Shown here one piece after another: positions 1 to 64,000 of a DNA stretch of 64,000 nt. Numbering within the stretch: the first letter of the stretch is position 1; every line of letters starts with the position of its first letter. The stretch spans positions 1-64,000 of the forward strand of contig JAFRUN010000047.1 of NCBI GenBank assembly GCA_017438865.1, in the 5' to 3' direction. Under the pieces are notes generated by a model that saw only the letters and a list, made by a program, of their open reading frames with translations, ran no database searches and was not told the origin of the DNA. The translations under genes were made by a program, and so were the position numbers. Source of the stretch: Clostridia bacterium (GTDB lineage Bacteria; Bacillota; Clostridia; Christensenellales; CAG-138).

Positions 1-132
1 CTCGCACACGATTACTCCCATCTCGCACACGATTTCAGAGTCGGTCGAGATGGGTGTTTTGCTGTAAGTGGTCGAAAATCGACTGAATGAGCATGAATGA
101 AGAGACGGCTCGAGCAGGTATTCGTGTGCGAG
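1..132. repeat. Three copies of a CTCGCACACG motif beside tRNA-Arg
   Basis: CTCGCACACGAT occurs at 1-12 and 22-33, a 21-nt period cut by the window edge. The inverted 10-mer CGTGTGCGAG lies at 123-132. The motif sits downstream of tRNA-Arg in that gene's own orientation. Positions 60-180 between the copies show no convincing gene. Confidence 0.4.
16..59 (+). terminator. Probable intrinsic terminator of an off-window gene
   Basis: CCCATCTCG (17-25) can pair with CGAGATGGG (46-54), and a TGTTTT tract follows. The loop is about 20 nt and holds a minor CGA/TCG pairing. It would end a plus-strand transcript entering from the left of the window. The U-tract is modest, so the call is tentative. Confidence 0.4.
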
Positions 133-181
133 AAGCCGAAAAAGCCCATAATATAAGGACTTTTTCACATGGGAGGGGTGC

Positions 182-222
182 AAAAAAGAAGGCCCCTAAT
201 TGTATCCAAATTAGAGTCCTTC
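182..222 (-). terminator. Intrinsic terminator of tRNA-Arg
   Basis: On the minus strand GAAGG and CTAATT arms pair with AATTAG and CCTTC, then six T residues follow (complement of 182-187). The hairpin begins 3 nt after the encoded CCA of the tRNA, so it ends that transcript. Confidence 0.75.
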
Positions 223-224
223 TA

Positions 225-300
225 TGGCGCGCCTGGCAGGATTCGAACCTGCGACCTACCGGTTCGTAGCCGGGCACTCTATCCACTGAGCTACAAGCGC
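225..300 (-). tRNA. tRNA-Arg (anticodon ACG)
   Basis: Read on the minus strand, a 76-nt cloverleaf forms. The 7-bp acceptor stem is GCGCTTG with CAGGCGC, the T arm is GCAGG-TTCGAAT-CCTGC, and the anticodon loop CTACGAA gives ACG (arginine, CGN box). The discriminator is G and CCA is encoded. The antisense reading WQDSNLRPTGS on the plus strand is the usual spurious peptide from this tRNA. Confidence 0.95.
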
Positions 301-426
301 ATACACTTTAACGTGCCTTGTTATTTTAGCCGTTCCGAATGGAAATGTCAAGCCCCGATTTCCGTTTTTTTCGTATATCTTAAAAGAAAGAGGCGGTTCG
401 ATAAACCGCCTGCTTCCTTTTCGATT

Positions 427-1791
427 TCAAAGCAGTTTCTGCGACTGCCGGTAGACGTCGCCGCTGCCGACCGTGATGACGATATCGCCCGGAACGGCGT
501 GTTCGTCAAGATACGCGGCGATCTTCTCGAACGTGCCGAGATACAGCGCATTGTGCGATTCGCGGTTGATGCCGTTCACCATGTCGCGCGCGTGGACGAT
601 CCCGGTGTCGACTTCTCGTCCCGGATAGATATCCGGCACAAGCACTTCGTCCGCGTCCGTAAAGCACGTGACGTTTTCGCAGAACAGCGTTCTTGCGCGG
701 GTATAGCTGTTGCACTGGAAGACGCAGAAGATCTTTCCGTGCGGCACATGCGTCGCCGCGGCGAGCGTTTCTCTGATCTCGTTCGGATGGTGCCCGTAGT
801 CGTGAAAGACCTTGACGCCGTTCTTTTCGCCGAGCAGTTCAAAGCGGCGGCTCGTGTTGCGGAAGCGCGCCATCGCGTTTGCATACTGCTCAAACGTGAC
901 GCCGCAGAGCTTCGATGCGCCGTAAACCGCAAGCGCGTTGATGACGTTGTGCCGTCCGGGCACGTTCAGCGTCACGCGGCCGATCTTTTCGTCGTGATCG
1001 TAAAGATCGAACGACGGGAATCCGAGCGAATCGAACGCGATCGCGTCTGCGTGGATGTCGCCCCTGCTCAGACCGTACGTCACGACGTTCTTGCCGAGCT
1101 CCGGCAGCAGCGCGCGCACATAGCCGTCGTCGATGCAGGCAAGGATCCTGCCGTCCTCCGGTACGAGCGCAAGGAACTTGCGGAACGCTTCGACGATATG
1201 GTCGATGTCGCCGTAGTAATCCAGATGATCGTTGTCGATGTTGTTGACGATGGCGATCGTGGGCTTTAAGGTCAGAAAGCTCTCGACGTACTCGCACGCC
1301 TCGGTGATGAACAGATCGCTCCTGCCGAGCCGCACGCCGCCGCCCAGAAGGTCCATAAACCCGCCGACGTGCACCGTTGCGTCGAGGTTCGCCTCCTCGT
1401 TGACAAACGCAAGCATGGACGTGATCGTCGTTTTGCCGTGGCATCCGGCAACCGCAACGACCTCGCGAAACCGCGCGGAAAGCTGACCGAGCGCAACGCT
1501 GCGCTCAAGCTCCGGGATGCCGTGCTCGCGCCCGTAGACGCGCTCGGGATTGTCCGGCTTGATCGCCGCGGAATAGACGATCAGATCGGCGTTTGCCGCC
1601 TGCTCGGCGCGGTGTCCGTAGTATACGGTGATGCCGTCCTGTTCGAGCCGGTCGGTGAACTGCGTCTGACTGCGGTCGCTTCCCGTGACCTCATGCCCCT
1701 GCGATTTCAGGATCCGCGCGATGCCGCTCATGCTGCAGCCGCCGATCCCGATGAAATGAATATGCTTTGCGTTGTCCAGTAATGCCGTCAT
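427..1791 (-). CDS. murC: UDP-N-acetylmuramate--L-alanine ligase
   Basis: This cytoplasmic ATP-dependent ligase adds L-alanine to UDP-MurNAc, the first step of the peptidoglycan stem peptide. The 454 residues have the Mur ligase layout: an N-terminal Rossmann loop GIGGCSMSG (15-23), a P-loop VAGCHGKTT (114-122, with Cys where Thr is usual in GTHGKTT), a central NNIDNDHLDYYGD segment, and a C-terminal HDYGHHPNEI motif (usually DDYAHHPTE). Upstream on its strand lie TATAAT and a GGGGAGA ribosome site, so it has its own promoter. The GC and DYGHH variants are mild departures that occur in clostridial MurC-like ligases. Mpl-type ligases are a less likely alternative. Confidence 0.9.
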   Translation of the reverse strand: MTALLDNAKHIHFIGIGGCSMSGIARILKSQGHEVTGSDRSQTQFTDRLEQDGITVYYGHRAEQAANADLIVYSAAIKPDNPERVYGREHGIPELERSVALGQLSARFREVVAVAGCHGKTTITSMLAFVNEEANLDATVHVGGFMDLLGGGVRLGRSDLFITEACEYVESFLTLKPTIAIVNNIDNDHLDYYGDIDHIVEAFRKFLALVPEDGRILACIDDGYVRALLPELGKNVVTYGLSRGDIHADAIAFDSLGFPSFDLYDHDEKIGRVTLNVPGRHNVINALAVYGASKLCGVTFEQYANAMARFRNTSRRFELLGEKNGVKVFHDYGHHPNEIRETLAAATHVPHGKIFCVFQCNSYTRARTLFCENVTCFTDADEVLVPDIYPGREVDTGIVHARDMVNGINRESHNALYLGTFEKIAAYLDEHAVPGDIVITVGSGDVYRQSQKLL

Positions 1792-1854
1792 ACGATCTCC
1801 CCAATCCGTAACATCTGCCTCATTATACGCGAATCCTGTCGGATTTGCAACCGG

Positions 1855-2190
1855 TCAGTTGTCCCATTTCAATGATTTTCCGCCGATGAGATGCAGATGC
1901 AGATGCGGTACGCTCTGCCCCGCGTCCGCGCCGATGTTCGTGATCAGCCGGTAGCCGGTCCTGTCCAATCCGTTCTCCGCCGCGATCGTCCGTGCGACCT
2001 CGAACATATGCCCGAGCAGCGCGTCGTCCTCACGCGTCAGCGCGTGCGCGCTCTCGATATGCTTTTTCGGGATCACGAGGATATGCACCGGCGCCTGCGG
2101 CGCGATATCGTGGAACGCGTAGACGCTTTCATCCTCGTACGCCTTTTTCGACGGGATCTCGCCCGCTGCAATCTTGCAGAACAAACACAT
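1855..2190 (-). CDS. HIT family (HinT-like) nucleotide hydrolase/transferase
   Basis: A 111-residue histidine-triad protein, the normal length for HinT. It starts MCLFCKIAAGEIPS and has the triad HLHLHL at 96-101, where H98 is expected to be the nucleophile. Family members hydrolyse adenosine phosphoramidates and aminoacyl-AMP in the cytoplasm. The N-terminal CxxC (Cys2, Cys5) is typical of members that bind structural zinc. It is 13 nt downstream of mtaB on the same strand, so it is probably the last gene of the prmA-rsmE-mtaB operon. Confidence 0.9.
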   Translation of the reverse strand: MCLFCKIAAGEIPSKKAYEDESVYAFHDIAPQAPVHILVIPKKHIESAHALTREDDALLGHMFEVARTIAAENGLDRTGYRLITNIGADAGQSVPHLHLHLIGGKSLKWDN

Positions 2191-2203
2191 GGTAAATGCC
2201 TCC

Positions 2204-3472
2204 TTATTCGATGATGCCCAGCGCGGTCGTTCCCTCCCGCCCGGTTAATTTTACCCGAACCGTTTCGCCGCATACGCCGTCGCAGCGCACGCGGATATAA
2301 TTGCCGGTATATCCCGTTCCGTCGTCCTCCATGACGACGTCGACGGTCTTGCCGAGCTGCCCGTCGATAAACGCTTTTTCCAGCCGTTCGCCGAGCGCGA
2401 TCAGTTCTCTCGTCCGCGCCTCCTTCAGCGCGCGCGGAAGATGTCCCTCCATCGCGTCAGCCTTCGTGCCCCTGCGGCGGGAATACGGAAACACATGGAT
2501 GCGCGCAAAACCGATCTCTTCGACGAACCGCATCGTTTCCCGGTGCTCCTCTTCCGTCTCGCCGACGAAGCCCGCAATGATATCCGTGGTGATCGCCGCA
2601 TCCGGCATGACGGCGCGGATGCGCTCGACCGCGTCGCGGTATTCCGCCGTCGTGTAGCGGCGGTTCATGCGCTTCAGCACCGTGTCGGAACCGCTCTGCA
2701 GCGACAGATGAAACTGCCGGCACAGCGTGCGGCTGTCCTTTGCGACCGATAAAAACCGGTCGGTGATCACGCGCGGTTCCAGCGAGCCGAGCCGCAGACG
2801 TTCCAAGCCCGGAATGCCGTCGGCAAGCGTGATGAGATCGGAAAGTTCCGGCTTGTCCGCAAGATCGACGCCGTACGCCGAAAGCTGGATCCCGGTGAGC
2901 ACCACCTCGCGATAGCCGTTTTCGGCAAGCGCGGTCAGCTCGCGTTTCGTGCTTTCCAATGTACGCGAGCGCAGCGCGCCGCGCGCAAACGGAATGATGC
3001 AGTAGCTGCAGAAGCTGACGCAGCCGTCCTGCACCTTCAGCGTCGCGCGGGTACGGCTGTCCCGCTGCGCGGAAAGCTCCTCGAACGCACGGCGCTCGAA
3101 CGGCGCGGGATAGACGGGAATCGTTTTCTTTGCGGCGGAGACCTCCTCCGTCAGCCGCACGACGTCCTTTCTGCCTTCGGTGCCGAGCACGAGCGACACA
3201 CCCGGAAGCGCCGCCACGGTTTCCTTCGCGACCTCCGCGTAGCAGCCGACCGCAACGATCGGCGCAGCGGGATTGCGGCGGTGCGCCTGCGAAAGAATCT
3301 GCCGCGATTTTTTGTCGCTGATCTGCGTGACCGTGCAGGTATTGACGATGTATGCGTCGGCAACGGAGTCGAACGGAACGACGATGTGTCCGGCGGTGCG
3401 GAACAGCTCCTCCATCGCCTGTGTTTCGTAATGATTGACCTTGCAGCCGAGCGTATAAAATGCGACCTTCAC
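2204..3472 (-). CDS. mtaB: tRNA (ms2t6A37) methylthiotransferase MtaB
   Basis: A radical-SAM methylthiotransferase that converts t6A37 to ms2t6A37 in tRNAs reading ANN codons. The N-terminal UPF0004 domain carries cluster cysteines 10, 46 and 77, the radical-SAM motif CVSFCSYC gives cysteines 151, 155 and 158, and a C-terminal TRAM-like domain closes the protein (422 residues). The GTG start at 3472 overlaps the rsmE stop as GTGA. A longer in-frame extension to 3643 has no family similarity and lies antisense-free within rsmE, so it was rejected. Family order prmA-rsmE-mtaB-HIT is common in Firmicutes. Confidence 0.93.
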   Translation of the reverse strand: MKVAFYTLGCKVNHYETQAMEELFRTAGHIVVPFDSVADAYIVNTCTVTQISDKKSRQILSQAHRRNPAAPIVAVGCYAEVAKETVAALPGVSLVLGTEGRKDVVRLTEEVSAAKKTIPVYPAPFERRAFEELSAQRDSRTRATLKVQDGCVSFCSYCIIPFARGALRSRTLESTKRELTALAENGYREVVLTGIQLSAYGVDLADKPELSDLITLADGIPGLERLRLGSLEPRVITDRFLSVAKDSRTLCRQFHLSLQSGSDTVLKRMNRRYTTAEYRDAVERIRAVMPDAAITTDIIAGFVGETEEEHRETMRFVEEIGFARIHVFPYSRRRGTKADAMEGHLPRALKEARTRELIALGERLEKAFIDGQLGKTVDVVMEDDGTGYTGNYIRVRCDGVCGETVRVKLTGREGTTALGIIE

Positions 3473-4185
3473 AGCTCCACCTCGTACAGGATCTGCGCCG
3501 CCGTTGCCATGCCTGCGGTTTCGGTGCGCAGGATCCGCGGTCCGAGCGAAACGGAGACTGCGCCTTTTTCGACAAGGCACGCGATCTCCGCGTCCGAAAA
3601 ACCGCCCTCCGGACCGATCACGACGGCAACGCGCGTTCCGCACGACGCGCGCAGCGCCGTTTTCAGAGAAACGGTCCGTTCGTTTTCATAAGGCGCAAGA
3701 ACGGTATCGAAGTCCGAAAAGTCGAGCTTGTCCAACGCGGTCGGAAGCGCGACCTGCGGGATCACGCCGCGGCGGCTCTGCTTCGCCGCCTCCTCGGATA
3801 CCCGCTGCCAGCGTTCGATCCGGCCTTCATACGGCGGCTTCAAAACGACGACGCAGCGTTCCGACTGCACGGGGACGAAGCCGCATACGCCGATCTCGAC
3901 GCACTTCTGAATGATCGTTTCCATCTTGCCGGCTTTCGGCAGGCACTGAAACAGCGTGATCTTTGTGCGCGGCTCGGTCTGCGCGATCTGCCACGGCTCC
4001 GTGTCGAATACGACGGCGTCGGACGAAACGCTGCGGATCGCCGCCTCGCATTCCCTGCCGTTTCCGTCGCAAAGCTGCACGCGATCGCCCGCATGAAGCC
4101 GCAGAACCTTCGCGATGTGCTTCACGTCTTCGCCGCGCACGACTGCCGTATCCGGTTGAATCTCCGTTGTAAAAAAGCGATGCAT
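3469..4185 (-). CDS. rsmE: 16S rRNA m3U1498 methyltransferase
   Basis: A SPOUT methyltransferase that methylates N3 of U1498 in 16S rRNA. The 238 residues start MHRFFTT, carry an N-terminal PUA-like region, and end in the knot motif VVIGPEGGFSDAE and LGPRILRTETA. The ATG at 4185 matches the family N-terminus; an upstream in-frame ATG at 4242 would lie inside prmA. One nucleotide separates it from the prmA stop, and its own stop overlaps the mtaB start, which indicates translational coupling. Confidence 0.93.
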   Translation of the reverse strand: MHRFFTTEIQPDTAVVRGEDVKHIAKVLRLHAGDRVQLCDGNGRECEAAIRSVSSDAVVFDTEPWQIAQTEPRTKITLFQCLPKAGKMETIIQKCVEIGVCGFVPVQSERCVVVLKPPYEGRIERWQRVSEEAAKQSRRGVIPQVALPTALDKLDFSDFDTVLAPYENERTVSLKTALRASCGTRVAVVIGPEGGFSDAEIACLVEKGAVSVSLGPRILRTETAGMATAAQILYEVEL

Positions 4186-4186
4186 A

Positions 4187-5143
4187 TTATCTGCAGAGGA
4201 AGGCGTTCCAGCCCTCCGCGCGGCTGTGCTCCGAAACGGCAAAGCCGCTGTTCTTCAATGCCCCGACGACCTCGTCGACACGCTCGTCGATGATGCCGGA
4301 AACGAGAAATACGCCGCCGGGCGCAACGAGCGGTCTTGCGATCGGCGCGAGCGCGATGATGACGTCCGCCACGATGTTCGCCGCGACGACCGGATACCGT
4401 CCCGCGATCCTCTTCATGAGGCGCGTGTCGGAAAGCACGTTTCCGATCAGCACGCGATAATGCTCCTTTCCGATCCCGTTCATTTCGGCGTTCTCATAGG
4501 CGATCGACTCGGCGATCGGATCGATATCCACCGCCGTTGCTTCGACCGCGCCCAGAAGCCGCGCCGCAATCGAGAGGATGCCGCTGCCGCAGCCGAGATC
4601 GAGCATCGTATCGCCCGGCTTCACGGTCTTTTCGAGAAACTCGAGGCACATCCGCGTCGTGTGGTGCGCGCCGGTGCCGAACGCCATGCCCGGATCGAGT
4701 TTCAGAACGATGCGGTCCGTTTCGGGACGCTCCTCCCACGAGGGCAGGACCAGAAGGCGGCTGCCGATCTCGAGCGGCTTATAATACTTTTTCCAGTTGT
4801 TCGCCCAGTCCTCCTCGTCGACCGAAACGACGGTCATGAGCAGCGTGCCGAGATCGAACGGAAAATCCAGCGTCTTGAGGCGCTCGACCGCCGCCTTTGC
4901 GGCTTCGACCGTCGGCAGGTTTTCCGGGCAGTCCGCCACATACCCCTTGACGCAGGGCGTGTCCGTGCCGATCTTGTCCATGTCAGCAAAGTCCCAGAAG
5001 ATCGCCGCATCGCGCAAAAACGCATACGCCTTTTCGTGACTCTCCTCAATGGACAGTCCCGTGATGCCCGCGCCGTTCAGCGCGGCGCAGACGGCGTCGA
5101 TGCCCGCATCGGTCGTGTAAACCGTCAGTTCCAGCCATTTCAT
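4187..5143 (-). CDS. prmA: Ribosomal protein L11 methyltransferase
   Basis: A class I SAM methyltransferase that trimethylates ribosomal protein L11. The 318 residues comprise an N-terminal substrate-recognition domain (about 1-110) and a C-terminal Rossmann domain with motif I LDLGCGSGILSIAA, the NPF-like ANIVADVI segment, and LDPGMAFGTGAHHTT, which is diagnostic for PrmA. It is the first gene of the prmA-rsmE-mtaB-HIT run; a TATACT element lies about 30 nt upstream and a GGGGGA ribosome site precedes the ATG. Confidence 0.93.
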   Translation of the reverse strand: MKWLELTVYTTDAGIDAVCAALNGAGITGLSIEESHEKAYAFLRDAAIFWDFADMDKIGTDTPCVKGYVADCPENLPTVEAAKAAVERLKTLDFPFDLGTLLMTVVSVDEEDWANNWKKYYKPLEIGSRLLVLPSWEERPETDRIVLKLDPGMAFGTGAHHTTRMCLEFLEKTVKPGDTMLDLGCGSGILSIAARLLGAVEATAVDIDPIAESIAYENAEMNGIGKEHYRVLIGNVLSDTRLMKRIAGRYPVVAANIVADVIIALAPIARPLVAPGGVFLVSGIIDERVDEVVGALKNSGFAVSEHSRAEGWNAFLCR

Positions 5144-5197
5144 ATCGTGATCCCCCGATGATTTCCCTGATGAGTCAGTATAGCATAAATCGCGTCT

Positions 5198-5914
5198 TTA
5201 TACAAGCGTCATGTATTGCGCGATCAGCGGCACAAGCGCGTCGGCGGAAGCGGGCGCGTAGCGCGGCGACAGCGCAAGATCCATACAGACGAACGGCTCG
5301 CGGATACGGACCGCAGCGGGATCGTCGTATACCGTGAGCGGGATCTCCGGCTCCGCGCCGTAGCGTCCCTCGAACAGCGACGAAACGAACGACTGCAGAC
5401 GGATCGGACGGTATCCTTCTCCCTCGCGTATGCAGAACGGCGGCAGATCCGGTCGCGAGAACGGATCGCGCACCAGCATCAGCGCGTCGATCCACCGGAA
5501 CGCCAGCGCGAACAGCAGATAGTTCGCCTCGTCGAGCTGCTTCTGCGCGTAATAGCGGGCAAAGCCGTCCCTCTCCTTCGGCGGGATGCCGAGCACGTTG
5601 TTCAGCACAAATCCGGGACCCGGCTTTCCGATGCCGAGATCGGCGTGTGCGTCGACGTGTACGACGGAAAACGGCTTTGAAAGCGTCCCCGCGTCCATTT
5701 GCTCCTTCCAGAACGCGAGCGCGCCGTCGTGCGCTTCCGTGATGCGTCCGGGAATCGGATGCGCCCGATCGAGACCGAGCCCGTTCTCCAAAAACGAAAC
5801 GACGGCGGTTTCCGTCCACGGGCCTGCGCACGATTCCGGAGGGCGTTCCCCCTTCGGCGCAAGCGGACAGCAATTGCTCAGAAAGAAATCCAGATCAAGA
5901 TCCAATACCCACAT
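5198..5914 (-). CDS. UPF0489 family protein (arginase-fold-like)
   Basis: A 238-residue protein of unknown role. It opens with VLDLDLDFF and carries HVDAHADLG at about residues 90-98; both Asp/His motifs are typical of the UPF0489 family and resemble the metal-binding motifs of arginase-like hydrolases. A hydrolase activity is inference only. A consensus promoter ends 6 nt before the ATG, with no ribosome site, so the mRNA is probably leaderless. It is monocistronic: prmA has its own promoter 50 nt downstream. Confidence 0.7.
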   Translation of the reverse strand: MWVLDLDLDFFLSNCCPLAPKGERPPESCAGPWTETAVVSFLENGLGLDRAHPIPGRITEAHDGALAFWKEQMDAGTLSKPFSVVHVDAHADLGIGKPGPGFVLNNVLGIPPKERDGFARYYAQKQLDEANYLLFALAFRWIDALMLVRDPFSRPDLPPFCIREGEGYRPIRLQSFVSSLFEGRYGAEPEIPLTVYDDPAAVRIREPFVCMDLALSPRYAPASADALVPLIAQYMTLV

Positions 5915-5920
5915 GCGGGT

Positions 5921-5949
5921 ATTTTACCGTTCTTTCGGACGAAAAACAA
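5921..5949 (-). promoter_or_regulatory. Promoter of UPF0489 gene, leaderless arrangement
   Basis: On the minus strand the -35 TTGTTT (5944-5949) is 17 nt from the -10 TAAAAT (5921-5926). Six nucleotides (5915-5920) then lead directly to the ATG at 5914, which places the predicted transcription start at the A of the start codon. Confidence 0.6.
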
Positions 5950-6054
5950 GCGGTTTCCCTTTATAAACGGCTGATTGTACTTAAAAATGATGCATTTTTG
6001 TCACATTTGCGTGTTAAAATTTTCAAAACGGTCAAGAATCCGTCGGAAAAAATG

Positions 6055-6083
6055 TTGCGGCTTTGATAATCCTTTGCTATAAT
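6055..6083 (+). promoter_or_regulatory. ftsA promoter
   Basis: TTGCGG (6055-6060) is 17 nt from TATAAT (6078-6083). The expected transcript start is near 6090, followed by a GGAGG ribosome site at about 6098-6102 and the ATG at 6109. Confidence 0.6.
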
Positions 6084-6108
6084 ATATGTATCTTTGCGGA
6101 GGATTGGT

Positions 6109-7302
6109 ATGAAGCCTGCTGCGATTTTGGACATCGGCAGCTCGAAGGTCGTTTGCCTGTCGGGCAGCGTTCTGGATAAAGGCGGCATTGTGATACACGG
6201 TGCCGGCGTTTCCGGCTGCGACGGATATCTGGAGGATCGGTTTCTCGATCGCCAGAGTCTGCGCGACGCAGTCGTGGACGCCGTCAACAAGGCGGAGCAG
6301 GAAGCGCATTCCCGCATCCGCGACATTGCGCTTACGGTGCCCGCTTCGTTCTCGAAGCTGGTGCTTTCGGATATGACGCTGACGCTCGGCGAGCACGCCC
6401 GCGTCGTGGATCCGACCGATATCGACCGGCTGATCGACCTTTCCTTCCGGAAGATCGAAACGCCTCCGGGACATGTGCTGATGCACAGCACGCCCGTCTT
6501 CTTTCTCGTCGACGGCATTTCCTCCGCGGAACTGCCGCAGGGCATTGTGACCGAGGAGATCTCCGGCCTGATCGCGCATATGTTTGTCCGCGAGGACTAC
6601 ATTCAGGCGATCCAGGATGCGCTGGACGTGTTCGGCATCGAGATCTCGATGTGCGTCAGCGCCGCGCTTGCCGAAGCAACGATGCTGATCCCCGAGGAGG
6701 AACGCGTCCGTCCCGCCGTGCTGATCGACGTCGGCTACCGGCAGACGGATATCTGTGTGATCGAAAACGCGGCGCTCACCGGCATTGCGTCGATCCCGAT
6801 GGGCGGATATCAGTTCGCGTCGGACCTGGCGTTCGGACTGGACGTTACGCTGCAGTCCGCGGAGCAGGCAAAGCGGCGGTTCGTGTTTTCGCTCGACTAC
6901 GGCGACAAAACGGAGATCCTCCGTTCCGAGACCGCGTCGAAGCGCGTGGAAAACAGCACGATCGCCTACATCATCGAAGCGCGCGCGAACGATCTCGCGC
7001 AGCACATCCGTGAGGAGCTGGACCGGATGCAGGTCAATCTGGAATCGCGTCCGATCGTCTATCTGTCCGGCGGCGGACTGCTGATGATGCGCGGATCGCT
7101 CGAGTTTCTGAAAAAGGCGCTCGGCTTTCCGATCAAGCGGGACATGCCGTGGACGCCGCGTCTGTCCTCGCCCAACTACTGCAGCGCGTTCGGCGCGCTG
7201 AACTTCGTCCTTCGCGCGAACCGCATCGACGACCGTCCGTCGCAGGAGAAGCAGGAAGATAAAAAGTTTTTGCAGAAATTGAAAGATTTCTTCACGAAAT
7301 AA
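6109..7302 (+). CDS. ftsA: Cell division protein FtsA
   Basis: An actin-like ATPase that tethers FtsZ to the membrane. The 397 residues show the phosphate-1 loop AAILDIGSSKVV near the N-terminus, the SHS2 (1C) region, and phosphate-2 VLIDVGYRQTDI. The charged C-terminal helix KKFLQKLKDFFTK is the expected amphipathic membrane anchor. The start is the ATG preceded by GGAGG; an upstream in-frame ATG at 6094 overlaps that site. It is followed 21 nt later by ftsZ, the usual cell-division gene order. Confidence 0.88.
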   Translation: MKPAAILDIGSSKVVCLSGSVLDKGGIVIHGAGVSGCDGYLEDRFLDRQSLRDAVVDAVNKAEQEAHSRIRDIALTVPASFSKLVLSDMTLTLGEHARVVDPTDIDRLIDLSFRKIETPPGHVLMHSTPVFFLVDGISSAELPQGIVTEEISGLIAHMFVREDYIQAIQDALDVFGIEISMCVSAALAEATMLIPEEERVRPAVLIDVGYRQTDICVIENAALTGIASIPMGGYQFASDLAFGLDVTLQSAEQAKRRFVFSLDYGDKTEILRSETASKRVENSTIAYIIEARANDLAQHIREELDRMQVNLESRPIVYLSGGGLLMMRGSLEFLKKALGFPIKRDMPWTPRLSSPNYCSAFGALNFVLRANRIDDRPSQEKQEDKKFLQKLKDFFTK

Positions 7303-7323
7303 ACAAAGGGGGAACCACCATCC

Positions 7324-8559
7324 ATGTTCGAAACCAATGTAGAAAGCACGAACTTTGCGCAGATCCGTGTCGTCGGCGTCGGCGGTGCGGGCTGCAATGC
7401 AATCAACCGCATGGTTCAGTACGGGCTGCAGGGCGTTGAGTTTATTGCCGTCAACACCGACAAGCAGGCGCTTACGCTGAGTGCGGGACAGAAAAAGATC
7501 CAGATCGGCGAAAAGCTGACGAAAGGACTCGGCGCGGGCGCAGACCCCGAGATCGGCCGCAAAGCCGCGGACGAGAGCCGCGACGCGATCATCGAAGCGC
7601 TCAAGGGCAGCGATATGATCTTCATCACCGCCGGTATGGGCGGCGGCACGGGCACCGGCGCAGCTTCCGTGATCGCGGAATGCGCGAAGGAGCTCGGCAT
7701 CCTTACGGTCGGCGTCGTCACCAAGCCGTTCACGTTTGAAGGACGCGTTCGTATGCGCAACGCGGAACAGGGTATTGCGAGCTTGAAACCCGCCGTGGAT
7801 ACGCTGATCACGATCCCGAACGACAAGCTGATCTCGCTGGTCGGCAAATCCAGTCTTCCCGACGCGCTCCGTGTTGCGGACGATGTTCTCCGTCAGGGCA
7901 TTCAGGGCATTTCCGACCTGATCGCGGTCCCGGCGATGATCAACCTCGACTTTGCGGACGTCAAGACGATCATGAAGGAAAAGGGCATGGCGCACATGGG
8001 CATCGGTTCCGCCGTCGGCGAGAACCGCGCAAGCGAAGCCGCCCGTCAGGCGGTCGAGAGCCCGCTTCTCGAGACCTCCATCAAGGGCGCAAAGGGCATC
8101 CTGATGAACATCACCGGCGGCAGCGATCTGTCGCTGCTTGAGGTCAACGAAGCTGCCGAGATCATCGCGGAGAACGCGGATCCCGAAGCGAACATCATCT
8201 TCGGTGCGGACATCGACGAGAGCATGGGCGACGCGCTGCGCATCACGGTCATCGCGACCGGATTCGAGGCGCCCGGCGCGGACAAGCCGACCGACCTGCA
8301 GATGGGCGGCGCTCCCGCAAGACGCAGCTTTGAGCCGAGTCTGTTCGGCGGTGCAAGACCGCAGCCCGGTCCCGCATCCGCACAGAACGCATTTTCCGCC
8401 CGCGCCTATGCGGAGCCGGAAAAGGCCGAGCCCGAAGCAAAAGAGCCGGAACCCCGTCAGGAACAGCCGCTGTACCGCGATCCTTCCGCAGGCGTTCGCA
8501 GAGATTACAACGAGCGTCCCGCCAACAAGCTGGACATCCCCGCTTTCCTGCGCAAATAA
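7324..8559 (+). CDS. ftsZ: Cell division protein FtsZ
   Basis: The tubulin-like GTPase that builds the division ring. The 411 residues contain the GTP-binding tubulin signature GGGTGTGAA (about 107-115), a conserved GTPase core to about 320, then a Pro/Glu-rich disordered linker. The C-terminal peptide [10 protein letters not shown] is the tail that binds FtsA and other anchors. The AAAGGGGG ribosome site is strong. Co-transcribed with ftsA; a terminator follows directly. Confidence 0.98.
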
Positions 8560-8567
8560 GAATCAAA

Positions 8568-8602
8568 CGGGCAGATGACGAAAATCATCTGCCCGCTTTT
8601 TT
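8568..8602 (+). terminator. Intrinsic terminator after ftsZ
   Basis: A perfect 11-bp stem (CGGGCAGATGA with TCATCTGCCCG) with a 6-nt loop precedes CTTTTTTA. It ends the ftsAZ transcript. It lies between the convergent ftsZ and comEC genes and touches the comEC stop, so it may slow both polymerases, although the minus side has only three T residues. Confidence 0.9.
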
Positions 8603-9794
8603 ATTGGATCAAAAACCACAGAAGGATCGAACCCGTAAGCAGTCCGAGCCCGATCCACGGCGGATGCTTCCGGTTCGGAAGAAACAGCCGCGAACAGAAC
8701 AGTAGCGCCGCATAGTACAGCGCGATCGCCGCGGGATGCGGCTGCGGAAGGTTCAGATACGGCACGTCGAGATTTTCGGCGACGATCGTGATCAGCTTGA
8801 TCGCCCCGTAAGCCGGATAGGACAGCACCGTCGCGACGGGCGGCGCAACGCCGTACAAAAGAACGGCGAGAAAACCGAACAGCAGCAGGACCGGCATAGT
8901 CGGGATCAGCAGGATCGACAGCGGGACCGATACCCACGCAAGCGTGCCGAAATAATACGCCATCAGCGGCAGCATGCCGACCGTCGCCGCGGTCGCGCCG
9001 GACAGCGCCCGCGCGATCAGCATATTGCGAACGATCTGCGGAAACGCCTTTCGGAACGGTCTTGCGAACAGCACCATCCCGCCCATTGCGGCAAACGAAA
9101 GCTGAAATCCGACCGTATGATACGCGAACGGTTCGACAAGAAGCGTCGCCGCCATTGCAAAGCAGAACACCGAGGGCATATCCGTCTTGCGTTCGGAGCA
9201 CGCATAGACGCGGAGCGCGATCAGCGTGAACGCGGCGCGAAGCACCGACGCGGAAAAGCCCGTGACCGCGCACAGAAACAGCAGGATCAGCGACAGAACG
9301 CCGATCGACAGCGCCTTGTGCTCCGTACGGACCGGCTTGCCGAACATCCCGACAAGGATCGTGACGTGGAGACCGGAGACCGCGAACAGATGCAGAAGCC
9401 CGCTCTTTGCATACTGCGCATATTCGGCGGCGGTCACGGCGGAAGAATCGCCGAGCAGGATCCCCCTCGCTGCCGCCGCTTCGTCCGCAAACAGCGCGTC
9501 GACATTTTGGAGCAGGTTCCCGCGCAGGTTGGAAAGAAAGACCGCAGCGGAGCCGTCCTTCGGAAGTTCCGTCGGCAGTAAAACGATCCGGACGAGCACG
9601 GCGAACATTGCAAGCGGCAAAAGGAAGCACGCGTTCCTTCTCCGGAACAGGAAGACCGTAACCGGAATCAGAACCGCGCATACGGCAAACAGGACCCAAT
9701 CCGGCGCAAGCGATCCGAGGATCGCCGCGAGGATCGCGCCGAGTGCCGCCCCTGCCGTCGGTCGCGTATGAAAGATCGGTCTCTGTTCGTCCAT
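8601..9794 (-). CDS. comEC: ComEC/Rec2 competence-domain channel protein lacking the C-terminal metallo-beta-lactamase domain
   Basis: A polytopic membrane protein of 397 residues matching the core of the DNA-uptake channel ComEC. The competence domain includes GILLGDSSAV and SGLLHLFAVSGLHVTI (about 120-165), followed by many membrane segments. Full ComEC is about 700-800 residues and ends in a metallo-beta-lactamase domain; here the frame stops after the channel. A ComEC-type MBL lipoprotein is encoded at 46528-47481. The ATG at 9794 lies 6 nt after a consensus promoter, so the mRNA is probably leaderless. The in-frame codons upstream to 9977 overlap that promoter and the sirtuin gene and look non-coding. 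Confidence 0.85.
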   Translation of the reverse strand: MDEQRPIFHTRPTAGAALGAILAAILGSLAPDWVLFAVCAVLIPVTVFLFRRRNACFLLPLAMFAVLVRIVLLPTELPKDGSAAVFLSNLRGNLLQNVDALFADEAAAARGILLGDSSAVTAAEYAQYAKSGLLHLFAVSGLHVTILVGMFGKPVRTEHKALSIGVLSLILLFLCAVTGFSASVLRAAFTLIALRVYACSERKTDMPSVFCFAMAATLLVEPFAYHTVGFQLSFAAMGGMVLFARPFRKAFPQIVRNMLIARALSGATAATVGMLPLMAYYFGTLAWVSVPLSILLIPTMPVLLLFGFLAVLLYGVAPPVATVLSYPAYGAIKLITIVAENLDVPYLNLPQPHPAAIALYYAALLFCSRLFLPNRKHPPWIGLGLLTGSILLWFLIQ

Positions 9795-9800
9795 ACGTTC

Positions 9801-9829
9801 ATTATAACAATCACAACGCGGGATTTCAA
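9801..9829 (-). promoter_or_regulatory. comEC promoter, leaderless arrangement
   Basis: On the minus strand TTGAAA (9824-9829) is 17 nt from TATAAT (9801-9806), and six nucleotides (GAACGT) precede the ATG at 9794. It lies between the divergent comEC and sirtuin genes. Confidence 0.75.
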
Positions 9830-9861
9830 CGATCGCGCGGATTTCATCGGGAGGTATTCTT

Positions 9862-10578
9862 ATGGAAGCATTGCGGCAATACATCGAAAAAGCAAAGAAG
9901 ATCGTATTTCTGGGCGGCGCGGGACTCAGCACGGAAAGCGGCATCCCCGATTTCCGTTCGAGCGACGGCGTATTCAAGGCGATCCGCGCCTACGGCGTTC
10001 CGCCGGAAACGCTCCTGTCCATCGACTTTTTCGAGGACTATCCCGAGATCTTCTTCGATTATTACAAAAAGTTCCTGATCTATCCCGACGCACAGCCGAA
10101 CAAGGCGCATAAGGCGCTCGCGAAACTCGAAGAGATCGGAAAGCTCAATGCCGTCGTAACGCAGAACATCGACGGCCTGCACCAGAAGGCAGGCAGCAAA
10201 CACGTCTGCGAGCTGCACGGAAGCGTGTTCCGCAACCACTGCACCAAGTGCCGCAAAGCGTACTCGCTCGATCAGATCATGGCAATGAAGGGCGTCCCGA
10301 CCTGCGACTGCGGCGGCGTCATCAAGCCGGACGTCGTGCTGTACGGCGAAGGGCTCGACAATTCCGTCGTAACCGACGCGATCCATTCGATCCGCGAGGC
10401 GGATACCATGATCGTCGGCGGGACGTCGCTTGCGGTCTATCCCGCCGCCGGACTGATCGATTATTTCCGCGGCGACACGCTGATCGTGATCAACCTTTCC
10501 CCCACTCCGCGCGACCGCGAAGCGACGCTCTGCGTGCATGAAAAGATCGGAGAAGCGTTATCCTTCCTTTTGGATTGA
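9862..10578 (+). CDS. cobB: NAD-dependent protein deacylase, sirtuin family
   Basis: A sirtuin that removes acyl groups from lysine using NAD+. The 238 residues hold GAGLSTESGIPDFR (about 19-32), the TQNIDGLHQ NAD motif (100-107), catalytic His119 in ELHGS, and structural zinc cysteines 127, 130, 148 and 150 (CxxC...CxC). Length and order match class U/III bacterial sirtuins. The ATG follows a GGAGG site at about 9851. Its last codons overlap the -35 box of the mrp promoter, so the next gene is separately transcribed. Confidence 0.93.
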   Translation: MEALRQYIEKAKKIVFLGGAGLSTESGIPDFRSSDGVFKAIRAYGVPPETLLSIDFFEDYPEIFFDYYKKFLIYPDAQPNKAHKALAKLEEIGKLNAVVTQNIDGLHQKAGSKHVCELHGSVFRNHCTKCRKAYSLDQIMAMKGVPTCDCGGVIKPDVVLYGEGLDNSVVTDAIHSIREADTMIVGGTSLAVYPAAGLIDYFRGDTLIVINLSPTPRDREATLCVHEKIGEALSFLLD

Positions 10579-10602
10579 CTTTCCCGAAAAGTGAGATATA
10601 AT
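10575..10602 (+). promoter_or_regulatory. Promoter of the mrp leader
   Basis: TTGACT (10575-10580, overlapping the sirtuin stop) is 16 nt from TATAAT (10597-10602). Transcription should begin near 10609, just at the foot of the structured leader. Confidence 0.75.
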
Positions 10603-10608
10603 GATTGC

Positions 10609-10690
10609 TTGGGCGTCCTGTTTGAAGGAATGCCGCAATCCATACAACAGCCAAAGGCGTCAGAGGCATAAAGGACGCCGGAAAGGAACT
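10609..10690 (+). ncRNA. Structured 5' leader of mrp, candidate cis-regulatory RNA of unknown class
   Basis: Three nested helices can form: GGCGTCCT (10612-10619) with AGGACGCC (10672-10679), ATGCC (10630-10634) with GGCAT (10665-10669), and GCC (10650-10652) with GGC (10656-10658) closing an AAA loop. The internal loops between helices are large and asymmetric, unlike a terminator, and no U-tract follows. The basal stem ends just before the AAAGGAA ribosome site, which suits control of translation. I could not match it to a riboswitch class. Confidence 0.5.
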
Positions 10691-10695
10691 CAACC

Positions 10696-11520
10696 GTGAG
10701 CGAATGTACCCATGATTGCAGCAGCTGCGCGCAGAACTGCTCGGAACGCACCGAGGAAAACGAATTCCGTGCAAAGCTCAACAACTACTCTTCCGTGAAA
10801 AAGGTCATCGCCGTGCTGTCCGGCAAGGGCGGCGTCGGCAAATCGCTGGTCACCTCGCTTCTCGCCGTCAACGCCATGCGCAGCGGCGATCACACCGCGA
10901 TTCTGGACGCCGACATCACCGGTCCGTCGATCCCCAACGCGTTCGGCGTGCATGAGAAAGCGACCGGCAGCGACATCGGCATCTTCCCCGTCACCTCAAA
11001 GCTCGGCGTCGACATGATGTCGATCAATCTGCTTCTGGAAAACGAGACCGATCCGGTCGTTTGGCGCGGACCGATCATTGCGGGAACCGTCAAGCAGTTC
11101 TGGACCGACGTGATCTGGAAGGACGTCGATATCATGTTCATTGACATGCCTCCGGGAACGGGCGACGTGCCGCTGACCGTGTTCCAGTCCCTGCCGATCG
11201 ACGGCGTCGTCGTCGTCACATCGCCGCAGGAGCTGGTCGGCATGGTCGTGCAGAAAGCGGTCAACATGGCGAACATGATGAACATCCCCGTGCTCGGCGT
11301 TGTCGAAAACTACAGCTACTTCGAGTGTCCCGACTGCGGAAAGCGCCATAACCTCTTCGGCGACAGCCACATCGAAAAGATCGCCGCGGAAAACGGCGTC
11401 GAAACCGTCTGCCGCATCCCGATCAACCCGAAGCTTGCCGCCGCGTGCGACGCAGGTCTCATCGAACTCTATGAGGGCGACTGGCTGGACGAACTGACAA
11501 GAAAGATCGAATCGCTATGA
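10696..11520 (+). CDS. Mrp/Nbp35-family P-loop ATPase, iron-sulfur cluster carrier
   Basis: A cytoplasmic Fe-S cluster scaffold or carrier of the ApbC/Nbp35 group. The 274 residues start at GTG, with N-terminal cysteines 4, 8, 11 and 15 (CxxxCxxCxxxC) as in Nbp35. The deviant Walker A SGKGGVGKS is at 42-50, and FIDMPPGTGD is the Mrp signature. A CPDC pair near the C-terminus is the bridging-cluster CxxC. A C_GCAxxG_C_C redox gene follows with an ATGA overlap. The structured leader suggests post-transcriptional control. Confidence 0.9.
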   Translation: MSECTHDCSSCAQNCSERTEENEFRAKLNNYSSVKKVIAVLSGKGGVGKSLVTSLLAVNAMRSGDHTAILDADITGPSIPNAFGVHEKATGSDIGIFPVTSKLGVDMMSINLLLENETDPVVWRGPIIAGTVKQFWTDVIWKDVDIMFIDMPPGTGDVPLTVFQSLPIDGVVVVTSPQELVGMVVQKAVNMANMMNIPVLGVVENYSYFECPDCGKRHNLFGDSHIEKIAAENGVETVCRIPINPKLAAACDAGLIELYEGDWLDELTRKIESL

Positions 11521-11963
11521 CACACGAAGAAAAGGCCTTGCAGGCGTTCACAGACGGCGCAAACTGCGCGCAGGCGGTCCTGCTTGCGTTCGGGGACGAG
11601 CTCGGCATGGACGAAAAAACCGCCTGCCGTCTTGCCTCCTCCTTCGGCGGCGGCATCGGACGGCTGCGCGAGGTCTGCGGCGCGGTGTCCGGCATGATGA
11701 TGGTGTACGGACTTCTGAAGGGATACGACGACCTTCGGGATCCCGAAGCGAAAAAAGCGCACTACGCGAACGTGCAGGCGCTTGCCGCATCGTTTCGCGA
11801 AGAGAACGGCTCGATCATCTGCCGCGAACTGCTGTCGCTGCCCGAGAACGGGCAAAGCGATCCGAACCCTACTCCGCGCGATGCGAAGTTCTATCATTCG
11901 CGTCCGTGTGCGGCTTTTGTCGCATCCGCCGCGCGGATTCTGGACGAAGCGCTGAAAAACTGA
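11517..11963 (+). CDS. C_GCAxxG_C_C family putative redox protein
   Basis: A 148-residue cysteine-rich protein matching the C_GCAxxG_C_C family: NCAQAVL near residue 20, CRLASSFGGGIGRLREVCGAVSG, and a late PCAAF cysteine. The family is of unproven function; the cysteine pattern suggests a redox or metal role, often next to electron-transfer genes. The ATG overlaps the mrp stop (ATGA), so the two are translationally coupled, which links this protein to Fe-S carrier activity by context. Confidence 0.85.
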   Translation: MTHEEKALQAFTDGANCAQAVLLAFGDELGMDEKTACRLASSFGGGIGRLREVCGAVSGMMMVYGLLKGYDDLRDPEAKKAHYANVQALAASFREENGSIICRELLSLPENGQSDPNPTPRDAKFYHSRPCAAFVASAARILDEALKN

Positions 11964-11972
11964 TTCGAAGAT

Positions 11973-12006
11973 AAAGCCCCGTCGAATGATCGACGGGGCT
12001 TTTTTA
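11973..12006 (+). terminator. Intrinsic terminator of the mrp operon
   Basis: AAGCCCCGTCG pairs with CGACGGGGCTT (11 bp, 6-nt loop), followed by six T residues. It lies between convergent operons; the minus side (TTTA) is weaker but may also end the 12-24 kb operon. Confidence 0.9.
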
Positions 12007-12013
12007 TGTTGTG

Positions 12014-12985
12014 TTACGGATTTACCACGTTCTTCGGCGTCCCGTTCAGAAACGCCTCAATATTGGAAACGGTGCAGTCCATAATCCGCTGTCTCGCCTC
12101 CTTCGGCGCCCACGAAATATGCGGCGTGATGATGCAGTTCTTTGCCTTCAAAAGCGGATTGTCCTTTTTGATCGGTTCGGTCGATACGACATCCAGCCCT
12201 GCACCCGCGATCTTGCCCGCATTCAATGCGTCCGCCACATCCTGCTCGTTGATCAGCTGACCCCTTGCGTTGTTGATCAGAATGACGCCGTCTTTCATCT
12301 TTGCGATGGTCTCACGATTGATCATTCCGAAATTCTCCTGCGTCAGGTTGCAGTGCAGACTGACCACGTCGGCACGCGCGAAGAGTTCGTCAAGCGCAAC
12401 GTATTCTCCGATCTCCTTCCCCGTCTCGTTCGGGAACAGATCGTATGCCAGGACCTTCATGCCGAGCGCTTTTGCGATCCGCCCCTCTGCCTGACCGATC
12501 CGTCCGAATCCGATGATACCCATCGTTTTGCCGTCCAACTCAATGAGCGGATACTTCCAATAGCACCAGTCGATCGAATCCGCCCATTCGCCTGCATGCA
12601 CGGAAGCATCATGCGCGCCGATATGATGACACACCTCGAGCAGCAAAGCGATCGAATACTGGCTGACCGCCGCCGTTCCGTATGCGGGCACATTCACAAC
12701 CGCGATCCTTTTTTCCTTCGCGTATGCGCAATCGACCACGTTAAATCCGGTCGCAAGCACGGCGATCAGCTTGATCCCGGGGCATCGATCTATGGTATTC
12801 TTTGTAATCGGCGTCTTATTGACAACGACGACCTCTGCGTCTCCGATGCGTTTTGCAATCAGATCCGAATCCTGATAGGTCGTTCGGTCATAAACCTCGA
12901 GCTCGCCTAACGCTTTAAGCGCGTCCCAGCAAAGATCTCCCGGGTTTTCCGTAAACCCGTCCAGCACGACGATTCTTCTGCTCAT
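12014..12985 (-). CDS. D-2-hydroxyacid dehydrogenase (glycerate/hydroxypyruvate-reductase-like)
   Basis: An NAD(P)-dependent reductase that interconverts 2-oxo acids and D-2-hydroxy acids. The 323 residues contain the nucleotide loop GIIGFGRIGQ and the catalytic triad Arg in NARGQLI, Glu in STEP, and His in TPHISW. Start MSRRIVV at 12985 follows GGAAGGA; a longer in-frame option at 13015 would swallow that site. It is the last gene of the operon, 51 nt after the cysteine-desulfidase gene, so its substrate may be the 2-oxo acid that enzyme releases (inference). Confidence 0.88.
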   Translation of the reverse strand: MSRRIVVLDGFTENPGDLCWDALKALGELEVYDRTTYQDSDLIAKRIGDAEVVVVNKTPITKNTIDRCPGIKLIAVLATGFNVVDCAYAKEKRIAVVNVPAYGTAAVSQYSIALLLEVCHHIGAHDASVHAGEWADSIDWCYWKYPLIELDGKTMGIIGFGRIGQAEGRIAKALGMKVLAYDLFPNETGKEIGEYVALDELFARADVVSLHCNLTQENFGMINRETIAKMKDGVILINNARGQLINEQDVADALNAGKIAGAGLDVVSTEPIKKDNPLLKAKNCIITPHISWAPKEARQRIMDCTVSNIEAFLNGTPKNVVNP

Positions 12986-13036
12986 ACAATCTTCCTTTCC
13001 GGGTCCGAAAAGCATTGACCCGTCTGTAGTTCCATT

Positions 13037-14314
13037 CTATTTGTTGTTGATCATCATGTCAATGATCTCTTCATTCGTCTGTTTCATACCCACTCTGCCG
13101 AGCCGTCCGATATTGGCAATCGTTTTTTCCACATCCGAGCAAACCAGTCCGTCGCCGCTTTTGAACTCCTGTCCGCATTTCCACATGCTGTTCGCCAGAA
13201 GCGCGGAATCCAGCGCGACTGCGATCTTGGCGGCGCAGGATGCTTTCGCCCCGTCGCAGACGATGCCGGAGGAAATGGCCAGCGCATTGGAGATCGTGTG
13301 AATATACTCCTCATAATCCCCGCCCTCCAGATAGGAGATCGCCGCGCTTGCGCCGACCGCCGCGCTCACCGCGCCGCAATAGGCGGACAACGTCCCGATC
13401 CCGCTTTTTTCATGAATCGCCACAAGATTCGAAAGGACAAGCGCTCTGAGCAGTTGCTCGTGCGGAACATGCAGCGCGTGCGCGTACTCCACAACCGGAA
13501 CGGAACAGGTGATCCCCTGATTGCCGCTGCCGGAGTTGATGATTACCGGCAGTTCGCATCCGTTCATGCGCGCATCCGATCCTGCTGCCGCTTTCGCTCT
13601 TGCACGAACCCCGACCGCTTCGGCGTCGCCCGTGGTCAGCAGAACCTTTCCGATGTTTGCGCCGTAATTGCCGCGCAGCCCCTCCTCGGCGATCGCGCAA
13701 TTATACGCAATCTGCCGTTCCAAAAGATCGCGCACGTCCCTCGTATCCACGGATGTCGCAAAGTCCCAGATATCCTTTAGATTGAGGATTTCGTTTTCTT
13801 CGGCATTCGCGATCTCCCCCTCGTCCCTGCAGAATCGAACTTCCCCGTTTTTCTCGATGAGAACGATATTGGTGTGATGATCGCAGATTCGGACCTTTGC
13901 GCTGTCGCTTCCTGCATACACCGTTACGGTGATATCAAAGACATGCCCTGTTTCGACATGCTTCACGACGATCGGCGTCTCTTCCGCATACGCGCGGATT
14001 TTCTTCAGGTCCGCATCATCGACCTCGGAAAGCACCTCCAGTTTTTTCTCCGCCCTGCCCGCGACGATTCCCGCCGCAGCCGCCGCTTCGATCCCCTTCA
14101 TGTGCCCGGTGTTCGGCACAATAACGCTCTTAACGTTTTTAATGATGCTGCCGCAGATCTCCAGCGATACCCGCTCCGGCAGTCTTCCGAGCGTTTCCCG
14201 CGCAGCAGCGGCGGCGTACGCAAGCGCAATGGGCTCCGTACAGCCCATCGCCGGAATCAGTTCTTCTTTCAGGATCTCGATAAATCTGTTATATTTCTCG
14301 CAGTTTCTGTCCAT
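13037..14314 (-). CDS. CyuA/UPF0597-type [4Fe-4S] L-cysteine desulfidase family
   Basis: An Fe-S lyase related to L-cysteine desulfidase (cysteine to pyruvate, ammonia and sulfide) and serine dehydratase alpha-type proteins. The 425 residues show PAMGCTEPIA with Cys25, SGSGNQG (261-267), and cysteines 313, 353 and 360. Their spacing (40 and 7 residues) equals the cluster-ligand spacing I know for the archaeal L-cysteine desulfidase. It sits 24 nt after an aminopeptidase gene in the Opp operon, suggesting that a released sulfur amino acid is its substrate. Exact substrate unknown; other beta-substituted amino acids are possible. Confidence 0.85.
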   Translation of the reverse strand: MDRNCEKYNRFIEILKEELIPAMGCTEPIALAYAAAAARETLGRLPERVSLEICGSIIKNVKSVIVPNTGHMKGIEAAAAAGIVAGRAEKKLEVLSEVDDADLKKIRAYAEETPIVVKHVETGHVFDITVTVYAGSDSAKVRICDHHTNIVLIEKNGEVRFCRDEGEIANAEENEILNLKDIWDFATSVDTRDVRDLLERQIAYNCAIAEEGLRGNYGANIGKVLLTTGDAEAVGVRARAKAAAGSDARMNGCELPVIINSGSGNQGITCSVPVVEYAHALHVPHEQLLRALVLSNLVAIHEKSGIGTLSAYCGAVSAAVGASAAISYLEGGDYEEYIHTISNALAISSGIVCDGAKASCAAKIAVALDSALLANSMWKCGQEFKSGDGLVCSDVEKTIANIGRLGRVGMKQTNEEIIDMMINNK

Positions 14315-14338
14315 GTTTCCCTCTTCTCCGATCCGTCC

Positions 14339-15454
14339 TTATCCTTCCAGATACGGTATCAGTTCTTCCGGGTTCAGCGGTTTCAACTGCTCCGGAACAA
14401 ACAGACCGTCCTTTCGGATCAGAACGTCGTCAAACCAGATTTCTCCGCCTCCGTCCTCCGCCGCATGAGACTGTACGATATCCCAATGGATCGCGGACGG
14501 ATTGATTTCGCTGTTGCCCGGCGTGAAATGGATCGTTTTGCACCGCTTCTCGTCAAAAATCGTATCCAGCGTCGTTCTGGTGAGAAACGGATTGAATCCC
14601 ATGGCAAACTCACCGATGCGTCTGGCGTTGGGGTCGGTATCCAGAATCCTGTTCATCTTTTCCGTGTCGCTGGAGGAAGCATCCACGATCAGACCGTCCT
14701 TCAGCACAAGCCGGATATCCCGGAAAACCGTGCCCTGTATTTCCGACGGGACGTTGTATGTGATATAGCCGTTTGCGCTGTCCGTGACCACCGGCATGCC
14801 CGTTTCCCCGCACGGCACGTTCCTCTGTCCGCAGCGCGGCACCGGGTTGCACAGTCCGCGAATGGAAAACCGGATATCGGTGCCCGGCGCAACGATGTGT
14901 ACCCGATCCGTTTGGGCGGCGAGTTCGGCAAGCGGTTTCACTCGCTCGCACAGTTTTCGATAATCCAGATTGCATGCTTTGAAATAATAATCCTCGAACG
15001 CCTCCGTGCTCATCCCCGCCTGCTGCGCCATTGAGGCGTTCGGATACATCAAGACGCACCACTTCGTATGCGGAATACGGATCCCGAAGTGCAGTCTGCC
15101 GTAATAGTGATTGTAGAGCGCCATCCTTTCCGGATCGATCCCCGAAAACTCGCAGCGGTTCTGCTTCTTCCGTACGACGATATAGGCATCCATCTCCTGC
15201 ATGCGCATGGACTCGTAGCGGAGCCAGCGTTCCATGTATTCGTCGGTCGCGTGCTCCATGATCAGCCGGTTCATGGCCATCGACTGGTGCGTAATATACG
15301 GAAGCCCGCCCGCGCGGTATGCAGCTTCGACAAGGGCGCATCCCAGATCGTCCGCACCCTCCCATACGTCAATCAGGACCTTTTCTCCCTTCTTGAGCGA
15401 TACTGAATACGAAATAACCTGTTCGGCAAGTTTATAAAAGCGCTGATCTGTCAT
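14339..15454 (-). CDS. M29 family metallo-aminopeptidase
   Basis: A cytosolic AmpS/PepS-type aminopeptidase that removes N-terminal residues from peptides. The 371 residues start MTDQRFYKL, with a GGGAGG ribosome site. Family landmarks are FRDIRL, GEFAMGFNP, a metal-ligand histidine in KTIHFTPGN, and the SAIHWDIV (HxD) segment near the C-terminus. Within an operon headed by a peptide-type importer it is the natural first hydrolytic step. An intercistronic hairpin lies just upstream. Confidence 0.88.
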   Translation of the reverse strand: MTDQRFYKLAEQVISYSVSLKKGEKVLIDVWEGADDLGCALVEAAYRAGGLPYITHQSMAMNRLIMEHATDEYMERWLRYESMRMQEMDAYIVVRKKQNRCEFSGIDPERMALYNHYYGRLHFGIRIPHTKWCVLMYPNASMAQQAGMSTEAFEDYYFKACNLDYRKLCERVKPLAELAAQTDRVHIVAPGTDIRFSIRGLCNPVPRCGQRNVPCGETGMPVVTDSANGYITYNVPSEIQGTVFRDIRLVLKDGLIVDASSSDTEKMNRILDTDPNARRIGEFAMGFNPFLTRTTLDTIFDEKRCKTIHFTPGNSEINPSAIHWDIVQSHAAEDGGGEIWFDDVLIRKDGLFVPEQLKPLNPEELIPYLEG

Positions 15455-15471
15455 TGAACGTTCCTCCCTTT

Positions 15472-15512
15472 GCAAGCAATGCAGAGACTGCTGCGTCTCT
15501 GCATTGCTCTTT
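15472..15512. promoter_or_regulatory. Strong intercistronic hairpin between the reductase and M29 genes
   Basis: GCAATGCAGAGAC and its near-perfect complement flank a short loop, giving a stem of about 12 bp in the 75-nt gap. On the coding (minus) strand it lacks a U-tract and stands just upstream of the aminopeptidase ribosome site. That suits a processing or stability element, or a translational block, better than termination. Confidence 0.5.
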
Positions 15513-15529
15513 TGGTCAACAATCCCGCT

Positions 15530-16537
15530 TTACTGTCTGGATTCCATCTGTTCTTTCAGAATTAGGACGCGTCTTCTGATCTCGTCGACGTCTTCCTTGG
15601 GCAGAACGACTTCGGCGGCGTGGATATCCGCCTCGATCTGACTCGGCTTGTGCGCGCCGCAGATGACGTTGATGAAATCGCCCTGGGCCAGAAGCCATGC
15701 GACGGCAAGGTCCGTAAGCGAGCAGTTGTTCTTATCGCAGATATCCTGAAGCCCATCCACAAAGTCGATGGCGAGAGGCATATTCTGGGGTTTCCACCAC
15801 AGCAGCGCATTGCGCGCATCGGCGGGATCCAGCTTGTAATCCTTGCGTACTTTCCCGGTCAGGATGCCGCGCTCCAACGGCGAATACGCATGGAACGACA
15901 TGCCGTACTCGCGGCAGAGCGGCAGCAGGTTCGTCTCGACGAACTCCCATTCCAAAATATTGTACTTCCGCTGCAGAATATCGATCTCACATCCCGCCGC
16001 AAGATATTCCTTCACGTTTTCCGGTTTGGCGTTGGACATACCGATCGCGCGGATATGTCCCTCCTGCTTGAGCCGCATCAACGCCTCCACCGTCTCTTCG
16101 ACCGGCGTGAGGAAGGGCGCTCTTGCGGGATTGTGCGGATAATACACGTCAATATAGTCGGTTCCGAGACGTTTCAGACTGCGCAGGAACTCTTCTCGAA
16201 TGACGGGCGCGGTGACATTGATATAGATGCTTTCGCCGCCCTTGTCGTTCCAGTAAGTGCCTTCCCGCTTATCCCAGATCATACCGAACTTGGTCGAAAT
16301 AACAACCTGTTCCCGGCGTCCCCTGATTGCCTTTCCGATGATTTCCTCGCTGTGTCCGAAGCCGTAAAGAGGAGCCGTATCAATCATATTTACACCGTGA
16401 TCCAGCCCGTACTGGATCGCGCGTATGGATTCCTCATCGTCTGTGCCGTTCCACCAGGCGCCTCCGCCGATAGACAGTCCGCCGAACGAAATCACCGAAA
16501 CGTCAATGCCGGAATGACCGATCGTCATGTGTCTCAT
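15530..16537 (-). CDS. Aldo/keto reductase
   Basis: A 335-residue (beta/alpha)8 NADPH-dependent oxidoreductase. The catalytic tetrad is visible: Asp and Tyr in DTAPLYG, Lys in ISTKFG, and His in YYPHNP. The start has a GGAGGAAA site. It is embedded in the Opp operon, 35 nt after the tautomerase-like gene, so it presumably reduces or oxidises a carbonyl or alcohol in the imported compound. Substrate cannot be read from sequence. Confidence 0.9.
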   Translation of the reverse strand: MRHMTIGHSGIDVSVISFGGLSIGGGAWWNGTDDEESIRAIQYGLDHGVNMIDTAPLYGFGHSEEIIGKAIRGRREQVVISTKFGMIWDKREGTYWNDKGGESIYINVTAPVIREEFLRSLKRLGTDYIDVYYPHNPARAPFLTPVEETVEALMRLKQEGHIRAIGMSNAKPENVKEYLAAGCEIDILQRKYNILEWEFVETNLLPLCREYGMSFHAYSPLERGILTGKVRKDYKLDPADARNALLWWKPQNMPLAIDFVDGLQDICDKNNCSLTDLAVAWLLAQGDFINVICGAHKPSQIEADIHAAEVVLPKEDVDEIRRRVLILKEQMESRQ

Positions 16538-16572
16538 GGGTGTTTCCTCCTTCCGATCTTTTTTCCGGATGC

Positions 16573-16932
16573 TCAGTATAAACCGTTATCCAAATGCATC
16601 ACGCCGTTCACGCCTGCGTCGCTTCCGTGATGATGTTTGATGATCACGCAGGCCCTTGCGTTCGGAACGCGATCGGAGAAGAGCTGCTTGACGACGGCGT
16701 CGAGGTCCTTGATCAATCCGCGCTTCTGATCCTCGGTCTGATAGTTCGGCGCGTAGAAGTGAAAATATATGCATCCCGATGCATTGCCGTATTGGTTCTC
16801 CGGCGGAATTTCAACAAGCATCAGGGATTTCTTTTTGAACACCTTGGAAATCGCTGCGTCGGCAAGCTCGAAAAACGGTTTCTTCTCTTCAGGTTTGATC
16901 TGAATGTTCGAATGAATGATGATGCAAGACAT
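16573..16932 (-). CDS. Small tautomerase/MIF-like protein of unknown function
   Basis: A 119-residue protein in the Opp operon. The layout resembles a MIF-type tautomerase: an N-terminal strand (IIIHSNI), helix, strand LMLVEIPPENQYG, second helix LIKDLDAVVKQLF, and strand ACVIIKHHH. The catalytic Pro that should follow the initiator Met is Ser here, so tautomerase chemistry would be lost or different. ATG 16932 has AAGGAAGG nine nt upstream; a GTG further upstream (16953) is less likely. The HHH cluster could bind metal. Family assignment is speculative. Confidence 0.6.
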   Translation of the reverse strand: MSCIIIHSNIQIKPEEKKPFFELADAAISKVFKKKSLMLVEIPPENQYGNASGCIYFHFYAPNYQTEDQKRGLIKDLDAVVKQLFSDRVPNARACVIIKHHHGSDAGVNGVMHLDNGLY

Positions 16933-16983
16933 GTTAATTACCTTCCTTTTCACATAATTTGATATATTGAGAACATTGCATCC

Positions 16984-18042
16984 TCAAAGGACGAATGTTT
17001 TACCGTCGAAATCGGGAGACTCGTGCGCCGCCTGGATGAACGCGCGCAGTTCCGCGTCCGAGGTGTTTACGGAGATCGAGCAGTCCGGTGCAAGCACGAA
17101 AGGAATATCCTTCATCTTGTTGATTGTTGCACGGGTCAGTCTCCGGATCTTTTCCGCCTGTCCCTGACCGAACGGGCGCTCATCGCACCCTCCCATCGGC
17201 GTAATCTTTCCGATCCAGTTCGGCGCGCTGTCCAATGAAGGATTGCCGGTTGCGCTCTCCGGCCAATGCAGAATGTCAATCGGATAGTCCGCAAACCATT
17301 CCGGATTGCACAGGATGCCGCAGTCGTGAACCATAATCTTCAGCGGCTTCATCGCCTGAATGAGCTCGAGATCATACGGCTTGACGAATTCCTCCCACTC
17401 CTCCTTTGTCAGGTATCCGGTTCTGGAAAGACCCGTTGCGGCATAGAAAATGCCGTAAATCCCCGTTTTCACCAGTTCCTGTGCATAAGACGCCATCGTT
17501 CTTGTGATATTTTTCAGCGCTCTGTGCACCTCGGCCGGATGCTCCTTTATCAGCGTAACCATCAGGTCGGAACGGGTTGCCGTGCGATAGCGGCCGATGG
17601 AGAATACCGCGCACATTTTCTGAAAAATGGCTGCGGGGCAGAACACGCCGTTGAAGATCGGAGTCCCGTCCTTCACTCCGTCCACAAGCAGCCGGCATGC
17701 CTCTACCTGCTCCGCCAGCGGCCAAGCCGAAGCGGGCATTTCCACAATCCTTTCAAGATCCTCTGCACAGGTGATCGGCGCTTTTGTGATCGGTGCAACC
17801 ACGCCGCCCTCATAGTCCTCGTACTGGAATTCGCCGCCCCATACTTCCTCGTAGTAGGTAGCACGGTTCTGCGCCTTCAGATAATCCCAGTCATACTGTT
17901 CCTGGAATTTCAGCATGGCATCGGCAAAATCCGCGGCGCCGCTGTGCTCCCTGTCCGTAAAATGCCGCCAGGCGGATACGGGGGGGCGGTCTGCGGGTTC
18001 ACCGTTTAAAACCGCTTCCAGGCGCTCCAATTTCGTCCACAT
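16984..18042 (-). CDS. UroD/MtaA-superfamily zinc-dependent methyltransferase
   Basis: A TIM-barrel protein of 352 residues in the uroporphyrinogen-decarboxylase fold family. It keeps the zinc-ligand pattern of methylcobamide:thiol methyltransferases: His239-x-Cys241 in MVHDCG and Cys321 in APDCSI, an 80-residue gap close to that in MtbA-type enzymes. The family activates a thiol for methyl transfer to or from a corrinoid. No corrinoid protein is encoded in this window. It follows oppF by 26 nt and is clearly in the operon. A heme-pathway role is unlikely: there are no hem genes nearby. Substrate is unknown. Confidence 0.8.
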   Translation of the reverse strand: MWTKLERLEAVLNGEPADRPPVSAWRHFTDREHSGAADFADAMLKFQEQYDWDYLKAQNRATYYEEVWGGEFQYEDYEGGVVAPITKAPITCAEDLERIVEMPASAWPLAEQVEACRLLVDGVKDGTPIFNGVFCPAAIFQKMCAVFSIGRYRTATRSDLMVTLIKEHPAEVHRALKNITRTMASYAQELVKTGIYGIFYAATGLSRTGYLTKEEWEEFVKPYDLELIQAMKPLKIMVHDCGILCNPEWFADYPIDILHWPESATGNPSLDSAPNWIGKITPMGGCDERPFGQGQAEKIRRLTRATINKMKDIPFVLAPDCSISVNTSDAELRAFIQAAHESPDFDGKTFVL

Positions 18043-18068
18043 TTGTTCTCCTCCTTCAATGCTTGTAC

Positions 18069-19052
18069 TTAAGACTGTTCGTAAAGGAAACATGCAACCT
18101 CATGCCGCCCGTCAACCGGTTTCAGCTTCGGCTTCTCATTTTTGCACCGTTCCGTGCAATGCGGGCAGCGCGATGCAAGCGGGCAGCAGTTAACCTTCCC
18201 GATGTGGCTCACGAGATCCCCCCTGAGCTCCAGCCGCTCCTTCTTCTCGAACGGACTGGAGGGCGGAATGGAGGAAAGCAGCGCCTGCGTATACGGGTGC
18301 AGCGGCCGCGTATAGATGCCGCTCGCCTCGCAGAACTCCACGATATGTCCGAGATACATAACGGCGATGTAGTCGCTGATGTATCGGATAACGCTGAGGT
18401 CGTGGCTGATGAACAGATACGTCAGGTTAAACTCCTGCTGCAGCTTGATCAGCAGGTTCAGCACCTGTGCCTGAATCGAAACGTCCAGTGCGGAAACCGG
18501 TTCGTCGCAGATCAGAACCTCCGGATTGAGCGTAAGCGCACGGGCGATATTGATCCTCTGACGCTGACCGCCCGAAAACTCATGCGGATAGCGCTGCAGA
18601 TGGTATCTGTCCAATCCCACCGATTGCAGAAGCTCGATTGCTCTGTCGACTCTCGACTGTCCTTCGGGCGTAAAGTTATGGATCGTAAACGGCTCCATAA
18701 CAAGCTGTGAAATGCGCATTTTCGGATCAAGCGAGGAATAGGGATCCTGGAAGATCATCTGTATTTTTCGACTGATCTCCTTTTTTTCTTTCCCCGTGCA
18801 CTTGCTGATATCCTTATTGTTGAAATAGATGCTCCCGCTCGTCGGTTTGTGCAGCGATACGAGACAGCGGCTCAGCGTGGATTTCCCGCAGCCGGATTCA
18901 CCGATGACGCCGACCGTTTCTCCCTTATATACCTTGAGAGAGACATCATCCAACGCGTACAGCTGCTTCCGCTGAAACGAATATCTGTTTCCGATCGGGA
19001 AACACTTTGTGAGATTCTTCACCTCAAGAAGCGGCGATTGATTATCCGTCAT
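18069..19052 (-). CDS. Peptide-type ABC transporter ATPase (OppF-like)
   Basis: A 327-residue cytoplasmic ATPase. Walker A is GESGCGKST, the signature is FSGGQRQR, Walker B is VLICDEP, and the C-terminal Opp/Dpp region holds the cysteine cluster CCPLASRCPHCTERC, a likely Fe-S site as in OppD/DppD proteins. Start MTDNQSP at 19052 overlaps the upstream oppD-like gene by 11 nt. An extension to 19211 was rejected because it lies inside that gene and reads as low-complexity basic sequence. Confidence 0.92.
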   Translation of the reverse strand: MTDNQSPLLEVKNLTKCFPIGNRYSFQRKQLYALDDVSLKVYKGETVGVIGESGCGKSTLSRCLVSLHKPTSGSIYFNNKDISKCTGKEKKEISRKIQMIFQDPYSSLDPKMRISQLVMEPFTIHNFTPEGQSRVDRAIELLQSVGLDRYHLQRYPHEFSGGQRQRINIARALTLNPEVLICDEPVSALDVSIQAQVLNLLIKLQQEFNLTYLFISHDLSVIRYISDYIAVMYLGHIVEFCEASGIYTRPLHPYTQALLSSIPPSSPFEKKERLELRGDLVSHIGKVNCCPLASRCPHCTERCKNEKPKLKPVDGRHEVACFLYEQS

Positions 19053-20058
19053 TGCGATTTTCTTCTCCCTTGACAAGGTTTGTCGTCTTCGACTGGAAAT
19101 GACAGGCGACAAAATGCCCGTCGCTGACCTCGACCATTTCCGGCTCCGTGTCTTCGCAGCACTGCTTTGCATATCTGCAGCGAGCTCTGAAATTACAGCC
19201 CTTTCCGACAAGCCGCAGATCAGGCGGAATACCGTCGATGGTCGACAGCGGTTCCTTCGGCGTATCGTTGAGCGACGGCATGGAATCCATCAAGCCCCAT
19301 GTGTATGGATGCTTCGGATTGGAATACAGTTCTCTTACGTTCGCTTTTTCAACCACCTTCCCCGCATACATGACCATGACATTGTCGCAGATTTGCCAAA
19401 CGACGCCCAGATTATGGGTGATAATCAGAATGGACGTGCCGTATTTTTCCTGAAGATCCTTCAGGAGCTTCAGGATCTGCGCCTGCATGGTGACATCCAG
19501 TGCGGTTGTGGGCTCGTCGGCGATGATCAGTTTCGGTCGCGCAAGGATCGCCATAGCGATCGCAACGCGCTGACACATGCCGCCCGACAGTTCAAACGGG
19601 TAGGAATCAAACCGCTTATGCGGATCGGGGATACCGACGTCCGCCAGCGCCTGAATGCATTCCTTTGCCGCTGTCTTCCGGTCAATATTTCTGTGCGCCT
19701 GCAGCATTTCGATCATTTGATCGCTGACCTTGAAAACCGGGTCGAGCGTAGTCATCGGATCCTGAAAGATCATTGCCACGTCGCTGCCGCGCAGTTTTCT
19801 CAATTCTTCACGGGAAAGCTTTGACACATCCGTCCCGTTGAAGGTTACCGTGCCGTCCACGATCTTGCCGCTCTTGCTTGCCAGAAGCCGGATGATCGAT
19901 GCGGACATTACGCTTTTCCCGCAGCCGGATTCTCCCACGACGCCCAGCGTTTCACCCTGCGTCATGTCGAATGAAACGCCGTCAACCGCCTTGGCGACGC
20001 CGCTTTTGGTGAAGAAATAGGTCCTGAGGCCGCTTATCTCCAACAATTTTTCTTCCAC
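19042..20058 (-). CDS. Peptide-type ABC transporter ATPase (OppD-like)
   Basis: A 338-residue ATPase partner of the preceding one. Walker A is GESGCGKSV, the signature is LSGGMCQRV (Met-Cys in place of the usual Gln), Walker B is LIIADEPTTALD, and the C-terminal cysteines follow the pattern CNFRARCRYAKQCC. It energises import through the OppB/OppC-like permeases. It starts 11 nt after oppC and overlaps oppF, indicating one transcript. Confidence 0.92.
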   Translation of the reverse strand: MEEKLLEISGLRTYFFTKSGVAKAVDGVSFDMTQGETLGVVGESGCGKSVMSASIIRLLASKSGKIVDGTVTFNGTDVSKLSREELRKLRGSDVAMIFQDPMTTLDPVFKVSDQMIEMLQAHRNIDRKTAAKECIQALADVGIPDPHKRFDSYPFELSGGMCQRVAIAMAILARPKLIIADEPTTALDVTMQAQILKLLKDLQEKYGTSILIITHNLGVVWQICDNVMVMYAGKVVEKANVRELYSNPKHPYTWGLMDSMPSLNDTPKEPLSTIDGIPPDLRLVGKGCNFRARCRYAKQCCEDTEPEMVEVSDGHFVACHFQSKTTNLVKGEENRNDG

Positions 20059-20069
20059 CGCCGACCTCC

Positions 20070-20975
20070 TTACTGTTTCATCTTCGGATCCAGCGCATCC
20101 CTTATTCCGTCGCCCGTCAGGTTGAATCCCAATACGGCAAGGAAGATGAAAATGCCCGGAATAATCGCAAGATGCGGCTTGTTATACAGGAATGCGTTGC
20201 CAGCCCTCAGGATATTTCCCCAGGACGGCGTCGGTGCGATAATGCCCAGTCCGAGAAAGCTCAGACCCGCTTCCGAAAGAATCGCGCTTGCGATGTTCAG
20301 CGTGAAGTAAACGATGATGGGCGAAATTGCATTGGGCAGGATATGCACCACGGCAAGGCGGAAATGAGATGCGCCGAGAACACGCTCCGCGTTGCAGAAT
20401 TCCTCGTTCCGCAGGACCGTAAACTGTCCGCGCACGACCCTGGCAAATTTCGGAACCGCGCTGATTCCCAAAGCAAGAATCACGTTCAGCGCACCGTTGC
20501 CCAGCACCGTTACCAGGACGATGGAAAGAAGTATGGAGGGAAATGCGAACAGTCCGTCGACAATTCGCATCAGCACCGAATCCACAACGCCGCCGCAGTA
20601 CCCTGCCAGAATGCCGATCACCATACCGATCAAACATCCGACGACGCTTGATCCGGCCGCAATCAGAATCGACATGCGGGAACCGTAAATGATCCGGGAG
20701 AGCAGGTCCCTTCCGAACTCGTCGGTGCCGAACAGGTGTCCGGGAGAAAACGGCGTCAGGAGCTTGTTCTTCAGATCCAGCGCCTCCGGATCATACGGAG
20801 ACAGTACGGACGAGAACAGCGCCATAATCACCAGTATTCCGACGATCACAAGTCCTACGACAGCCGATTTGTTTCTGACAAACTTTTTCCAGAAGCTGTT
20901 TACTTTCTGCTCTTTCTTTAACAGCTCCGCGCTCGTCATTACCGCCTCGGAGGAGATTTTTTCTTTACGTTTCAT
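20070..20975 (-). CDS. Peptide-type ABC transporter permease (OppC-like)
   Basis: An inner-membrane permease of 301 residues with about six membrane segments and the EAA loop FCNAERVLGASHFRLAVVHI that docks the ATPases. GTDEFGRDLLSRIIYG after the first membrane segment is typical of OppC/DppC. Two ATG codons six nt apart are possible; 20975 is chosen because GGAGGAGG then lies 7 nt upstream, whereas the first ATG almost touches it. Confidence 0.92.
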   Translation of the reverse strand: MKRKEKISSEAVMTSAELLKKEQKVNSFWKKFVRNKSAVVGLVIVGILVIMALFSSVLSPYDPEALDLKNKLLTPFSPGHLFGTDEFGRDLLSRIIYGSRMSILIAAGSSVVGCLIGMVIGILAGYCGGVVDSVLMRIVDGLFAFPSILLSIVLVTVLGNGALNVILALGISAVPKFARVVRGQFTVLRNEEFCNAERVLGASHFRLAVVHILPNAISPIIVYFTLNIASAILSEAGLSFLGLGIIAPTPSWGNILRAGNAFLYNKPHLAIIPGIFIFLAVLGFNLTGDGIRDALDPKMKQ

Positions 20976-20991
20976 ACGCATTCCTCCTCCG

Positions 20992-21933
20992 TTAAATTTT
21001 GATCTTCGGATTGATGAGCATATATATGATGTCCATTATCAAGCTCACCGCAACATTGACCACCGCCAGCGTAAGGATCGCACCCTGAATCAATGCATAA
21101 TCCCGGGTATTGATTGCCGTGGAGATCATGGTCCCCATTCCGGGCCAGGAAAAGATGTTTTCCGTGAGAATCGCGCCGGAAAAGCAAATGCCCAGCTGAA
21201 CGCCCAAAACAGAAATGATCGGCGGAAGTGCATTTTTGAAGGCATGCTTCCAGATCACCTTCCGTTCTTTCAGCCCCCTTGCCCGAAGTGCGCGGATATA
21301 GTCGTTATTGACGGTATCCAGCATGCTCGAACGGGTTGTGCGCGCGAATGTCGCCATCGGCGCAAGCGAAAGGCACAGGCACGGCAGCAGCATATGCGAC
21401 AATATATCCCATAAACCGTTTTGAATGGAACCCATCCCCATCGTCGGCAGCCAGCCCAACTTGACGCTGAAAAGGAAAATGCTCATAATGCCGATCCAGA
21501 ATACCGGCAAGGAAGCGCCCAACAACGAGAACACGGTGCAGAAATGATCGATCCAACTGTTCTGCCGCAATGCGGAAACCGTGCCGAGCAGTGTTCCCAG
21601 AATCAGCGCGACAATAAGGCCTGTGAACGTGATCATGAGCGTTTTGGGGATACGGCTCAGAATCAACTGAAAAACGGGCTCATTGTAGTTCAGTGAAGTT
21701 CCGAAATCACCTTTAAAAATGTCGGAGACGTAGATCAAAAACTGCTCCGGGATACTCTTGTCGAGTCCCATCTTCGCTTCCAACTCCGCAATCAGGCGGG
21801 GATCGGCCTCAGGACCCGCGAGTACTGAGGCCGGATTCCCCGGGATGATTCTTGTGATTACAAAGGTGACGGATAGAACAATCAATACGGTGGGGATAAG
21901 TTGCAGAAGCCTTTTCCAAATTAAACGTATCAT
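20992..21933 (-). CDS. Peptide-type ABC transporter permease (OppB-like)
   Basis: A 313-residue permease. The N-terminus MIRLIWKRLLQLIPTVL is the first membrane segment, and IPGNPA and GLDKSIPEQF are OppB/DppB family landmarks. The EAA loop YIRALRARGLKERKVIWKHA contacts the ATPases. It lies 35 nt after the substrate-binding protein gene. Ligand class (di/oligopeptide, nickel, or other) cannot be fixed from the permease. Confidence 0.92.
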   Translation of the reverse strand: MIRLIWKRLLQLIPTVLIVLSVTFVITRIIPGNPASVLAGPEADPRLIAELEAKMGLDKSIPEQFLIYVSDIFKGDFGTSLNYNEPVFQLILSRIPKTLMITFTGLIVALILGTLLGTVSALRQNSWIDHFCTVFSLLGASLPVFWIGIMSIFLFSVKLGWLPTMGMGSIQNGLWDILSHMLLPCLCLSLAPMATFARTTRSSMLDTVNNDYIRALRARGLKERKVIWKHAFKNALPPIISVLGVQLGICFSGAILTENIFSWPGMGTMISTAINTRDYALIQGAILTLAVVNVAVSLIMDIIYMLINPKIKI

Positions 21934-21968
21934 AATTCTTATCCGTTCTGTTCAGATTCAGAGGAAAA

Positions 21969-23618
21969 TCAGTTCTCTTTCCACGCGTTGTAGTTGAAGC
22001 CGTTGCAGATCAGGAACCAGTTGTCGAAGTCTTCCATGTGGACTCCCTTGCGGACGCCCCAGAAGGTAAACTGATCGGCAAACCAGATGCCAGGATAATC
22101 TGCCATAACCAGATCCAGCAGTTCGCCGTAGATCGCCGCTCTTTCGCTGTGATCCGTCGTCGCCAACGCCTTGTAGATCAACTCGTCCGCCTTCTCGTTG
22201 ATGTACGGACCGGGGTTATAGGACGCATGCGCCTTTGCGGAGTCGAACGCATAACCGAGAGAGAAGTGCGGGTCGGAAGTCGATGCGGTCAGGCCGCCCA
22301 TGTAGAGCTCGCCGTTGCCGGTATGAACGAGATCGTTGTAGGTCGCCGTTTCCGTACCGTCAAGGATTACGTTGACATTCAGGTACTTCTTCCACTGCTG
22401 CTGCAGAATAACGCCCACGCGGTCTCTCTCCACGGAGCTCGCATAGCTCAGCGTAATATCAAACCCGTCCGGATACGCAGATTCGGCAAGAACCGCCTTT
22501 GCCTTTTCCGGATCGAAATCCGGCACCTTGCCTTCCAGTTCTTCGCTGTACAGCCAGGAATTGCTGCAGAGAGGCAGCTTCGTAACTGCTGCGGTACCCG
22601 CTGCAAATGCGCCGTCCACCAGTTCCTGACGATCCGTTGCAAGAATCAGCGCTTCACGAACCTTAGGATCCGTCAGCGGTCCGTTCTCAAGACTGAATGC
22701 AATGCTGTTCATCTGAACCTTGTTCAGGGAGATGAGATCCAGATTCTCGCTGTTGACTACACGCTCCAGCGAGTCGGTCGGGAGCGACAGTGCAATGTCA
22801 ATCTCTCCGGTCAGAAGCGCGTTGACACGCTGATCGCCGTCCTGAATGACCTTGAAGATAACCTTGTCCAGATGCGGACGCTCGCCCCAGTAGTTCTCGT
22901 TGCGAACCAGAACGGTCTGTTGGTCGATCTCATGACTCTCCAGCATGAACGGTCCGGTCGAGCAGAAATGCATACCGAAATCGTCGCCCCAGCCCTCTAC
23001 TTCTTCCTTCGGAACGATCATGTAGTACGCAAGGGTAAGCTCATAAAGCAGCGTTGCCGTCGGTCTGTTGAGATAGAAGGTGACCTCGTTCTCTCCGGTT
23101 GCCTTGACTTCATCTACAAAGCTCAGAGTGTTGTTGACATGCTTCTTGTTCCGGTTGATCGAGTAAGCAACGTCTTCCGCCGTCATCAGACGCCCGTCCT
23201 GATACGTGCCCTTCTGGAAGTGCACGTCGTCTCTCAGCTGGAATACCCACTGGAGTCCGTCCTTGCTTACCTCCCACTTGGTTGCAAGACTGGGTAGATA
23301 CTCGCCGCTGCCGCTTGCGTCATGCGCAACAAGCGGATCGCCCATCTGCGTGGTAAGGACAAACGCATTGTAGCCGGAGATCTTCAGCGGATCGAGCGAC
23401 GTAGGCGCTTTATCCATCGAAAGCGTGAGTGTTCCTCCGTCTACCGCTTCATTCTTGATTTCCGCAGCGGAGCCCACAACTTCCTGCTCATTGACCGCGC
23501 CTGCCGCGGGGGGCTGTGTGGGATCTGCATCAACCTGAGCGGGTGTGCTCGGCGTACAGCCGGCCATCAGACTCAGCATCATTGCCAAAGCAAGTACCAC
23601 AGACAACATCTTTTTCAT
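21969..23618 (-). CDS. SBP family 5 substrate-binding lipoprotein
   Basis: A 549-residue extracytoplasmic receptor, first gene of the transporter operon. The signal peptide ends in the lipobox SLMAGC (Cys21), then an Ala/Pro/Asp-rich spacer. The SBP_bac_5 body carries GGTLTLSMDKAPTSLDP and the family motif DGLQWVFQLRDDVHFQ-like segment at about 125-140. Family members bind peptides, opines, nickel complexes or glutathione; the ligand is unknown here. A GGAAAGGA site precedes the ATG, and TATAAT lies at 23648-23653 (minus). Confidence 0.93.
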   Translation of the reverse strand: MKKMLSVVLALAMMLSLMAGCTPSTPAQVDADPTQPPAAGAVNEQEVVGSAAEIKNEAVDGGTLTLSMDKAPTSLDPLKISGYNAFVLTTQMGDPLVAHDASGSGEYLPSLATKWEVSKDGLQWVFQLRDDVHFQKGTYQDGRLMTAEDVAYSINRNKKHVNNTLSFVDEVKATGENEVTFYLNRPTATLLYELTLAYYMIVPKEEVEGWGDDFGMHFCSTGPFMLESHEIDQQTVLVRNENYWGERPHLDKVIFKVIQDGDQRVNALLTGEIDIALSLPTDSLERVVNSENLDLISLNKVQMNSIAFSLENGPLTDPKVREALILATDRQELVDGAFAAGTAAVTKLPLCSNSWLYSEELEGKVPDFDPEKAKAVLAESAYPDGFDITLSYASSVERDRVGVILQQQWKKYLNVNVILDGTETATYNDLVHTGNGELYMGGLTASTSDPHFSLGYAFDSAKAHASYNPGPYINEKADELIYKALATTDHSERAAIYGELLDLVMADYPGIWFADQFTFWGVRKGVHMEDFDNWFLICNGFNYNAWKEN

Positions 23619-23909
23619 TGCAAGTTACCATCCTTTCCTTTTTTGCATTATAGTTTTTTCCGAGTTTATCAAACGCTTTTCCGTATATATATTCATATAT
23701 TCTTCATTTAGTTTAAGCATAACAGATGGTGATCAATCAGGGAAACATGTTTTTTCCTTTATTTCTCACAGTTAAAATACTGTTATAATGTAATTGCTTT
23801 TGCATAATCTATAGGATATAATGTATTATTAGACAGGGAAATCTGTTTAATTATTCCATCGGCTCCCCTGCCGGCGATTTCAAAAACGACCTTATCCCGG
23901 AGGATTGAA
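23619..23909. promoter_or_regulatory. Divergent control region of the transporter operon and lysR
   Basis: This AT-rich 291-nt gap carries TATAAT for the minus-strand operon (23648-23653) with no good -35, which fits an activator-dependent promoter. For lysR it carries TTGCTT (23794-23799), 17 nt, TATAAT (23817-23822); a second TATAAT sits at 23784-23789. LysR proteins usually bind such divergent gaps and control both sides. Confidence 0.6.
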
Positions 23910-24875
23910 ATGAATTTCCTGAATTTAGAATACTTTCTTATTGCCGCAGAGGAACTGAATTTTACAAGAGCTTCCAAACGGCTGTTCATTTCCCAACAAT
24001 CTTTGAGTTCCCATATCAGCAAGCTGGAAGAGGACTTTCAGGTTCAGCTGTTTGAGCGCAGCTCGCCGCTCCGGCTTACAACCGAAGGAAAATACCTCGT
24101 TACGCGTGCAAAAGAAATCTGCAGGATGCGTGACGACACCGTTCGCGAGATACGCGACATCGGCAACCGTGAAGTCGGCGATATTATCATCGGCAGTCCG
24201 CGCTCCTGGGGACGTCTTCTTCTTCCGTATATCCTTCCCGAATACACCCGCCGATATCCGCTCATCCGGCTGCATTTGGAAGAGGGAACGCGTACCGAAA
24301 TCAACGCCAAGCTGATCGACGGTACTTTGGATCTCGGATTCGGTTTCCTTCCGGACGAAAGCAGCGGCATTGAAGCCGAGGTACTCTGTACAGAGAGGAT
24401 TCTGCTGCTTGTTCCTTATCAGGTGATTCACGAAATCTATCAGGAATCTTCAAAAAACATCATTTCCTCTCTCATGCAAAAGCCGGACGTCTCCGCCATC
24501 CGGGACTGCCCCTTTTTGTTAAGTGACGAAACCTCCCGTACCGGAACGGTAGCGAGGGACATCTTCCGCGATCTCGGGATTACGCCGCGCGTGGTCCTGG
24601 AATCCCGAAATCTGGAAACGCTTTTGGAACTCTGTCTGCGCGGGATGGGTTGCATGTTCTGTCCCGAAACCTTCGTTGCGGAGGCAATCCTCGGCCGGAA
24701 CATCGTCTCCCCGACCGAATTGGGCGTCTATGAGCTGCCGTATCCGAACTGCAATCGCGCAATCGCCATTTCCACGCCCAGCACCAAATATAAGACGAAG
24801 GCCGTTCGCGATTTTATCCGACTTGCAAAAGAATGCGTAAACGACGGTCCGTTCAATATGGGAAAGCTCATTTGA
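23910..24875 (+). CDS. LysR family transcriptional regulator
   Basis: A 321-residue DNA-binding regulator. The N-terminal winged HTH (about 1-60) reads YFLIAAEELNFTRASKRLFISQ and SSHISKLEED, typical of LysR; residues about 90-300 form the co-inducer-binding fold (GDIIIGSPRSWGRLLLPYI). It is divergent from the transporter operon and 27 nt upstream of the amidohydrolase, so it is the likely sensor of the imported compound. The ATG follows a CCGGAGG site. Confidence 0.93.
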   Translation: MNFLNLEYFLIAAEELNFTRASKRLFISQQSLSSHISKLEEDFQVQLFERSSPLRLTTEGKYLVTRAKEICRMRDDTVREIRDIGNREVGDIIIGSPRSWGRLLLPYILPEYTRRYPLIRLHLEEGTRTEINAKLIDGTLDLGFGFLPDESSGIEAEVLCTERILLLVPYQVIHEIYQESSKNIISSLMQKPDVSAIRDCPFLLSDETSRTGTVARDIFRDLGITPRVVLESRNLETLLELCLRGMGCMFCPETFVAEAILGRNIVSPTELGVYELPYPNCNRAIAISTPSTKYKTKAVRDFIRLAKECVNDGPFNMGKLI

Positions 24876-24902
24876 CGATCTGTATCGGGAAAGGACGCAA
24901 TC

Positions 24903-26087
24903 ATGGAAGACTATCTGATCAAGCTCTGCGAAGAAGCCGCCTCGAAAGCGGTCGGTTGGCGACGCTGCATGCACGAACATCCCGAGCTCTCTTTCAAGGA
25001 AGTCGGAACGACCGCGTTTATTGAGCGTATTCTCCGCGGCTTTGACGGCATCACCGTCGAGCGTCCGCTGAAAACGGGTCTTGTCGCCGTGCTGAAAGGC
25101 GATTTGTCCGGAAAAACCGTCGCCATGCGGGCAGACATCGATGCGCTGCCCATTTCGGAGGATGAATCTCTCCCCATTCGGTCAAAAGTCCCCGGTGTAA
25201 TGCACGCCTGCGGACACGATGCACATGCGGCGACCCTGCTCGGGACCGCGGAGGTCCTTTCAAAAATCCGTCACACACTGCACGGAACCGTCAAGTTTAT
25301 TTTCCAGCCGGCAGAGGAATGCCCGCCCGGCGGTGCAAAGGATATGGTCGCGTGCGGCGTGCTGAACGACGTGGACATGATATTCGGCATGCATTATCAC
25401 GTGTACGAGGACCCCGGCACGTTTCTGGTCAAGCCCGGCCCGTTGTATGCGTCCACATATGATATGCGCATTGAGCTTTCCGGAAAGGGCGGTCACGCCG
25501 CCTTCCCGCACAGCGGCACAGACTGTATCCTTTTGGCTTCGCAGATCGTCGTCGGGATCAACGGCATCATCCCCCGTTTTATCGACAACGCCAAACGATC
25601 GGTCCTGACCGTCACCGGAATTACCAGCCCGATGGCGTACAACAGCTTCCCGGATTCCGTGACGCTCATCGGGACCATGCGCTCGCTGGATAAGGACGCC
25701 GAAGCGCTCATCATCCGGAAGGTCACAGAGCTTTGTCAGTCGTATGCCCGGCTTTTCGAAGCAAGCTGCAGCGTATCCTTTACCAAGGGATACGACCTCG
25801 TTTCCAGCGATCCGGTCATTGCCGCCGCGGTTCGAAAGACTCTGACGGAAGAATTCGGTGACGCGCATGTCAAGGAACCGGTTCCTCTCATGGGCGGAGA
25901 GGATTTCTCAAGCTATCTCGCCCGTGTCCCCGGATGCTTTTTCCGCTCCGGAACCCGCACCGTCAAGAGCGACGGCTCCGTGAGCCCGCCCCACTGCAGC
26001 AGCTATGAGTTCAACGACGACGCCATCCTTCCCTCTGTAAAAGCACAGGTGTCCGTTTTGCTGAACGTTCCGGGGATGATATCATAA
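24903..26087 (+). CDS. M20D family amidohydrolase
   Basis: A dizinc amidohydrolase related to hippurate, IAA-amino-acid and N-acetyldiaminopimelate hydrolases. The 394 residues carry MHEHPELSF (His/Glu near 23), MHACGHDAHA (metal Cys and His near 100), the PAEE catalytic glutamate, a lid domain, and MGGEDFS near the C-terminus. It hydrolyses an N-acyl or amide bond in the cytoplasm. Following lysR on the same strand, it probably releases an amino acid from the compound taken up by the divergent transporter. AspAT-type or acetyldiaminopimelate roles cannot be excluded. Confidence 0.9.
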   Translation: MEDYLIKLCEEAASKAVGWRRCMHEHPELSFKEVGTTAFIERILRGFDGITVERPLKTGLVAVLKGDLSGKTVAMRADIDALPISEDESLPIRSKVPGVMHACGHDAHAATLLGTAEVLSKIRHTLHGTVKFIFQPAEECPPGGAKDMVACGVLNDVDMIFGMHYHVYEDPGTFLVKPGPLYASTYDMRIELSGKGGHAAFPHSGTDCILLASQIVVGINGIIPRFIDNAKRSVLTVTGITSPMAYNSFPDSVTLIGTMRSLDKDAEALIIRKVTELCQSYARLFEASCSVSFTKGYDLVSSDPVIAAAVRKTLTEEFGDAHVKEPVPLMGGEDFSSYLARVPGCFFRSGTRTVKSDGSVSPPHCSSYEFNDDAILPSVKAQVSVLLNVPGMIS

Positions 26088-26102
26088 CCAGACCTACGGG
26101 AA

Positions 26103-26150
26103 GCGGCTGTCGGCATGGTTTTCCTCCTTACCGGCAGCCGCATTGTTTTC
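26103..26150 (+). terminator. Probable terminator after the amidohydrolase
   Basis: GCGGCTGTCGG (26103-26113) pairs with CCGGCAGCCGC (26131-26141) with one mismatch, followed by ATTGTTTTCC. The long loop and broken U-tract make it a moderate call. Confidence 0.55.
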
Positions 26151-26180
26151 CTCCCCGGCCATTCTTTAACGTTATATCAT

Positions 26181-26208
26181 TTGACTTTCCGATTGTTCGT
26201 GTTATAAT
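26181..26208 (+). promoter_or_regulatory. Promoter of the aminotransferase gene
   Basis: TTGACT (26181-26186) is 16 nt from TATAAT (26203-26208); an AAAGGAG site then precedes the ATG at 26239. Confidence 0.7.
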
Positions 26209-26238
26209 CGAACCATAGGAAGCTGAAAGGAGACGTTT

Positions 26239-27525
26239 ATGATCCCGTATTCCCAAATGAATAAACCCGCTCTTCTGGCGGAGCTCGAAACCGTAAACAA
26301 GGCGTATGAAGCCGTCAGGGCAAAGGGACTGAAGCTCGATATGTCCCGCGGCAAACCCGGCAGGATGCAGCTCGATCTTTCAAACGATATGCTGAAGGTC
26401 CTGTCCGACCGCGAGGACTGCTTTGACGACGCGCTCGACGTCTGCAATTACGGCAATCTGTGCGGCATTCCGTCCGCGAGAAAGCTCTTTGCGGAGCTTC
26501 TGGACGTCAAGCCCTCCGAGGTCATCGTCGGCGGCAGTGCATCTTTGCAGCTGATGTATAACCTGATCTCGACCGCGTTTTCCCACGGTCTTCTGCACAG
26601 TCCGGAGCCCTGGTCCAGACGCGGCAAGGTTCGTTTTCTCTGCCCCGCGCCCGGCTATGACCGGCATTTCCGCATCACCGAGTTCTTCGGCATGGAGCTG
26701 ATCCCGATCGCGATGACCGAGGAAGGCCCCGATATGGACGCCGTGCTGCAGTGGATCAAGGATCCGTCCGTTCTCGGCATCTGGTGCGTTCCGAAGTACT
26801 CGAACCCCGACGGGATCATCTATTCCGACAAGGTCATCCATGCGCTTGCGTCGATGAAACCCGCGGCGCCGGACTTCGCGATCATGTGGGACAACGCATA
26901 CTGCATCCATGAGTTTGAAGGCGACTTCGTTCCCTTCCCCGATATCCTGAAGCTCTGCGCCGAATACGGCAACGCGGACATGGTCTATGAATTTGCATCC
27001 ACCTCGAAGGTCACCTTCCCCGGCGCGGGCATTTCATGCATGTGCGCAAGCGAAGCGAACATTGCCTACTTCCAGAAAACGCTGGGCGTGCAGATCATCA
27101 GCTTCGACAAGGTCAACCAGCTTCGCCATGTGCGCTTCCTGAAAGACAAGGAAACCACGCTTGCGCTGATGAAAAAGCATGCGGAGATCCTGAAACCCCG
27201 GTTTGACGCTGTTTGCGACGCGCTGGACCGTGAGATCGTTCCCCGCGGGATCGGGCGTTACAACCGTCCGAAGGGCGGCTATTTCGTCAGTCTCTACGCC
27301 ATGCCGCAGACGGCGAAGCGTGCGCTGCAGCTCGTGAAGGAAGCCGGCGTCACGATGACGCCCGCCGGTGCGACCTATCCCTACGGGCAGGATCCGTTCG
27401 ACAGCAACATCCGCATTGCGCCCACGCTGCCGCCGGTCGAGGAGCTCCGTGAGGCGATCGACGTGCTGTGCCTGTGCCTGCGCATCGCGGCGCTCGAGCA
27501 GCTTTTGAAATCTGCCTCGAACTGA
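26239..27525 (+). CDS. PLP-dependent aspartate aminotransferase, subclass Ic-like
   Basis: A 428-residue class I aminotransferase. SRGKPGRMQLDLS near residue 36, CPAPGYDRHFRI and VPKYSNPDGIIYS are landmarks of the subgroup that includes the Corynebacterium-type aspartate aminotransferase. The PLP lysine lies in ASTSKVTFPGAG, and the substrate-binding arginine in SNIRIAPTLPP. It likely exchanges aspartate or glutamate amino groups with 2-oxo acids. It has its own promoter and no operon partner; next to the island, it could process released amino acids, but that is not shown. Confidence 0.85.
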   Translation: MIPYSQMNKPALLAELETVNKAYEAVRAKGLKLDMSRGKPGRMQLDLSNDMLKVLSDREDCFDDALDVCNYGNLCGIPSARKLFAELLDVKPSEVIVGGSASLQLMYNLISTAFSHGLLHSPEPWSRRGKVRFLCPAPGYDRHFRITEFFGMELIPIAMTEEGPDMDAVLQWIKDPSVLGIWCVPKYSNPDGIIYSDKVIHALASMKPAAPDFAIMWDNAYCIHEFEGDFVPFPDILKLCAEYGNADMVYEFASTSKVTFPGAGISCMCASEANIAYFQKTLGVQIISFDKVNQLRHVRFLKDKETTLALMKKHAEILKPRFDAVCDALDREIVPRGIGRYNRPKGGYFVSLYAMPQTAKRALQLVKEAGVTMTPAGATYPYGQDPFDSNIRIAPTLPPVEELREAIDVLCLCLRIAALEQLLKSASN

Positions 27526-27546
27526 CGAAACCCGTGCAGAAACCCT

Positions 27547-27575
27547 TTGACAGAGACCGTGTCATTCGATATAAT
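27547..27575 (+). promoter_or_regulatory. Promoter of the 27.6-kb membrane protein gene
   Basis: TTGACA (27547-27552) is 17 nt from TATAAT (27570-27575), a near-consensus sigma-A promoter; a TAGGGAGG ribosome site precedes the ATG at 27613. Confidence 0.8.
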
Positions 27576-27612
27576 AAAATGGTAGATTATATAGGATAGG
27601 GAGGCGTCTTAC

Positions 27613-28203
27613 ATGGAACTGAAGGATCAAATTCTGCAAACAAAAGAACGCAAAAAGGGCTTTCTGAACGCAATGCCGGAGTCGACGCGTACACAGATCG
27701 ATACCTATACGAAGCTGGACAGAATCTCCGGAAAGGCCTGGACCGTGATCGTATGCGGCGCCGTTCTTGCTTTGATCGGCTATCTTTTCGCATGTCTCGC
27801 CAAAGATGATTCCCGCTGGGTGGTGAACCTCATTCCCGCCGCGCTTCTGATCGCTGTCGGCGTTGTTGCGGCGATCTGCATCAGATCCATTGCGAGCAAA
27901 GCAAAGAAGGCGATTTCCCTCGGCGCTCCCGATTATGTGGAGGAGCTGACCGCGATCAACGCCCGTCTGGTCGGTCTCGAAAGAGCGGAAAAGGTGCGTC
28001 AGGAAGCGGAGAAGCAGGAAGCGAAGGCAAAGGCGCGCGCGGAAGCCGCGCAGCGCGACGCGGAGCTTGCGCTCCAAAGACAGCAGGAAGTCACGCAGAG
28101 CGCATCGATCGTTCAGAACGTGCCTCAGCCCGCGCCGGAGACGGTCCCCGTTCCCCCCGCGCCTGCAGAGACGCCCGTTCCCCCGGTATCCCCGGAGGAA
28201 TAA
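27613..28203 (+). CDS. Membrane protein with coiled-coil and Pro-rich tail, unknown function
   Basis: A 196-residue protein I do not recognise. Two membrane segments (about 43-65 and 72-93) are followed by a charged Glu/Lys/Ala-rich helix (about 110-160, likely coiled coil) and a C-terminal Pro/Glu/Ala-rich tail with repeated PVP motifs. There is no signal peptidase site; both ends are probably cytoplasmic. It is monocistronic, with its own strong promoter and terminator. Confidence 0.75.
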   Translation: MELKDQILQTKERKKGFLNAMPESTRTQIDTYTKLDRISGKAWTVIVCGAVLALIGYLFACLAKDDSRWVVNLIPAALLIAVGVVAAICIRSIASKAKKAISLGAPDYVEELTAINARLVGLERAEKVRQEAEKQEAKAKARAEAAQRDAELALQRQQEVTQSASIVQNVPQPAPETVPVPPAPAETPVPPVSPEE

Positions 28204-28215
28204 CCGAAACAAACA

Positions 28216-28242
28216 AAAACGCCGGAATTCCGGCGTTTTTTC
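28216..28242 (+). terminator. Intrinsic terminator
   Basis: AAACGCCGGAATTCCGGCGTTTTTT is a nearly perfect palindrome with a U-tract. It ends the membrane-protein transcript; its symmetry means it could also act on the convergent AAA-CYTH gene. Confidence 0.9.
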
Positions 28243-28248
28243 TGTTTC

Positions 28249-29352
28249 TTACAGTTGTGCAAGCCGTTTGGAGATCATGTTTCCCTGATAGTTTTCGTCT
28301 CCGGTGACCTCTTTGATCACACGGATCTCCGGCGGAAACTCGATCTGTTCGTCCTTGTCGTTGAGCTGAACGTCGAGGATCGCGCTGTCGGCGTTGGTCG
28401 GATAGGTATCGACTGTGTAGTAATGCCCGTTGAAGCGGAAGCAGAAGCGGCGCTTTGCGACGGAGCCGTATTCCGGATCGACCTCCTCCGTCAGGCGGAT
28501 GTACTCCTTCTGCGAAAGCAGACGTTCGTTTTCGATGCGTTCGATCGGAGAGATCGGGCGCTCTTCACTGTAGAAATACGAGATCGCGTTGTCGGAAATG
28601 ACCTTGCGCACGCGGCGCTCGGTTCCCTTTGCACGCGCCCTGAGATAGGTCTGGGTGATGTTCTGCTCCACCGGCTCGTAAGCCGCAAGCGCGCCCGCGT
28701 CCACATACTCGATCAGGAACTTCCGTTCGATCTCCGCCGGCGGGATCTCGCCGAGGATCGAATAGACCTCGTTCATCGCCTTGCGGATCTTGTTCTCGAA
28801 GTTGTACGAGTTGCCGATCACGACGCGGTGTCTGTGATTGCGCCAGCAAAGGAGCGTTGCGTCTTCCTTTTCCCTCGCCTGCTCCAGCGTTTCGTAACGC
28901 GCCGCATTATCGTAGTTGTAAGCGAACTCCGCGCCCTTCGACGAGGAGACGAGATGAATCACGGCGTCGTAGGATGCGAGAATGTCCTTTTCGGTCAGAT
29001 CGAAGCGGGAGATGACCTGATTGAATTCCTTCTGCGAAACGTACGCTCTGTCGTCCATCACGCCGCGGTCGCACAAAATCAGGATCTTATCCTCCGGGAC
29101 GAGCTGCGCCGCTTCCAGCGCGAGCTTTTCCTTGTGCAGCTGCGAGGATACGACGAAATACTGAAAATCAAACATGGAAAGGCAGTTGCCGAACGGCTTG
29201 ATGCCGAACTGACTGATCAGCTCCGTCGCCGCCTCCGGCACGATGAACACACGGTAGCCGATGCTGCTGAGTTCCTTGACAAGACGCGACGTCAGCGTGG
29301 TCTTTCCTCCGGCAGGTCCGCCCGTCAGGACGATCTTTGTGATGCTTTTCAT
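28249..29352 (-). CDS. AAA_28-type P-loop NTPase fused to a CYTH triphosphate-binding domain
   Basis: A 367-residue two-domain protein. Residues 1-195 form a nucleotide-kinase-like NTPase with Walker A GGPAGGKTTL (11-20), ILCDRGVMDD as a Walker B-like segment, and a basic lid. Residues about 205-367 form a CYTH/triphosphate-tunnel domain beginning PAEIERKFLI, which carries the ExExK signature, followed by alternating charged strands. CYTH enzymes hydrolyse or bind triphosphate substrates (thiamine triphosphate, tripolyphosphate, NTPs). The fusion suggests phosphoryl transfer coupled to triphosphate recognition. Substrate unknown. Monocistronic, with a TATACT promoter element upstream. Confidence 0.82.
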   Translation of the reverse strand: MKSITKIVLTGGPAGGKTTLTSRLVKELSSIGYRVFIVPEAATELISQFGIKPFGNCLSMFDFQYFVVSSQLHKEKLALEAAQLVPEDKILILCDRGVMDDRAYVSQKEFNQVISRFDLTEKDILASYDAVIHLVSSSKGAEFAYNYDNAARYETLEQAREKEDATLLCWRNHRHRVVIGNSYNFENKIRKAMNEVYSILGEIPPAEIERKFLIEYVDAGALAAYEPVEQNITQTYLRARAKGTERRVRKVISDNAISYFYSEERPISPIERIENERLLSQKEYIRLTEEVDPEYGSVAKRRFCFRFNGHYYTVDTYPTNADSAILDVQLNDKDEQIEFPPEIRVIKEVTGDENYQGNMISKRLAQL

Positions 29353-29510
29353 GGCTTTTCCCCTTCAATCGGTTCTTGAACGGCACATATCCATCCGTAT
29401 ACAGTATAGCATACCGGTCCCGCAATTTCCACCCCGTTTTTCATCGTCGCCATCTTTACAGAATCGACGCGATTTGATATCATTCTCAGTTGAACGAACA
29501 GGAGGTTCCT

Positions 29511-31169
29511 ATGCTGACCGACATCGAAATTGCTCAACGTGCGACGCTTTTTCCGATCGCGGAGATCGCGGCCGCCGCCGGTATCCCCGCCGACGCCGTC
29601 GAACCGTACGGGAAGTACAAAGCGAAGATCGATCCGAAATATATCGAAGGAAACGATGGAAAGCTGATCCTCGTCACCGCCATCACCCCCACCCCCGCGG
29701 GCGAAGGAAAGACCACCACGACGATCGGTCTTGCGGACGCGCTTACGCGCCTCGGAAAGCGCGCCGTCGCCGCGCTCAGAGACCCGAGTCTCGGTCCCGT
29801 GTTCGGGATCAAGGGCGGCGCTGCCGGCGGCGGCTATTCACAGGTCGTTCCGATGGATGACATCAATCTGCACTTTACGGGCGATTTCCATGCGATCGGC
29901 GCGGCAAACAATCTGCTTGCCGCCATGATCGACAATCACATCCATCAGGGCAACGAGCTCGGGTTTGCGCTCGACCGGATCGTATGGAAACGCTGCGTCG
30001 ACATGAACGACCGTGCGCTCCGCAAGGTCACGGTCGGTCTCGGCGGCAAGGCGAACGGTATCCCGCGCGATGACGGCTACGACATCACCGTCGCAAGCGA
30101 GGTCATGGCGATCCTGTGCCTTGCCTCCGACCTCACGGACCTCAAAGAGCGGCTCGGGCGCATCATCGCCGGATATACGGAGGACGACCGTCCGATCACC
30201 GCAAAGGACCTCAAGGCGCACGGCGCAATGGCTGCGCTTCTGAAGGACGCGATCCGGCCGAACCTCGTGCAGACGCTGGAACATACGCCGGTGCTGATCC
30301 ACGGCGGTCCGTTCGCAAACATTGCGCACGGCTGCAACAGCGTGATCGCCACAAAGCTCGCGCTGAAGCTCGGCGATTACGTCGTTACGGAAGCCGGCTT
30401 CGGCGCGGACCTCGGCGCGCAGAAATTCCTTGACATCAAATGCCGGATGGCGAATCTGCGCCCCTCCGCCGCCGTTCTGGTCGCGACGGTCCGCGCGCTG
30501 AAATATCACGGCGGCGTCGAGAAGGACAGCCTGACTGCGGAAAACATTCCCGCGCTGATCGCCGGATTCCCGAACCTGCTTCGCCACGCGGACAATCTCC
30601 GCGCCGTATACGGTCTCCCCTGCGTCGTCGCGATCAACCGTTTTCCGTCGGATACCGACGCCGAGCTCAACGTGCTGCATGAACTCTGTGCAGCGCACGA
30701 TCTCGATGTAACGATCTCGGAGGTCTGGGAAAAGGGCGGCGAAGGCGGCGTTGCGCTTGCCGAGCGCGTGATCGGACTGTGCGAACGACCGAACCGGTTC
30801 CGTTTCTGCTGCTCTCCGCATTCCACGCCGGAGGAAAAGCTGAACACGATCGCGCGGCGCATCTATCACGCCGAAGGCGTCGTATTCACCGAAGCCGCGC
30901 ACACGGAGCTGAACCGGCTGAAGACGCTCGGTTTCGGCGAGCTGCCGGTCTGCGTCGCAAAGACGCAGTACAGTTTTTCCGACGATCCGAAGAAGCGCGG
31001 CGTGCCGAGCGGCTTCCGCATCACGGTCCGCAGACTTCGCGTCGCCGCAGGCGCGGGATTCATCATCGCGCTGACCGGCTCGATCATGACCATGCCGGGA
31101 TTGCCGAAGCATCCCGCCGCCGAAAGAATCGACGTCGACGAAAACGGCAATATCAGCGGTCTCTTTTAA
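29511..31169 (+). CDS. fhs: Formate--tetrahydrofolate ligase
   Basis: Makes 10-formyl-THF from formate, THF and ATP, feeding one-carbon metabolism and, in acetogens, the methyl branch of the Wood-Ljungdahl pathway. The 552 residues have the FTHFS P-loop [13 protein letters not shown] and the [43 protein letters not shown] core. The ATG at 29511 is preceded by GGAGG; an upstream in-frame start at 29490 lies in front of that site and is rejected. It stands alone, without folD or other C1 genes in the window. Confidence 0.97.
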
Positions 31170-31177
31170 CGCATTGC

Positions 31178-31206
31178 AAAAGCCCTCCCAAACCGGAGGG
31201 CTTTGT
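31178..31206 (+). terminator. Intrinsic terminator, probably bidirectional
   Basis: AAGCCCTCC pairs with GGAGGGCTT across a 6-nt loop, with short T runs on either strand. It lies between the convergent fhs and NUDIX genes. Confidence 0.75.
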
Positions 31207-31208
31207 CG

Positions 31209-31766
31209 TCATTGCTCTTTCATTCGCTCGTTCAGCCGCCGGTAGACGGGGCGCATCCACGGCTCCGAACACGCCTCGATCGCTTCGTCCGGCAGAAACC
31301 ATCTGACCGCGCTGTTTTCGTCCCGCTTCACGCGCAGCGGCTCCGCGTCGTCGGCAATTAAAAGATACGTTCCGTTCAGATGCAGATGCGCCGGGACAAA
31401 TCTGCCGCGTTTGAAATGCGGATTCACGGTCAGCGTTTCGATCGACAGCAGCCGGTCCGAAGCGGGACGAACGGACAGAAGCCCCGTTTCCTCCGTCGCC
31501 TCGCGCAAAGCGACTTTCAAAAGGTCGCGTTCGCCGTCCGCATGACCGCCTGTCCACGCCCAGGAATCGTAGATGTTGTGATAGATCATCAGCACGCGGT
31601 CGCGCGATTCGTTGGTGATCCATGCGGACGCCGTGACGTGAAACAGCAGATTGCTGCGCTCGTATACGTCGGCATACCGCGCAAGGCAGTCGAGCATGAC
31701 CGCCTTGTCCGTCCGTTCCTGCTCGTCCCTCGGGACGTATTGTTTCAATGCTTCGTAAAAATCCAT
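31209..31766 (-). CDS. NUDIX hydrolase
   Basis: A 185-residue hydrolase of nucleoside diphosphates linked to another moiety. The Nudix box GHADGERDLLKVALREATEETGL lies at about 74-97 and has the REATEE metal-binding core; the N-terminal 45 residues are an extension outside the domain. The ATG at 31766 is chosen because it follows a promoter by 6 nt; longer in-frame sequence to 32447 runs antisense to ung and is not credible. No ribosome site is present, so translation is probably leaderless. Confidence 0.88.
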   Translation of the reverse strand: MDFYEALKQYVPRDEQERTDKAVMLDCLARYADVYERSNLLFHVTASAWITNESRDRVLMIYHNIYDSWAWTGGHADGERDLLKVALREATEETGLLSVRPASDRLLSIETLTVNPHFKRGRFVPAHLHLNGTYLLIADDAEPLRVKRDENSAVRWFLPDEAIEACSEPWMRPVYRRLNERMKEQ

Positions 31767-31772
31767 ATCGGC

Positions 31773-31802
31773 AGTATAACACGAATACCATCTTGTCCGC
31801 AA
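31773..31802 (-). promoter_or_regulatory. NUDIX promoter, leaderless arrangement
   Basis: On the minus strand TATACT (31773-31778) is preceded at 18 nt by TTGCGG (31797-31802) and followed after 6 nt (GCCGAT) by the ATG at 31766. It overlaps the divergent ung promoter. Confidence 0.55.
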
Positions 31803-31821
31803 GCGTGCTTTGGTGTATACT
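31793..31821 (+). promoter_or_regulatory. ung promoter
   Basis: TTGTCC (31793-31798) is 17 nt from TATACT (31816-31821), followed by a CGGAGG ribosome site and the ATG at 31845. Its -35 overlaps the -35 of the divergent NUDIX promoter, so the two may compete. Confidence 0.65.
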
Positions 31822-31844
31822 GAAGAAAAAATGCGGAGGCATCT

Positions 31845-32516
31845 ATGGTACAAATCGGGAACGACTGGGACGCGCTGCTTGCGGACTACTTTGCTTCGGA
31901 ACAATACCAGACGCTGCGGCAGTTTCTTGCCGCGGAATACCGCACGCACACGGTCTATCCGAGCATGTACGACATCTTCAACGCGCTGAAATACACGAGC
32001 TTTGCGCAGACGAAGGTCGTCATTCTCGGGCAGGATCCGTACCACGGACCGGGACAGGCGCACGGTCTCTGCTTCTCCGTGAAAAAGGGCGTGGAGCCGC
32101 CTCCTTCGCTGAAAAACATCTTTCAGGAGCTGCATGACGATCTCGGTATTCCGCAGCCGAGCCACGGCGAACTGACCGCGTGGGCGCGTCAGGGCGTGCT
32201 CCTTCTGAACACGGTGCTGACCGTGCGCGAGCATATGCCGAACTCGCACAAGGGCAAGGGCTGGGAGGCGTTTACAGACCGCATCATCGAACTGCTGAAC
32301 CAAAAGGAAACGCCGATCGTATTTCTGCTCTGGGGCGCGAACGCCCGGAACAAGGCGAAGATCGTCACCAATCCTCGCCATATCAAGCTCGAAGCGCCGC
32401 ATCCGAGTCCGCTGTCCGCCTACAACGGCTTTTTCGGCTGCAAACACTTCTCAAAAGCAAACGCCTGGCTCCTGAAAACCGGTCAGACGCCGATCGACTG
32501 GACGCTTCCCGACTGA
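31845..32516 (+). CDS. ung: Uracil-DNA glycosylase, family 1
   Basis: Excises uracil from DNA at the start of base-excision repair. The 223 residues show the catalytic water-activating motif GQDPYHGPGQAHGL (about 62-75), LLLNTVLTV, and the minor-groove loop HPSPLSAYNGF with the catalytic His. Length is normal. It is divergent from a NUDIX hydrolase, a pairing that suits nucleotide-pool and DNA quality control. Confidence 0.97.
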   Translation: MVQIGNDWDALLADYFASEQYQTLRQFLAAEYRTHTVYPSMYDIFNALKYTSFAQTKVVILGQDPYHGPGQAHGLCFSVKKGVEPPPSLKNIFQELHDDLGIPQPSHGELTAWARQGVLLLNTVLTVREHMPNSHKGKGWEAFTDRIIELLNQKETPIVFLLWGANARNKAKIVTNPRHIKLEAPHPSPLSAYNGFFGCKHFSKANAWLLKTGQTPIDWTLPD

Positions 32517-32540
32517 TTTTTGACAAAATGAAAAAAGGGG

Positions 32541-32569
32541 TTGACAAAACCGCCTCTTTTCGGTAATAT
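32541..32569 (+). promoter_or_regulatory. tRNA-Glu promoter
   Basis: TTGACA (32541-32546), 17 nt, TAATAT (32564-32569). The tRNA starts 11 nt further on. Confidence 0.8.
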
Positions 32570-32580
32570 ATCTCTTGCGT

Positions 32581-32656
32581 GCTCGGTTCGTCTAGTGGCC
32601 TAGGACACCGCCCTCTCACGGCGGTAACACGGGTTCGACTCCCGTACCGGGTACCA
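32581..32656 (+). tRNA. tRNA-Glu (anticodon CTC)
   Basis: A 76-nt cloverleaf. The acceptor GCTCGGT pairs with ACCGGGT using G-U at 1:72 and a U-G at 3:70; the anticodon arm is CCGCC-CTCTCAC-GGCGG and the T arm ACGGG-TTCGACT-CCCGT. The discriminator is A and CCA is encoded. The G1-U72 closing pair is unusual for tRNA-Glu. Own promoter and terminator. Confidence 0.93.
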
Positions 32657-32663
32657 TGAAAAG

Positions 32664-32702
32664 AAACCTCTCTTGTCTGCCGCAGGCAAGAGAGGTTTTT
32701 TG
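32664..32702 (+). terminator. Intrinsic terminator of tRNA-Glu
   Basis: AAACCTCTCTTG pairs with CAAGAGAGGTTT, with a smaller GCC-GGC helix inside the loop, followed by a T-run ending TTTTTTG. Confidence 0.9.
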
Positions 32703-32762
32703 TTGTTTCAACAGGTTAAATGTGGTATAATCAACTCACCAAGGCGAGATTTCGAGGTATGC

Positions 32763-33380
32763 ATGCTGGATCATCATGGTTTTGATTTATGGGCAGACGG
32801 ATATGATAAGTCGGTCGGTGTGTCTGATGAAGACAATACATATCCTTTTGCAGGATACAAAGAGATCCTCGGAAGTATCTATAAAACCATAACGGAAAAG
32901 CCGAATCCCGCGGTACTGGATATCGGTTTCGGAACGGGAACGCTTACTGCAAAACTGTATGAAAACGGCTGTGAAATCTACGGGCAGGATTTTTCATCAA
33001 GGATGATCGAACTGGCTTCTGCAAAGATGCCTGATGCACATCTGTATAAAGGCAATTTTTCGCAGGGGCTGGCAGAGCCGCTCAAAAGGCAGTTCTACGA
33101 CTTCATCGTTGCAACCTATTCCATACACCATCTGAGGGATGATCAAAAGATCGTGTTTTTGAGGGAACTGCTTGATCATCTGAAAGATGACGGAAAGATC
33201 CTGATCGGCGATGTCGCATTCGGTACCCGCGGAGAACTGAATCAATGCAAAGAAGAAAGCGAAGACGAATGGGACGATGACGAATTCTATTGCGTTGCCG
33301 ATGAATTAAGAGCAGTATTTCCGAATCTGGTTTTTCAGAAAAAGACATTTTGCTCAGGAATCCTGATGCTGTCCAGATAA
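32763..33380 (+). CDS. Class I SAM-dependent methyltransferase
   Basis: A 205-residue Rossmann methyltransferase. Motif I VLDIGFGTGTL is at about 53-63, the acidic second-strand end is YGQDFS, and the post-I segment YDFIVATYSIHHL resembles YrrT/UbiE-type enzymes. Substrate unknown. ATG 32763 is used; the in-frame stretch upstream overlaps the tRNA terminator. Base use looks visibly more AT-rich than the neighbours, which may indicate transfer. Monocistronic with TATAAT about 35 nt upstream. Confidence 0.88.
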   Translation: MLDHHGFDLWADGYDKSVGVSDEDNTYPFAGYKEILGSIYKTITEKPNPAVLDIGFGTGTLTAKLYENGCEIYGQDFSSRMIELASAKMPDAHLYKGNFSQGLAEPLKRQFYDFIVATYSIHHLRDDQKIVFLRELLDHLKDDGKILIGDVAFGTRGELNQCKEESEDEWDDDEFYCVADELRAVFPNLVFQKKTFCSGILMLSR

Positions 33381-33432
33381 ATTCCGGCTTGTCGCGTTAT
33401 TCAGCGATGTCTTTTACGCGCTCTTACACAAA

Positions 33433-33463
33433 AGAAAGCCCCGAATCCGGGGTTTTTTCTTTT
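33433..33463. terminator. Bidirectional terminator
   Basis: AAAGCCCC pairs with GGGGTTTT around a 6-nt loop, with T runs on both strands (TTTTTTC on plus; TTTCTTTT on minus). It separates the convergent methyltransferase and amidohydrolase-like genes. Confidence 0.85.
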
Positions 33464-33519
33464 TCCGATCGATCACTTTCGCGTTGAACAGCATCCCCTG
33501 TTACCCGGCTGCAAATCGT

Positions 33520-34260
33520 CTATACGGCAAAGGGCAGCGTATTTAACAGTTTCTGTAAAACAGCCCGTATCTGTAAGAAATCTCCGTTTCGTCTGCCGTC
33601 GGCGGTCATGTAAAGGCGGCGGTTGATTTCGATCATGATCGAGCTGACGCGGGCGTCTTTTTGATAAAAGCGCATCGGGACAAGCGTTCCGGCAAAGGGC
33701 GAATTGACGGAAACAGTATAGCCGCGGGAATGCAGAAAGCGGATCGCCGTCTCTGTCAACCGATCCGGCGTATGGTACGGATCCGTGCCGATGCAGAAAT
33801 CGGGACGATCCGGATTCCGATCCGGCTCGCACGGCAGCGGCTGCGGCGGAAAGGAATGCCCGTCGACGATCAGGCAGCGCCCTGTTCCGTCAAGCGCCGA
33901 TTGTACGGCTGCCGTCATAGCGGCATGATGCGGATCGTACCAGGTTTTCAGGATACGCTCGCGCGCCGCGGCGTCGATCGTTCGCAGGACCGCGCCGTCG
34001 TGGGTACGGGTATAGACCGCGCCCATTCCGACGGACGACATGGATTCCCGGGCATCGTCCCGGAATCGTTCCGGATCGCAGACAAGCCGGCTGACGGGAA
34101 ATACGACGGACGGATAATCCCCGCAGAACAGCTCGTCACAATAATGATCCGTCATCTTCAGCAGCTCGCCGGCAAGGTCGATTTGGAAAACGCTGCGTTC
34201 GGCTTCCGGGATCACTGCGGATGCGTGCGGAACATGAACGACGACAGAAGATGGTTTCAT
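33520..34260 (-). CDS. N-formylglutamate amidohydrolase family protein
   Basis: A 246-residue zinc amidohydrolase of the N-formylglutamate deformylase family: HVPHASAVIP near the N-terminus, LVCDPERFRDD, LIVDGHSFPPQPLP, and a late MIEINRRLYM. The classic enzyme releases formate and glutamate in histidine degradation, but no hut genes are near. The ATG at 34260 follows GGGAGG; upstream in-frame codons lie in the leader. The leader is a SAM riboswitch with a terminator switch, so the gene should be expressed when SAM is low. That suggests a methionine-related substrate such as N-formylmethionine (inference). Confidence 0.82.
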   Translation of the reverse strand: MKPSSVVVHVPHASAVIPEAERSVFQIDLAGELLKMTDHYCDELFCGDYPSVVFPVSRLVCDPERFRDDARESMSSVGMGAVYTRTHDGAVLRTIDAAARERILKTWYDPHHAAMTAAVQSALDGTGRCLIVDGHSFPPQPLPCEPDRNPDRPDFCIGTDPYHTPDRLTETAIRFLHSRGYTVSVNSPFAGTLVPMRFYQKDARVSSIMIEINRRLYMTADGRRNGDFLQIRAVLQKLLNTLPFAV

Positions 34261-34300
34261 ATTTGTGTCCTCCCTTTTGGTTTTGCCTATCCGGAGCACA

Positions 34301-34432
34301 CAAAAACACCCATCGAACCCGACGGGTGCTGCATCTTTCATCGCACCCATCGGTCAAGCTGTGGCACCTTACCCACTTGGGGCAGGTTGTCGTGCGGTCA
34401 ACGAGCTTGTCTCTCGCGCACTCTTTATAGGC
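34301..34432 (-). promoter_or_regulatory. SAM riboswitch (SAM-I/IV variant) with transcription-terminator platform
   Basis: On the minus strand: helix GTGCG/CGCAC (34417-34421 with 34392-34396), core GACAACC (34385-34391), helix closing TGCCCC...GGGTA, core AAGGTGCCA (34362-34370), and a 6-bp pseudoknot CAAGCT (34404-34409) with AGCTTG (34355-34360). These are the conserved cores of the SAM-I/SAM-IV clan; the pseudoknot favours the SAM-I/IV variant. The segment CGATGGGTG occurs twice (34344-34352 and 34307-34315), and either copy can pair with CACCCGTCG (34320-34328), giving antiterminator or terminator. Confidence 0.8.
34302..34328 (-). terminator. Riboswitch-controlled terminator
   Basis: CACCCGTCG-GGTT-CGATGGGTG forms a 9-bp stem with one G-U pair and a tetraloop, followed by TTTTT (complement of 34302-34306). 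It is the OFF state of the leader ahead of the start codon at 34260. Confidence 0.85.
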
Positions 34433-34438
34433 AAGGAG

Positions 34439-34467
34439 ATGATACCATGCGGATCCGGGCTTGTCAA
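34439..34467 (-). promoter_or_regulatory. Promoter of the SAM riboswitch transcript
   Basis: On the minus strand TTGACA (34462-34467), 17 nt, TATCAT (34439-34444). The start is expected at about 34432, the foot of the riboswitch. Confidence 0.8.
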
Positions 34468-34491
34468 CACCGGATCCCCCTGCGGTTTGTG

Positions 34492-34520
34492 TTGCCCTCC
34501 GCAATTGCGTATGGTATACT
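34492..34520 (+). promoter_or_regulatory. Promoter of the thioesterase gene
   Basis: TTGCCC (34492-34497), 17 nt, TATACT (34515-34520), then an AAAGGAG site and the ATG at 34554. It is divergent from the riboswitch promoter. Confidence 0.65.
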
Positions 34521-34553
34521 CTATCCAATAACCGACTTGAAAAGGAGATTACC

Positions 34554-34964
34554 ATGCTGCAAACCGGAATCAAAGGAAAGATCGAACTGACCGTAACGAT
34601 GGACAAATGCGCCGGCGCCATCGGCAGCGGCGAGCTTGACGTATTTGCCACGCCCGCCATGATCGCGCTGATCGAGGAAACGTGCTGGAGAAGCGTCGCG
34701 CCGTATCTCGAGCCCGGCGAAGGGACCGTCGGCACGGCGCTGAACGTCCGCCACGTCGCGGCGACGCCGGTGGGACTGAAGGTCACCTGCGAAACCGAGC
34801 TGACGCTTGTGGATCGCAGACGCCTGGTTTTCGACGTCAGGGTGTTCGATCCCTTCGGCCTGGTCGGCGAGGGAACGCACGAGCGCTTTGTCATTCAATA
34901 CGAAAAGTTTTTGAAAAAGGTCGACGAAAAGCGCGACGGACACGAGGCGCAGAACAACACCTGA
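34554..34964 (+). CDS. Hotdog-fold acyl-CoA thioesterase, FlK-like
   Basis: A 136-residue hotdog protein. FATPAMIALIEETC carries the Thr and Glu, and NVRHVAATP the His, that form the catalytic set of the fluoroacetyl-CoA thioesterase FlK family. Most family members hydrolyse small acyl-CoA esters; fluoroacetate specificity should not be assumed. The C-terminal tail is charged and probably disordered. Monocistronic, with its own promoter and terminator. Confidence 0.85.
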   Translation: MLQTGIKGKIELTVTMDKCAGAIGSGELDVFATPAMIALIEETCWRSVAPYLEPGEGTVGTALNVRHVAATPVGLKVTCETELTLVDRRRLVFDVRVFDPFGLVGEGTHERFVIQYEKFLKKVDEKRDGHEAQNNT

Positions 34965-34995
34965 ACGCAAGACGCACGGTCGTTCGCAAAGAAGA

Positions 34996-35022
34996 ACTCC
35001 GGGGGAATCCCGGAGTCTTTTT
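34996..35022 (+). terminator. Intrinsic terminator of the thioesterase gene
   Basis: ACTCCGGG pairs with CCCGGAGT across a 5-nt loop, followed by CTTTTT. Confidence 0.85.
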
Positions 35023-35054
35023 CGACGATATCCGCTTTATCGGTTAGCCCATGC

Positions 35055-35792
35055 CTATAAGGCGTTGTTCCATTGCTTCAGAAGCAGATCGTGCGGGTTT
35101 TTCACCGACACCAGTTCCGCGTACTCCTCCGAATAAAGCGCCGCAAGCGCATCGATCCCGTCCCGGATGACCGGCGGCCTGTGATTCAGTCGGTGTGTGT
35201 CGGATCCGATAAAGTCGACCAGCTTTTCGGAAAGCAGCCGGTTTGCCGTATTCCGCGTCTGCGCTTTCGGCTCGTTGACGATGCTGTACGCGTTGATCTG
35301 GATCAGCGCGCCGAGATTCCTGATCATTCTCACGCCATCGACGGTCGTGTGTTCATACCGCTCGGCGTGCGCGACAATCGGAACGTATCCCGCCGAGGCG
35401 ATTTTTTCAACGCAAAACTCCATGTCCCGTCGGGAAAAGTCCGGCAAAAACTCGGTCAGAACGTGCCGTGAGCCCGCCATTGCCGGATACCGTTCCGCGT
35501 TCAGTTTCCGGATGCATTCGTCCGCCGTATCCGGAAAGATCAGCATCTCGCATCCGAGATACAGGCGGATCGGGATCCCGTATTCGCTGACGGCTCTTTT
35601 CAGCGCATCGAACTGCGAGAGCACATGTTCGCAGCCGCATTCGTCGATCGCCCAGCTGTGAGGCGTCGCGATAACTGTGCCGACGCCCTGCGACGCGGAA
35701 CTTCTCAGCATGATAACGGATTCCTCCAAGCTGCCGGAGCCGTCGTCAACGTGCGGTATGATGTGCATATGGATATCCGTGATCTGATTCAT
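35055..35792 (-). CDS. PHP-domain protein-tyrosine phosphatase, CpsB/YwqE-like
   Basis: A 245-residue metal-dependent phosphatase. It has DIHMHIIPHVDDG (HxH and DDG metal motifs, 6-18), ATPHSW, IVAHAERY, and GSDTH (near 198), matching CpsB/CapC/YwqE enzymes that dephosphorylate bacterial tyrosine kinases controlling capsule or exopolysaccharide. No kinase or capsule gene is adjacent. It follows the HD hydrolase gene by 6 nt and is the last gene of a three-gene unit. Confidence 0.88.
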   Translation of the reverse strand: MNQITDIHMHIIPHVDDGSGSLEESVIMLRSSASQGVGTVIATPHSWAIDECGCEHVLSQFDALKRAVSEYGIPIRLYLGCEMLIFPDTADECIRKLNAERYPAMAGSRHVLTEFLPDFSRRDMEFCVEKIASAGYVPIVAHAERYEHTTVDGVRMIRNLGALIQINAYSIVNEPKAQTRNTANRLLSEKLVDFIGSDTHRLNHRPPVIRDGIDALAALYSEEYAELVSVKNPHDLLLKQWNNAL

Positions 35793-35798
35793 CGGCGT

Positions 35799-36518
35799 TT
35801 ACTCTCCGCCGTGTTCCCTAATGAACTCTTCCAGTTCTTCGTTGGTCATCAGCATGATCTCGTCATCTTTCTTTGTTCGAAGTACCCAGTACCCGTTGTT
35901 GGGAGCAGCTATTACCTCCAACGCGTTGGCGTCGTGTCTGCCGAAATCTTCGTATTCCTGAACCAGCATGCGGAGCATCCTGTACAATCGAAGGTATTCT
36001 TTGTAGAGGAGCGTATTACCAAACTCTTCAAAGGATTCGCGCATTGTGTTGTAGTACCAGACGTGCTTCCGGGGTTCCCTCACTTCGAACCGGTTCCAGA
36101 ATTCCTCACCTTCCGCGATGTAGTCCGTTACCACGGAGCGGAGGTTGGAGAGTTTGTCTGCAAACGCAACGATTTTCACTTCGCGGGAAGCAGTTTTCAG
36201 GTGTTCGATCGTCTCCTTCTTACGGATCATCCACGTTTCCGCCGCAGGCATTTCTCTGCGCTTGTTTTCTGTGCAGCTCATCACCAGCTCCGCGACGCGG
36301 TCGCCAAACTGTTCCCGGATGTCCTTCTCAGTGTATTCCGTGTCTTCCACCACGTCATGAAGCACCGCCGCTGCGACGATTTCCACGTCGTTCGTCAGGC
36401 GCGCGGCGATCGACGCCGCTTCGACGGGATGCAGGATATAAGGAAAGTTTGTTCCCTTTCGAAGTGCTCCTGCGTGTGCTTTCACAGCAAACCCGATTGC
36501 TTTTTCAATTATGTTCAT
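35799..36518 (-). CDS. HD_4 (RelA/SpoT-type) phosphohydrolase
   Basis: A 239-residue protein whose first 130 residues match the (p)ppGpp hydrolase domain: FPYILHPVEAA, AAVLHDVVEDTEYT (HD metal motif near 54), and AFADKLSNLRS. There is no synthetase, TGS or ACT domain, so it resembles small alarmone hydrolases. The C-terminal part is charged and unassigned. RBS GGGAGGAGAAAGG supports the ATG. It is second in the unit 115-aa orphan, HD, PHP. Other nucleotide substrates are possible. Confidence 0.83.
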   Translation of the reverse strand: MNIIEKAIGFAVKAHAGALRKGTNFPYILHPVEAASIAARLTNDVEIVAAAVLHDVVEDTEYTEKDIREQFGDRVAELVMSCTENKRREMPAAETWMIRKKETIEHLKTASREVKIVAFADKLSNLRSVVTDYIAEGEEFWNRFEVREPRKHVWYYNTMRESFEEFGNTLLYKEYLRLYRMLRMLVQEYEDFGRHDANALEVIAAPNNGYWVLRTKKDDEIMLMTNEELEEFIREHGGE

Positions 36519-36535
36519 TCCTTTCTCCTCCCTCT

Positions 36536-36883
36536 TTATTGTGTCCAGCTGTCAAACAAGTATTGAATGCCGTTCTGCTCACAGAAAGACCTGAGATTGC
36601 TGCAGCCGCTCCGACCGGAAAACCGGTGTTTCAGTTCTTCCATCGGATCCTTCTGTCCATCTGCCAGCATTTGAAGCATTTTGTCAGTATTGTCCTGATC
36701 GAAGAAATAGAAGTACTCATATTCATCAGATCCAAACCATGCCTTCGGAGCATCACCCAGGTCCTGTCCGATGATAGTCAGTTTTTCATCTTCAAATTGT
36801 ACCCAGACAGTTATCCAAACGATCTCCGTCCGCTCTTCACAAAGTGTCAACCTCGTATCGTTGTATTCTTTCCAACGTCCCAT
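36536..36883 (-). CDS. Unknown 115-residue protein
   Basis: I do not recognise this protein. It is acidic and aromatic-rich, with a strand-rich start (EIVWITVWVQFEDEKLTIIGQDLG), an EYEYFYFF segment, and a helical C-terminal half. No signal peptide or membrane segment is visible. It has a TAAGGAG site and lies 17 nt upstream of the HD hydrolase gene, so the two are likely co-transcribed. Confidence 0.7.
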   Translation of the reverse strand: MGRWKEYNDTRLTLCEERTEIVWITVWVQFEDEKLTIIGQDLGDAPKAWFGSDEYEYFYFFDQDNTDKMLQMLADGQKDPMEELKHRFSGRSGCSNLRSFCEQNGIQYLFDSWTQ

Positions 36884-37088
36884 GTATCTCAGCTCCTTAC
36901 CTCGTCTTTATGCTACCATGAAGAACAAAAAATCACAACGAAGCAGTACTTTCATTTCAACTTATCGGAGCGTAAAACGAAAGTATGGCTTTATATGGTA
37001 TGAACTGATACTACCTTGTTTAACAGGTCACATTATGCTATATTTACATCGTAAGGATGATCCAACAGTGAATTGCTCGGAGGACGGT

Positions 37089-37943
37089 ATGCATATCGGG
37101 GAACAGATTCGGAAGTATCGCAAAAAGCAGAAGATGACACAGGAAACGCTGGCGGAAAAGCTGTATGTAACACCGCAGGCAGTCAGTCAGTGGGAACGCG
37201 GAGTGACCATGCCCGGCACGGACAAGCTGAACGAGATCGCCGCCGCGCTGCATACGACCGTCGGCATTTTGACCGGAACTCCCGGGACGGCGCCGGACTG
37301 GACCATGCTTGACAGTCTGTTTTCCGCAGAGCATATGTACAGCCGGATGACGGTGTTTACCGAAGCTGAACATCTGACGGAAACACAGAAAGCACTGTGG
37401 TTTATGAGGGAAGCGCACGAAGGACAGACCAGAAAGCCGGCTTTCTTCTCGGATGTGAAGGTTCCGTATATCGCCCATCCCCTTCTGATGGCCTGCCACG
37501 CGCACGCGCTTGGGATCAGGGAGGACGCGGTCCTGGCGGCGATCCTGCTGCATGACGTTCTGGAAGACACCGATGTGAAAGCGAAGGATCTTCCGTGTTC
37601 CGAGGAGGTCAAGAATGCTGTGGAGCTCCTCACCTGGCGCGAGGAAGGTTCTCCCGACCGGGCAGCGATGAATAAGCGCTACTATGACAGGATCGTCGAA
37701 AACCGGATCGCGTGTATCGTAAAGATCATTGACCGGTGCAACAACATCTCCACAATGGCAAGCGCATACAGCCGCAGAAAGCTGATCAAGTACATCAGGG
37801 AGACCGAGACCTGCGTGATGCCGCTGATTGAAAAGGCGAGAAAAACGTTTCCGCAATACGTCGACGCGCTCTTCGTGCTCAAGTATCATATGCGCAGCAT
37901 ACTGGAATCTCTGAAAGCAATGGTGTTAAGGGAGAATGCATAA
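37089..37943 (+). CDS. XRE-type HTH domain fused to an HD_4 (RelA/SpoT-type) hydrolase
   Basis: A 284-residue fusion. Residues 1-65 form an XRE helix-turn-helix (IGEQIRKYRKKQKMTQETLAEKL, TPQAVSQWERG). Residues about 95-230 form an HD_4 hydrolase domain with VPYIAHPLLMA, AAILLHDVLEDTDV and KIIDRCNNIS, the same set as in alarmone hydrolases. The ATG at 37089 follows CGGAGG; in-frame sequence upstream lacks any domain. The design suggests a DNA-binding protein that senses or hydrolyses a nucleotide. Its stop overlaps the next start (TAATG). Confidence 0.85.
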   Translation: MHIGEQIRKYRKKQKMTQETLAEKLYVTPQAVSQWERGVTMPGTDKLNEIAAALHTTVGILTGTPGTAPDWTMLDSLFSAEHMYSRMTVFTEAEHLTETQKALWFMREAHEGQTRKPAFFSDVKVPYIAHPLLMACHAHALGIREDAVLAAILLHDVLEDTDVKAKDLPCSEEVKNAVELLTWREEGSPDRAAMNKRYYDRIVENRIACIVKIIDRCNNISTMASAYSRRKLIKYIRETETCVMPLIEKARKTFPQYVDALFVLKYHMRSILESLKAMVLRENA

Positions 37944-38449
37944 TGAAAACGAACGACAAAGTCTGGTACGCGTGCTACGGGTCAAATCTGAAAGCAAAGC
38001 GGTTCCGTTCCTATATCGAGGGAACTGTAAATGAGGCAAACGGGCTTCCGGAAAAAGGATGCAGGGATAGATCTCTTTGGACGGATGAGCGGATCGGCAC
38101 GTTTAAGGGGCAACTGTACTTTGCAAAGAGGAGCAGTAAATGGAACAATCAGGGTGTAGCGTTCATTGACCGCGATGCTGACGGAACTGTCATCATGCGA
38201 CTCTATCTGATCACTTGGGAACAATACCTTGAGATAAAAAATCAGGAAGGTCCCTCCTATAAACATCGCGTCGATCTCGGTTTTGCGGATGACGGATACC
38301 CGATTTATTCGTTCACGTCTCCCGACCGGCTGCCGAGCAATCCGCCGTCCGGAAAATACCTTGATGTGATTAAAAACGCCTTGATCGATGAATGCGGCAT
38401 CCCTGCCGAAACGGTGAAAGCGTATCTGGACGATGCGCTCCGTAATTAA
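37943..38449 (+). CDS. Gamma-glutamylcyclotransferase-fold protein
   Basis: A 168-residue protein beginning with VWYACYGSNLKAKRF; YGSNL is the glycine-rich loop of the GGCT/AIG2-like fold. The body carries LYFAKRSSKWNNQGVAF and a later TSPDRLPSNPPSGKYLDVI. The usual catalytic Glu is not obvious to me, so activity is uncertain. It is coupled to the HTH-HD gene by a one-base overlap. A second GGCT-fold gene lies at 40764-41135 on the other strand. Confidence 0.75.
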   Translation: MKTNDKVWYACYGSNLKAKRFRSYIEGTVNEANGLPEKGCRDRSLWTDERIGTFKGQLYFAKRSSKWNNQGVAFIDRDADGTVIMRLYLITWEQYLEIKNQEGPSYKHRVDLGFADDGYPIYSFTSPDRLPSNPPSGKYLDVIKNALIDECGIPAETVKAYLDDALRN

Positions 38450-38548
38450 AGGAGTGAACCGCAGGTACAATGACAATATCCTCCGATCTTCGTATAATAC
38501 GGTTATCGAAGCAAGCGTATTGAAAACCGAATAAAGGAGGGAAACGAA

Positions 38549-39187
38549 ATGAATCTGAAAGAAGCGTTTCGATACCAAAACAAGCTGCAGTCGCTCATGG
38601 CTGACGCTCTGCACATCCTTCGCAGCGACGAGAACGTCACGAAGACGGAAACCACATACCTGCGGCACAAGGTCAACCCTGAAGTCCAGGACGAGAAGGT
38701 CGTCGAAGAACCCGGAACCGAGTACTTCGACCGGATCACCGAGATCACCCGCTTCCTGATGTACCTCCTCGGTGAGAAGGAAAAGCTGGCGGCCGCGATC
38801 CGGAAAGCAAAGTCGACGCTTGACATCGACATGGACAACGAAGTCAGCTTGAACGCGGTGCGTCAGTCCCTGACCGAGGCATTCAGGCGGATGTGCGACC
38901 TGCGCGGATCCGAAAAGGTGATCCCGAACGGCGGCTCCGGTCTCCGGTTCAATGCCGAAGGAAACCAGATCACATACAAGTGTGACGTGAAGCGCGTGAC
39001 GCTGATCAACTTCGATCGCAATACGGTCCGGAAAGAGCTGCAGAAGCTCGGCAAAAAAGCGGACGAGATCTCCGCGAAGATCGACCTCTGCATGGTCACC
39101 TCGTGCGTGGAGTACGAACCGCCGTTCAACGTGAACGAGAGCTTCGCGACCGCGTTCGAGCAGTTCACGGAAGAAGCCGGGAACTGA
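38549..39187 (+). CDS. Unknown 212-residue protein
   Basis: I cannot assign it. It is soluble and mostly helical at the N-terminus (NLKEAFRYQNKLQSLMADA), followed by a segment with conserved-looking NGGSGLRFNAEGNQI and VTLINFDRNTVRKELQKL. No signal peptide. AAAGGAGGGAAACGAA before the ATG is a very strong ribosome site. A GAAGCCGGG/CCCGGCTTC hairpin overlaps the stop but lacks a U-tract. It lies in the accessory block and has no operon partner. Confidence 0.75.
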   Translation: MNLKEAFRYQNKLQSLMADALHILRSDENVTKTETTYLRHKVNPEVQDEKVVEEPGTEYFDRITEITRFLMYLLGEKEKLAAAIRKAKSTLDIDMDNEVSLNAVRQSLTEAFRRMCDLRGSEKVIPNGGSGLRFNAEGNQITYKCDVKRVTLINFDRNTVRKELQKLGKKADEISAKIDLCMVTSCVEYEPPFNVNESFATAFEQFTEEAGN

Positions 39188-39810
39188 TCCCGGCTTCCGA
39201 CCCGGTCGTTTCGGGTACGGCAGGAAAGAAGAAGACCGAAACCGGTTCAGGTGCAGATGAACTGTGATGCTGCACAATTTAATTGAATAATCTGAGGTAA
39301 TGGCAGTAAAACCACCGTTCATCCAACTGCCGGGAGCGATCACCGTCTCCATCAGCGTGACAGCGACCAGTCCGAAGTGCGAACTCACACGAACACACCG
39401 GGTCCATCTCCCGCCGCTCGCCAACAGATTATTCCAAGCTTTCAAAAAGCAAAAAACAGATCGGTCCATCCGGTCGGTCAAAAAGCAAGCGCCGTCCCAA
39501 GCGTGATCCGTCACGCGGCGGACAGCGCAAGCAAAATCGGTTAAGGTCGAAACCGATCCCGCCGTGCCCGAAATGACCGTGGTGATATTTACAAAAAGAC
39601 GGTTTCCGCGGGTGATCGGGCAATTGCGGCCCTTTGATCTTCGGAACACCGGCTTCGGACAACGCGGAAGCGGTTCGGCAATTGCGCAGAATCGCTTTCG
39701 GAAGATTGTCCTTTGGGACGGCCTCGGGAAACGATCCGGCAACGGAAGCCCTTTCATTTCTTTGACTGCCGTCCTGTTTTTATCGATTTCACACGGGAGG
39801 CGATGACGCA
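39188..39810. other. 623-nt stretch without a convincing gene
   Basis: No open frame here combines a ribosome site with recognisable protein composition. A 68-codon plus-strand frame (39300-39506, ATG just after GAGG) and a 77-codon minus-strand frame (39429-39662) are possible but unsupported. The stretch ends at a GGGAGG site belonging to the TTG-started gene at 39811. Degraded gene remnants or an untranslated RNA are possible. Confidence 0.5.
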
Positions 39811-40071
39811 TTGGAAAACAAACGGTCCGGCGAACCTTCGTTCTGCTGCTTTCAGGTCCCTTTTTATCATATGGAGGACATCGACCGGGTTCTCTGCAAG
39901 ATGACCCTGGCAAAAATCGTCATAAGCCGGTCGCCCCGATTCGATCCGAATCACAAATACTTCTGGATCCAGCCGGAGACAGGCAGGATCGAAAGCAGCG
40001 ACTCACTTCGCGACCTTGCCGCCCGCTTAAACAACCCGGTATCAGAATTATCTGCAGCAGGAGGAAAACCG
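39811..40071 (+). CDS. Copy 1 of a small unknown family (FYxMxDxD / KYFWIxP)
   Basis: About 87 residues from a TTG start, 10 nt after GGGAGG. Residues 18-62 read FYHMEDIDRVL ... SPRFDPNHKYFWIQP and closely match the 104-residue protein at 41245-41559 (FYNMKDLDLL ... SPRFNTGQRYFWIHP). There is no stop before copy 2, which begins in frame at 40072 behind its own GCAGGAGG site. Either the two copies are read as one fused protein, or this copy lost its stop. Function unknown. Confidence 0.55.
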
Positions 40072-40382
40072 ATGTCCCGTCAAACATGCCTTGACCCCGT
40101 CTACTACCACGGCGTTCCCATCCTTCCGATGTCACAGTTCAATTTCCTTCCGGAAGCCATGTGTCTTCGGAACATCCTCCGGAACCTTTCGCCGACTTCT
40201 CATTCAGTCACAGTTTCTTCTGGCAAAACCCTTTTTCCGGAAAGCTCGAAAGTCTTCGCATGTATACGGACGCAAAAGAAGACGCAATGAAATACGAACA
40301 GGCCGTTCTGGCGGGAAAAGAACCGACCGCTTCAGATTGGCGGTGCACGCTTCGTGACTGTTTTCAAAGAACAGACAATTGA
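40072..40382 (+). pseudogene. Copy 2 of the small unknown family, apparently frameshifted
   Basis: It begins MSRQTC, like copy 3 (MSRQKK), after a strong GGAGG site. The first frame keeps family resemblance to about 40185 (MCLRNILRNLS). The family core then continues one frame over: HSFFWQNPFSGKLESL matches YFWIHPPSGAIES of copy 3, with a stop at 40380-40382. A single indel near 40190 would explain it. Reading the first frame instead gives an unrelated tail ending at 40290. Confidence 0.6.
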
Positions 40383-40690
40383 ATTCCTTCCGAAAGAAAG
40401 CAAAAATGCGAGCAGCAGGATTTCTCCTGCTGCTCTTTGTATGCCGGGTTATACGCTTGTCTTCGGACGAGGATTGCCTCCATGGGAACGCCAAGAAGGA
40501 TCCCCAGCGCGTAGAGATTGTCGACGGAAGGAAGCGTTTCGCCCTTCTGCCATTTGTAGACCGCCCGCGGCTCCTCAAAGCCGAAGAACCTTTGCAGGTC
40601 CCTGACGGTCAGACCGCGCTCCACGCGCAGACGGCGGATGTTGTCACCCGTGGCGACAAGGTCGATCACGGGAAAGGCCTGCTTTATCAT
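40364..40690 (-). CDS. XRE family HTH regulator
   Basis: A 108-residue DNA-binding protein. The HTH lies at about 15-70: NIRRLRVERGLTVRDLQRFFGF, AVYKWQKGETLPSVDNLYAL. The C-terminal tail (about 80-108) is Cys/Ser-rich and may be disordered. A TAAGGAGG site precedes the ATG. It is the last gene of a minus-strand set with an ADP-ribosylglycohydrolase, copy 3 of the small family, and a GGCT-fold protein. Its 3' end overlaps the convergent copy 2 by about 19 nt. Confidence 0.85.
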   Translation of the reverse strand: MIKQAFPVIDLVATGDNIRRLRVERGLTVRDLQRFFGFEEPRAVYKWQKGETLPSVDNLYALGILLGVPMEAILVRRQAYNPAYKEQQEKSCCSHFCFLSEGIQLSVL

Positions 40691-40763
40691 GCCTGAACCT
40701 CCTTATGCAATTGTAATAATCTGATCTCAAGCGTTTTGCATAAGCGCAAGCCCGGTCGTACAC

Positions 40764-41135
40764 TTACGTTTTTCGCGTTTTCCAGTTTCCTCCTTCGATG
40801 CGGCGGCCGGCGACCTCGTGCGCGTACACATAGGCAAGCGCTTTGATCGTCCCGTTTTCGTTTCCCGCGGTGAGTTCCGTTCTGAAATACAAGTTGCCTT
40901 CGCCCTCGTATGCGTCCATTTCCGGGAGCATGCCCGCGTCGATTTCATACACCTCGCCGTAAACGGTGCCGCCCGCCAGCGGACGAATGCCCGGATACCG
41001 GCCGAGGTTGTAAAGCGCGTAGTCCTTCAGGCAATACTCACCCAGATACTTTGCACCGGCAAGGAACGAATGCGCGCGTTCGCCGCGCATCAGCGTGCCG
41101 TAAACAAATATGTTGTATTTTACTTCTTTCGACAC
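40764..41135 (-). CDS. Gamma-glutamylcyclotransferase / AIG2-like protein
   Basis: A 123-residue GGCT-fold enzyme. NIFVYGTLMRGERAHSFL carries the YGTLMRG substrate loop, GGTVYGEVYEID and MDAYEGEGNLYFRTE carry the family's acidic residues (the Glu of DAYEG is the likely catalytic base). Such enzymes release 5-oxoproline from gamma-glutamyl amines or peptides. GTG 41135 is preferred (AGGAAG 7 nt upstream); ATG 41165 would add ten basic residues. Confidence 0.82.
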   Translation of the reverse strand: MSKEVKYNIFVYGTLMRGERAHSFLAGAKYLGEYCLKDYALYNLGRYPGIRPLAGGTVYGEVYEIDAGMLPEMDAYEGEGNLYFRTELTAGNENGTIKALAYVYAHEVAGRRIEGGNWKTRKT

Positions 41136-41244
41136 AGGCGATCTTCCTCTCTTCTTCCTCTTCATGATACGCGCGGTCTGTCCCATAAACCGGATTTCCG
41201 CGACTTTCCCGTCCCGCCGTCGCAAAAACGATTCGTTCAGACGT

Positions 41245-41559
41245 TCAGTGTACGTCAAACGGCGTCAGGACAGGCCGCTTCATCGGCCGGGAATAAAGGT
41301 CGTACTTCCATTCCGTCCAGTTGCAGATCGCGCTCATATACTTGCGCTCGAACCACTCACGAGTCGGTACGCTTTCGATTGCACCCGACGGCGGGTGGAT
41401 CCAGAAGTACCTCTGCCCGGTGTTGAACCGGGGAGAAAGGCGGTCGACGATTTCCGTTACGGACAGGACGTTCGAAAGCAGGTCAAGGTCTTTCATGTTG
41501 TAGAACGACACGTTTCGGTATTCGATCGGCGTCGGACACTGCTTCTTTTGCCGGCTCAT
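41245..41559 (-). CDS. Copy 3 of the small unknown family, intact
   Basis: A 104-residue protein with an excellent AGGAGGG site. It contains FYNMKDLDLLSNVLSVTEIV, RFNTGQRYFWIHPPSG and a C-terminal NWTEWKYDLYSRPM segment. It is homologous to copies 1 and 2 some 1-1.5 kb away in the opposite orientation. Soluble, no signal peptide, no recognised domain. It lies 34 nt after the ADP-ribosylglycohydrolase gene, so they are likely co-transcribed. Confidence 0.75.
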   Translation of the reverse strand: MSRQKKQCPTPIEYRNVSFYNMKDLDLLSNVLSVTEIVDRLSPRFNTGQRYFWIHPPSGAIESVPTREWFERKYMSAICNWTEWKYDLYSRPMKRPVLTPFDVH

Positions 41560-41593
41560 GCGGTACCCTCCTGACTTTCGGTCTGTGTGCGGA

Positions 41594-42523
41594 TCAATCC
41601 GAATCGAATGCATTGCCGTCCGCTTCTTCGGGATCGTCAAAACAGATGTCGTCCGCCGATTCTTCTTCACGGGCGGCATGTGTTTTGACCGGAATGCCGT
41701 ATTGCTTTTCAAATGTCTCCATAACGGAGAGCAGGTCCGGATCCTTTCTGATAAAAGCGGCGGAATAGTTCAGTTTACAGGCAAAGACGAACTGTGCAGC
41801 CGCCTGTTTGCGAAGGTCGTCCGGGATGCCGTAGTATGCCTCCGCGATGCTGCCCGCGATTGCGGCGAGCGTGTCACTGTCGCCGCCGATCGAGATCGCG
41901 TTGCGGATCGCGTCCTCGAAGGAAGTCGATTCAAGAAACGCTTCGATCGCCTGCGGAACCGTACGCTGGCAGGTCTCGTCGAACGCGTAGGTCGGGCGGA
42001 TCCCGTCAATGGTGAAATCGAGCGTGTAGTAGTTCTCCTCGATAAAGGAGCGGATCTCCTCCTTGCTGTGTCCGGTACGCGCGAGGAAGATGGCGCAAGC
42101 CGTCGCTTCCGCGCCCTTGACGCCTTCCGGATGGTTATGTGTGACGACTGTGACGGCGCGTGAAAGCACCTTGACTTCTTCCAGCGTCTTCCCCGCCCAG
42201 CCGCAGGCGCTGACGCGCATCGCCGCGCCGTTGCCGAAGCTGCTGTAAGGATGCGGATTTCTCGCGAACATCCATTCATAGAAGTGTCCGCCGTAACCGC
42301 AGTTCGGGTATTGCCGCCCGATCTTCTGCATCCATTCGACGGTTTTGTTCTCAAGCCCATCCGACTTGCCGTCGTTTTCCAAAATTGCCTTTGCAACAGC
42401 GATCGTCATGATGCTGTCGTCCGTCGGGAAACACCGTTCGCTGAAAAGCGGGAAGTCCTTGCTTTTGCGATTATGAAACTCGTAAACGGAACCTGCCATA
42501 TCCCCGATGATTGCGCCTAACAT
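41594..42523 (-). CDS. ADP-ribosylglycohydrolase family protein
   Basis: A 309-residue DraG/ARH-fold hydrolase that removes ADP-ribose from proteins or small molecules. Metal-site motifs are GAIIGDMAGSVYE (5-17), PTDDSIMT (near 33) and SIGGDSDTLAA (near 225), all intact. The C-terminal 40 residues are acidic and unrelated to the domain. A GGAGGAG site precedes the ATG. First gene of the set ARH, copy 3, GGCT-fold, XRE. Confidence 0.9.
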   Translation of the reverse strand: MLGAIIGDMAGSVYEFHNRKSKDFPLFSERCFPTDDSIMTIAVAKAILENDGKSDGLENKTVEWMQKIGRQYPNCGYGGHFYEWMFARNPHPYSSFGNGAAMRVSACGWAGKTLEEVKVLSRAVTVVTHNHPEGVKGAEATACAIFLARTGHSKEEIRSFIEENYYTLDFTIDGIRPTYAFDETCQRTVPQAIEAFLESTSFEDAIRNAISIGGDSDTLAAIAGSIAEAYYGIPDDLRKQAAAQFVFACKLNYSAAFIRKDPDLLSVMETFEKQYGIPVKTHAAREEESADDICFDDPEEADGNAFDSD

Positions 42524-42732
42524 TTTTCTCTCCTCCGTTCCCTGATTCTGAATTGATTATACGGTGATCGATATCCCGATCGGTCAACTGCCGGGCGACA
42601 TTTTTCTCCCGCGGCGGTACGCGTGGTCTGCCCTCTATGCACCATTATATGTGAAACGGACGCCCCGTGCAAGGAACCCGCAGTTCAAAAAAGCAGTCCG
42701 AAAAACGGGCTGCCGTCAGATATTCGATCGCA

Positions 42733-43482
42733 TCAGTCGCCTGCCGTCACGCCGCTCATGGCATGATAGGCGATCTCCGCCGCTTCCGGATCCATATTGC
42801 ACCCGAGCCGCCACAGATCGACCGCACCCCCGATCCGGTCGATCAGCGTCAGCGTCTTTCGCATCGCCGCGGCGTCCTGCGGACGGTAGATCTGCTGCAG
42901 CAGCATCGGATACGCCTCCGCCGCAGTGATCCGGCGAACGGTATTCTTTTCCGCGCGCTCCAGAATGCAGATCGCTTTCAGCGGCGCGGAGCCGTTGGTG
43001 CTCAGATGATGCTTTCCGTCCCACGGCGTTCCGTAAACGACGGCTCCGGTTTCCGAAATACGGACCAGCGGCTTATCGTCGTTGATCATCACCGCGCGAT
43101 CGCCGAGAAGCGTTCGCCAAAGAGACGTGTGCGTGCTCTTTCCCGTTCCGCTCTTCGCCGCGAACAGGTATGCTTCCCCGTCGACCGCAATGCAGGAGCC
43201 GTGCATCAGAACCGTATCGAACGACGGCATTTGTTCCGCGATCTTCCGGTAAACCGCAAGCTCCTCAAGATAACGGTCCGAGGGTTCGCGGACCGCCCGT
43301 CCGGTAAGCGCGTCGCTCCGTTCCGAGCATTTCCGTTCGTAATCAAGATCGTCCTGTGTGATCCTGATCGAAAGATCGGCGGCTGCTCCGTCCTCGCGGT
43401 ATGCTTCGCAAAGCCGATGCACCCGACGGTACATCGAATCGATCCGAATGACGATATCCGCAAAACGATAAGTCTCTGTCAC
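42733..43482 (-). CDS. HPr-kinase-like / PEP carboxykinase-fold protein
   Basis: A 249-residue protein with the P-loop FAAKSGTGKSTHTSLWR (about 109-125) and the downstream acidic INDDKPLVR, as in HprK-related proteins found beside PqqD/RiPP-type clusters and elsewhere in Clostridia. The C-terminal half (LQQIYRPQDAAAMRKTL, VDLWRLGCNMD) matches that subgroup. True HprK is longer and has a different N-terminus. Start is GTG with AAAGGA upstream. No RiPP maturase or PqqD gene is visible here; role unknown. Confidence 0.75.
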   Translation of the reverse strand: MTETYRFADIVIRIDSMYRRVHRLCEAYREDGAAADLSIRITQDDLDYERKCSERSDALTGRAVREPSDRYLEELAVYRKIAEQMPSFDTVLMHGSCIAVDGEAYLFAAKSGTGKSTHTSLWRTLLGDRAVMINDDKPLVRISETGAVVYGTPWDGKHHLSTNGSAPLKAICILERAEKNTVRRITAAEAYPMLLQQIYRPQDAAAMRKTLTLIDRIGGAVDLWRLGCNMDPEAAEIAYHAMSGVTAGD

Positions 43483-43587
43483 GGTAAAATCCTTTCGGTC
43501 GGCATTGCGTAAGGGGCGAAAACCGTCGTCTTCGCCCCTTCTTTCGGCTCATTGCTGTTCGGGCATTCTACGGTTCCCCTTTTCCCC

Positions 43588-44061
43588 TTACGGGAAATCG
43601 GGAAGCTCGATGGCGCCCGGCGTCGGCGTCGGCGATTCGTCCCCGGTCGGCGGTTCCGTCGGCTTGGGCGTCGGCGTCGGCTTGGGCGTCGGCGTTGCCG
43701 GCGCGTCCGTTGCACCGGACGGCTTCGGCGTGGGCGTTTCGATCGGTATCTCGATCTCGAGCGGATCCTCCGTTGCATCCGGTGCCGGTGTGTCCGCAGG
43801 CGCATCCGTTTCGACCGGCGCTTCGGTTTCATTCGGCTTTTCGGTTTCTTCGGGAACCGGCGGCTGCGTTTCCGTTCCGTCGTTCGGATTCGTCGTAATC
43901 ACCTCATCCTCCGTCACCGTACCCGGTTCATCGTTCTGCGGGGCAGCGGTCGCGGGCACGGGATCGTTCGCCTTTTTTGCACAGCTGCCGGAGCAGCCGA
44001 GTAATCCGAGAATCAGTATGCACGCGCATACGATCCGAATCCAGGAAGTCATGCGTTTCAT
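43588..44061 (-). CDS. Lipoprotein with Pro/Thr/Glu-rich body
   Basis: A 157-residue surface protein. The signal peptide ends in GLLGC (Cys23). The rest is a low-complexity Pro/Thr/Glu/Asp/Ala sequence with PTPKPT repeats and no folded domain; the C-terminus ELPDFP is short. It may be a stalk or remnant of a larger protein whose domain was lost. An AGGAGAAAG site precedes the ATG. It is divergent from the barnase lipoprotein, which carries a similar spacer. Confidence 0.75.
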   Translation of the reverse strand: MKRMTSWIRIVCACILILGLLGCSGSCAKKANDPVPATAAPQNDEPGTVTEDEVITTNPNDGTETQPPVPEETEKPNETEAPVETDAPADTPAPDATEDPLEIEIPIETPTPKPSGATDAPATPTPKPTPTPKPTEPPTGDESPTPTPGAIELPDFP

Positions 44062-44253
44062 TTCTGCTTTCTCCTTCTCCTTTGAGATAACGTGCGGTAC
44101 TCTCCCATATTTAATCGAATTATAGCACAATCCGGCGCAAAGCGCAAGAGAAACATATTCCTGCCACGGCGTCGTTCCGTTTTCGCAGTTTTCATAAAAA
44201 CAGTCTTTTCCTCTTTGCCGCCGTGTGCTATACTGTCGGTACGGAGGTCTGCC

Positions 44254-44889
44254 ATGAAGTATAGAAGACAATTCCTGTCCGTTCTGTTTGCGGTGCTGCT
44301 GCTTGCATCGTTCTTCTCCTGCGCGAAAAACGCGCCGGTCGTTTCGCCGACGCCTACGCAGAGCAGCGGCCTCGACGCGCCGGTCTTTACGCTCGAGCCG
44401 GTCGGTATTCCCGAAACGGCTGTCCCGGATCCGACGCCGGATCCGGTCAAAACGCCTTCCGAAACCGATTCGCCGGAGCCCGCCGAAACGCCGGTGCCGA
44501 CCGATGCGCCCACGCCGGAACCGACCGACACGCCGTGTCCGGTCTCCGAGGACGGCGAATACTGGACGCGCGACGAGGTTGCGCTGTATATCCATCTGTT
44601 CAGGCATCTGCCGAAAAACTATATCAGCAAGGAAGAAGCCGAGGATCTCGGTTGGAGCGGCGGATCGCTGGAGCCGTATGCGCCGGGATACTCTATCGGC
44701 GGCGATTATTTCGGAAACTATCAGGGGCTTCTGCCGAAAAAGAAGGGACGCAAGTATTACGAATGCGACATCGACACGCGCGGAAAGAAGAGCCGCGGCG
44801 CAAAGCGCATCGTGTTCAGCAACGACGGGCTGATCTATTACACCGGCGACCACTACGAATCGTTTACGCTTTTATACGGGGAGGAATAA
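44254..44889 (+). CDS. Barnase-type ribonuclease anchored as a lipoprotein
   Basis: A 211-residue exported ribonuclease. The signal peptide ends in SFFSC (Cys23), a Pro/Thr/Glu-rich spacer covers about 30-98, and residues 100-211 are a barnase/N1-type domain with NYISKEEAEDLGW, GYSIGGDYFGN and GDHYESFT. All barnase catalytic positions are matched: Lys126 (K27), Glu170 (E73), Arg181 (R83), Arg185 (R87), His200 (H102). It cleaves RNA. The ATG follows ACGGAGG. The barstar gene begins 1 nt after the stop. Confidence 0.9.
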   Translation: MKYRRQFLSVLFAVLLLASFFSCAKNAPVVSPTPTQSSGLDAPVFTLEPVGIPETAVPDPTPDPVKTPSETDSPEPAETPVPTDAPTPEPTDTPCPVSEDGEYWTRDEVALYIHLFRHLPKNYISKEEAEDLGWSGGSLEPYAPGYSIGGDYFGNYQGLLPKKKGRKYYECDIDTRGKKSRGAKRIVFSNDGLIYYTGDHYESFTLLYGEE

Positions 44890-44890
44890 C

Positions 44891-45166
44891 ATGGAATTCA
44901 TCATCATCGACGGACGGCGCATGACCACGGTTGAGGAAACGCATACCTATCTTGCAAAAGCCCTTCGCTTTCCGGACTATTACGGACGCAATCTCGATGC
45001 GCTGCACGACTGTCTCACCGACCTTTCCCGCAGCGTCTGGATCGTTCTGATCAACGGCGATATCATGGATGAACATCTCGGCGAATACGCCGTAAAGCTG
45101 CGCCGCGTCTTCACCGACGTCGGCAATCTCCCCTACGCCTGCCATTTTGCAGAGCACCTGTCCTGA
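44891..45166 (+). CDS. Barstar family ribonuclease inhibitor
   Basis: A 91-residue cytoplasmic inhibitor. FPDYYGRNLDALHDCL aligns with the barstar helix (PEYYGENLDALWDCL in barstar), keeping the two aspartates that plug the barnase active site. No signal peptide. One nucleotide separates it from the barnase gene, so the pair is co-expressed; it protects the cell from the nuclease before export or from a sibling's enzyme. Confidence 0.92.
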   Translation: MEFIIIDGRRMTTVEETHTYLAKALRFPDYYGRNLDALHDCLTDLSRSVWIVLINGDIMDEHLGEYAVKLRRVFTDVGNLPYACHFAEHLS

Positions 45167-45180
45167 AAAAACGCATGATA

Positions 45181-45207
45181 AAAGCCGCCGGGATCCGGCG
45201 GCTTTTT
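45181..45207 (+). terminator. Intrinsic terminator of the barnase-barstar operon
   Basis: AAAGCCGCCGG pairs with CCGGCGGCTTT across GAT, then TTTTT. A strong hairpin directly after barstar and before the convergent lipoprotein gene. Confidence 0.9.
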
Positions 45208-45217
45208 GCTTGGTTTT

Positions 45218-46225
45218 TCAGTCCGCATAGAAGATGTTGTCGAACACCTTGTTCTGGTCGCGGCCGCCGATCAGGTAGGAATACTCGTTCGGATCGTAGT
45301 CGACGGAGATCAGCGCGGTCCTTCCGTCCTCCGTGCGGACCTCGACGATCATCCGCGATTCGTGGAAGCGCGTCATATAGACATAGCTTCCCTTCTTGAG
45401 CGTCGTCGGCTTGCCGTCGATCCGGCAGTTGACCGCGCGTTTGAGGTGCAGCAGCGTGCCGAGCTCGATCAGACCGTCGCGATTCGTTTTCAGATCCTCT
45501 TCGCTCGGCGTGTAAACCTCCAGCCATTCGGAATCCGGCTCCAGCTTTTCGCCGGAAACGGAGCGCGCGCCGTCCTTCGTGCCAAGAAGATCGGTGCGTT
45601 CATAGGAGTACAGCCGCCCGTCCGAAGACAGCGAGATAAATTCCTTTTCAACGCCCTTCACGAATGCTCCGTTTTCGGGATGCACCTCCGTCGTGATATA
45701 GTCGTCCGACGCCATGTCGATCACGACCAGCAGATTCACCCACGGCGTTTCCGGATCGAGATCGACTAGGATCACGCGGTCGAGCACACAGCTTCCCGGG
45801 AACGCGATCGATTCGCCGTCGACAAGGATATACGTCGCGTTTTCCTTTTCATCGAGCCGGTAGGAGATCTTTTCCGCCTCGCCGTCAAAATCGACGTCGT
45901 AGGTGAACATCGTGCCTTCTTTCCGGTCCCAGTCGATCCGGTACTCGATCGGCAGGGCGGAAAGATCCGGCGTATACGGCGTTGCCGGCGCTTCCGTCGG
46001 CGGTTCCGTTTCCGGTTCCGGTTCCGGCGTCGCTTCCGCCGTCGGTTCCGCTTCCGCAGCGGGCTCCGGTTCATTCTGCTCCGGTGCAGGCGTCTCCTGC
46101 GGTTCGACCGCGATCGGCTCCGTCTTTTCTCCGCCTTCCGGCACGACCTCCGCCGGTTTGCTTTCCGCGCACGCCGTGCAGAGCAGCATCACAAAGCACA
46201 TAAGAAACACAGCGATCTTTTTCAT
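45218..46225 (-). CDS. Lipoprotein with Pro/Glu spacer and unassigned C-terminal domain
   Basis: A 335-residue surface lipoprotein. The signal peptide ends in LLCTAC (Cys19), a Glu/Pro/Ala/Thr-rich spacer runs to about 85, then a folded region of about 250 residues starts LPIEYRIDWDRKEGTMF. The latter has repeated acidic turns DVDFDGEAE and DLDPETPW, reminiscent of VCBS/FG-GAP-type calcium loops, and ends in an SH3-like LKKGSYVYMTR stretch. ATG 46225 follows a GGAGGGG site. Function unknown. Confidence 0.78.
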   Translation of the reverse strand: MKKIAVFLMCFVMLLCTACAESKPAEVVPEGGEKTEPIAVEPQETPAPEQNEPEPAAEAEPTAEATPEPEPETEPPTEAPATPYTPDLSALPIEYRIDWDRKEGTMFTYDVDFDGEAEKISYRLDEKENATYILVDGESIAFPGSCVLDRVILVDLDPETPWVNLLVVIDMASDDYITTEVHPENGAFVKGVEKEFISLSSDGRLYSYERTDLLGTKDGARSVSGEKLEPDSEWLEVYTPSEEDLKTNRDGLIELGTLLHLKRAVNCRIDGKPTTLKKGSYVYMTRFHESRMIVEVRTEDGRTALISVDYDPNEYSYLIGGRDQNKVFDNIFYAD

Positions 46226-46369
46226 AGGCCCCTCCGTCCGTTTCGCAGGTCGCGCCCGCTTTTTATTTAGTATATCACACCCGGCTCCCGGATGCAAACA
46301 GTTCATTGCGTTCCGTTTTAACGGACAGGTCATTCTCTATACTGAAAGCAGAAACAAACGGGAGGATAT

Positions 46370-46520
46370 GATTATGATCGAATGGATCCGGTATCGGATG
46401 CTGATGCGCCGCCTGCGCGGCGAAATTGCGGACGCAGTGAACGGCGGACGGCAGCCGCGGCGCGCGGAAAAGAGGAAAACTGCCGCGACTGCTTGCAAAC
46501 CCTGCGGAAGTATTGTATAA
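46370..46520 (+). CDS. Possible 49-residue basic small protein
   Basis: A short frame starting MIMIEWIRYRMLMRRLRGEI with GGGAGG 7 nt upstream and a TATACT element about 30 nt before. The composition is Arg-rich with an amphipathic N-terminal helix. Its end contains the -35 and -10 boxes of the next gene. No homology recognised; real translation is uncertain. Confidence 0.35.
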
Positions 46521-46521
46521 T
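46493..46521 (+). promoter_or_regulatory. Promoter of the ComEC-type MBL gene, leaderless arrangement
   Basis: TTGCAA (46493-46498), 17 nt, TATAAT (46516-46521), then six nucleotides (ATACGC) to the ATG at 46528. The same geometry is found at the comEC channel gene. Confidence 0.75.
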
Positions 46522-46527
46522 ATACGC

Positions 46528-47481
46528 ATGAAACCGTTGCTTCGACTGCTTGCGTTTTTCCTTGTCCTGCTTCTCTTGCCGACGCTCGGCTGCACGACGC
46601 TGCACAACTGTCTGCACGCGGACGAGCCGGACGCCGTCGAAGCGGAGAAACAGGCGCTGCGGGAAACGCTTCGGTCGGAACGGCCGGACACGCTGCCGGC
46701 GGATGAACCGTCGCTGAAGGTCGTCGTGATCGACGTCGGTCAGGGCGACTGCATCCTGCTGATCTCTCCGGAGGGCAGAACGATGCTTGTGGACGCCGGT
46801 CCGAAGGATTCTTTTTCGCGGATCAGAAGCGTGCTTGACGCAAACGGCGTAACGAAACTCGACGTTCTGGTCGCCACGCACCCGCACGAGGATCACATCG
46901 GCTCCATGGCAAAGGTGCTCGACGCCTATCCGGTCGGACAGTTTCTCACGATCCCGCAGGCGCAGGCGAACGACGCCTATCCGGAAATGTGCGCCGCGCT
47001 GGAGCGGAACGGCTGCCCGGTCGCATACGCGCAGGGCGGCGCGACGATCCCGTGGGCGGAAAGCTGCACGGTGACGGTCCTGAACCCGATCCCCGCATAT
47101 GCGGACGAGCCGAAGGATCTCAACGATCTGTCCGTCGTGCTGCACATCCGGTACGGGAGCACCGCCGTACTTCTGACGGGCGACGCGGAAGAACAGGCGG
47201 AAAAGCGGATGCTGGACACGTTCCCCCGCGCGATGCTGAAGGCGGACGTTCTGAAGCTCGGACATCACGGATCGGCAAGCTCGACCGGTTTTTCGTTCTT
47301 TCTCGCCGTCGATCCGGACTTCGCGGTCGCGTCCTGCGGAACAAACAACGATTTCGGGCATCCGCACTCGGAAACGCTTTCGCTGCTGCACGATACCCGT
47401 ACAGCGTTTTACAGCACCGATACAGACGGTACCGTTGTGTTTCGTCTCGACGGAAACAAGGTATCCGTAGACTTACCATGA
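46528..47481 (+). CDS. ComEC-type metallo-beta-lactamase lipoprotein
   Basis: A 317-residue extracytoplasmic hydrolase. The signal peptide ends in PTLGC (Cys22). The MBL fold begins LKVVVIDVGQGDCIL, has the metal motif THPHEDHIGS (HxHxDH), LLTGDAEEQAE and LKLGHHGSASST, all typical of the ComEC C-terminal domain that is thought to degrade the non-imported DNA strand. In ComEC this domain is outside the membrane; here it is a separate lipoprotein, while the channel gene at 8601-9794 lacks it. A general secreted nuclease or phosphodiesterase is the alternative. Confidence 0.88.
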   Translation: MKPLLRLLAFFLVLLLLPTLGCTTLHNCLHADEPDAVEAEKQALRETLRSERPDTLPADEPSLKVVVIDVGQGDCILLISPEGRTMLVDAGPKDSFSRIRSVLDANGVTKLDVLVATHPHEDHIGSMAKVLDAYPVGQFLTIPQAQANDAYPEMCAALERNGCPVAYAQGGATIPWAESCTVTVLNPIPAYADEPKDLNDLSVVLHIRYGSTAVLLTGDAEEQAEKRMLDTFPRAMLKADVLKLGHHGSASSTGFSFFLAVDPDFAVASCGTNNDFGHPHSETLSLLHDTRTAFYSTDTDGTVVFRLDGNKVSVDLP

Positions 47482-47492
47482 AAGGAGATCCC

Positions 47493-48152
47493 ATGAAAAC
47501 CTGTCCCGTTTGTCAAAAAGTCCTGACTGATCAGGCGAAATTCTGTTATTACTGCGGCGCGTCGCTTCTGAGCGATCATCCCGCCGCGCCCGAAGCTGCC
47601 GAACCGGAAGCGCCCGTCGCGCCCGAAGCTGCCGAACCGGAACCGGTCGAAGCGGAGCCCGTTCTGCCGGAAGAATCCGTTCCGGAAGCTGCGGAAGAAC
47701 CCGTGCCCGTCGAGGAGCCCGCGCCGGTCGAAGCGCCTGCATCCGAGATCGTCGAGCCGGAACCTGCGCCCGCGGCGCCGATCCCGACGCCGGTCGCCGA
47801 ACCGGAACCCGCGTCTGCGCCCCGGCCCGCTGCCACGCCGCAGCCGGTCGTGAAAGAGCCGGAGCAGAAGCAGCCCGTTGTGCTTGCAACCGATTCCCGT
47901 TCGCTGATGACCACGGCGGGATACATTTTCACGACGATCCTGTTCCACATTCCGGTCATCGGTCTGATCTTCATGATCGTCTGGGGCTGCGGAAAGACGA
48001 AGAACCTTTCCCGCAAGCGTTTCTCCCTCGCCTGCCTCATCATGCGGCTGATCGGCTTCATCCTTTTCCTCTGCGCAACGGTGTTCGTGCTGATCTGCTT
48101 CTCCGGCAAGTTCCCGATCCTGACACAGGCGTTTACCGAATTCTTCTCCTGA
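47493..48152 (+). CDS. Zinc-ribbon membrane protein with Pro/Glu/Ala linker
   Basis: A 219-residue protein. The N-terminal zinc ribbon has cysteines 4, 7, 18 and 21 (CPVC...CYYC), then about 110 residues of Pro/Glu/Ala/Val repeats, then two membrane segments (about 148-168 and 183-205). The ribbon is probably cytoplasmic. Function unknown; such proteins are common and variable in Clostridia. It follows the MBL gene by 11 nt with an AAAGGAG site, so it may be co-transcribed. Confidence 0.8.
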   Translation: MKTCPVCQKVLTDQAKFCYYCGASLLSDHPAAPEAAEPEAPVAPEAAEPEPVEAEPVLPEESVPEAAEEPVPVEEPAPVEAPASEIVEPEPAPAAPIPTPVAEPEPASAPRPAATPQPVVKEPEQKQPVVLATDSRSLMTTAGYIFTTILFHIPVIGLIFMIVWGCGKTKNLSRKRFSLACLIMRLIGFILFLCATVFVLICFSGKFPILTQAFTEFFS

Positions 48153-48156
48153 GCAT

Positions 48157-48194
48157 CGCAAAACCGCTCTCCGGGTTCCGGGAGCGGTTTTTTT
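48157..48194 (+). terminator. Intrinsic terminator of the MBL/zinc-ribbon unit
   Basis: AAACCGCTC and CCGG pair with CCGG and GAGCGGTTT, with a run of seven T residues after the hairpin. Confidence 0.85.
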
Positions 48195-48199
48195 GATGC

Positions 48200-48230
48200 A
48201 AAAAAGGGACGGTTTCCCGTCCCTTTGTTC
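48200..48230 (-). terminator. Intrinsic terminator of rplJ-rplL
   Basis: On the minus strand AAAGGGACGGG pairs with CCGTCCCTTT across a short loop, followed by TTTTTTG. It lies 10 nt after the rplL stop. Confidence 0.85.
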
Positions 48231-48239
48231 TGGATTCGA

Positions 48240-48608
48240 TTATTTGATCTCGCAGGTTGCGCCGACTGCCTTGAACGCTTCGACGAGCTTCTCCGCGTCT
48301 TCCTTGGAGATGCCTTCCTTGACGGCCTTGGGCGCGTTGTCGACGACGTCCTTCGCTTCCTTCAGGCCGAGACCGGTCTGCTCGCGGACGACCTTGATGA
48401 CCTTGATCTTCTCCGGTCCGATCTCCTTGAGGATGACGTCGAACTCGGTCTTCTCTTCGACTTCTTCAGCTGCGGCAACGGGGCCTGCGACTGCGACTGC
48501 GGTAGCTGCTGCGGACACGCCGAACTCCTCTTCGAGTGCCTTGACGAGTTCGTGAAGCTCCAAAACGGACATTGCCTTAATATCGGCGATCAGTTGTTCC
48601 TTATTCAT
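48240..48608 (-). CDS. rplL: 50S ribosomal protein L7/L12
   Basis: The ribosomal stalk protein that recruits translation factors. The 122 residues have an N-terminal dimerisation helix region, an Ala/Val/Glu hinge ([24 protein letters not shown]), and the globular domain [21 protein letters not shown]. Normal length. It is 61 nt downstream of rplJ under common control of the L10 leader. Confidence 0.98.
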
Positions 48609-48669
48609 GATATTTCTCCTTTAAAATTTATTTTTGATTTTTGTTTGTACGGCATTGCCGTTTCGGTTG

Positions 48670-49197
48670 TTATGCTTCCGCGGATTCGGCGGACGCAGCG
48701 TTGGGATCGTTCTTCTTGGCGATCTGGTCGAGCACGATAGCAAGACCGGAAATCGGCGACATCATGCTGCCCAGCATGCGTGCGATGAGGACTTCGCGGC
48801 TCGGCAGATCCGCAATCGCTTCGACTTCCGCCGCCGTGCTGACCTTACCCTCGACGATACCGCCCTTGAACTCGCACTTCTTTGCCTTCTTGATGAAGTT
48901 CTTGAGAACTCTTGCAGGGGCTACCGCATCCTGATAACCGAATGCGAATGCGTTGGTGCCGTGGAGCATATCGTCTGCACCCTCGAGTCCGAGCTGATCA
49001 AAAGCACGGCGGACGCAGTGGTTCTTCAGAACGATGTACTCAACGTTTTCCTTGCGCAATTCGGCACGCAGCGCGGTATCCTCGGCAACGGTCAGACCGC
49101 GATAATCGAACAGGATGACGGACTTTGCCTGCTTGACTTTGTCCGCAACCTCAGCGACTTTTGCGGCCTTCATTTCGAGAATCTTTGCATTTGCCAT
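48670..49197 (-). CDS. rplJ: 50S ribosomal protein L10
   Basis: Anchors L7/L12 dimers to 23S rRNA and binds its own mRNA leader to repress translation. The 175 residues include VILFDYRGLTVAE and AFGYQDAVAPARVLKNF. The preceding rplK-rplA and the following rpoB are not adjacent in this window: the unit is isolated, with its own leader and terminator. The GGAGG site lies 6 nt before the ATG. Confidence 0.97.
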   Translation of the reverse strand: MANAKILEMKAAKVAEVADKVKQAKSVILFDYRGLTVAEDTALRAELRKENVEYIVLKNHCVRRAFDQLGLEGADDMLHGTNAFAFGYQDAVAPARVLKNFIKKAKKCEFKGGIVEGKVSTAAEVEAIADLPSREVLIARMLGSMMSPISGLAIVLDQIAKKNDPNAASAESAEA

Positions 49198-49204
49198 GGT
49201 TGCA

Positions 49205-49345
49205 CCTCCTTATAATGTGAAAAGCCCTCCGTCGCATAACGGAGGACTCGAAAACAAAAGGTGCTATCAAGTCTACCTCGGCAGGATTTACACGCTTTCG
49301 CGACACCGGCTGTCTTTGGCGACGGAACTTAACCTTGCTTATTCT
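49205..49345 (-). ncRNA. Ribosomal protein L10 leader
   Basis: On the minus strand the leader carries the conserved CAAAGACAGCCGG and CCTGCCGAGGTAGACTTG segments of the L10 leader that bind the L10(L12) complex. A CCTCCGT/ACGGAGG hairpin with CTTTTC follows near 49235 and may act as an attenuator. Feedback repression by L10 is established for this leader class. Confidence 0.85.
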
Positions 49346-49462
49346 ACACGGCGCACACCTGTTTGTCAAGCATTTTTTCGCAGGTTTTTTCGCCTTTTTT
49401 TGAAAAACCCGTTTCCGCAGATCCGGACGGCAGTCCTTCCTCTGCGCAGCGGACGGTTTGCG

Positions 49463-50548
49463 TCAATACGCGTTTTTCAGCGTAAAGGTTTCCTTGTCGG
49501 CGGATTCGTAATTGTAATCGTCCAGGATCGGCGAATAGCTTGTGAACCAGATGTTCCGCGAACGCGGATCAAAGGTCAGGATCATGCAGTAGCCGTTGCC
49601 CCTCTTACGGTCCGCCTGCAGATTATACATGATCGCCGTGAACGAACGGCCGTTCTCGTATTTCTGATCCAGCCGGCGGATGCCTCGATGGTGACCGCAA
49701 AGCACCAGACGAACGTTCGGATGTTTCGAAACGATGTTCGTCTCGAGGTTTACGCCCTCGCTTCCGGGAATGCCGTTGTTGTAGAGATAACTGTGCGTCA
49801 GGATGATCGCGGAATAATCGCTGTATCTGTTCAGCACGTCGTGCAGCCACTCCATGCGCGCCGTATCGTCGTTCTCGAGATGCCAGCCGATGCCGATCAG
49901 GATCAGTCCCTCCGGTTCAAAAAGCTGATACCAGCATTCGCCGCCGTTATATCGCTGCTCTTCTTCGCGGACGTCACAGAGATCGTATTTGCGGTACTGA
50001 TCGTATCCGTACTTGCGGACGGCACGCGCGCCCGTTCCGGTGCCGAGGTCATGGTTGCCCGCGACACAGTAGAACGGGATATTGCCGCGCAGCGGTTCAA
50101 ACGCCGCCGCAATGCGCTGCCATTCTTCATCCTTGCCGTTGTTCTCGACCAGATCGCCGCTCTGCAGAACCGCAACGATGTTGTCGAGATCCTTATGTTC
50201 GAGCGCATAGCTCACGATCGCTTTCAGCCCCTCGTCGCTCGCAAACGCATAGTTCTGCGTATCCGCGATCCAGATCATCGTGAACGGCACGGGCATCGGC
50301 GTCGGAGATGGCGTCGGTGTCGCCGTGGGTGTCGGCGTAGGGACCGGCGTGGGCGTGGGCGTCGGCGGCAGCGTCGGCTCCTCCGTCGGCGCGGACGCGG
50401 CGATCTCATCCAGTTCCACAGCCGCCGGTTCGCTCACGGGCGCTTCCGTCGGAAGAACGGTTTCCGGTTCCGGTTCGATTGTATTGCAGCCGATCAGCGC
50501 GCAAAGCAGCAAAACGGCCGAAAGCACAAAAGAAAACTGCTTTTTCAA
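49463..50548 (-). CDS. Calcineurin-like metallophosphoesterase lipoprotein
   Basis: A 361-residue surface phosphoesterase. The signal peptide ends in CALIGC (Cys20), then a Pro/Thr-rich spacer with PTPTPT repeats (about 55-90). The catalytic domain has all metal motifs: IADTQN, SGDLVENNG, AGNHD, a later LTHSYL, and CGHHRG. The start is TTG (50548), ten nt after GGAGGG, because the in-frame ATG at 50617 has no signal-peptide logic. Substrate unknown; phosphomonoester or phosphodiester hydrolysis outside the cell. Confidence 0.85.
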   Translation of the reverse strand: MKKQFSFVLSAVLLLCALIGCNTIEPEPETVLPTEAPVSEPAAVELDEIAASAPTEEPTLPPTPTPTPVPTPTPTATPTPSPTPMPVPFTMIWIADTQNYAFASDEGLKAIVSYALEHKDLDNIVAVLQSGDLVENNGKDEEWQRIAAAFEPLRGNIPFYCVAGNHDLGTGTGARAVRKYGYDQYRKYDLCDVREEEQRYNGGECWYQLFEPEGLILIGIGWHLENDDTARMEWLHDVLNRYSDYSAIILTHSYLYNNGIPGSEGVNLETNIVSKHPNVRLVLCGHHRGIRRLDQKYENGRSFTAIMYNLQADRKRGNGYCMILTFDPRSRNIWFTSYSPILDDYNYESADKETFTLKNAY

Positions 50549-50670
50549 AGCGCGTTTCCCTCCGATTCGATTGATTGTTTTACAGTTTACCACAATTCTC
50601 CGCGAATTGCAATTCAAAGATCAAAACAAGGGGCTGTTCCTTCGTGAAACAGCCCCTTTTGCGTTTCGGT

Positions 50671-51633
50671 TTATCCGATCTTGATGTACTTCTTGTAGAC
50701 GTAGCCGGTCTTGCCCTTATAGTCGATCTTGATCCAGTTGCCGGACTTGCCCGTGACGGTGAACTTCTCTCCGTTCTTCGCCGTGCCGAGCAGCTTCGAG
50801 CTCTTCGTCGCTTTCGCGCGGATGTTGACGTGCGTATTGCACTTGATCGTTCCCGTCTTGCCGTCAACGGATTCCTCCTCGCCGGTGATCTTCACATAGC
50901 GCCTGAACACAAAGCCGGTTTCGCCGTTAAAGTCGATCTTCACCCAGCTTCCCGAAGTTCCGAGCACGTCATAGGTCGTTCCCTTGTTCGCCTTGCCGAT
51001 GATCTTCGACGAGTCCGACGCCTTCGCGCGCACGTTCACGCACGTTTTGCAGTTGACGATCGTTGCGGTCCTGCCCGCGGACGGCGTTTCGGAACCCTCC
51101 TTATAGACCTTGATATACGTCTTGAACACATACCCCTCGACGTCGGACTTGTACTGGATCTTTACCCAGCTGCCCGCCGTCGCAAGGACCTTGTACGTCG
51201 TGCCGCGCTTCGCGGTGCCGAGGAGCTTCGAATCGCTCGTCGCCTTTTCGCGCACGTTCACCGCCGTATCGCAGTTGACGATCTTTCCGACCTTTCCCTC
51301 GACCGCGACGTCGTCCGGCGTTCCGCTGATCTTAATATACTTCTTGAATACAAAGCCGTCCTTGCCGTTATAGTCGATGCGCACCCAGTTTCCGGACGCG
51401 CCGAGCACGGTATAGGTCGCGCCCTTTTTCGCCGTGCCGAGGAGTTTTGAATTGCTCGTTGCCTTCGCGCGCACGTTGACCTTTGTTTTGCAGTTGCAGA
51501 TCGTGCCCGTCTGACCTTTCTGCGGTTCCGTTTCCGTGACGGCCGTCGTTCCGTTCTCCTCCGCGAGTGCCGCGACCGGCAGTGCGGACAGCAGCAGCAT
51601 CGCCGCAAGGATCAAACCCAGAATCTTTTTCAT
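50671..51633 (-). CDS. Secreted protein with four bacterial SH3 repeats
   Basis: A 320-residue exported protein. A cleavable signal peptide ends near ALPVAALAEE (about 24). Four SH3b domains of about 65 residues follow, each with a CxxxVNVRAKAT-like start, a G-T-A-K/N-G turn, W-(V/I)-(K/R)-I, and GxVxKxYIKI; spacers are short and charged. Three copies keep a Cys pair (NCKTKVNV, NCDTAVNV, NCKTCVNV). Such repeats bind peptidoglycan. No enzyme domain is present, so it is probably a cell-wall-binding scaffold. WalR-like sites lie upstream. Confidence 0.85.
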   Translation of the reverse strand: MKKILGLILAAMLLLSALPVAALAEENGTTAVTETEPQKGQTGTICNCKTKVNVRAKATSNSKLLGTAKKGATYTVLGASGNWVRIDYNGKDGFVFKKYIKISGTPDDVAVEGKVGKIVNCDTAVNVREKATSDSKLLGTAKRGTTYKVLATAGSWVKIQYKSDVEGYVFKTYIKVYKEGSETPSAGRTATIVNCKTCVNVRAKASDSSKIIGKANKGTTYDVLGTSGSWVKIDFNGETGFVFRRYVKITGEEESVDGKTGTIKCNTHVNIRAKATKSSKLLGTAKNGEKFTVTGKSGNWIKIDYKGKTGYVYKKYIKIG

Positions 51634-51949
51634 TGCGAAACCTCCTTTTCATTGCCGCATCCCGCGGCAGGGTTCTCTTCACTCATTAAGACGTCTGAAA
51701 CAGAGAAAAAGTTGCAGTTTTTTCCAAAAACCGCACCTCTCCCTTTTCGCTTCCCATGATACCGCCGAAATGCGTTCGATTTGTCACAAAAAAATGTCTG
51801 AGTTGTCACAAAGTTGTAAATAAACGGCAAGACGTCCGCGAAACATCCGAAACGATCCGGGAGCATCTTGCGTTTCATGTCGAAAAATGGTAGAATAACG
51901 GTACATCGGATCCTCCGATCCCGAGGTTTCGGAACGCATTGAGGAAATT
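51634..51949. promoter_or_regulatory. Divergent control region between the SH3 protein and the MBOAT operon
   Basis: TTGTCACAAA occurs at 51781-51790 and 51803-51812, spaced 22 nt. TGTCAC-N5-TGTAAA (51804-51820) resembles a WalR box. TATCAT for the SH3 gene lies at 51756-51761 (minus) without a -35. For the MBOAT operon TTGCGT (51868-51873), 17 nt, TAGAAT (51891-51896). A CGGATCCTCCGATC palindrome is at about 51907-51920. Confidence 0.5.
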
Positions 51950-53422
51950 ATGGTCTTTTCAAGCACGACTTTTCTGTTCATGTTTCTGCCGGCGCTTCTG
52001 CTGCTGTATTTCTGCGGCAGAGATCTGCGCTGGCGCAACGCGATCCTTCTGATCTTCTCCCTGTTCTTCTATGCCTGGGGCGAACCGGTCTGGATCTTCG
52101 GCATGATCGCAGTCACGCTCGTCAACTGGGCGCTGGCGCTTCTCATCCGCAAAACAAAGAACAAGCTGCGCAGGCGCCTGCTTCTGGCGCTTTCGGTCGT
52201 CGTGTCGCTGTCGCTGCTCTTCTGGTTCAAGTATTCCTCGTTCCTGTTCAACACCTTTGCGGCGCTGTTCGGCTCTGCGGCGCGCGTGCCCTCGAAACAC
52301 CTTCCGGTCGGCATTTCGTTCTACACCTTCCAGGTTCTGACCTATACGGTCGACGTATACCGCAAAAAGGCGCGTCCGCAGAAAAACCCGCTGTATACCC
52401 TGCTCTACATCTCCTGCTTCCCGCAGCTGATCGCCGGACCGATCGTGCAGTATGCCGACGTCGCGGAGGCGCTGACCGATCGCAAAACGACCGCGACCGA
52501 CTTTTTGCGCGGCATGCAGCGGATCGTCCTCGGTCTTGCGAAAAAGATCCTGCTCGCCGACGTCTGCTACCGCATGCTGCTCGATCTTCTCACGATCTCC
52601 GCAGGGCCGGAATCGTTCATGAGCGCGTGGACAATGGCGCTGCTCTTCTCGCTGCGCCTGTACTTCGATTTCTCCGCGTATTCCGACATTGCGATCGGGC
52701 TCGGACGCATCTTCGGCTTCCGCTATATGGAGAACTTCGACCATCCCTATATCTCGAAATCCATCGTGGAATTCTGGCGGCGCTGGCACATCTCGCTGTC
52801 GCGCTTCTTCCGCGATTATGTGTATATCCCGCTCGGCGGCAACCGCAAGGGCACGGCGCGCACGATCCTGAACCTGACCGTCGTCTGGGTGCTGACGGGG
52901 CTCTGGCACGGCGCGAACTGGAACTTCGTGCTGTGGGGCGTCTACTATCTCGTCCTGCTGCTTCTGGAACGCTTCGTGCTGAAGGATGCGCTTTTGAAGA
53001 TCCCCGCGTGGATCCGGCATATCGGCTCGCTGATCCTGATCGCGGTCGGCTGGGTGATCTTTGCTTACGACGGCGTGCCGATCGCGGACAAACAGCTTGT
53101 GCTGTATACGCCGGACTTCGCCGCGCTCGGGAAGCATATGCTGGCGCTCGTCGGTCTGTCCGGCGCGAACGGGCTGCACTTCCTGCCGTTTGCGGACAAG
53201 GGCTTCCTGTTGATCGCAAAACGCTATACCGTGCTGCCCGCGCTGTTCATGGTCTGCTGTCTGCCGCTGAAGGATTGGTTCGGACGATTCTTCGCAAAGA
53301 ACGAGCGCCGCGCGTTCTGGGGCGAGCTCCTCGGCGCGCTCGTGCTGACAGCGCTGTTCGTCGTTTCGGTGATCTTTCTGATCCGGCAGTCCTCCGTCCC
53401 GAACATCTACTACAATTTCTGA
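51950..53422 (+). CDS. MBOAT family O-acyltransferase (AlgI/PatA-like)
   Basis: A polytopic membrane acyltransferase of 490 residues. It has FSSTTFLFMFLPALL at the N-terminus, SLFFYAWGEP, FYTFQVLTYTVDVYR, FWRRWHISLSRFFRDYVYIPLGGNR, and the catalytic histidine in LTGLWHGANW. Such proteins pass acetyl groups across the membrane to a periplasmic or cell-wall transferase that modifies polysaccharide or peptidoglycan. The partner is the DHHW protein encoded 9 nt downstream. The ATG follows TGAGGA. Confidence 0.93.
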   Translation: MVFSSTTFLFMFLPALLLLYFCGRDLRWRNAILLIFSLFFYAWGEPVWIFGMIAVTLVNWALALLIRKTKNKLRRRLLLALSVVVSLSLLFWFKYSSFLFNTFAALFGSAARVPSKHLPVGISFYTFQVLTYTVDVYRKKARPQKNPLYTLLYISCFPQLIAGPIVQYADVAEALTDRKTTATDFLRGMQRIVLGLAKKILLADVCYRMLLDLLTISAGPESFMSAWTMALLFSLRLYFDFSAYSDIAIGLGRIFGFRYMENFDHPYISKSIVEFWRRWHISLSRFFRDYVYIPLGGNRKGTARTILNLTVVWVLTGLWHGANWNFVLWGVYYLVLLLLERFVLKDALLKIPAWIRHIGSLILIAVGWVIFAYDGVPIADKQLVLYTPDFAALGKHMLALVGLSGANGLHFLPFADKGFLLIAKRYTVLPALFMVCCLPLKDWFGRFFAKNERRAFWGELLGALVLTALFVVSVIFLIRQSSVPNIYYNF

Positions 53423-53431
53423 GGTGCGGCT

Positions 53432-54880
53432 ATGAAGAAGAAAATCCCTTACATACTCGCATACTGGTGGGTGATGCTTCTCTTTGCGCTCGGCCTGTTC
53501 GTGCTGATCTTTGCCGACCGGAACGGCGGCTTTTCCGCGTCGGAAAACCGCGATCTGCAGAGCGCGCCGCGATTCTCGCTGAAGAGCTGGTTCGACGGAT
53601 CTTTCTCCCGCGAAGCGGAAGCGTTCCTGACCGATCAGTTCCCGGAGCGTGAGCCGGTCGTGAAGACCGCGAACCGCATGCTCGGCGTATTTGACGCCAC
53701 CACCGAGGAAGAGCGCATCCTCGACCAGGCGATGATCGCGGAGCTTGAGGGCATGAACGAAGGCGACGGCGGCGAGGAAACCGGCTTTGACGAGTCCGTT
53801 GAACCCGACGATCCGGACGTCATTGCCGCACCGGAAACGCCCGATCCCGCCTCTGCGGCGCTTCCCGATCTGCCGGAAACGCCCGCGCCGGTCGAAACGC
53901 CTGTGCCCGGCACGAACGCAGCGCCCGCGCCGACGCCGGTCGATCTCGCCGTCAAAAACACCTCGACCACGCGCAAGTTCTCGCTGCGCAAGGCAGACGG
54001 CACGCTGACCACGCGCTTCAATTTCGGCAAGGACGCGATCGAGGACACGATCAGGTCGCTGAACGCGTACAGGGAGGCGGTGCCCGAGAACGGAAGCGTC
54101 GTCTTCACCTATATCCCCTACTCACAGGATGCAAACGAATGGCTTTTGTACCCCGAGAAATTCAGCGGCTGGTACAGCGACGTCGAACCGACCATTCAGG
54201 CGAACGTGGACGACGGCGTATATGTGTTCTCCACGGTCAACGAGCTGGAGCCGCATATGCAGAACGGCGAGCTCTGCTTCTTCAAGACCGACCACCACTG
54301 GACCGGTCTCGGCGCATTCTACATGCAGCGTCTGATGATGCGCTCCTTCGGCGTACCGAGCGTATCCTACGACGATTTCACCTACACCGTGCACGAGGAC
54401 TTCACCGGCTCGATCTCGTCCAAAGTGCACGCCCTTTCCGGCTACCGCGATCTCAAGGACCGTCTGGAGGTTCCCGGCACGCTTGCGCCGACGCGCGCGT
54501 TCGTGTACCGCAACGTCGACCAGCTTGTCAAGGAAGTCCGCTTCATGGAGCCGGAGCGCGTCGTGTACGCGGCGTTTCTGGGCGGCACGCACGATCCGTT
54601 CTACGTCGCCGAAACCGGCTTCCATACCGGACATTCGGCGATCGTCATCTGCGATTCGTTCGGGCTTGCGATCGTGCCGTATATCGCGCCGTACTACGAC
54701 CGCGTATGCCTTGTGGACTTCCGCGATACGCACAATTTCATCAAGCAGTCCGGCGGCTACAATAAGCTGAAGCCGTATTTCGCGCACTACGGGATCGACG
54801 ACGTTTACTTCATCGTCTCGCGCGGCTGCGGCATCAACAGCTCCTATATGCGCAGCATCGTCCGCAAGTATCTGGGGTGA
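53432..54880 (+). CDS. DHHW family (AlgX/AlgJ-like) O-acetyl transfer protein
   Basis: A 482-residue membrane-anchored extracytoplasmic protein. One N-terminal membrane segment (about 9-29) is followed by SASENRDLQSAPRFS, an Asp/Glu/Pro-rich linker (about 105-170), and the SGNH-like catalytic region with FFKTDHHWTGLGAF, whose Asp-His-His-Trp is the family signature. It completes acetyl transfer begun by MBOAT. The ATG is 9 nt after the MBOAT stop. The acidic linker resembles the spacers in other surface proteins here. Confidence 0.88.
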   Translation: MKKKIPYILAYWWVMLLFALGLFVLIFADRNGGFSASENRDLQSAPRFSLKSWFDGSFSREAEAFLTDQFPEREPVVKTANRMLGVFDATTEEERILDQAMIAELEGMNEGDGGEETGFDESVEPDDPDVIAAPETPDPASAALPDLPETPAPVETPVPGTNAAPAPTPVDLAVKNTSTTRKFSLRKADGTLTTRFNFGKDAIEDTIRSLNAYREAVPENGSVVFTYIPYSQDANEWLLYPEKFSGWYSDVEPTIQANVDDGVYVFSTVNELEPHMQNGELCFFKTDHHWTGLGAFYMQRLMMRSFGVPSVSYDDFTYTVHEDFTGSISSKVHALSGYRDLKDRLEVPGTLAPTRAFVYRNVDQLVKEVRFMEPERVVYAAFLGGTHDPFYVAETGFHTGHSAIVICDSFGLAIVPYIAPYYDRVCLVDFRDTHNFIKQSGGYNKLKPYFAHYGIDDVYFIVSRGCGINSSYMRSIVRKYLG

Positions 54881-54884
54881 GCAT

Positions 54885-56345
54885 ATGAAGAAGAAACACG
54901 GATTCGGAAAGCGCTTCGCGCGTTACACGGTTCTGATCTCCACCATCCTGATGGCGGTGCTGTTCGTCGTCGCCGCGATCCTGTATCACAACCGCACGAA
55001 GCTGCTGACGGACGGCGCGAGACAGGCGGCGGAAAGCGGCGACTATGAGAAAGCCGTCTCACTCCTCTCTTCGGCGGAGCGTGACGGGCAATCCGAAGAG
55101 ACGCTGACGGAATACCGTTATCAGCTCGCGCTGTCCTATCTGAACAACGGAAAACCCGCCGACGCGCTGACGCTGTTCTCGCAGCTCGGCGAATACCGCG
55201 ACAGCCGCGAGCGCATCACGGAATGCCGCTACCGCGCCGCGGAGCTTCTCTATGACAAGGGCGAATATGAAGCCGCAAAGGACGCGTTCTTTGCACTTGC
55301 CGGCTATTCCGACGCGCTCGACCGCTACGACGCCTGCCGTTACGCGATCGCCGATCAGACCGAAGCCGCGGATCCGAAAGAGGCGTTCACGCTGTTCCGC
55401 GCGCTCGGCGGATACGGCGACGCCAGGTCGCGCGCCGAAGCGATCGCCGTGCGGCTCACCGGCGAAAGCGATCCCGAGTTTGCCGTCAACGCCATGCTCG
55501 GCATCTCCAACGAGATGCTCGAAGAAATGCGTTCGCTCGCCAAGATCCGCGAAGCGCTGCCGAAAAACCGTCTTGCGGTCGGTTTTTACCACACCGTCGG
55601 GCTGAAATCCGACGGTACTGCGATCGCCGCGGGGCGCAATACCGAAGGGCAATGCGACGTTTCCGGCTGGTCGAACCTTGTCGCGATCGACTGCGGCGCG
55701 TATCACACGGTCGGGCTCCGGGCCGACGGCACGGTCGTTGCTGCGGGGCGCAATACCGAGGGGCAATGCAGCGTCTCGGATTGGACGAACGTCGCAGCGA
55801 TCGTCTGCACCGACTACAACACGCTCGGGCTGAAATCCGACGGAACCGTCGTTTCGACCGGTTTTCAGGACTATCCCACGCTGTCCGGCTGGCGCAATGT
55901 CGCAAGGATCGGCGGCGGCAGCTATGCCGTCTGCGCGGTCACGGAGGACGGACAGTATCTTTCCTCGCACGCCGCCATGCGCAGCGAGACCGTGCGCGAC
56001 TGCATTGAGGTCGACCCCTCCACCGGCTACTGCATCGGATTGAATGCGGACGGCACGCTGTCCGGCGTGAACGCCGCCGTGCCGGGCTGGACCGACCTTG
56101 TCGCGATCTCCGCGGGCAGCACCGGTTATCTCGGACTCACGAAGAACGGGCAGGTGCTTTCGTACTGGTTCCGCGCACGCGACACGATCGACTTCTCCGA
56201 CCTGCAAAACGCCGTTGCGATCGCCGCAGGCGGCACACACAGCGCGGTGCTCCTGTCCGACGGCAGCGTCGCCGCGCGCGGCGCAAACGACTTCGGCGAA
56301 TGCGACGTCGTCTCGTGGAATCTCGGCGCGACGGCGCTTGACTGA
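54885..56345 (+). CDS. Membrane-anchored protein with TPR-like and RCC1-like repeats
   Basis: A 486-residue protein, probably extracytoplasmic. One membrane segment (about 14-36) is followed by TPR-like helices (about 45-210: SGDYEKAVSLL, YLNNGKPADALTLF, YDKGEYEAAKDAFF) and RCC1-like beta-propeller repeats (about 225-486) with HTVGLKSDGTAIAAGRNTEGQC and variants. These domains bind proteins or sugars. Lying 4 nt after the DHHW gene, it is probably a scaffold of the acyltransferase complex; that link is by context only. Confidence 0.82.
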   Translation: MKKKHGFGKRFARYTVLISTILMAVLFVVAAILYHNRTKLLTDGARQAAESGDYEKAVSLLSSAERDGQSEETLTEYRYQLALSYLNNGKPADALTLFSQLGEYRDSRERITECRYRAAELLYDKGEYEAAKDAFFALAGYSDALDRYDACRYAIADQTEAADPKEAFTLFRALGGYGDARSRAEAIAVRLTGESDPEFAVNAMLGISNEMLEEMRSLAKIREALPKNRLAVGFYHTVGLKSDGTAIAAGRNTEGQCDVSGWSNLVAIDCGAYHTVGLRADGTVVAAGRNTEGQCSVSDWTNVAAIVCTDYNTLGLKSDGTVVSTGFQDYPTLSGWRNVARIGGGSYAVCAVTEDGQYLSSHAAMRSETVRDCIEVDPSTGYCIGLNADGTLSGVNAAVPGWTDLVAISAGSTGYLGLTKNGQVLSYWFRARDTIDFSDLQNAVAIAAGGTHSAVLLSDGSVAARGANDFGECDVVSWNLGATALD

Positions 56346-56366
56346 CGCGTCAAATGCAACAAAAAA

Positions 56367-56394
56367 AACAGACGCCGGAAAGCGTCTGTTTTTG
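56367..56394. terminator. Bidirectional terminator between the MBOAT operon and rplS
   Basis: AACAGACGC pairs with GCGTCTGTT across a short CGGAAA loop; TTTTTG follows on plus and TTTTTTTTG on minus. It serves both convergent operons. Confidence 0.9.
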
Positions 56395-56405
56395 TTTCGT
56401 CTGAT

Positions 56406-56762
56406 TTATTTCTTCTCGTCGATGCGCTCGCGGATCTTCGCCGCCTTGCCGCTTCTGTCGCGGAGGTAGAAGAGCTTCGCTCTGCGCACAACACCGTGAC
56501 GGACCACTTCGATGCGGCCGATGCGCGGGCTGTGATACGGGAAGGTACGCTCTACGCCGATGCCGTAGGACATACGGCGAACGGTAAAGGACTTGCGGAT
56601 GCCGCCGCCCTGGATCTTGATGACGATGCCTTCAAAGTTCTGCAATCTTTCACGGTTGCCTTCGACGACCTTCACGAAAACGCGAACGGTATCGCCGACT
56701 TCCAGCTCGGGCAGGTCGCTTCTGAGCTGTTCTTTTTCGAGTTCACGAATGATGTCGGACAT
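56406..56762 (-). CDS. rplS: 50S ribosomal protein L19
   Basis: A 118-residue ribosomal protein at the 30S-50S interface. It contains [21 protein letters not shown] and [24 protein letters not shown], which are diagnostic. Last gene of the ylxM-ffh-rpsP-khpA-rimM-trmD-rplS operon; 113 nt separate it from trmD. Confidence 0.98.
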
Positions 56763-56875
56763 GTTTGATTTTCTCCTTTTTTCTATTTGAAACAGGCGTT
56801 CACGATCACAAGTGTCGGCGGACCGCCCGATGTCGCAAGGCGCATTATACCATAGCCGAAATGGAAATGCAACCC

Positions 56876-57577
56876 CTATTTTCCTTTATTTTGGGGATTT
56901 TTTCCGAAGCTGCCCAAAAGGCACGGACGCATTCTGCGCGTTTTTTCCATTGCCTGTTCGTGCCGCCACTTTGCAATGTTCGCGTGGTGACCGTTCAGAA
57001 GGATCTCCGGCACGTCGAGCCCGCGAAACGACGCGGGACGCGTGTACTGCGGGTATTCGAGGAGTCCGTTCGCGTGCGATTCGTCCTCCGCGCTCTCCTC
57101 GCTGCCGAGAACCCCCGGAATAAAGCGCGAAAGACAGTCGATAAGCACCATGGCGGGCAGTTCGCCGCCGGTCAGAACGTAATCACCGATGCTGATTTCT
57201 TCGTCGATCAGCGTGTTCACGCGCTCGTCCACGCCCTCGTAATGTCCGCACAAAAGCACGATGCGGTCGAGTTTGGAAAGTTCCTTTGCGCGTTCGCTTG
57301 TAAGGAGCTTTCCGCGCGGCGTAAGCATGATCCGGTGCGGTCGTTCGCCGCCGCAGACCGATTCCATGCAGTCGAAGATCGGCTGCGCCATCATCACAAG
57401 TCCCGCTCCCCCGCCGAACGGATAGTCGTCGGTCTTGCGGTGCTTGTTGTCGGCAAACGCTCTGATGTCGTGCGTTTCGATCGAAAGGATGCCGTTCTGC
57501 TGCGCGCGGCCGAGAATGCTCGCGGACAGAACGCCCTCGAACATTTCGGGGAACAGCGTCAGGATATCAATCTTCAA
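56876..57577 (-). CDS. trmD: tRNA (guanine37-N1)-methyltransferase
   Basis: A SPOUT-knot enzyme that makes m1G37 in tRNAs with G36, preventing +1 frameshifts. The 233 residues start [13 protein letters not shown], with [13 protein letters not shown] and [28 protein letters not shown]. Its start overlaps the rimM stop by 11 nt. Length and order are standard. Confidence 0.97.
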
Positions 57578-58085
57578 ACAGCCCGACCTCCTTCAAAACC
57601 GCGGCGTCGAACACGATCCGTCCGCCGTCGGTATCCACCTCCGCAAGCACGCGCTTCAGCGCCGGAACCATCAGCTTGCCGTGTTCGATCTCATACACGT
57701 CGTTTGCGCCGGTCTCATAGACCTCGGTGAGCTTGCCGAATGCGTTTCCGTCTGTGTCGAACGTGTCGCAGCCGATCAGATCGGTCACGAAATATGTGTC
57801 CTTCGGAAGCGTGACGCGATGCGCCCTGTCCACGCAGAGATACGCGCCGCGCAGTGCGTTCGCCTGTTCGGGCGTTTCATACCCGTTTACGGTGAGAAGC
57901 ACCGCGTCCGGCGCAACGGATGAAACGACAAGCTGCACGGGGTGTATTTCCCCGTGCATCTCCAGATATGCATCCGTAAGATTGCGGAAGCGCCGGCTCG
58001 AATCGGTGAGCGGTTCGACCTTGACCGCGCCGTGCACGCCGTGCGGACGCACGATCACGCCGATCCGGTAGAACGCTGCGCTCAC
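57567..58085 (-). CDS. rimM: 16S rRNA processing protein RimM
   Basis: A 30S assembly factor of 172 residues. The N-terminal domain has YRIGVIVRPHGVHGAVKVEPLTD, the C-terminal PRC barrel has DLIGCDTFDTDGNAFGKL. It overlaps khpA by 4 nt (ATGA) and trmD by 11 nt, the tight coupling usual for this operon. Confidence 0.96.
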   Translation of the reverse strand: MSAAFYRIGVIVRPHGVHGAVKVEPLTDSSRRFRNLTDAYLEMHGEIHPVQLVVSSVAPDAVLLTVNGYETPEQANALRGAYLCVDRAHRVTLPKDTYFVTDLIGCDTFDTDGNAFGKLTEVYETGANDVYEIEHGKLMVPALKRVLAEVDTDGGRIVFDAAVLKEVGLFED

Positions 58086-58309
58086 AGAATGTCGACGACG
58101 ACCTTCTTTTCGTCGTTGATGGACGCCGCCTTGACGATCGCGCGGATCGCCTTCGCAATGCGTCCCTGCTTGCCGATGACCTTGCCGGTATCATCCGGAT
58201 CGACGACGAGCTCGATCACGATGCTGTCGTCCTCCTCACGGGTGGTCACGCGGACCGCCTCGGGATGATCGACCAAGCTCTTGGCAATGTATTCTACCAG
58301 CTTGTCCAT
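58082..58309 (-). CDS. khpA: KH-domain RNA-binding protein KhpA
   Basis: A 75-residue single KH domain with the GKVIGKQGRIAKAIR loop (GxxG). KhpA with KhpB affects cell division and RNA metabolism in Firmicutes. Start MDKLVEYIAKSL; an upstream in-frame ATG at 58393 lies within rpsP and gives a basic non-conserved extension, so it was not used. It is 11 nt after rpsP. Confidence 0.93.
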   Translation of the reverse strand: MDKLVEYIAKSLVDHPEAVRVTTREEDDSIVIELVVDPDDTGKVIGKQGRIAKAIRAIVKAASINDEKKVVVDIL

Positions 58310-58320
58310 AGCCGCCTCGA

Positions 58321-58563
58321 TCAGTCGATCGCGCCCGCCTTCTTCAGAAGGCCGCGAACGGTGTCGGTGGGCTGTGCGCCGTTCTTCATCCACGCCTGCG
58401 CGCGCTCGTTGTCGACCTTGAGCTCCGCGGGTTCGGCTGCGGGATTGTAGTAACCGAGCTCCTCGACGAACGCGCCGTCACGGGGTGCGCGGGAATCCGC
58501 CACGATGATACGGTAGAACGGCTGCTTCTTCGCGCCCATTCTTCTCAGTCTGATTTTCAGCAT
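58321..58563 (-). CDS. rpsP: 30S ribosomal protein S16
   Basis: An 80-residue ribosomal protein starting [19 protein letters not shown] with [20 protein letters not shown] near the end; both are strongly conserved. 65 nt after ffh in the same operon. Confidence 0.98.
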
Positions 58564-58628
58564 TGTTTTGTTTCTCCTTATCTTTTCTTTTTTTGATTGT
58601 ATCGAATACGGCCCTGCCGTTTTCGTCC

Positions 58629-59969
58629 TTATCCGAAGAACGGGAATCCGCCCCGTTTCTTCTTGCCCTTTTTGAACATACCGCCGGTCATCTGCTTCAT
58701 CATCTTGCGGGACGCTTCAAACTGGTTCATCAGCTTGTTCACATCCTGGATCGTCGTGCCGCTGCCGCGTGCGATACGGCGTCTTCTCGACGCGTTCAGG
58801 ATATCGGGGTTTGCGCGCTCTTTCGGCGTCATCGCCTGAATGATCGCCTTCGTCCTGCCCATCGCCTTCTCGTCGATCTGCAGACCGTTGAGTTTTCCGC
58901 TCATGCCGGGGATCATCTTCAGGATGTCCTCCATGGAGCCCATGTCCTTCATCTGCTCCATCTGATCGAGGAAGTCGTCGAGCGTAAAGGTGTCGGTACG
59001 CATCTTTTTCTCGAGCTCGAGCGCCTTTTTCTGATCGAACGCCTGCTCGGCTTTTTCGATCAGCGTCAGTACGTCGCCCATGCCGAGGATGCGGCTCGCC
59101 ATGCGGTCCGGATGGAACGCCTCGAGGTCGGTGAGCTTTTCGCCCGTGCCGGCAAACTTGATCGGCTTTCCCGTGACTGCGCGGACCGACAGCGCCGCGC
59201 CGCCGCGCGTGTCGCCGTCGAGCTTCGTAAGCACCACGCCGGTCAGCGGGACCGTCTCGTTGAACGCTTTTGCGACGTTCACGGCGTCCTGACCGGTCAT
59301 TGCGTCGACCACCAGCAGGATCTCCGCGGGTTCTAAAGCGTTACGGATGCGCTTCAGCTCCTCCATCATGTCCCCGTCGATATGCAGACGGCCTGCGGTG
59401 TCGACGATCACGACGTCCTTGAACGTGCGGCGCGCTTCCTCGACCGCTTCTTTTGCGGTCTTTACCGGATCCTGCGTGCCGTGCTCATAGACCGGAACCT
59501 CCGCCTTCGAGCCGACGACCTTTAACTGCTCGATCGCCGCCGGGCGGTAGATGTCGCACGCGCAGAGCATCGGCGCCTTGCCGTACTGTTTTTTCAGAAG
59601 CACGGCCAGCTTTCCGCACATTGTGGTCTTGCCGGCGCCCTGCAGGCCCGACATCAGAATGACCGCGGGTTTTTGGGAGCCGAACTCGAGCTTCGCGTTG
59701 GTGCTGCCCATGAGCGCGGTCAGTTCTTCGTTGACGATCTTGATGACCATCTGTCCGGGCGTTAAGCTCTCGAGCACGTCGGTTCCGACGGCGCGCGCTT
59801 CCACACGCTTCACGAAATCCTTGACGACGAGGAAGTTGACGTCCGCCTCGAGAAGCGCGAGCTTGATCTCGCGCATCGCGTCCTTGACGTCGCGTTCACT
59901 AAGCCGCCCTTTCCCGGTCAGCTTTTTGAATACGTTCTGCAGTTTGGATGAAATGCCTTCAAATGCCAT
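58629..59969 (-). CDS. ffh: Signal recognition particle GTPase Ffh
   Basis: The SRP54 homologue that delivers signal-peptide-bearing ribosomes to the membrane. The 446 residues start [14 protein letters not shown]; the G domain has [18 protein letters not shown] and [10 protein letters not shown], and the M domain is Met-rich with [17 protein letters not shown] at the end. It overlaps ylxM by 11 nt. Standard length. Confidence 0.98.
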
Positions 59970-60315
59970 CTTCGTCCTCCCAGATTGCGGCAAGCTCCGC
60001 AAGATACGCCTCGAACGCGGTCCTGTCCCCGTCGCTTAACGGAACGTCCTTGAACCGGTTCCGAAACGCGCGGATGAGCGCCGTCTGCTTCGCTTCCCTG
60101 CGCACAAGACCGACCGCCGCTTCCGTATCGTGAAGCTGCTTCGCGCCGCGATTCAGAATGTCGCGCACGCCCTGCCGCGAAATGCCCTCGCGCTCGGCGA
60201 TCTCGGAAAGCGAGCAGTTTTCGTCGGTATACTGCCTTAAAATGCTCCTCTGCCGCTCGGTGAGAAGATCCTCATACCGGTCCAGCAGCATGCCGAGCTC
60301 AAACAATCGTTCCAT
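59959..60315 (-). CDS. ylxM: YlxM/p13-like HTH protein, SRP-associated
   Basis: A 118-residue DNA-binding-like protein with MERLFELGMLLDRYEDLLTERQRSIL and an HTH SLSEIAEREGISRQGVRDIL, the YlxM signature. It is encoded upstream of ffh in most Firmicutes and may assist SRP. ATG 60315 is chosen; a TTG at 60339 would add eight residues over the ribosome site. It is the first gene of the operon and has a strong promoter. Confidence 0.93.
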   Translation of the reverse strand: MERLFELGMLLDRYEDLLTERQRSILRQYTDENCSLSEIAEREGISRQGVRDILNRGAKQLHDTEAAVGLVRREAKQTALIRAFRNRFKDVPLSDGDRTAFEAYLAELAAIWEDEDGI

Positions 60316-60345
60316 ATGCGCGCGGTTGTTCCCTTTCAAAAGACA

Positions 60346-60373
60346 AGGTGTAAAGGTATTTTCCTTTACACCT
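60346..60373 (-). promoter_or_regulatory. Perfect 11-bp inverted repeat at the 5' end of the ylxM-ffh transcript
   Basis: AGGTGTAAAGG (60346-60356) and CCTTTACACCT (60363-60373) are perfect complements around a 6-nt loop. The repeat begins where transcription from the promoter at 60379-60406 should start, about 30 nt before the ATG. It may be a DNA operator or a 5' stem-loop; the TTGTCTTTTG after it on the minus strand could also make it a weak terminator for the upstream GT-C gene. Confidence 0.6.
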
Positions 60374-60378
60374 GTTCC

Positions 60379-60406
60379 ATTATACCGATTTTTCGCCGTT
60401 TGTCAA
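60379..60406 (-). promoter_or_regulatory. ylxM-ffh operon promoter
   Basis: On the minus strand TTGACA (60401-60406), 16 nt, TATAAT (60379-60384); both hexamers are perfect consensus. Confidence 0.85.
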
Positions 60407-60422
60407 GGATTATTTTCGCATT

Positions 60423-61790
60423 TTACCAAACCTGCCAGCGGCAGATGAAAGCAATCAGATACAGAATTGAAAGCGGCACAAGCACGAGGGCGGCAAGCCA
60501 TTGCTGCCACCGTTTTTCGGTGACGAGCGCGAGCATCATCGCCACGACCGGCATTGCAAGCAGATAGCGCGGACCGGACAGCAGCCACGTCGTGCCGATC
60601 GCGATCGCAAAGTACGCGATGAACCACGCGGCATAGCCCGGACGCAGCTTCTTCGACGCATAGGCGAACAGCCCGAGCGTTCCGAAGTGCCACAGGAGAT
60701 TCGGCAGCCAGAGCCCGAGGAAGTTCGAGCGGTTTCCGTCCTCGAGGCAGCCGAGCAGGTATTTCGTCTGATACGCCGCCGTGCCGAAAAACCAGCCGAG
60801 CTGCTGGCTCCAATGATCGCGCTGGTAGATCAAAAACTGCAGCGGATTGCCGGAAACGGTTTTGTTGATCCAAAGGTATGCCGCAAAGCCCACCGGTATG
60901 AGCAGGATCGTCAGAATACCGCACGCCCATTTCCCCCGTTCCGTCCGTTCCTTCGGGAACGAGCGGATCCATTCGAGCACGACCGGAGCAAGCAGCAGCA
61001 GTCCCACGGTGCGCGTGAACGCGCAGTATGCGCCGAACAGTCCCGCAAGCAGATACCGTTTTCTGCGGAGGCAATACAGCGCGGAAAGCGCCAGCAGCAG
61101 ATAGAGCGACTCGCTCATCGGCGCGATAAAGAAGAATCCGCCCGGCAGCAGGAAAAGCATCAGAACGGTGCGAAACGCCCGTTTATGGTCCCAATCAAGG
61201 CGCAGGAGACGGTACAGAACGCAGCATGCCGCAGGGAACGCTGCCGAGGAAACGAGGATCCCCGCGCCGATGTCGCTGCCGAGGATGCGGTAGAACGGAT
61301 AGACGGCAAGCGGATATCCCGGCAGGAACACAAGCTGCACAACGCGTCCCCAGTCGCCGTCGTCAATGTACCATTCGCGCATGATATCGAGGTAGTGCGC
61401 GCTGTCCAGCGAGCGCCAGATCTCCACGGTGCTGCGGAGCGTAAAGCCGGAACCGTTTCTCAGAAACAGCGCGAGCGCGGCGATCCCGAACAGCAGGACT
61501 TCGACCGCGAAGGCGAGCGCCGCAACGGCTGGCAGAATATGCTTCGGCTCGGGATCGTCGGAAAGCGTATCGTCCCGCTCCGTGAAAAACGCGAGAAAGC
61601 CCGGAACGAACCGGATGCAGCCGATCACGAACAGAACGAGCGAACACGCCGCGGCGATCGCGCCCGCGGCAGCCGGCCGTTCTCCGATCAGCCACAGTAC
61701 GAACGCCGTACCGAGCCCGAGCGTCCCCGCGATCGACACGATCCATGCGGGAATCCGACATCTGATCTTTTTTCCGGTTTCCTGTTCCAT
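60423..61790 (-). CDS. GT-C membrane glycosyltransferase, PIG-V-like
   Basis: A 455-residue polytopic membrane protein, probably a dolichyl/undecaprenyl-phosphate-sugar-dependent mannosyl- or glycosyltransferase. After three N-terminal segments comes the luminal loop WRSLDSAHYLDIMREWY with the acidic motif, then LVFLPGYPLAVYPFYR, as in PIG-V family enzymes. More than ten membrane segments follow. ATG 61790 is preferred: the in-frame codons upstream to 61883 include the promoter region (TATACT about 40 nt upstream) and a GGGAGAGGACGAGGGAG purine tract. Monocistronic. Confidence 0.82.
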   Translation of the reverse strand: MEQETGKKIRCRIPAWIVSIAGTLGLGTAFVLWLIGERPAAAGAIAAACSLVLFVIGCIRFVPGFLAFFTERDDTLSDDPEPKHILPAVAALAFAVEVLLFGIAALALFLRNGSGFTLRSTVEIWRSLDSAHYLDIMREWYIDDGDWGRVVQLVFLPGYPLAVYPFYRILGSDIGAGILVSSAAFPAACCVLYRLLRLDWDHKRAFRTVLMLFLLPGGFFFIAPMSESLYLLLALSALYCLRRKRYLLAGLFGAYCAFTRTVGLLLLAPVVLEWIRSFPKERTERGKWACGILTILLIPVGFAAYLWINKTVSGNPLQFLIYQRDHWSQQLGWFFGTAAYQTKYLLGCLEDGNRSNFLGLWLPNLLWHFGTLGLFAYASKKLRPGYAAWFIAYFAIAIGTTWLLSGPRYLLAMPVVAMMLALVTEKRWQQWLAALVLVPLSILYLIAFICRWQVW

Positions 61791-61967
61791 GCGTCTCCCT
61801 CGTCCTCTCCCGGTTATCAGTATAGCATACCGCTTCACCGCCTTCAACCCCGCTTCCGAAAGTTTACGATTGTAAAGTTTCACATCTTTTACACATTGTT
61901 TTCGGGAAAAATGTGGTACAATAGATTATCATAATGGGAAGTATGTTCCCGCGATCGGAGATCCGCC

Positions 61968-64000
61968 ATGTTCGCGAAGTTCAGCGTCAAAAAACCGTTT
62001 ACCGTCCTTGTCGTCGTCATCCTCATTCTGGTGCTCGGCTACGTTGCCGTCGGGAAAATGACGCCGGATCTTCTGCCGGACATGAGCTTCCCGTACATTG
62101 TGCTGTTCACCACATACCCCGGCGCATCTCCCGAAGAAGTCGAAGCGAAGGTCACGAAGCCGCTGGAGCAGTCGATGTCCGCGCTCGATCACATCAAGCA
62201 GGTCACGTCAAAAAGCAGCGAAAACTATTCCGCCGTCTACCTCACCTTTGAAGACGGCACCGACATCGACATGGCGTCGATCGACGTACAGAAAGCGCTC
62301 GGCATGCTGACTGTGTCGTGGGACGATGCGATCGGCACGCCGGTCATGATGGAGCTGAGCTCCGACCTCATTCCGGTCACCGTCGCCGCCGTCTACGCAA
62401 AGGATATGGATCCGCTTGCGCTTTCCGCTTTCGTCGGCGATCAGCTTCTGCCGCGGCTCGAGGGCGTCGCCGGCGTAGCGTCGGTCACGACCGCGGGACG
62501 CATTGAACGGCAGGTGGAGATCGAGCTCGACTACGACAAGATCGAAGCGCTGAACAAACGTCTCTACGACGCGATCGACGAACAGTTCGCGGACGCCTCG
62601 AAGGAGCTTGACGAAGCGCGGCAGAAGGTCAAGGAAGGCGAACAGGAGCTCGAGGAAAACCGTGAAAAGCTCGCCGAAGGACAGTCCGACGTCGACAAGG
62701 GGCGTCAGACCGCGGGCTATCAGTTCGGCAAGGCGGAACAGGAGCTGAACGACGCCGACGCGCAGCTTTCCGACGCGATCGCGGAGCTCGAAGCGCAGCG
62801 CAGCGCGCTCAGCGCACAGCTTGAAACGGCGACCTCCACACGCAATCAGCTCAACACATTGAGAAATACGATCGCCACGCTCGAAGCCGGCAAGGCGGTA
62901 TTCGATCAGTCGATCGAAACGATCCGGAACGATCCGACGCTGACCGACGAACAAAAAGAATTCTATATCAACGCGATCACGTCGAGTGAAGAATACCGTG
63001 CGATCATCGACGGTCTGAACGAGGTCGACGCGCAGCTTGCGGAGAACGGCATGACGCGCGAATCCCTTGACGAATCGATCGCTCAGCTGAATACGGCGAT
63101 CGCGCAGCTCGAAGAGGGCATCGCCGCGGTGGACGAGCTGCTCGCGCAGGCAAAGAGCGGCAAGCTGGACCTCAAAAACGGGCGCGAGGAGCTGAACAGG
63201 CAGAAGACGCGCGTCTACGGAAAGCTGAACGAGGCGCAGGCGGCGATCGACCAGGGCAGCGCGGCGCTCGAACGCGGCGAGCAGGAGCTTGAGGCAGGCA
63301 AGACACAGCTCGAACAGGCGGAACAGGCGGCAGCGGATCAGCTTGCCGCCGCCAAGGATGCGGCAAACCTTCATAAGATCCTGACAAAGGATATGATCGC
63401 AAAGCTGCTGACCGCGCAGAATTTTTCCATGCCTGCGGGATATCTTTCCGAAAGCGATTCGCAATGGCTGGTCTCTGTCGGCGACGAGATCGAGGACATC
63501 GAGGTCCTCGAACAGATCCCGCTGTTTTCGCCGGGAATCGGCTCGCTCGAAACGATCGTGCTCGGCGACGTTGCGCATGTGCGCATTACCGACAACGCCG
63601 GCAGCACCTATGCGAAGATCAACGGTGAAAACGGCGTGCTGCTCTCGTTCTCCAAACAGTCCGCATACGCCACCGCGACCGTGTCCGACAGCATTGAAAA
63701 GCGCTTCCGCGAGCTTGAGGAGGCCTATCCCGGGCTGTCTTTCACCTCGCTGATGAGTCAGGGCGATTTCATCCATATGGCGATCTCGTCGGTCACCGAA
63801 AACCTTTTGATCGGCGCAGCGCTGGCGATTTTGATCCTCTTCCTGTTTTTGCGCGACATCCGCCCCACGCTGACCGTCGCGATCTCGATCCCGGTCTCCG
63901 TGCTGTTCGCGCTCGTTCTGATGTATTTCTCCGGCGTCACGATGAACGTCATCTCGATGTCCGGTCTCGCGATCGGCATCGGCATGCTGGTCGATAACTC
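61968..64000 (+). CDS. RND (HAE1/AcrB-like) transporter permease with coiled-coil insertion, 3' end beyond window
   Basis: The visible 677 residues begin MFAKFSVKKPFTVLVVVI, the RND first membrane segment. PDLLPDMSFPYIVLFTTYPGASPEEVE and VTKPLEQSMSALDHI are HAE1 landmarks. About residues 205-465 form a long Glu/Gln/Ala-rich coiled-coil insertion that standard AcrB lacks. The porter domain resumes, then membrane segments 2-4 (LLIGAALAILILFLFLRD, GIGMLVDNS at the edge). A CGGAG site precedes the ATG. The protein likely exports amphiphiles or lipids. The frame is open to the window end. Confidence 0.9.
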   Translation, partial: MFAKFSVKKPFTVLVVVILILVLGYVAVGKMTPDLLPDMSFPYIVLFTTYPGASPEEVEAKVTKPLEQSMSALDHIKQVTSKSSENYSAVYLTFEDGTDIDMASIDVQKALGMLTVSWDDAIGTPVMMELSSDLIPVTVAAVYAKDMDPLALSAFVGDQLLPRLEGVAGVASVTTAGRIERQVEIELDYDKIEALNKRLYDAIDEQFADASKELDEARQKVKEGEQELEENREKLAEGQSDVDKGRQTAGYQFGKAEQELNDADAQLSDAIAELEAQRSALSAQLETATSTRNQLNTLRNTIATLEAGKAVFDQSIETIRNDPTLTDEQKEFYINAITSSEEYRAIIDGLNEVDAQLAENGMTRESLDESIAQLNTAIAQLEEGIAAVDELLAQAKSGKLDLKNGREELNRQKTRVYGKLNEAQAAIDQGSAALERGEQELEAGKTQLEQAEQAAADQLAAAKDAANLHKILTKDMIAKLLTAQNFSMPAGYLSESDSQWLVSVGDEIEDIEVLEQIPLFSPGIGSLETIVLGDVAHVRITDNAGSTYAKINGENGVLLSFSKQSAYATATVSDSIEKRFRELEEAYPGLSFTSLMSQGDFIHMAISSVTENLLIGAALAILILFLFLRDIRPTLTVAISIPVSVLFALVLMYFSGVTMNVISMSGLAIGIGMLVDN

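What the first reader, a model, noticed from the sequence alone, without database searches (positions are those of the whole stretch)
12014..26087. Peptide-type importer co-encoded with a zinc-thiol methyltransferase, CyuA-type desulfidase and hydrolases: candidate new catabolic pathway
Seen: one minus-strand run (SBP, OppB, OppC, OppD, OppF, UroD/MtaA-type methyltransferase, tautomerase-like protein, aldo/keto reductase, M29 aminopeptidase, CyuA-like Fe-S lyase, D-2-hydroxyacid dehydrogenase) with short gaps, divergent from LysR plus an M20D amidohydrolase. Known: these families cleave peptide or N-acyl bonds, demethylate or methylate thiols, release sulfide and 2-oxo acid from cysteine-like amino acids, and reduce 2-oxo acids. 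Inference: import of a peptide- or amide-linked, S- or O-methylated amino acid, then hydrolysis, demethylation, elimination and reduction. I know of no described pathway with this gene set.
Basis: partly seen in the sequence, partly recalled or inferred. Interest (0 to 1): 0.72.

Follow-up and report, generated by a model that had tools for sequence, protein, structure and literature searches.

The report
Island that likely unblocks bound cysteine
A bacterium carries a 14-kilobase gene island, missing at the same spot in the twelve relatives compared, that encodes a peptide-type importer, hydrolases, an enzyme of the UroD family with a conserved metal-site motif and a cysteine-desulfidase-type enzyme, which together would likely free cysteine from imported compounds whose sulfur is blocked and then break it down for food.

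Summary
The gene run is real and its ends match an island: window ~11,964-26,171 is missing at the same site in 12 of 12 same-genus genomes compared. It holds SBP-OppBCDF, a UroD-fold protein, an orphan 119-aa protein, an aldo/keto reductase, an M29-like protein, a CyuA-type desulfidase and a D-2-hydroxyacid dehydrogenase, with divergent LysR and M20D genes. CyuA keeps five catalytic residues in 13 of 13 cluster copies. The UroD protein belongs to a rare clade whose His-x-Cys...Cys triad is complete in 101 of 108 homologues. In 25 clade loci CyuA is nearby in 12, Opp permeases in 12, M20 hydrolases in 13, against 0 of 11 for other UroD-family loci. Nine of 18 host genomes have no methyl-corrinoid domain, so corrinoid-type demethylation is unlikely. 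The 'tautomerase' label is not supported. Best reading: import of sulfur-blocked cysteine conjugates, hydrolysis, zinc-assisted release of the thiol, then CyuA. Dicarboxylate-type symporters beside UroD in other lineages and a basic catalytic face suggest an anionic blocking group. Substrate and UroD reaction are inferred, not shown; Paenibacillaceae loci lack any recognised C-S lyase.

The parts
11964..26171 (.). accessory island (approximate borders)
   Evidence: BLASTN of 12 relatives: homology ends at 11955-11963 and resumes at 26164-26203 in 12 of 12; GC 0.51-0.56 in 4-kb bins against 0.598 and 0.590 in the flanking bins
11973..12002 (+). terminator-like hairpin at the left end of the island, 13 bp stem
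   Evidence: scored on the + strand
12014..13015 (-). ddh, D-2-hydroxyacid dehydrogenase
   Evidence: PF02826 203.2 bits; no NCBIfam equivalog cut-off reached
13037..14314 (-). cyuA, L-cysteine desulfidase type
   Evidence: PF03313 203.4 bits; L-cysteine desulfidase 9he0; Cys25, Glu27, Cys313, Cys353, Cys360 kept
14339..15454 (-). M29-like metallopeptidase homologue
   Evidence: PF02073 121.9 bits; aminopeptidase T 40.8 bits
15475..15508 (.). 14-bp perfect hairpin between akr and m29; no T run after it on the minus strand
15530..16537 (-). akr, aldo/keto reductase (YdjG-like, below cut-off)
   Evidence: PF00248 219.7 bits; NF049922 339.1 of 550 bits
   Evidence: 5 clusters in the protein search, one of them the window's own; model pLDDT 66.7; no Pfam match
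16984..18042 (-). UroD-fold protein, 352 aa, His239-x-Cys241...Cys321
18069..19052 (-). oppF, ATPase
   Evidence: PF00005 and PF08352
19042..20058 (-). oppD, ATPase
   Evidence: PF00005 and PF08352
20070..20981 (-). oppC, permease
   Evidence: PF00528 and PF12911; best NCBIfam GsiD 294.6 of 484 bits
20992..21933 (-). oppB, permease
   Evidence: PF00528 and PF19300
21969..23618 (-). SBP, family 5 binding protein with lipoprotein-like N-terminus
   Evidence: PF00496 274.2 bits; no NCBIfam cut-off reached
23910..24875 (+). LysR-type regulator
   Evidence: PF03466 and PF00126
24903..26087 (+). M20D amidohydrolase
   Evidence: TIGR01891 321 bits, cut-off 153.75; best solved relative YxeP 1ysj, 243.4 bits

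Best explanation
A 14.2-kb island, absent at the same site in the 12 relatives compared, encodes a peptide-type importer, hydrolases, a UroD-fold protein with a conserved His/Cys/Cys triad and a CyuA-type desulfidase, which together would likely free cysteine from imported, sulfur-blocked cysteine conjugates and then split it to pyruvate, ammonia and sulfide. Proposed order: LysR senses the conjugate; SBP-OppBCDF imports it as a peptide or N-acyl conjugate; the M29-like and M20D hydrolases cut the peptide or N-acyl bond; the UroD-fold enzyme holds the thioether sulfur on zinc and releases the thiol without a corrinoid partner; CyuA cleaves the free cysteine; the two reductases deal with pyruvate and perhaps the released fragment. 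Shown: gene content, island borders, CyuA catalytic residues, the conserved triad, the conserved neighbourhood. Inferred: substrate, zinc occupancy, the UroD reaction and the order of steps. The blocking group is more likely anionic than methyl (inference).
For: Block present or absent as one piece. CyuA residues kept 13 of 13. Triad 101 of 108, on a UroD/MtaA fold. Of 25 clade loci CyuA in 12, Opp permeases in 12, both in 7, M20 in 13, M20 or a prolidase-like amidohydrolase in 15, against 0 of 11 controls for each of these families (the joint counts are mine from its lists). In Sporosarcina, which has no CyuA match, a methionine gamma-lyase-like gene (below cut-off) stands directly before UroD. 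ATC_hydrolase-family genes, named for making cysteine, are near UroD in L020 and L034. M20D is closest to YxeP, the N-acetylcysteine deacetylase ScmP of S-alkylcysteine salvage (PMC12757645). Corrinoid domain absent in 9 of 18 hosts. DASS symporter in 7 of 25 loci, closest solved relative VcINDY. Invariant H27, K56, R207, D287, E288 beside the triad at strand ends.
Against: No substrate or activity is known. CyuA is common: 31 of 61 relatives have it, and the window's genome has a second copy. Thirteen of 25 clade loci have no CyuA nearby, though some are cut by contig ends. Paenibacillaceae loci L033, L036, L037 have Opp and hydrolases but no recognised C-S lyase, and a hydantoinase-type gene instead. 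AKR, M29 and the orphan protein occur only in the window type (L017-L019), so their role cannot be read from other clusters. A hairpin between akr and m29 could split the transcript; the matching gap in L019 has a hairpin followed by Ts. Basic residues and an anion-type symporter are indirect hints only.
Confidence: 0.4

Rival explanations
1. Ordinary fermentation of cysteine-containing peptides: import, hydrolysis, CyuA. The UroD-fold protein handles a side compound and is not on the main path.
For: Opp, peptidases and CyuA suffice for this. SBP and Opp reach no specific NCBIfam cut-off. CyuA is common in the order.
Against: UroD is the member shared by all clade loci by construction, but it sits with CyuA and a symporter without peptidases in L038, L041 and G914, so there it cannot be a side gene of peptide use.
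Confidence: 0.25
2. S-demethylation: the UroD protein moves a methyl group from a methyl thioether to a corrinoid or folate carrier, giving cysteine for CyuA.
For: Fold and triad as in MtaA; the best NCBIfam matches are methylcobamide:CoM methyltransferase models, though far below cut-off (54.3 of 244 bits).
Against: No corrinoid-binding domain in the island; PF02607 absent in 9 of 18 hosts, six of them isolates, and 5 more have only one hit of MetH size. R207, D287 and E288, invariant in the clade alignment, align with Ser, Val and Ser in MtaA (my reading). A folate carrier was not tested.
Confidence: 0.12
3. Opening of cysteine-carbonyl adducts (thiazolidines or hemithioacetals): the UroD protein frees cysteine and an aldehyde or oxo acid, which the reductases or an aldehyde dehydrogenase then remove.
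For: AKR of the methylglyoxal reductase type and D-2-hydroxyacid dehydrogenase in the island; a succinate-semialdehyde dehydrogenase-type gene after UroD in Sporosarcina (669.1 bits, cut-off 646.35); prolidase-like amidohydrolase in 9 of 25 loci.
Against: Many such adducts fall apart on their own (general knowledge); AKR is limited to the window type.
Confidence: 0.08
4. Thiol alkylation: the UroD protein methylates or alkylates sulfide or cysteine to limit toxicity from the desulfidase.
For: Zinc-thiolate enzymes of the MetE/MtaA type normally alkylate thiols (general knowledge; fold match).
Against: No alkyl donor gene recognised in the island; a symporter rather than a donor system beside UroD in Peptoniphilus and Treponema.
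Confidence: 0.05

Closest known systems
scm/yxe S-(2-succino)cysteine clusters of Bacillus subtilis, and the 2SL lyase variant (PMC9706529, PMC12757645; passages and one section read)
   Same: ABC importer, M20 N-acetylcysteine deacetylase and a step that releases a cysteine thiol from its adduct
   Different: Those use an acetyltransferase and YxeK or 2SL and keep the cysteine; here a UroD-fold protein is the candidate release enzyme and CyuA then destroys the cysteine
CyuA/CyuP cysteine use in E. coli (PMC9040844, abstract in search listing only) and M. maripaludis CyuA (PMC12647591, outline and passages)
   Same: Fe-S desulfidase of the same family with the same catalytic residues
   Different: No UroD-fold partner or peptide hydrolases named in what I saw; importer of another kind in E. 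coli
MtaA/MtbA/CmuA methylcobamide methyltransferases
   Same: Fold and His-x-Cys...Cys triad
   Different: No corrinoid partner, extra invariant charged residues, NCBIfam scores far below cut-off
Cobalamin-independent methionine synthase MetE
   Different: Single short domain, no MetE match in Pfam or NCBIfam
Skin-odour precursor breakdown of Cys-Gly conjugates in corynebacteria and staphylococci (recalled, no call)
   Same: Peptide import, dipeptidase, then C-S cleavage
   Different: There a PLP lyase acts on the conjugate itself and frees the other thiol; here cysteine is thought to be freed first

Membership tests
CyuA L-cysteine desulfidase | Three conserved cluster cysteines (MmCyuA Cys287, Cys329, Cys336) | tested here: met
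   Window Cys313, Cys353, Cys360; 13 of 13 cluster copies (PMC12647591 passages)
CyuA L-cysteine desulfidase | Catalytic Cys23 and Glu25, not conserved in serine dehydratases | tested here: met
   Window Cys25 and Glu27; 13 of 13 (PMC12647591 passages)
CyuA L-cysteine desulfidase | Sulfide release from L-cysteine | not testable with these tools
   Needs an assay
MtaA/CmuA methylcobamide methyltransferases | UroD fold with His-x-Cys...Cys zinc triad | tested here: met
   zinc itself not shown
MtaA/CmuA methylcobamide methyltransferases | Reaches the curated model cut-off | tested here: not met
   TIGR01463 36.7 of 235.4 bits; NF004889 54.3 of 244 bits
MtaA/CmuA methylcobamide methyltransferases | Corrinoid carrier protein in the host | tested here: not met
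   PF02607 absent in 9 of 18 clade hosts; 5 more with a single MetH-size hit. Carriers without this domain would be missed; G000 and G004 are only about 79% complete
M20D N-acyl amino acid hydrolases (YxeP/ScmP) | M20 amidohydrolase family model above cut-off | tested here: met
   TIGR01891 321 bits, cut-off 153.75; YxeP best solved relative
M20D N-acyl amino acid hydrolases (YxeP/ScmP) | N-acetylcysteine as substrate | not testable with these tools
   Needs an assay
scm/yxe S-alkylcysteine salvage cluster | Acetyltransferase plus YxeK monooxygenase or 2SL lyase | tested here: not met
   None of the 13 island proteins matches such families in Pfam or NCBIfam
Opp/Dpp-type ABC importer | Family 5 binding protein, two permeases, two ATPases | tested here: met
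Opp/Dpp-type ABC importer | Peptide as ligand | tested here: inconclusive
   DppA, GsiB, NikA and others score alike, all below cut-off
M29 aminopeptidase | Family model above cut-off | tested here: met
   PF02073 121.9 bits, cut-off 27
M29 aminopeptidase | Complete set of metal ligands | not tested
   Not mapped residue by residue
Tautomerase superfamily (orphan protein) | Catalytic N-terminal proline | tested here: not met
   Met-Ser-Cys in all 6 aligned sequences
Tautomerase superfamily (orphan protein) | Tautomerase fold | tested here: inconclusive
   Model of low confidence; the listed matches are ferredoxin-like

The most novel reading that the evidence does not exclude
The UroD-fold clade is a corrinoid-free zinc lyase that splits anionic cysteine thioethers such as S-(2-succino)cysteine into cysteine and fumarate. 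With CyuA it would be the anaerobic way in which gut-type and oral Bacillota and Treponema recycle succinated, otherwise dead-end cysteine, and the first carbon-sulfur lyase of the UroD/MetE superfamily that I know of.
Probability: 0.15. Interest if true: 0.78.

Novelty: new variant of a known kind. Interest (0 to 1): 0.55.

Why it matters
If true, anaerobes have an oxygen-free way to reopen conjugated or damaged cysteine, the large UroD superfamily gains a reaction outside decarboxylation and methyl transfer, and one more source of sulfide in gut communities is named that starts from conjugates rather than free cysteine. The clade has members in named isolates (for example Clostridium sporosphaeroides DSM 1294 and Sporosarcina limicola DSM 13886), so the idea can be tested directly.

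Tried and rejected
Rejected: the tautomerase label (no tautomerase among the rows shown, which does not exclude the fold). Rejected as a requirement: a corrinoid carrier. Kept only as rivals: thiol alkylation, carbonyl adducts.

Led nowhere: literature searches for UroD-family genes with cysteine desulfidase or demethylation, S-methylcysteine demethylation, S-alkylcysteine lyase or mercapturates in gut bacteria. One search ('uroporphyrinogen decarboxylase' with 'cysteine desulfidase') found 0 papers in the held library, which lacks most subscription papers; this is the only ground for saying that I found no description.

More clade members were sought in 396, 394, 130 and 299 genomes: 1, 1, 3 and 2 hits, all but one (G914) in genomes already known. 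The clade is rare and the sample of loci stays small.

Weak arguments not relied on: host counts of CyuA (20 of 26 hosts, two of these only partial matches, against 31 of 61 relatives; the two sets are not matched by lineage); the binomial values, which assume independent loci and a guessed background rate; consensus promoters and terminators (15 and 17 found, 9.4 and 14.7 expected).
Full report
Observation. The window is contig C41 of a 1.92-Mb assembly in 67 contigs, 79.5% complete. The minus-strand genes run SBP, oppB, oppC, oppD, oppF, uroD, orphan, akr, m29, cyuA, ddh with gaps of -11 to 75 bp (two junctions corrected by 3 bp). LysR and M20D diverge from a 291-bp stretch.

Island. In this genus an Mrp-type ATPase gene and an aspartate aminotransferase gene, which flank the block here, are usually close together. 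Each has a match in 21 of 23 genomes. Leaving out G000 and G004, 19 genomes have both: in 16 on one contig, 0.02 to 5.2 kb apart, in 3 on different contigs (my count). I fetched 12 of those 16. Homology to the window stops at 11955-11963 and resumes at 26164-26203 in 12 of 12. Between these points the relatives have from about 40 bases to about 4.6 kb of other DNA, which I did not annotate. The clade UroD gene itself is not found in the same-genus genomes other than G000 and G004; the only matches there are distant ones in G001 and G016. G004 carries the whole block. GC of the block is lower than in both flanks, and similar clusters occur in other Clostridiales and Oscillospiraceae MAGs. I infer gain by transfer; loss in the others is not excluded.

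Neighbourhood. One genome scan gave 31 loci. I used the 25 with at least 38% identity and dropped six of 28-34% (L040, L042-L045, L047). With matches to a locus's own proteins left out, CyuA is in 12 of 25, M20 hydrolases in 13, Opp permeases in 12, a prolidase-like amidohydrolase in 9, a DASS symporter in 7, a TRAP permease in 3 and the LysR in 7. CyuA and Opp permeases occur together in 7, and M20 or the amidohydrolase in 15 (my counts from the lists). Some loci are close relatives (for example L023 and L025), and some are cut by contig ends. The control was 11 stretches of 7-20 kb around UroD-family genes outside the clade, from the window's order: 0 of 11 for each of these families, with Opp-type ATPases in 2 of 11. 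The query families were drawn from the clade loci themselves, and the control genomes cover other lineages than most clade loci; both favour the contrast.

What stands beside UroD. Peptoniphilus, its relative G914 and Anaerococcus have UroD, symporter and CyuA. Two Treponema have UroD and symporter, with CyuA elsewhere in the genome. Cuneatibacter has Opp, CyuA, an M24 peptidase, UroD and PepT. Sporosarcina has Opp, M20D, a methionine gamma-lyase-like gene (482.2 of 549.7 bits), UroD and a succinate-semialdehyde dehydrogenase-type gene, and no CyuA match in the genome. Clostridiales 1_7_47_FAA has UroD, a GntR regulator, the symporter, an ATC_hydrolase-family gene, and CyuA between two further UroD-like genes, then a D-2-hydroxyacid dehydrogenase. 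The symporter's best solved relative is VcINDY (102.9 bits). Against the reading: the three Paenibacillaceae loci have Opp, a dipeptidase-type M20, the amidohydrolase and a hydantoinase-type gene, but no recognised C-S lyase.

Corrinoid test. PF02607 was searched in 18 hosts (18 of the 26 later used). None was found in 9: G000, G004, G066 and six named isolates (Clostridium sporosphaeroides, Sporosarcina limicola, Treponema socranskii, Treponema sp. Marseille-Q4130, Peptoniphilus duerdenii, Anaerococcus provencensis). Five more have a single hit in a frame of 792-1175 aa, the size of MetH (my reading). G062, G063, G067 and G072 have others. The search rang in 9 of 14 control genomes, Methanosarcina among them. 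A carrier without this domain, or a folate carrier, is not excluded.

CyuA. The five residues named for M. maripaludis CyuA (PMC12647591, outline and passages seen) map through the 9he0 alignment to Cys25, Glu27, Cys313, Cys353 and Cys360, kept in 13 of 13 cluster copies, the window and its near-identical L017 included. CyuA-type matches occur in 20 of 26 hosts, partial in G072 and G441, and are missing in six. G000 has a second copy on another contig, so the island copy is not its only one.

Other genes. M20D is above the amidohydrolase cut-off and closest to YxeP among solved structures. The orphan protein has 5 clusters in the protein search, one being the window's own, and occurs beside UroD in L017-L019. 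AKR and ddh reach no equivalog cut-off, so their substrates are open.

Transcription. A perfect 14-bp hairpin lies between akr and m29. On the minus strand no T run follows it in the window, but the matching gap of L019 has a hairpin followed by five Ts (by eye). Partial termination there is possible. Promoter and terminator scans are close to their shuffled expectation.

Comparison. B. subtilis clusters with ScmP, YhaA and YtnL recover cysteine from S-alkylcysteines by acetylation, breakdown and deacetylation (PMC12757645, section 4 and passages), and 2SL replaces the monooxygenase in some (PMC9706529, abstract and passages). The island shares importer and deacetylase, lacks acetyltransferase, YxeK and 2SL, and adds UroD and CyuA. 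It therefore works like, but is not a member of, that kind of cluster.

Verdict. A real, discrete and conserved gene unit. The end step is well supported by residues, entry by gene content, and the middle step is a hypothesis that named isolates can test. The novelty lies in the UroD clade, not in the importer or CyuA.

Noticed in passing
window 34344-34433 (-): SAM riboswitch aptamer (52.2 bits); the gene it controls was not examined.
   Followed up: no
window 10696-11963 (+): Short Mrp-type ATPase (274 aa; MrpORP model 324.4 of 450 bits) followed by a C_GCAxxG_C_C redox protein, ending at the island's left border.
   Followed up: partly
window 29838-31112 (-): 424-aa ORF without a Pfam or NCBIfam match at E 0.001, opposite a 559-aa frame; either may be the gene.
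   Followed up: no
L034 15765-19220: Two further UroD-like genes flank CyuA in Clostridiales 1_7_47_FAA; the Cys after the first His is replaced (His-x-His) in both, so the metal site would differ.
   Followed up: partly
L020 12503-13057 and L034 15145-15642: Related genes near UroD; the L034 one matches L-2-amino-thiazoline-4-carboxylic acid hydrolase PF14196.
   Followed up: partly
L068 6917-8200 (-), G000 contig C58: Second CyuA-type gene of the window's genome, with no UroD-clade, Opp, M20 or symporter relative matched in the 15-kb stretch.
   Followed up: partly
L093, G016 contig C58: The empty site of G016 holds about 4.6 kb of other DNA between the same flanks, so the spot may accept insertions repeatedly.
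   Followed up: no
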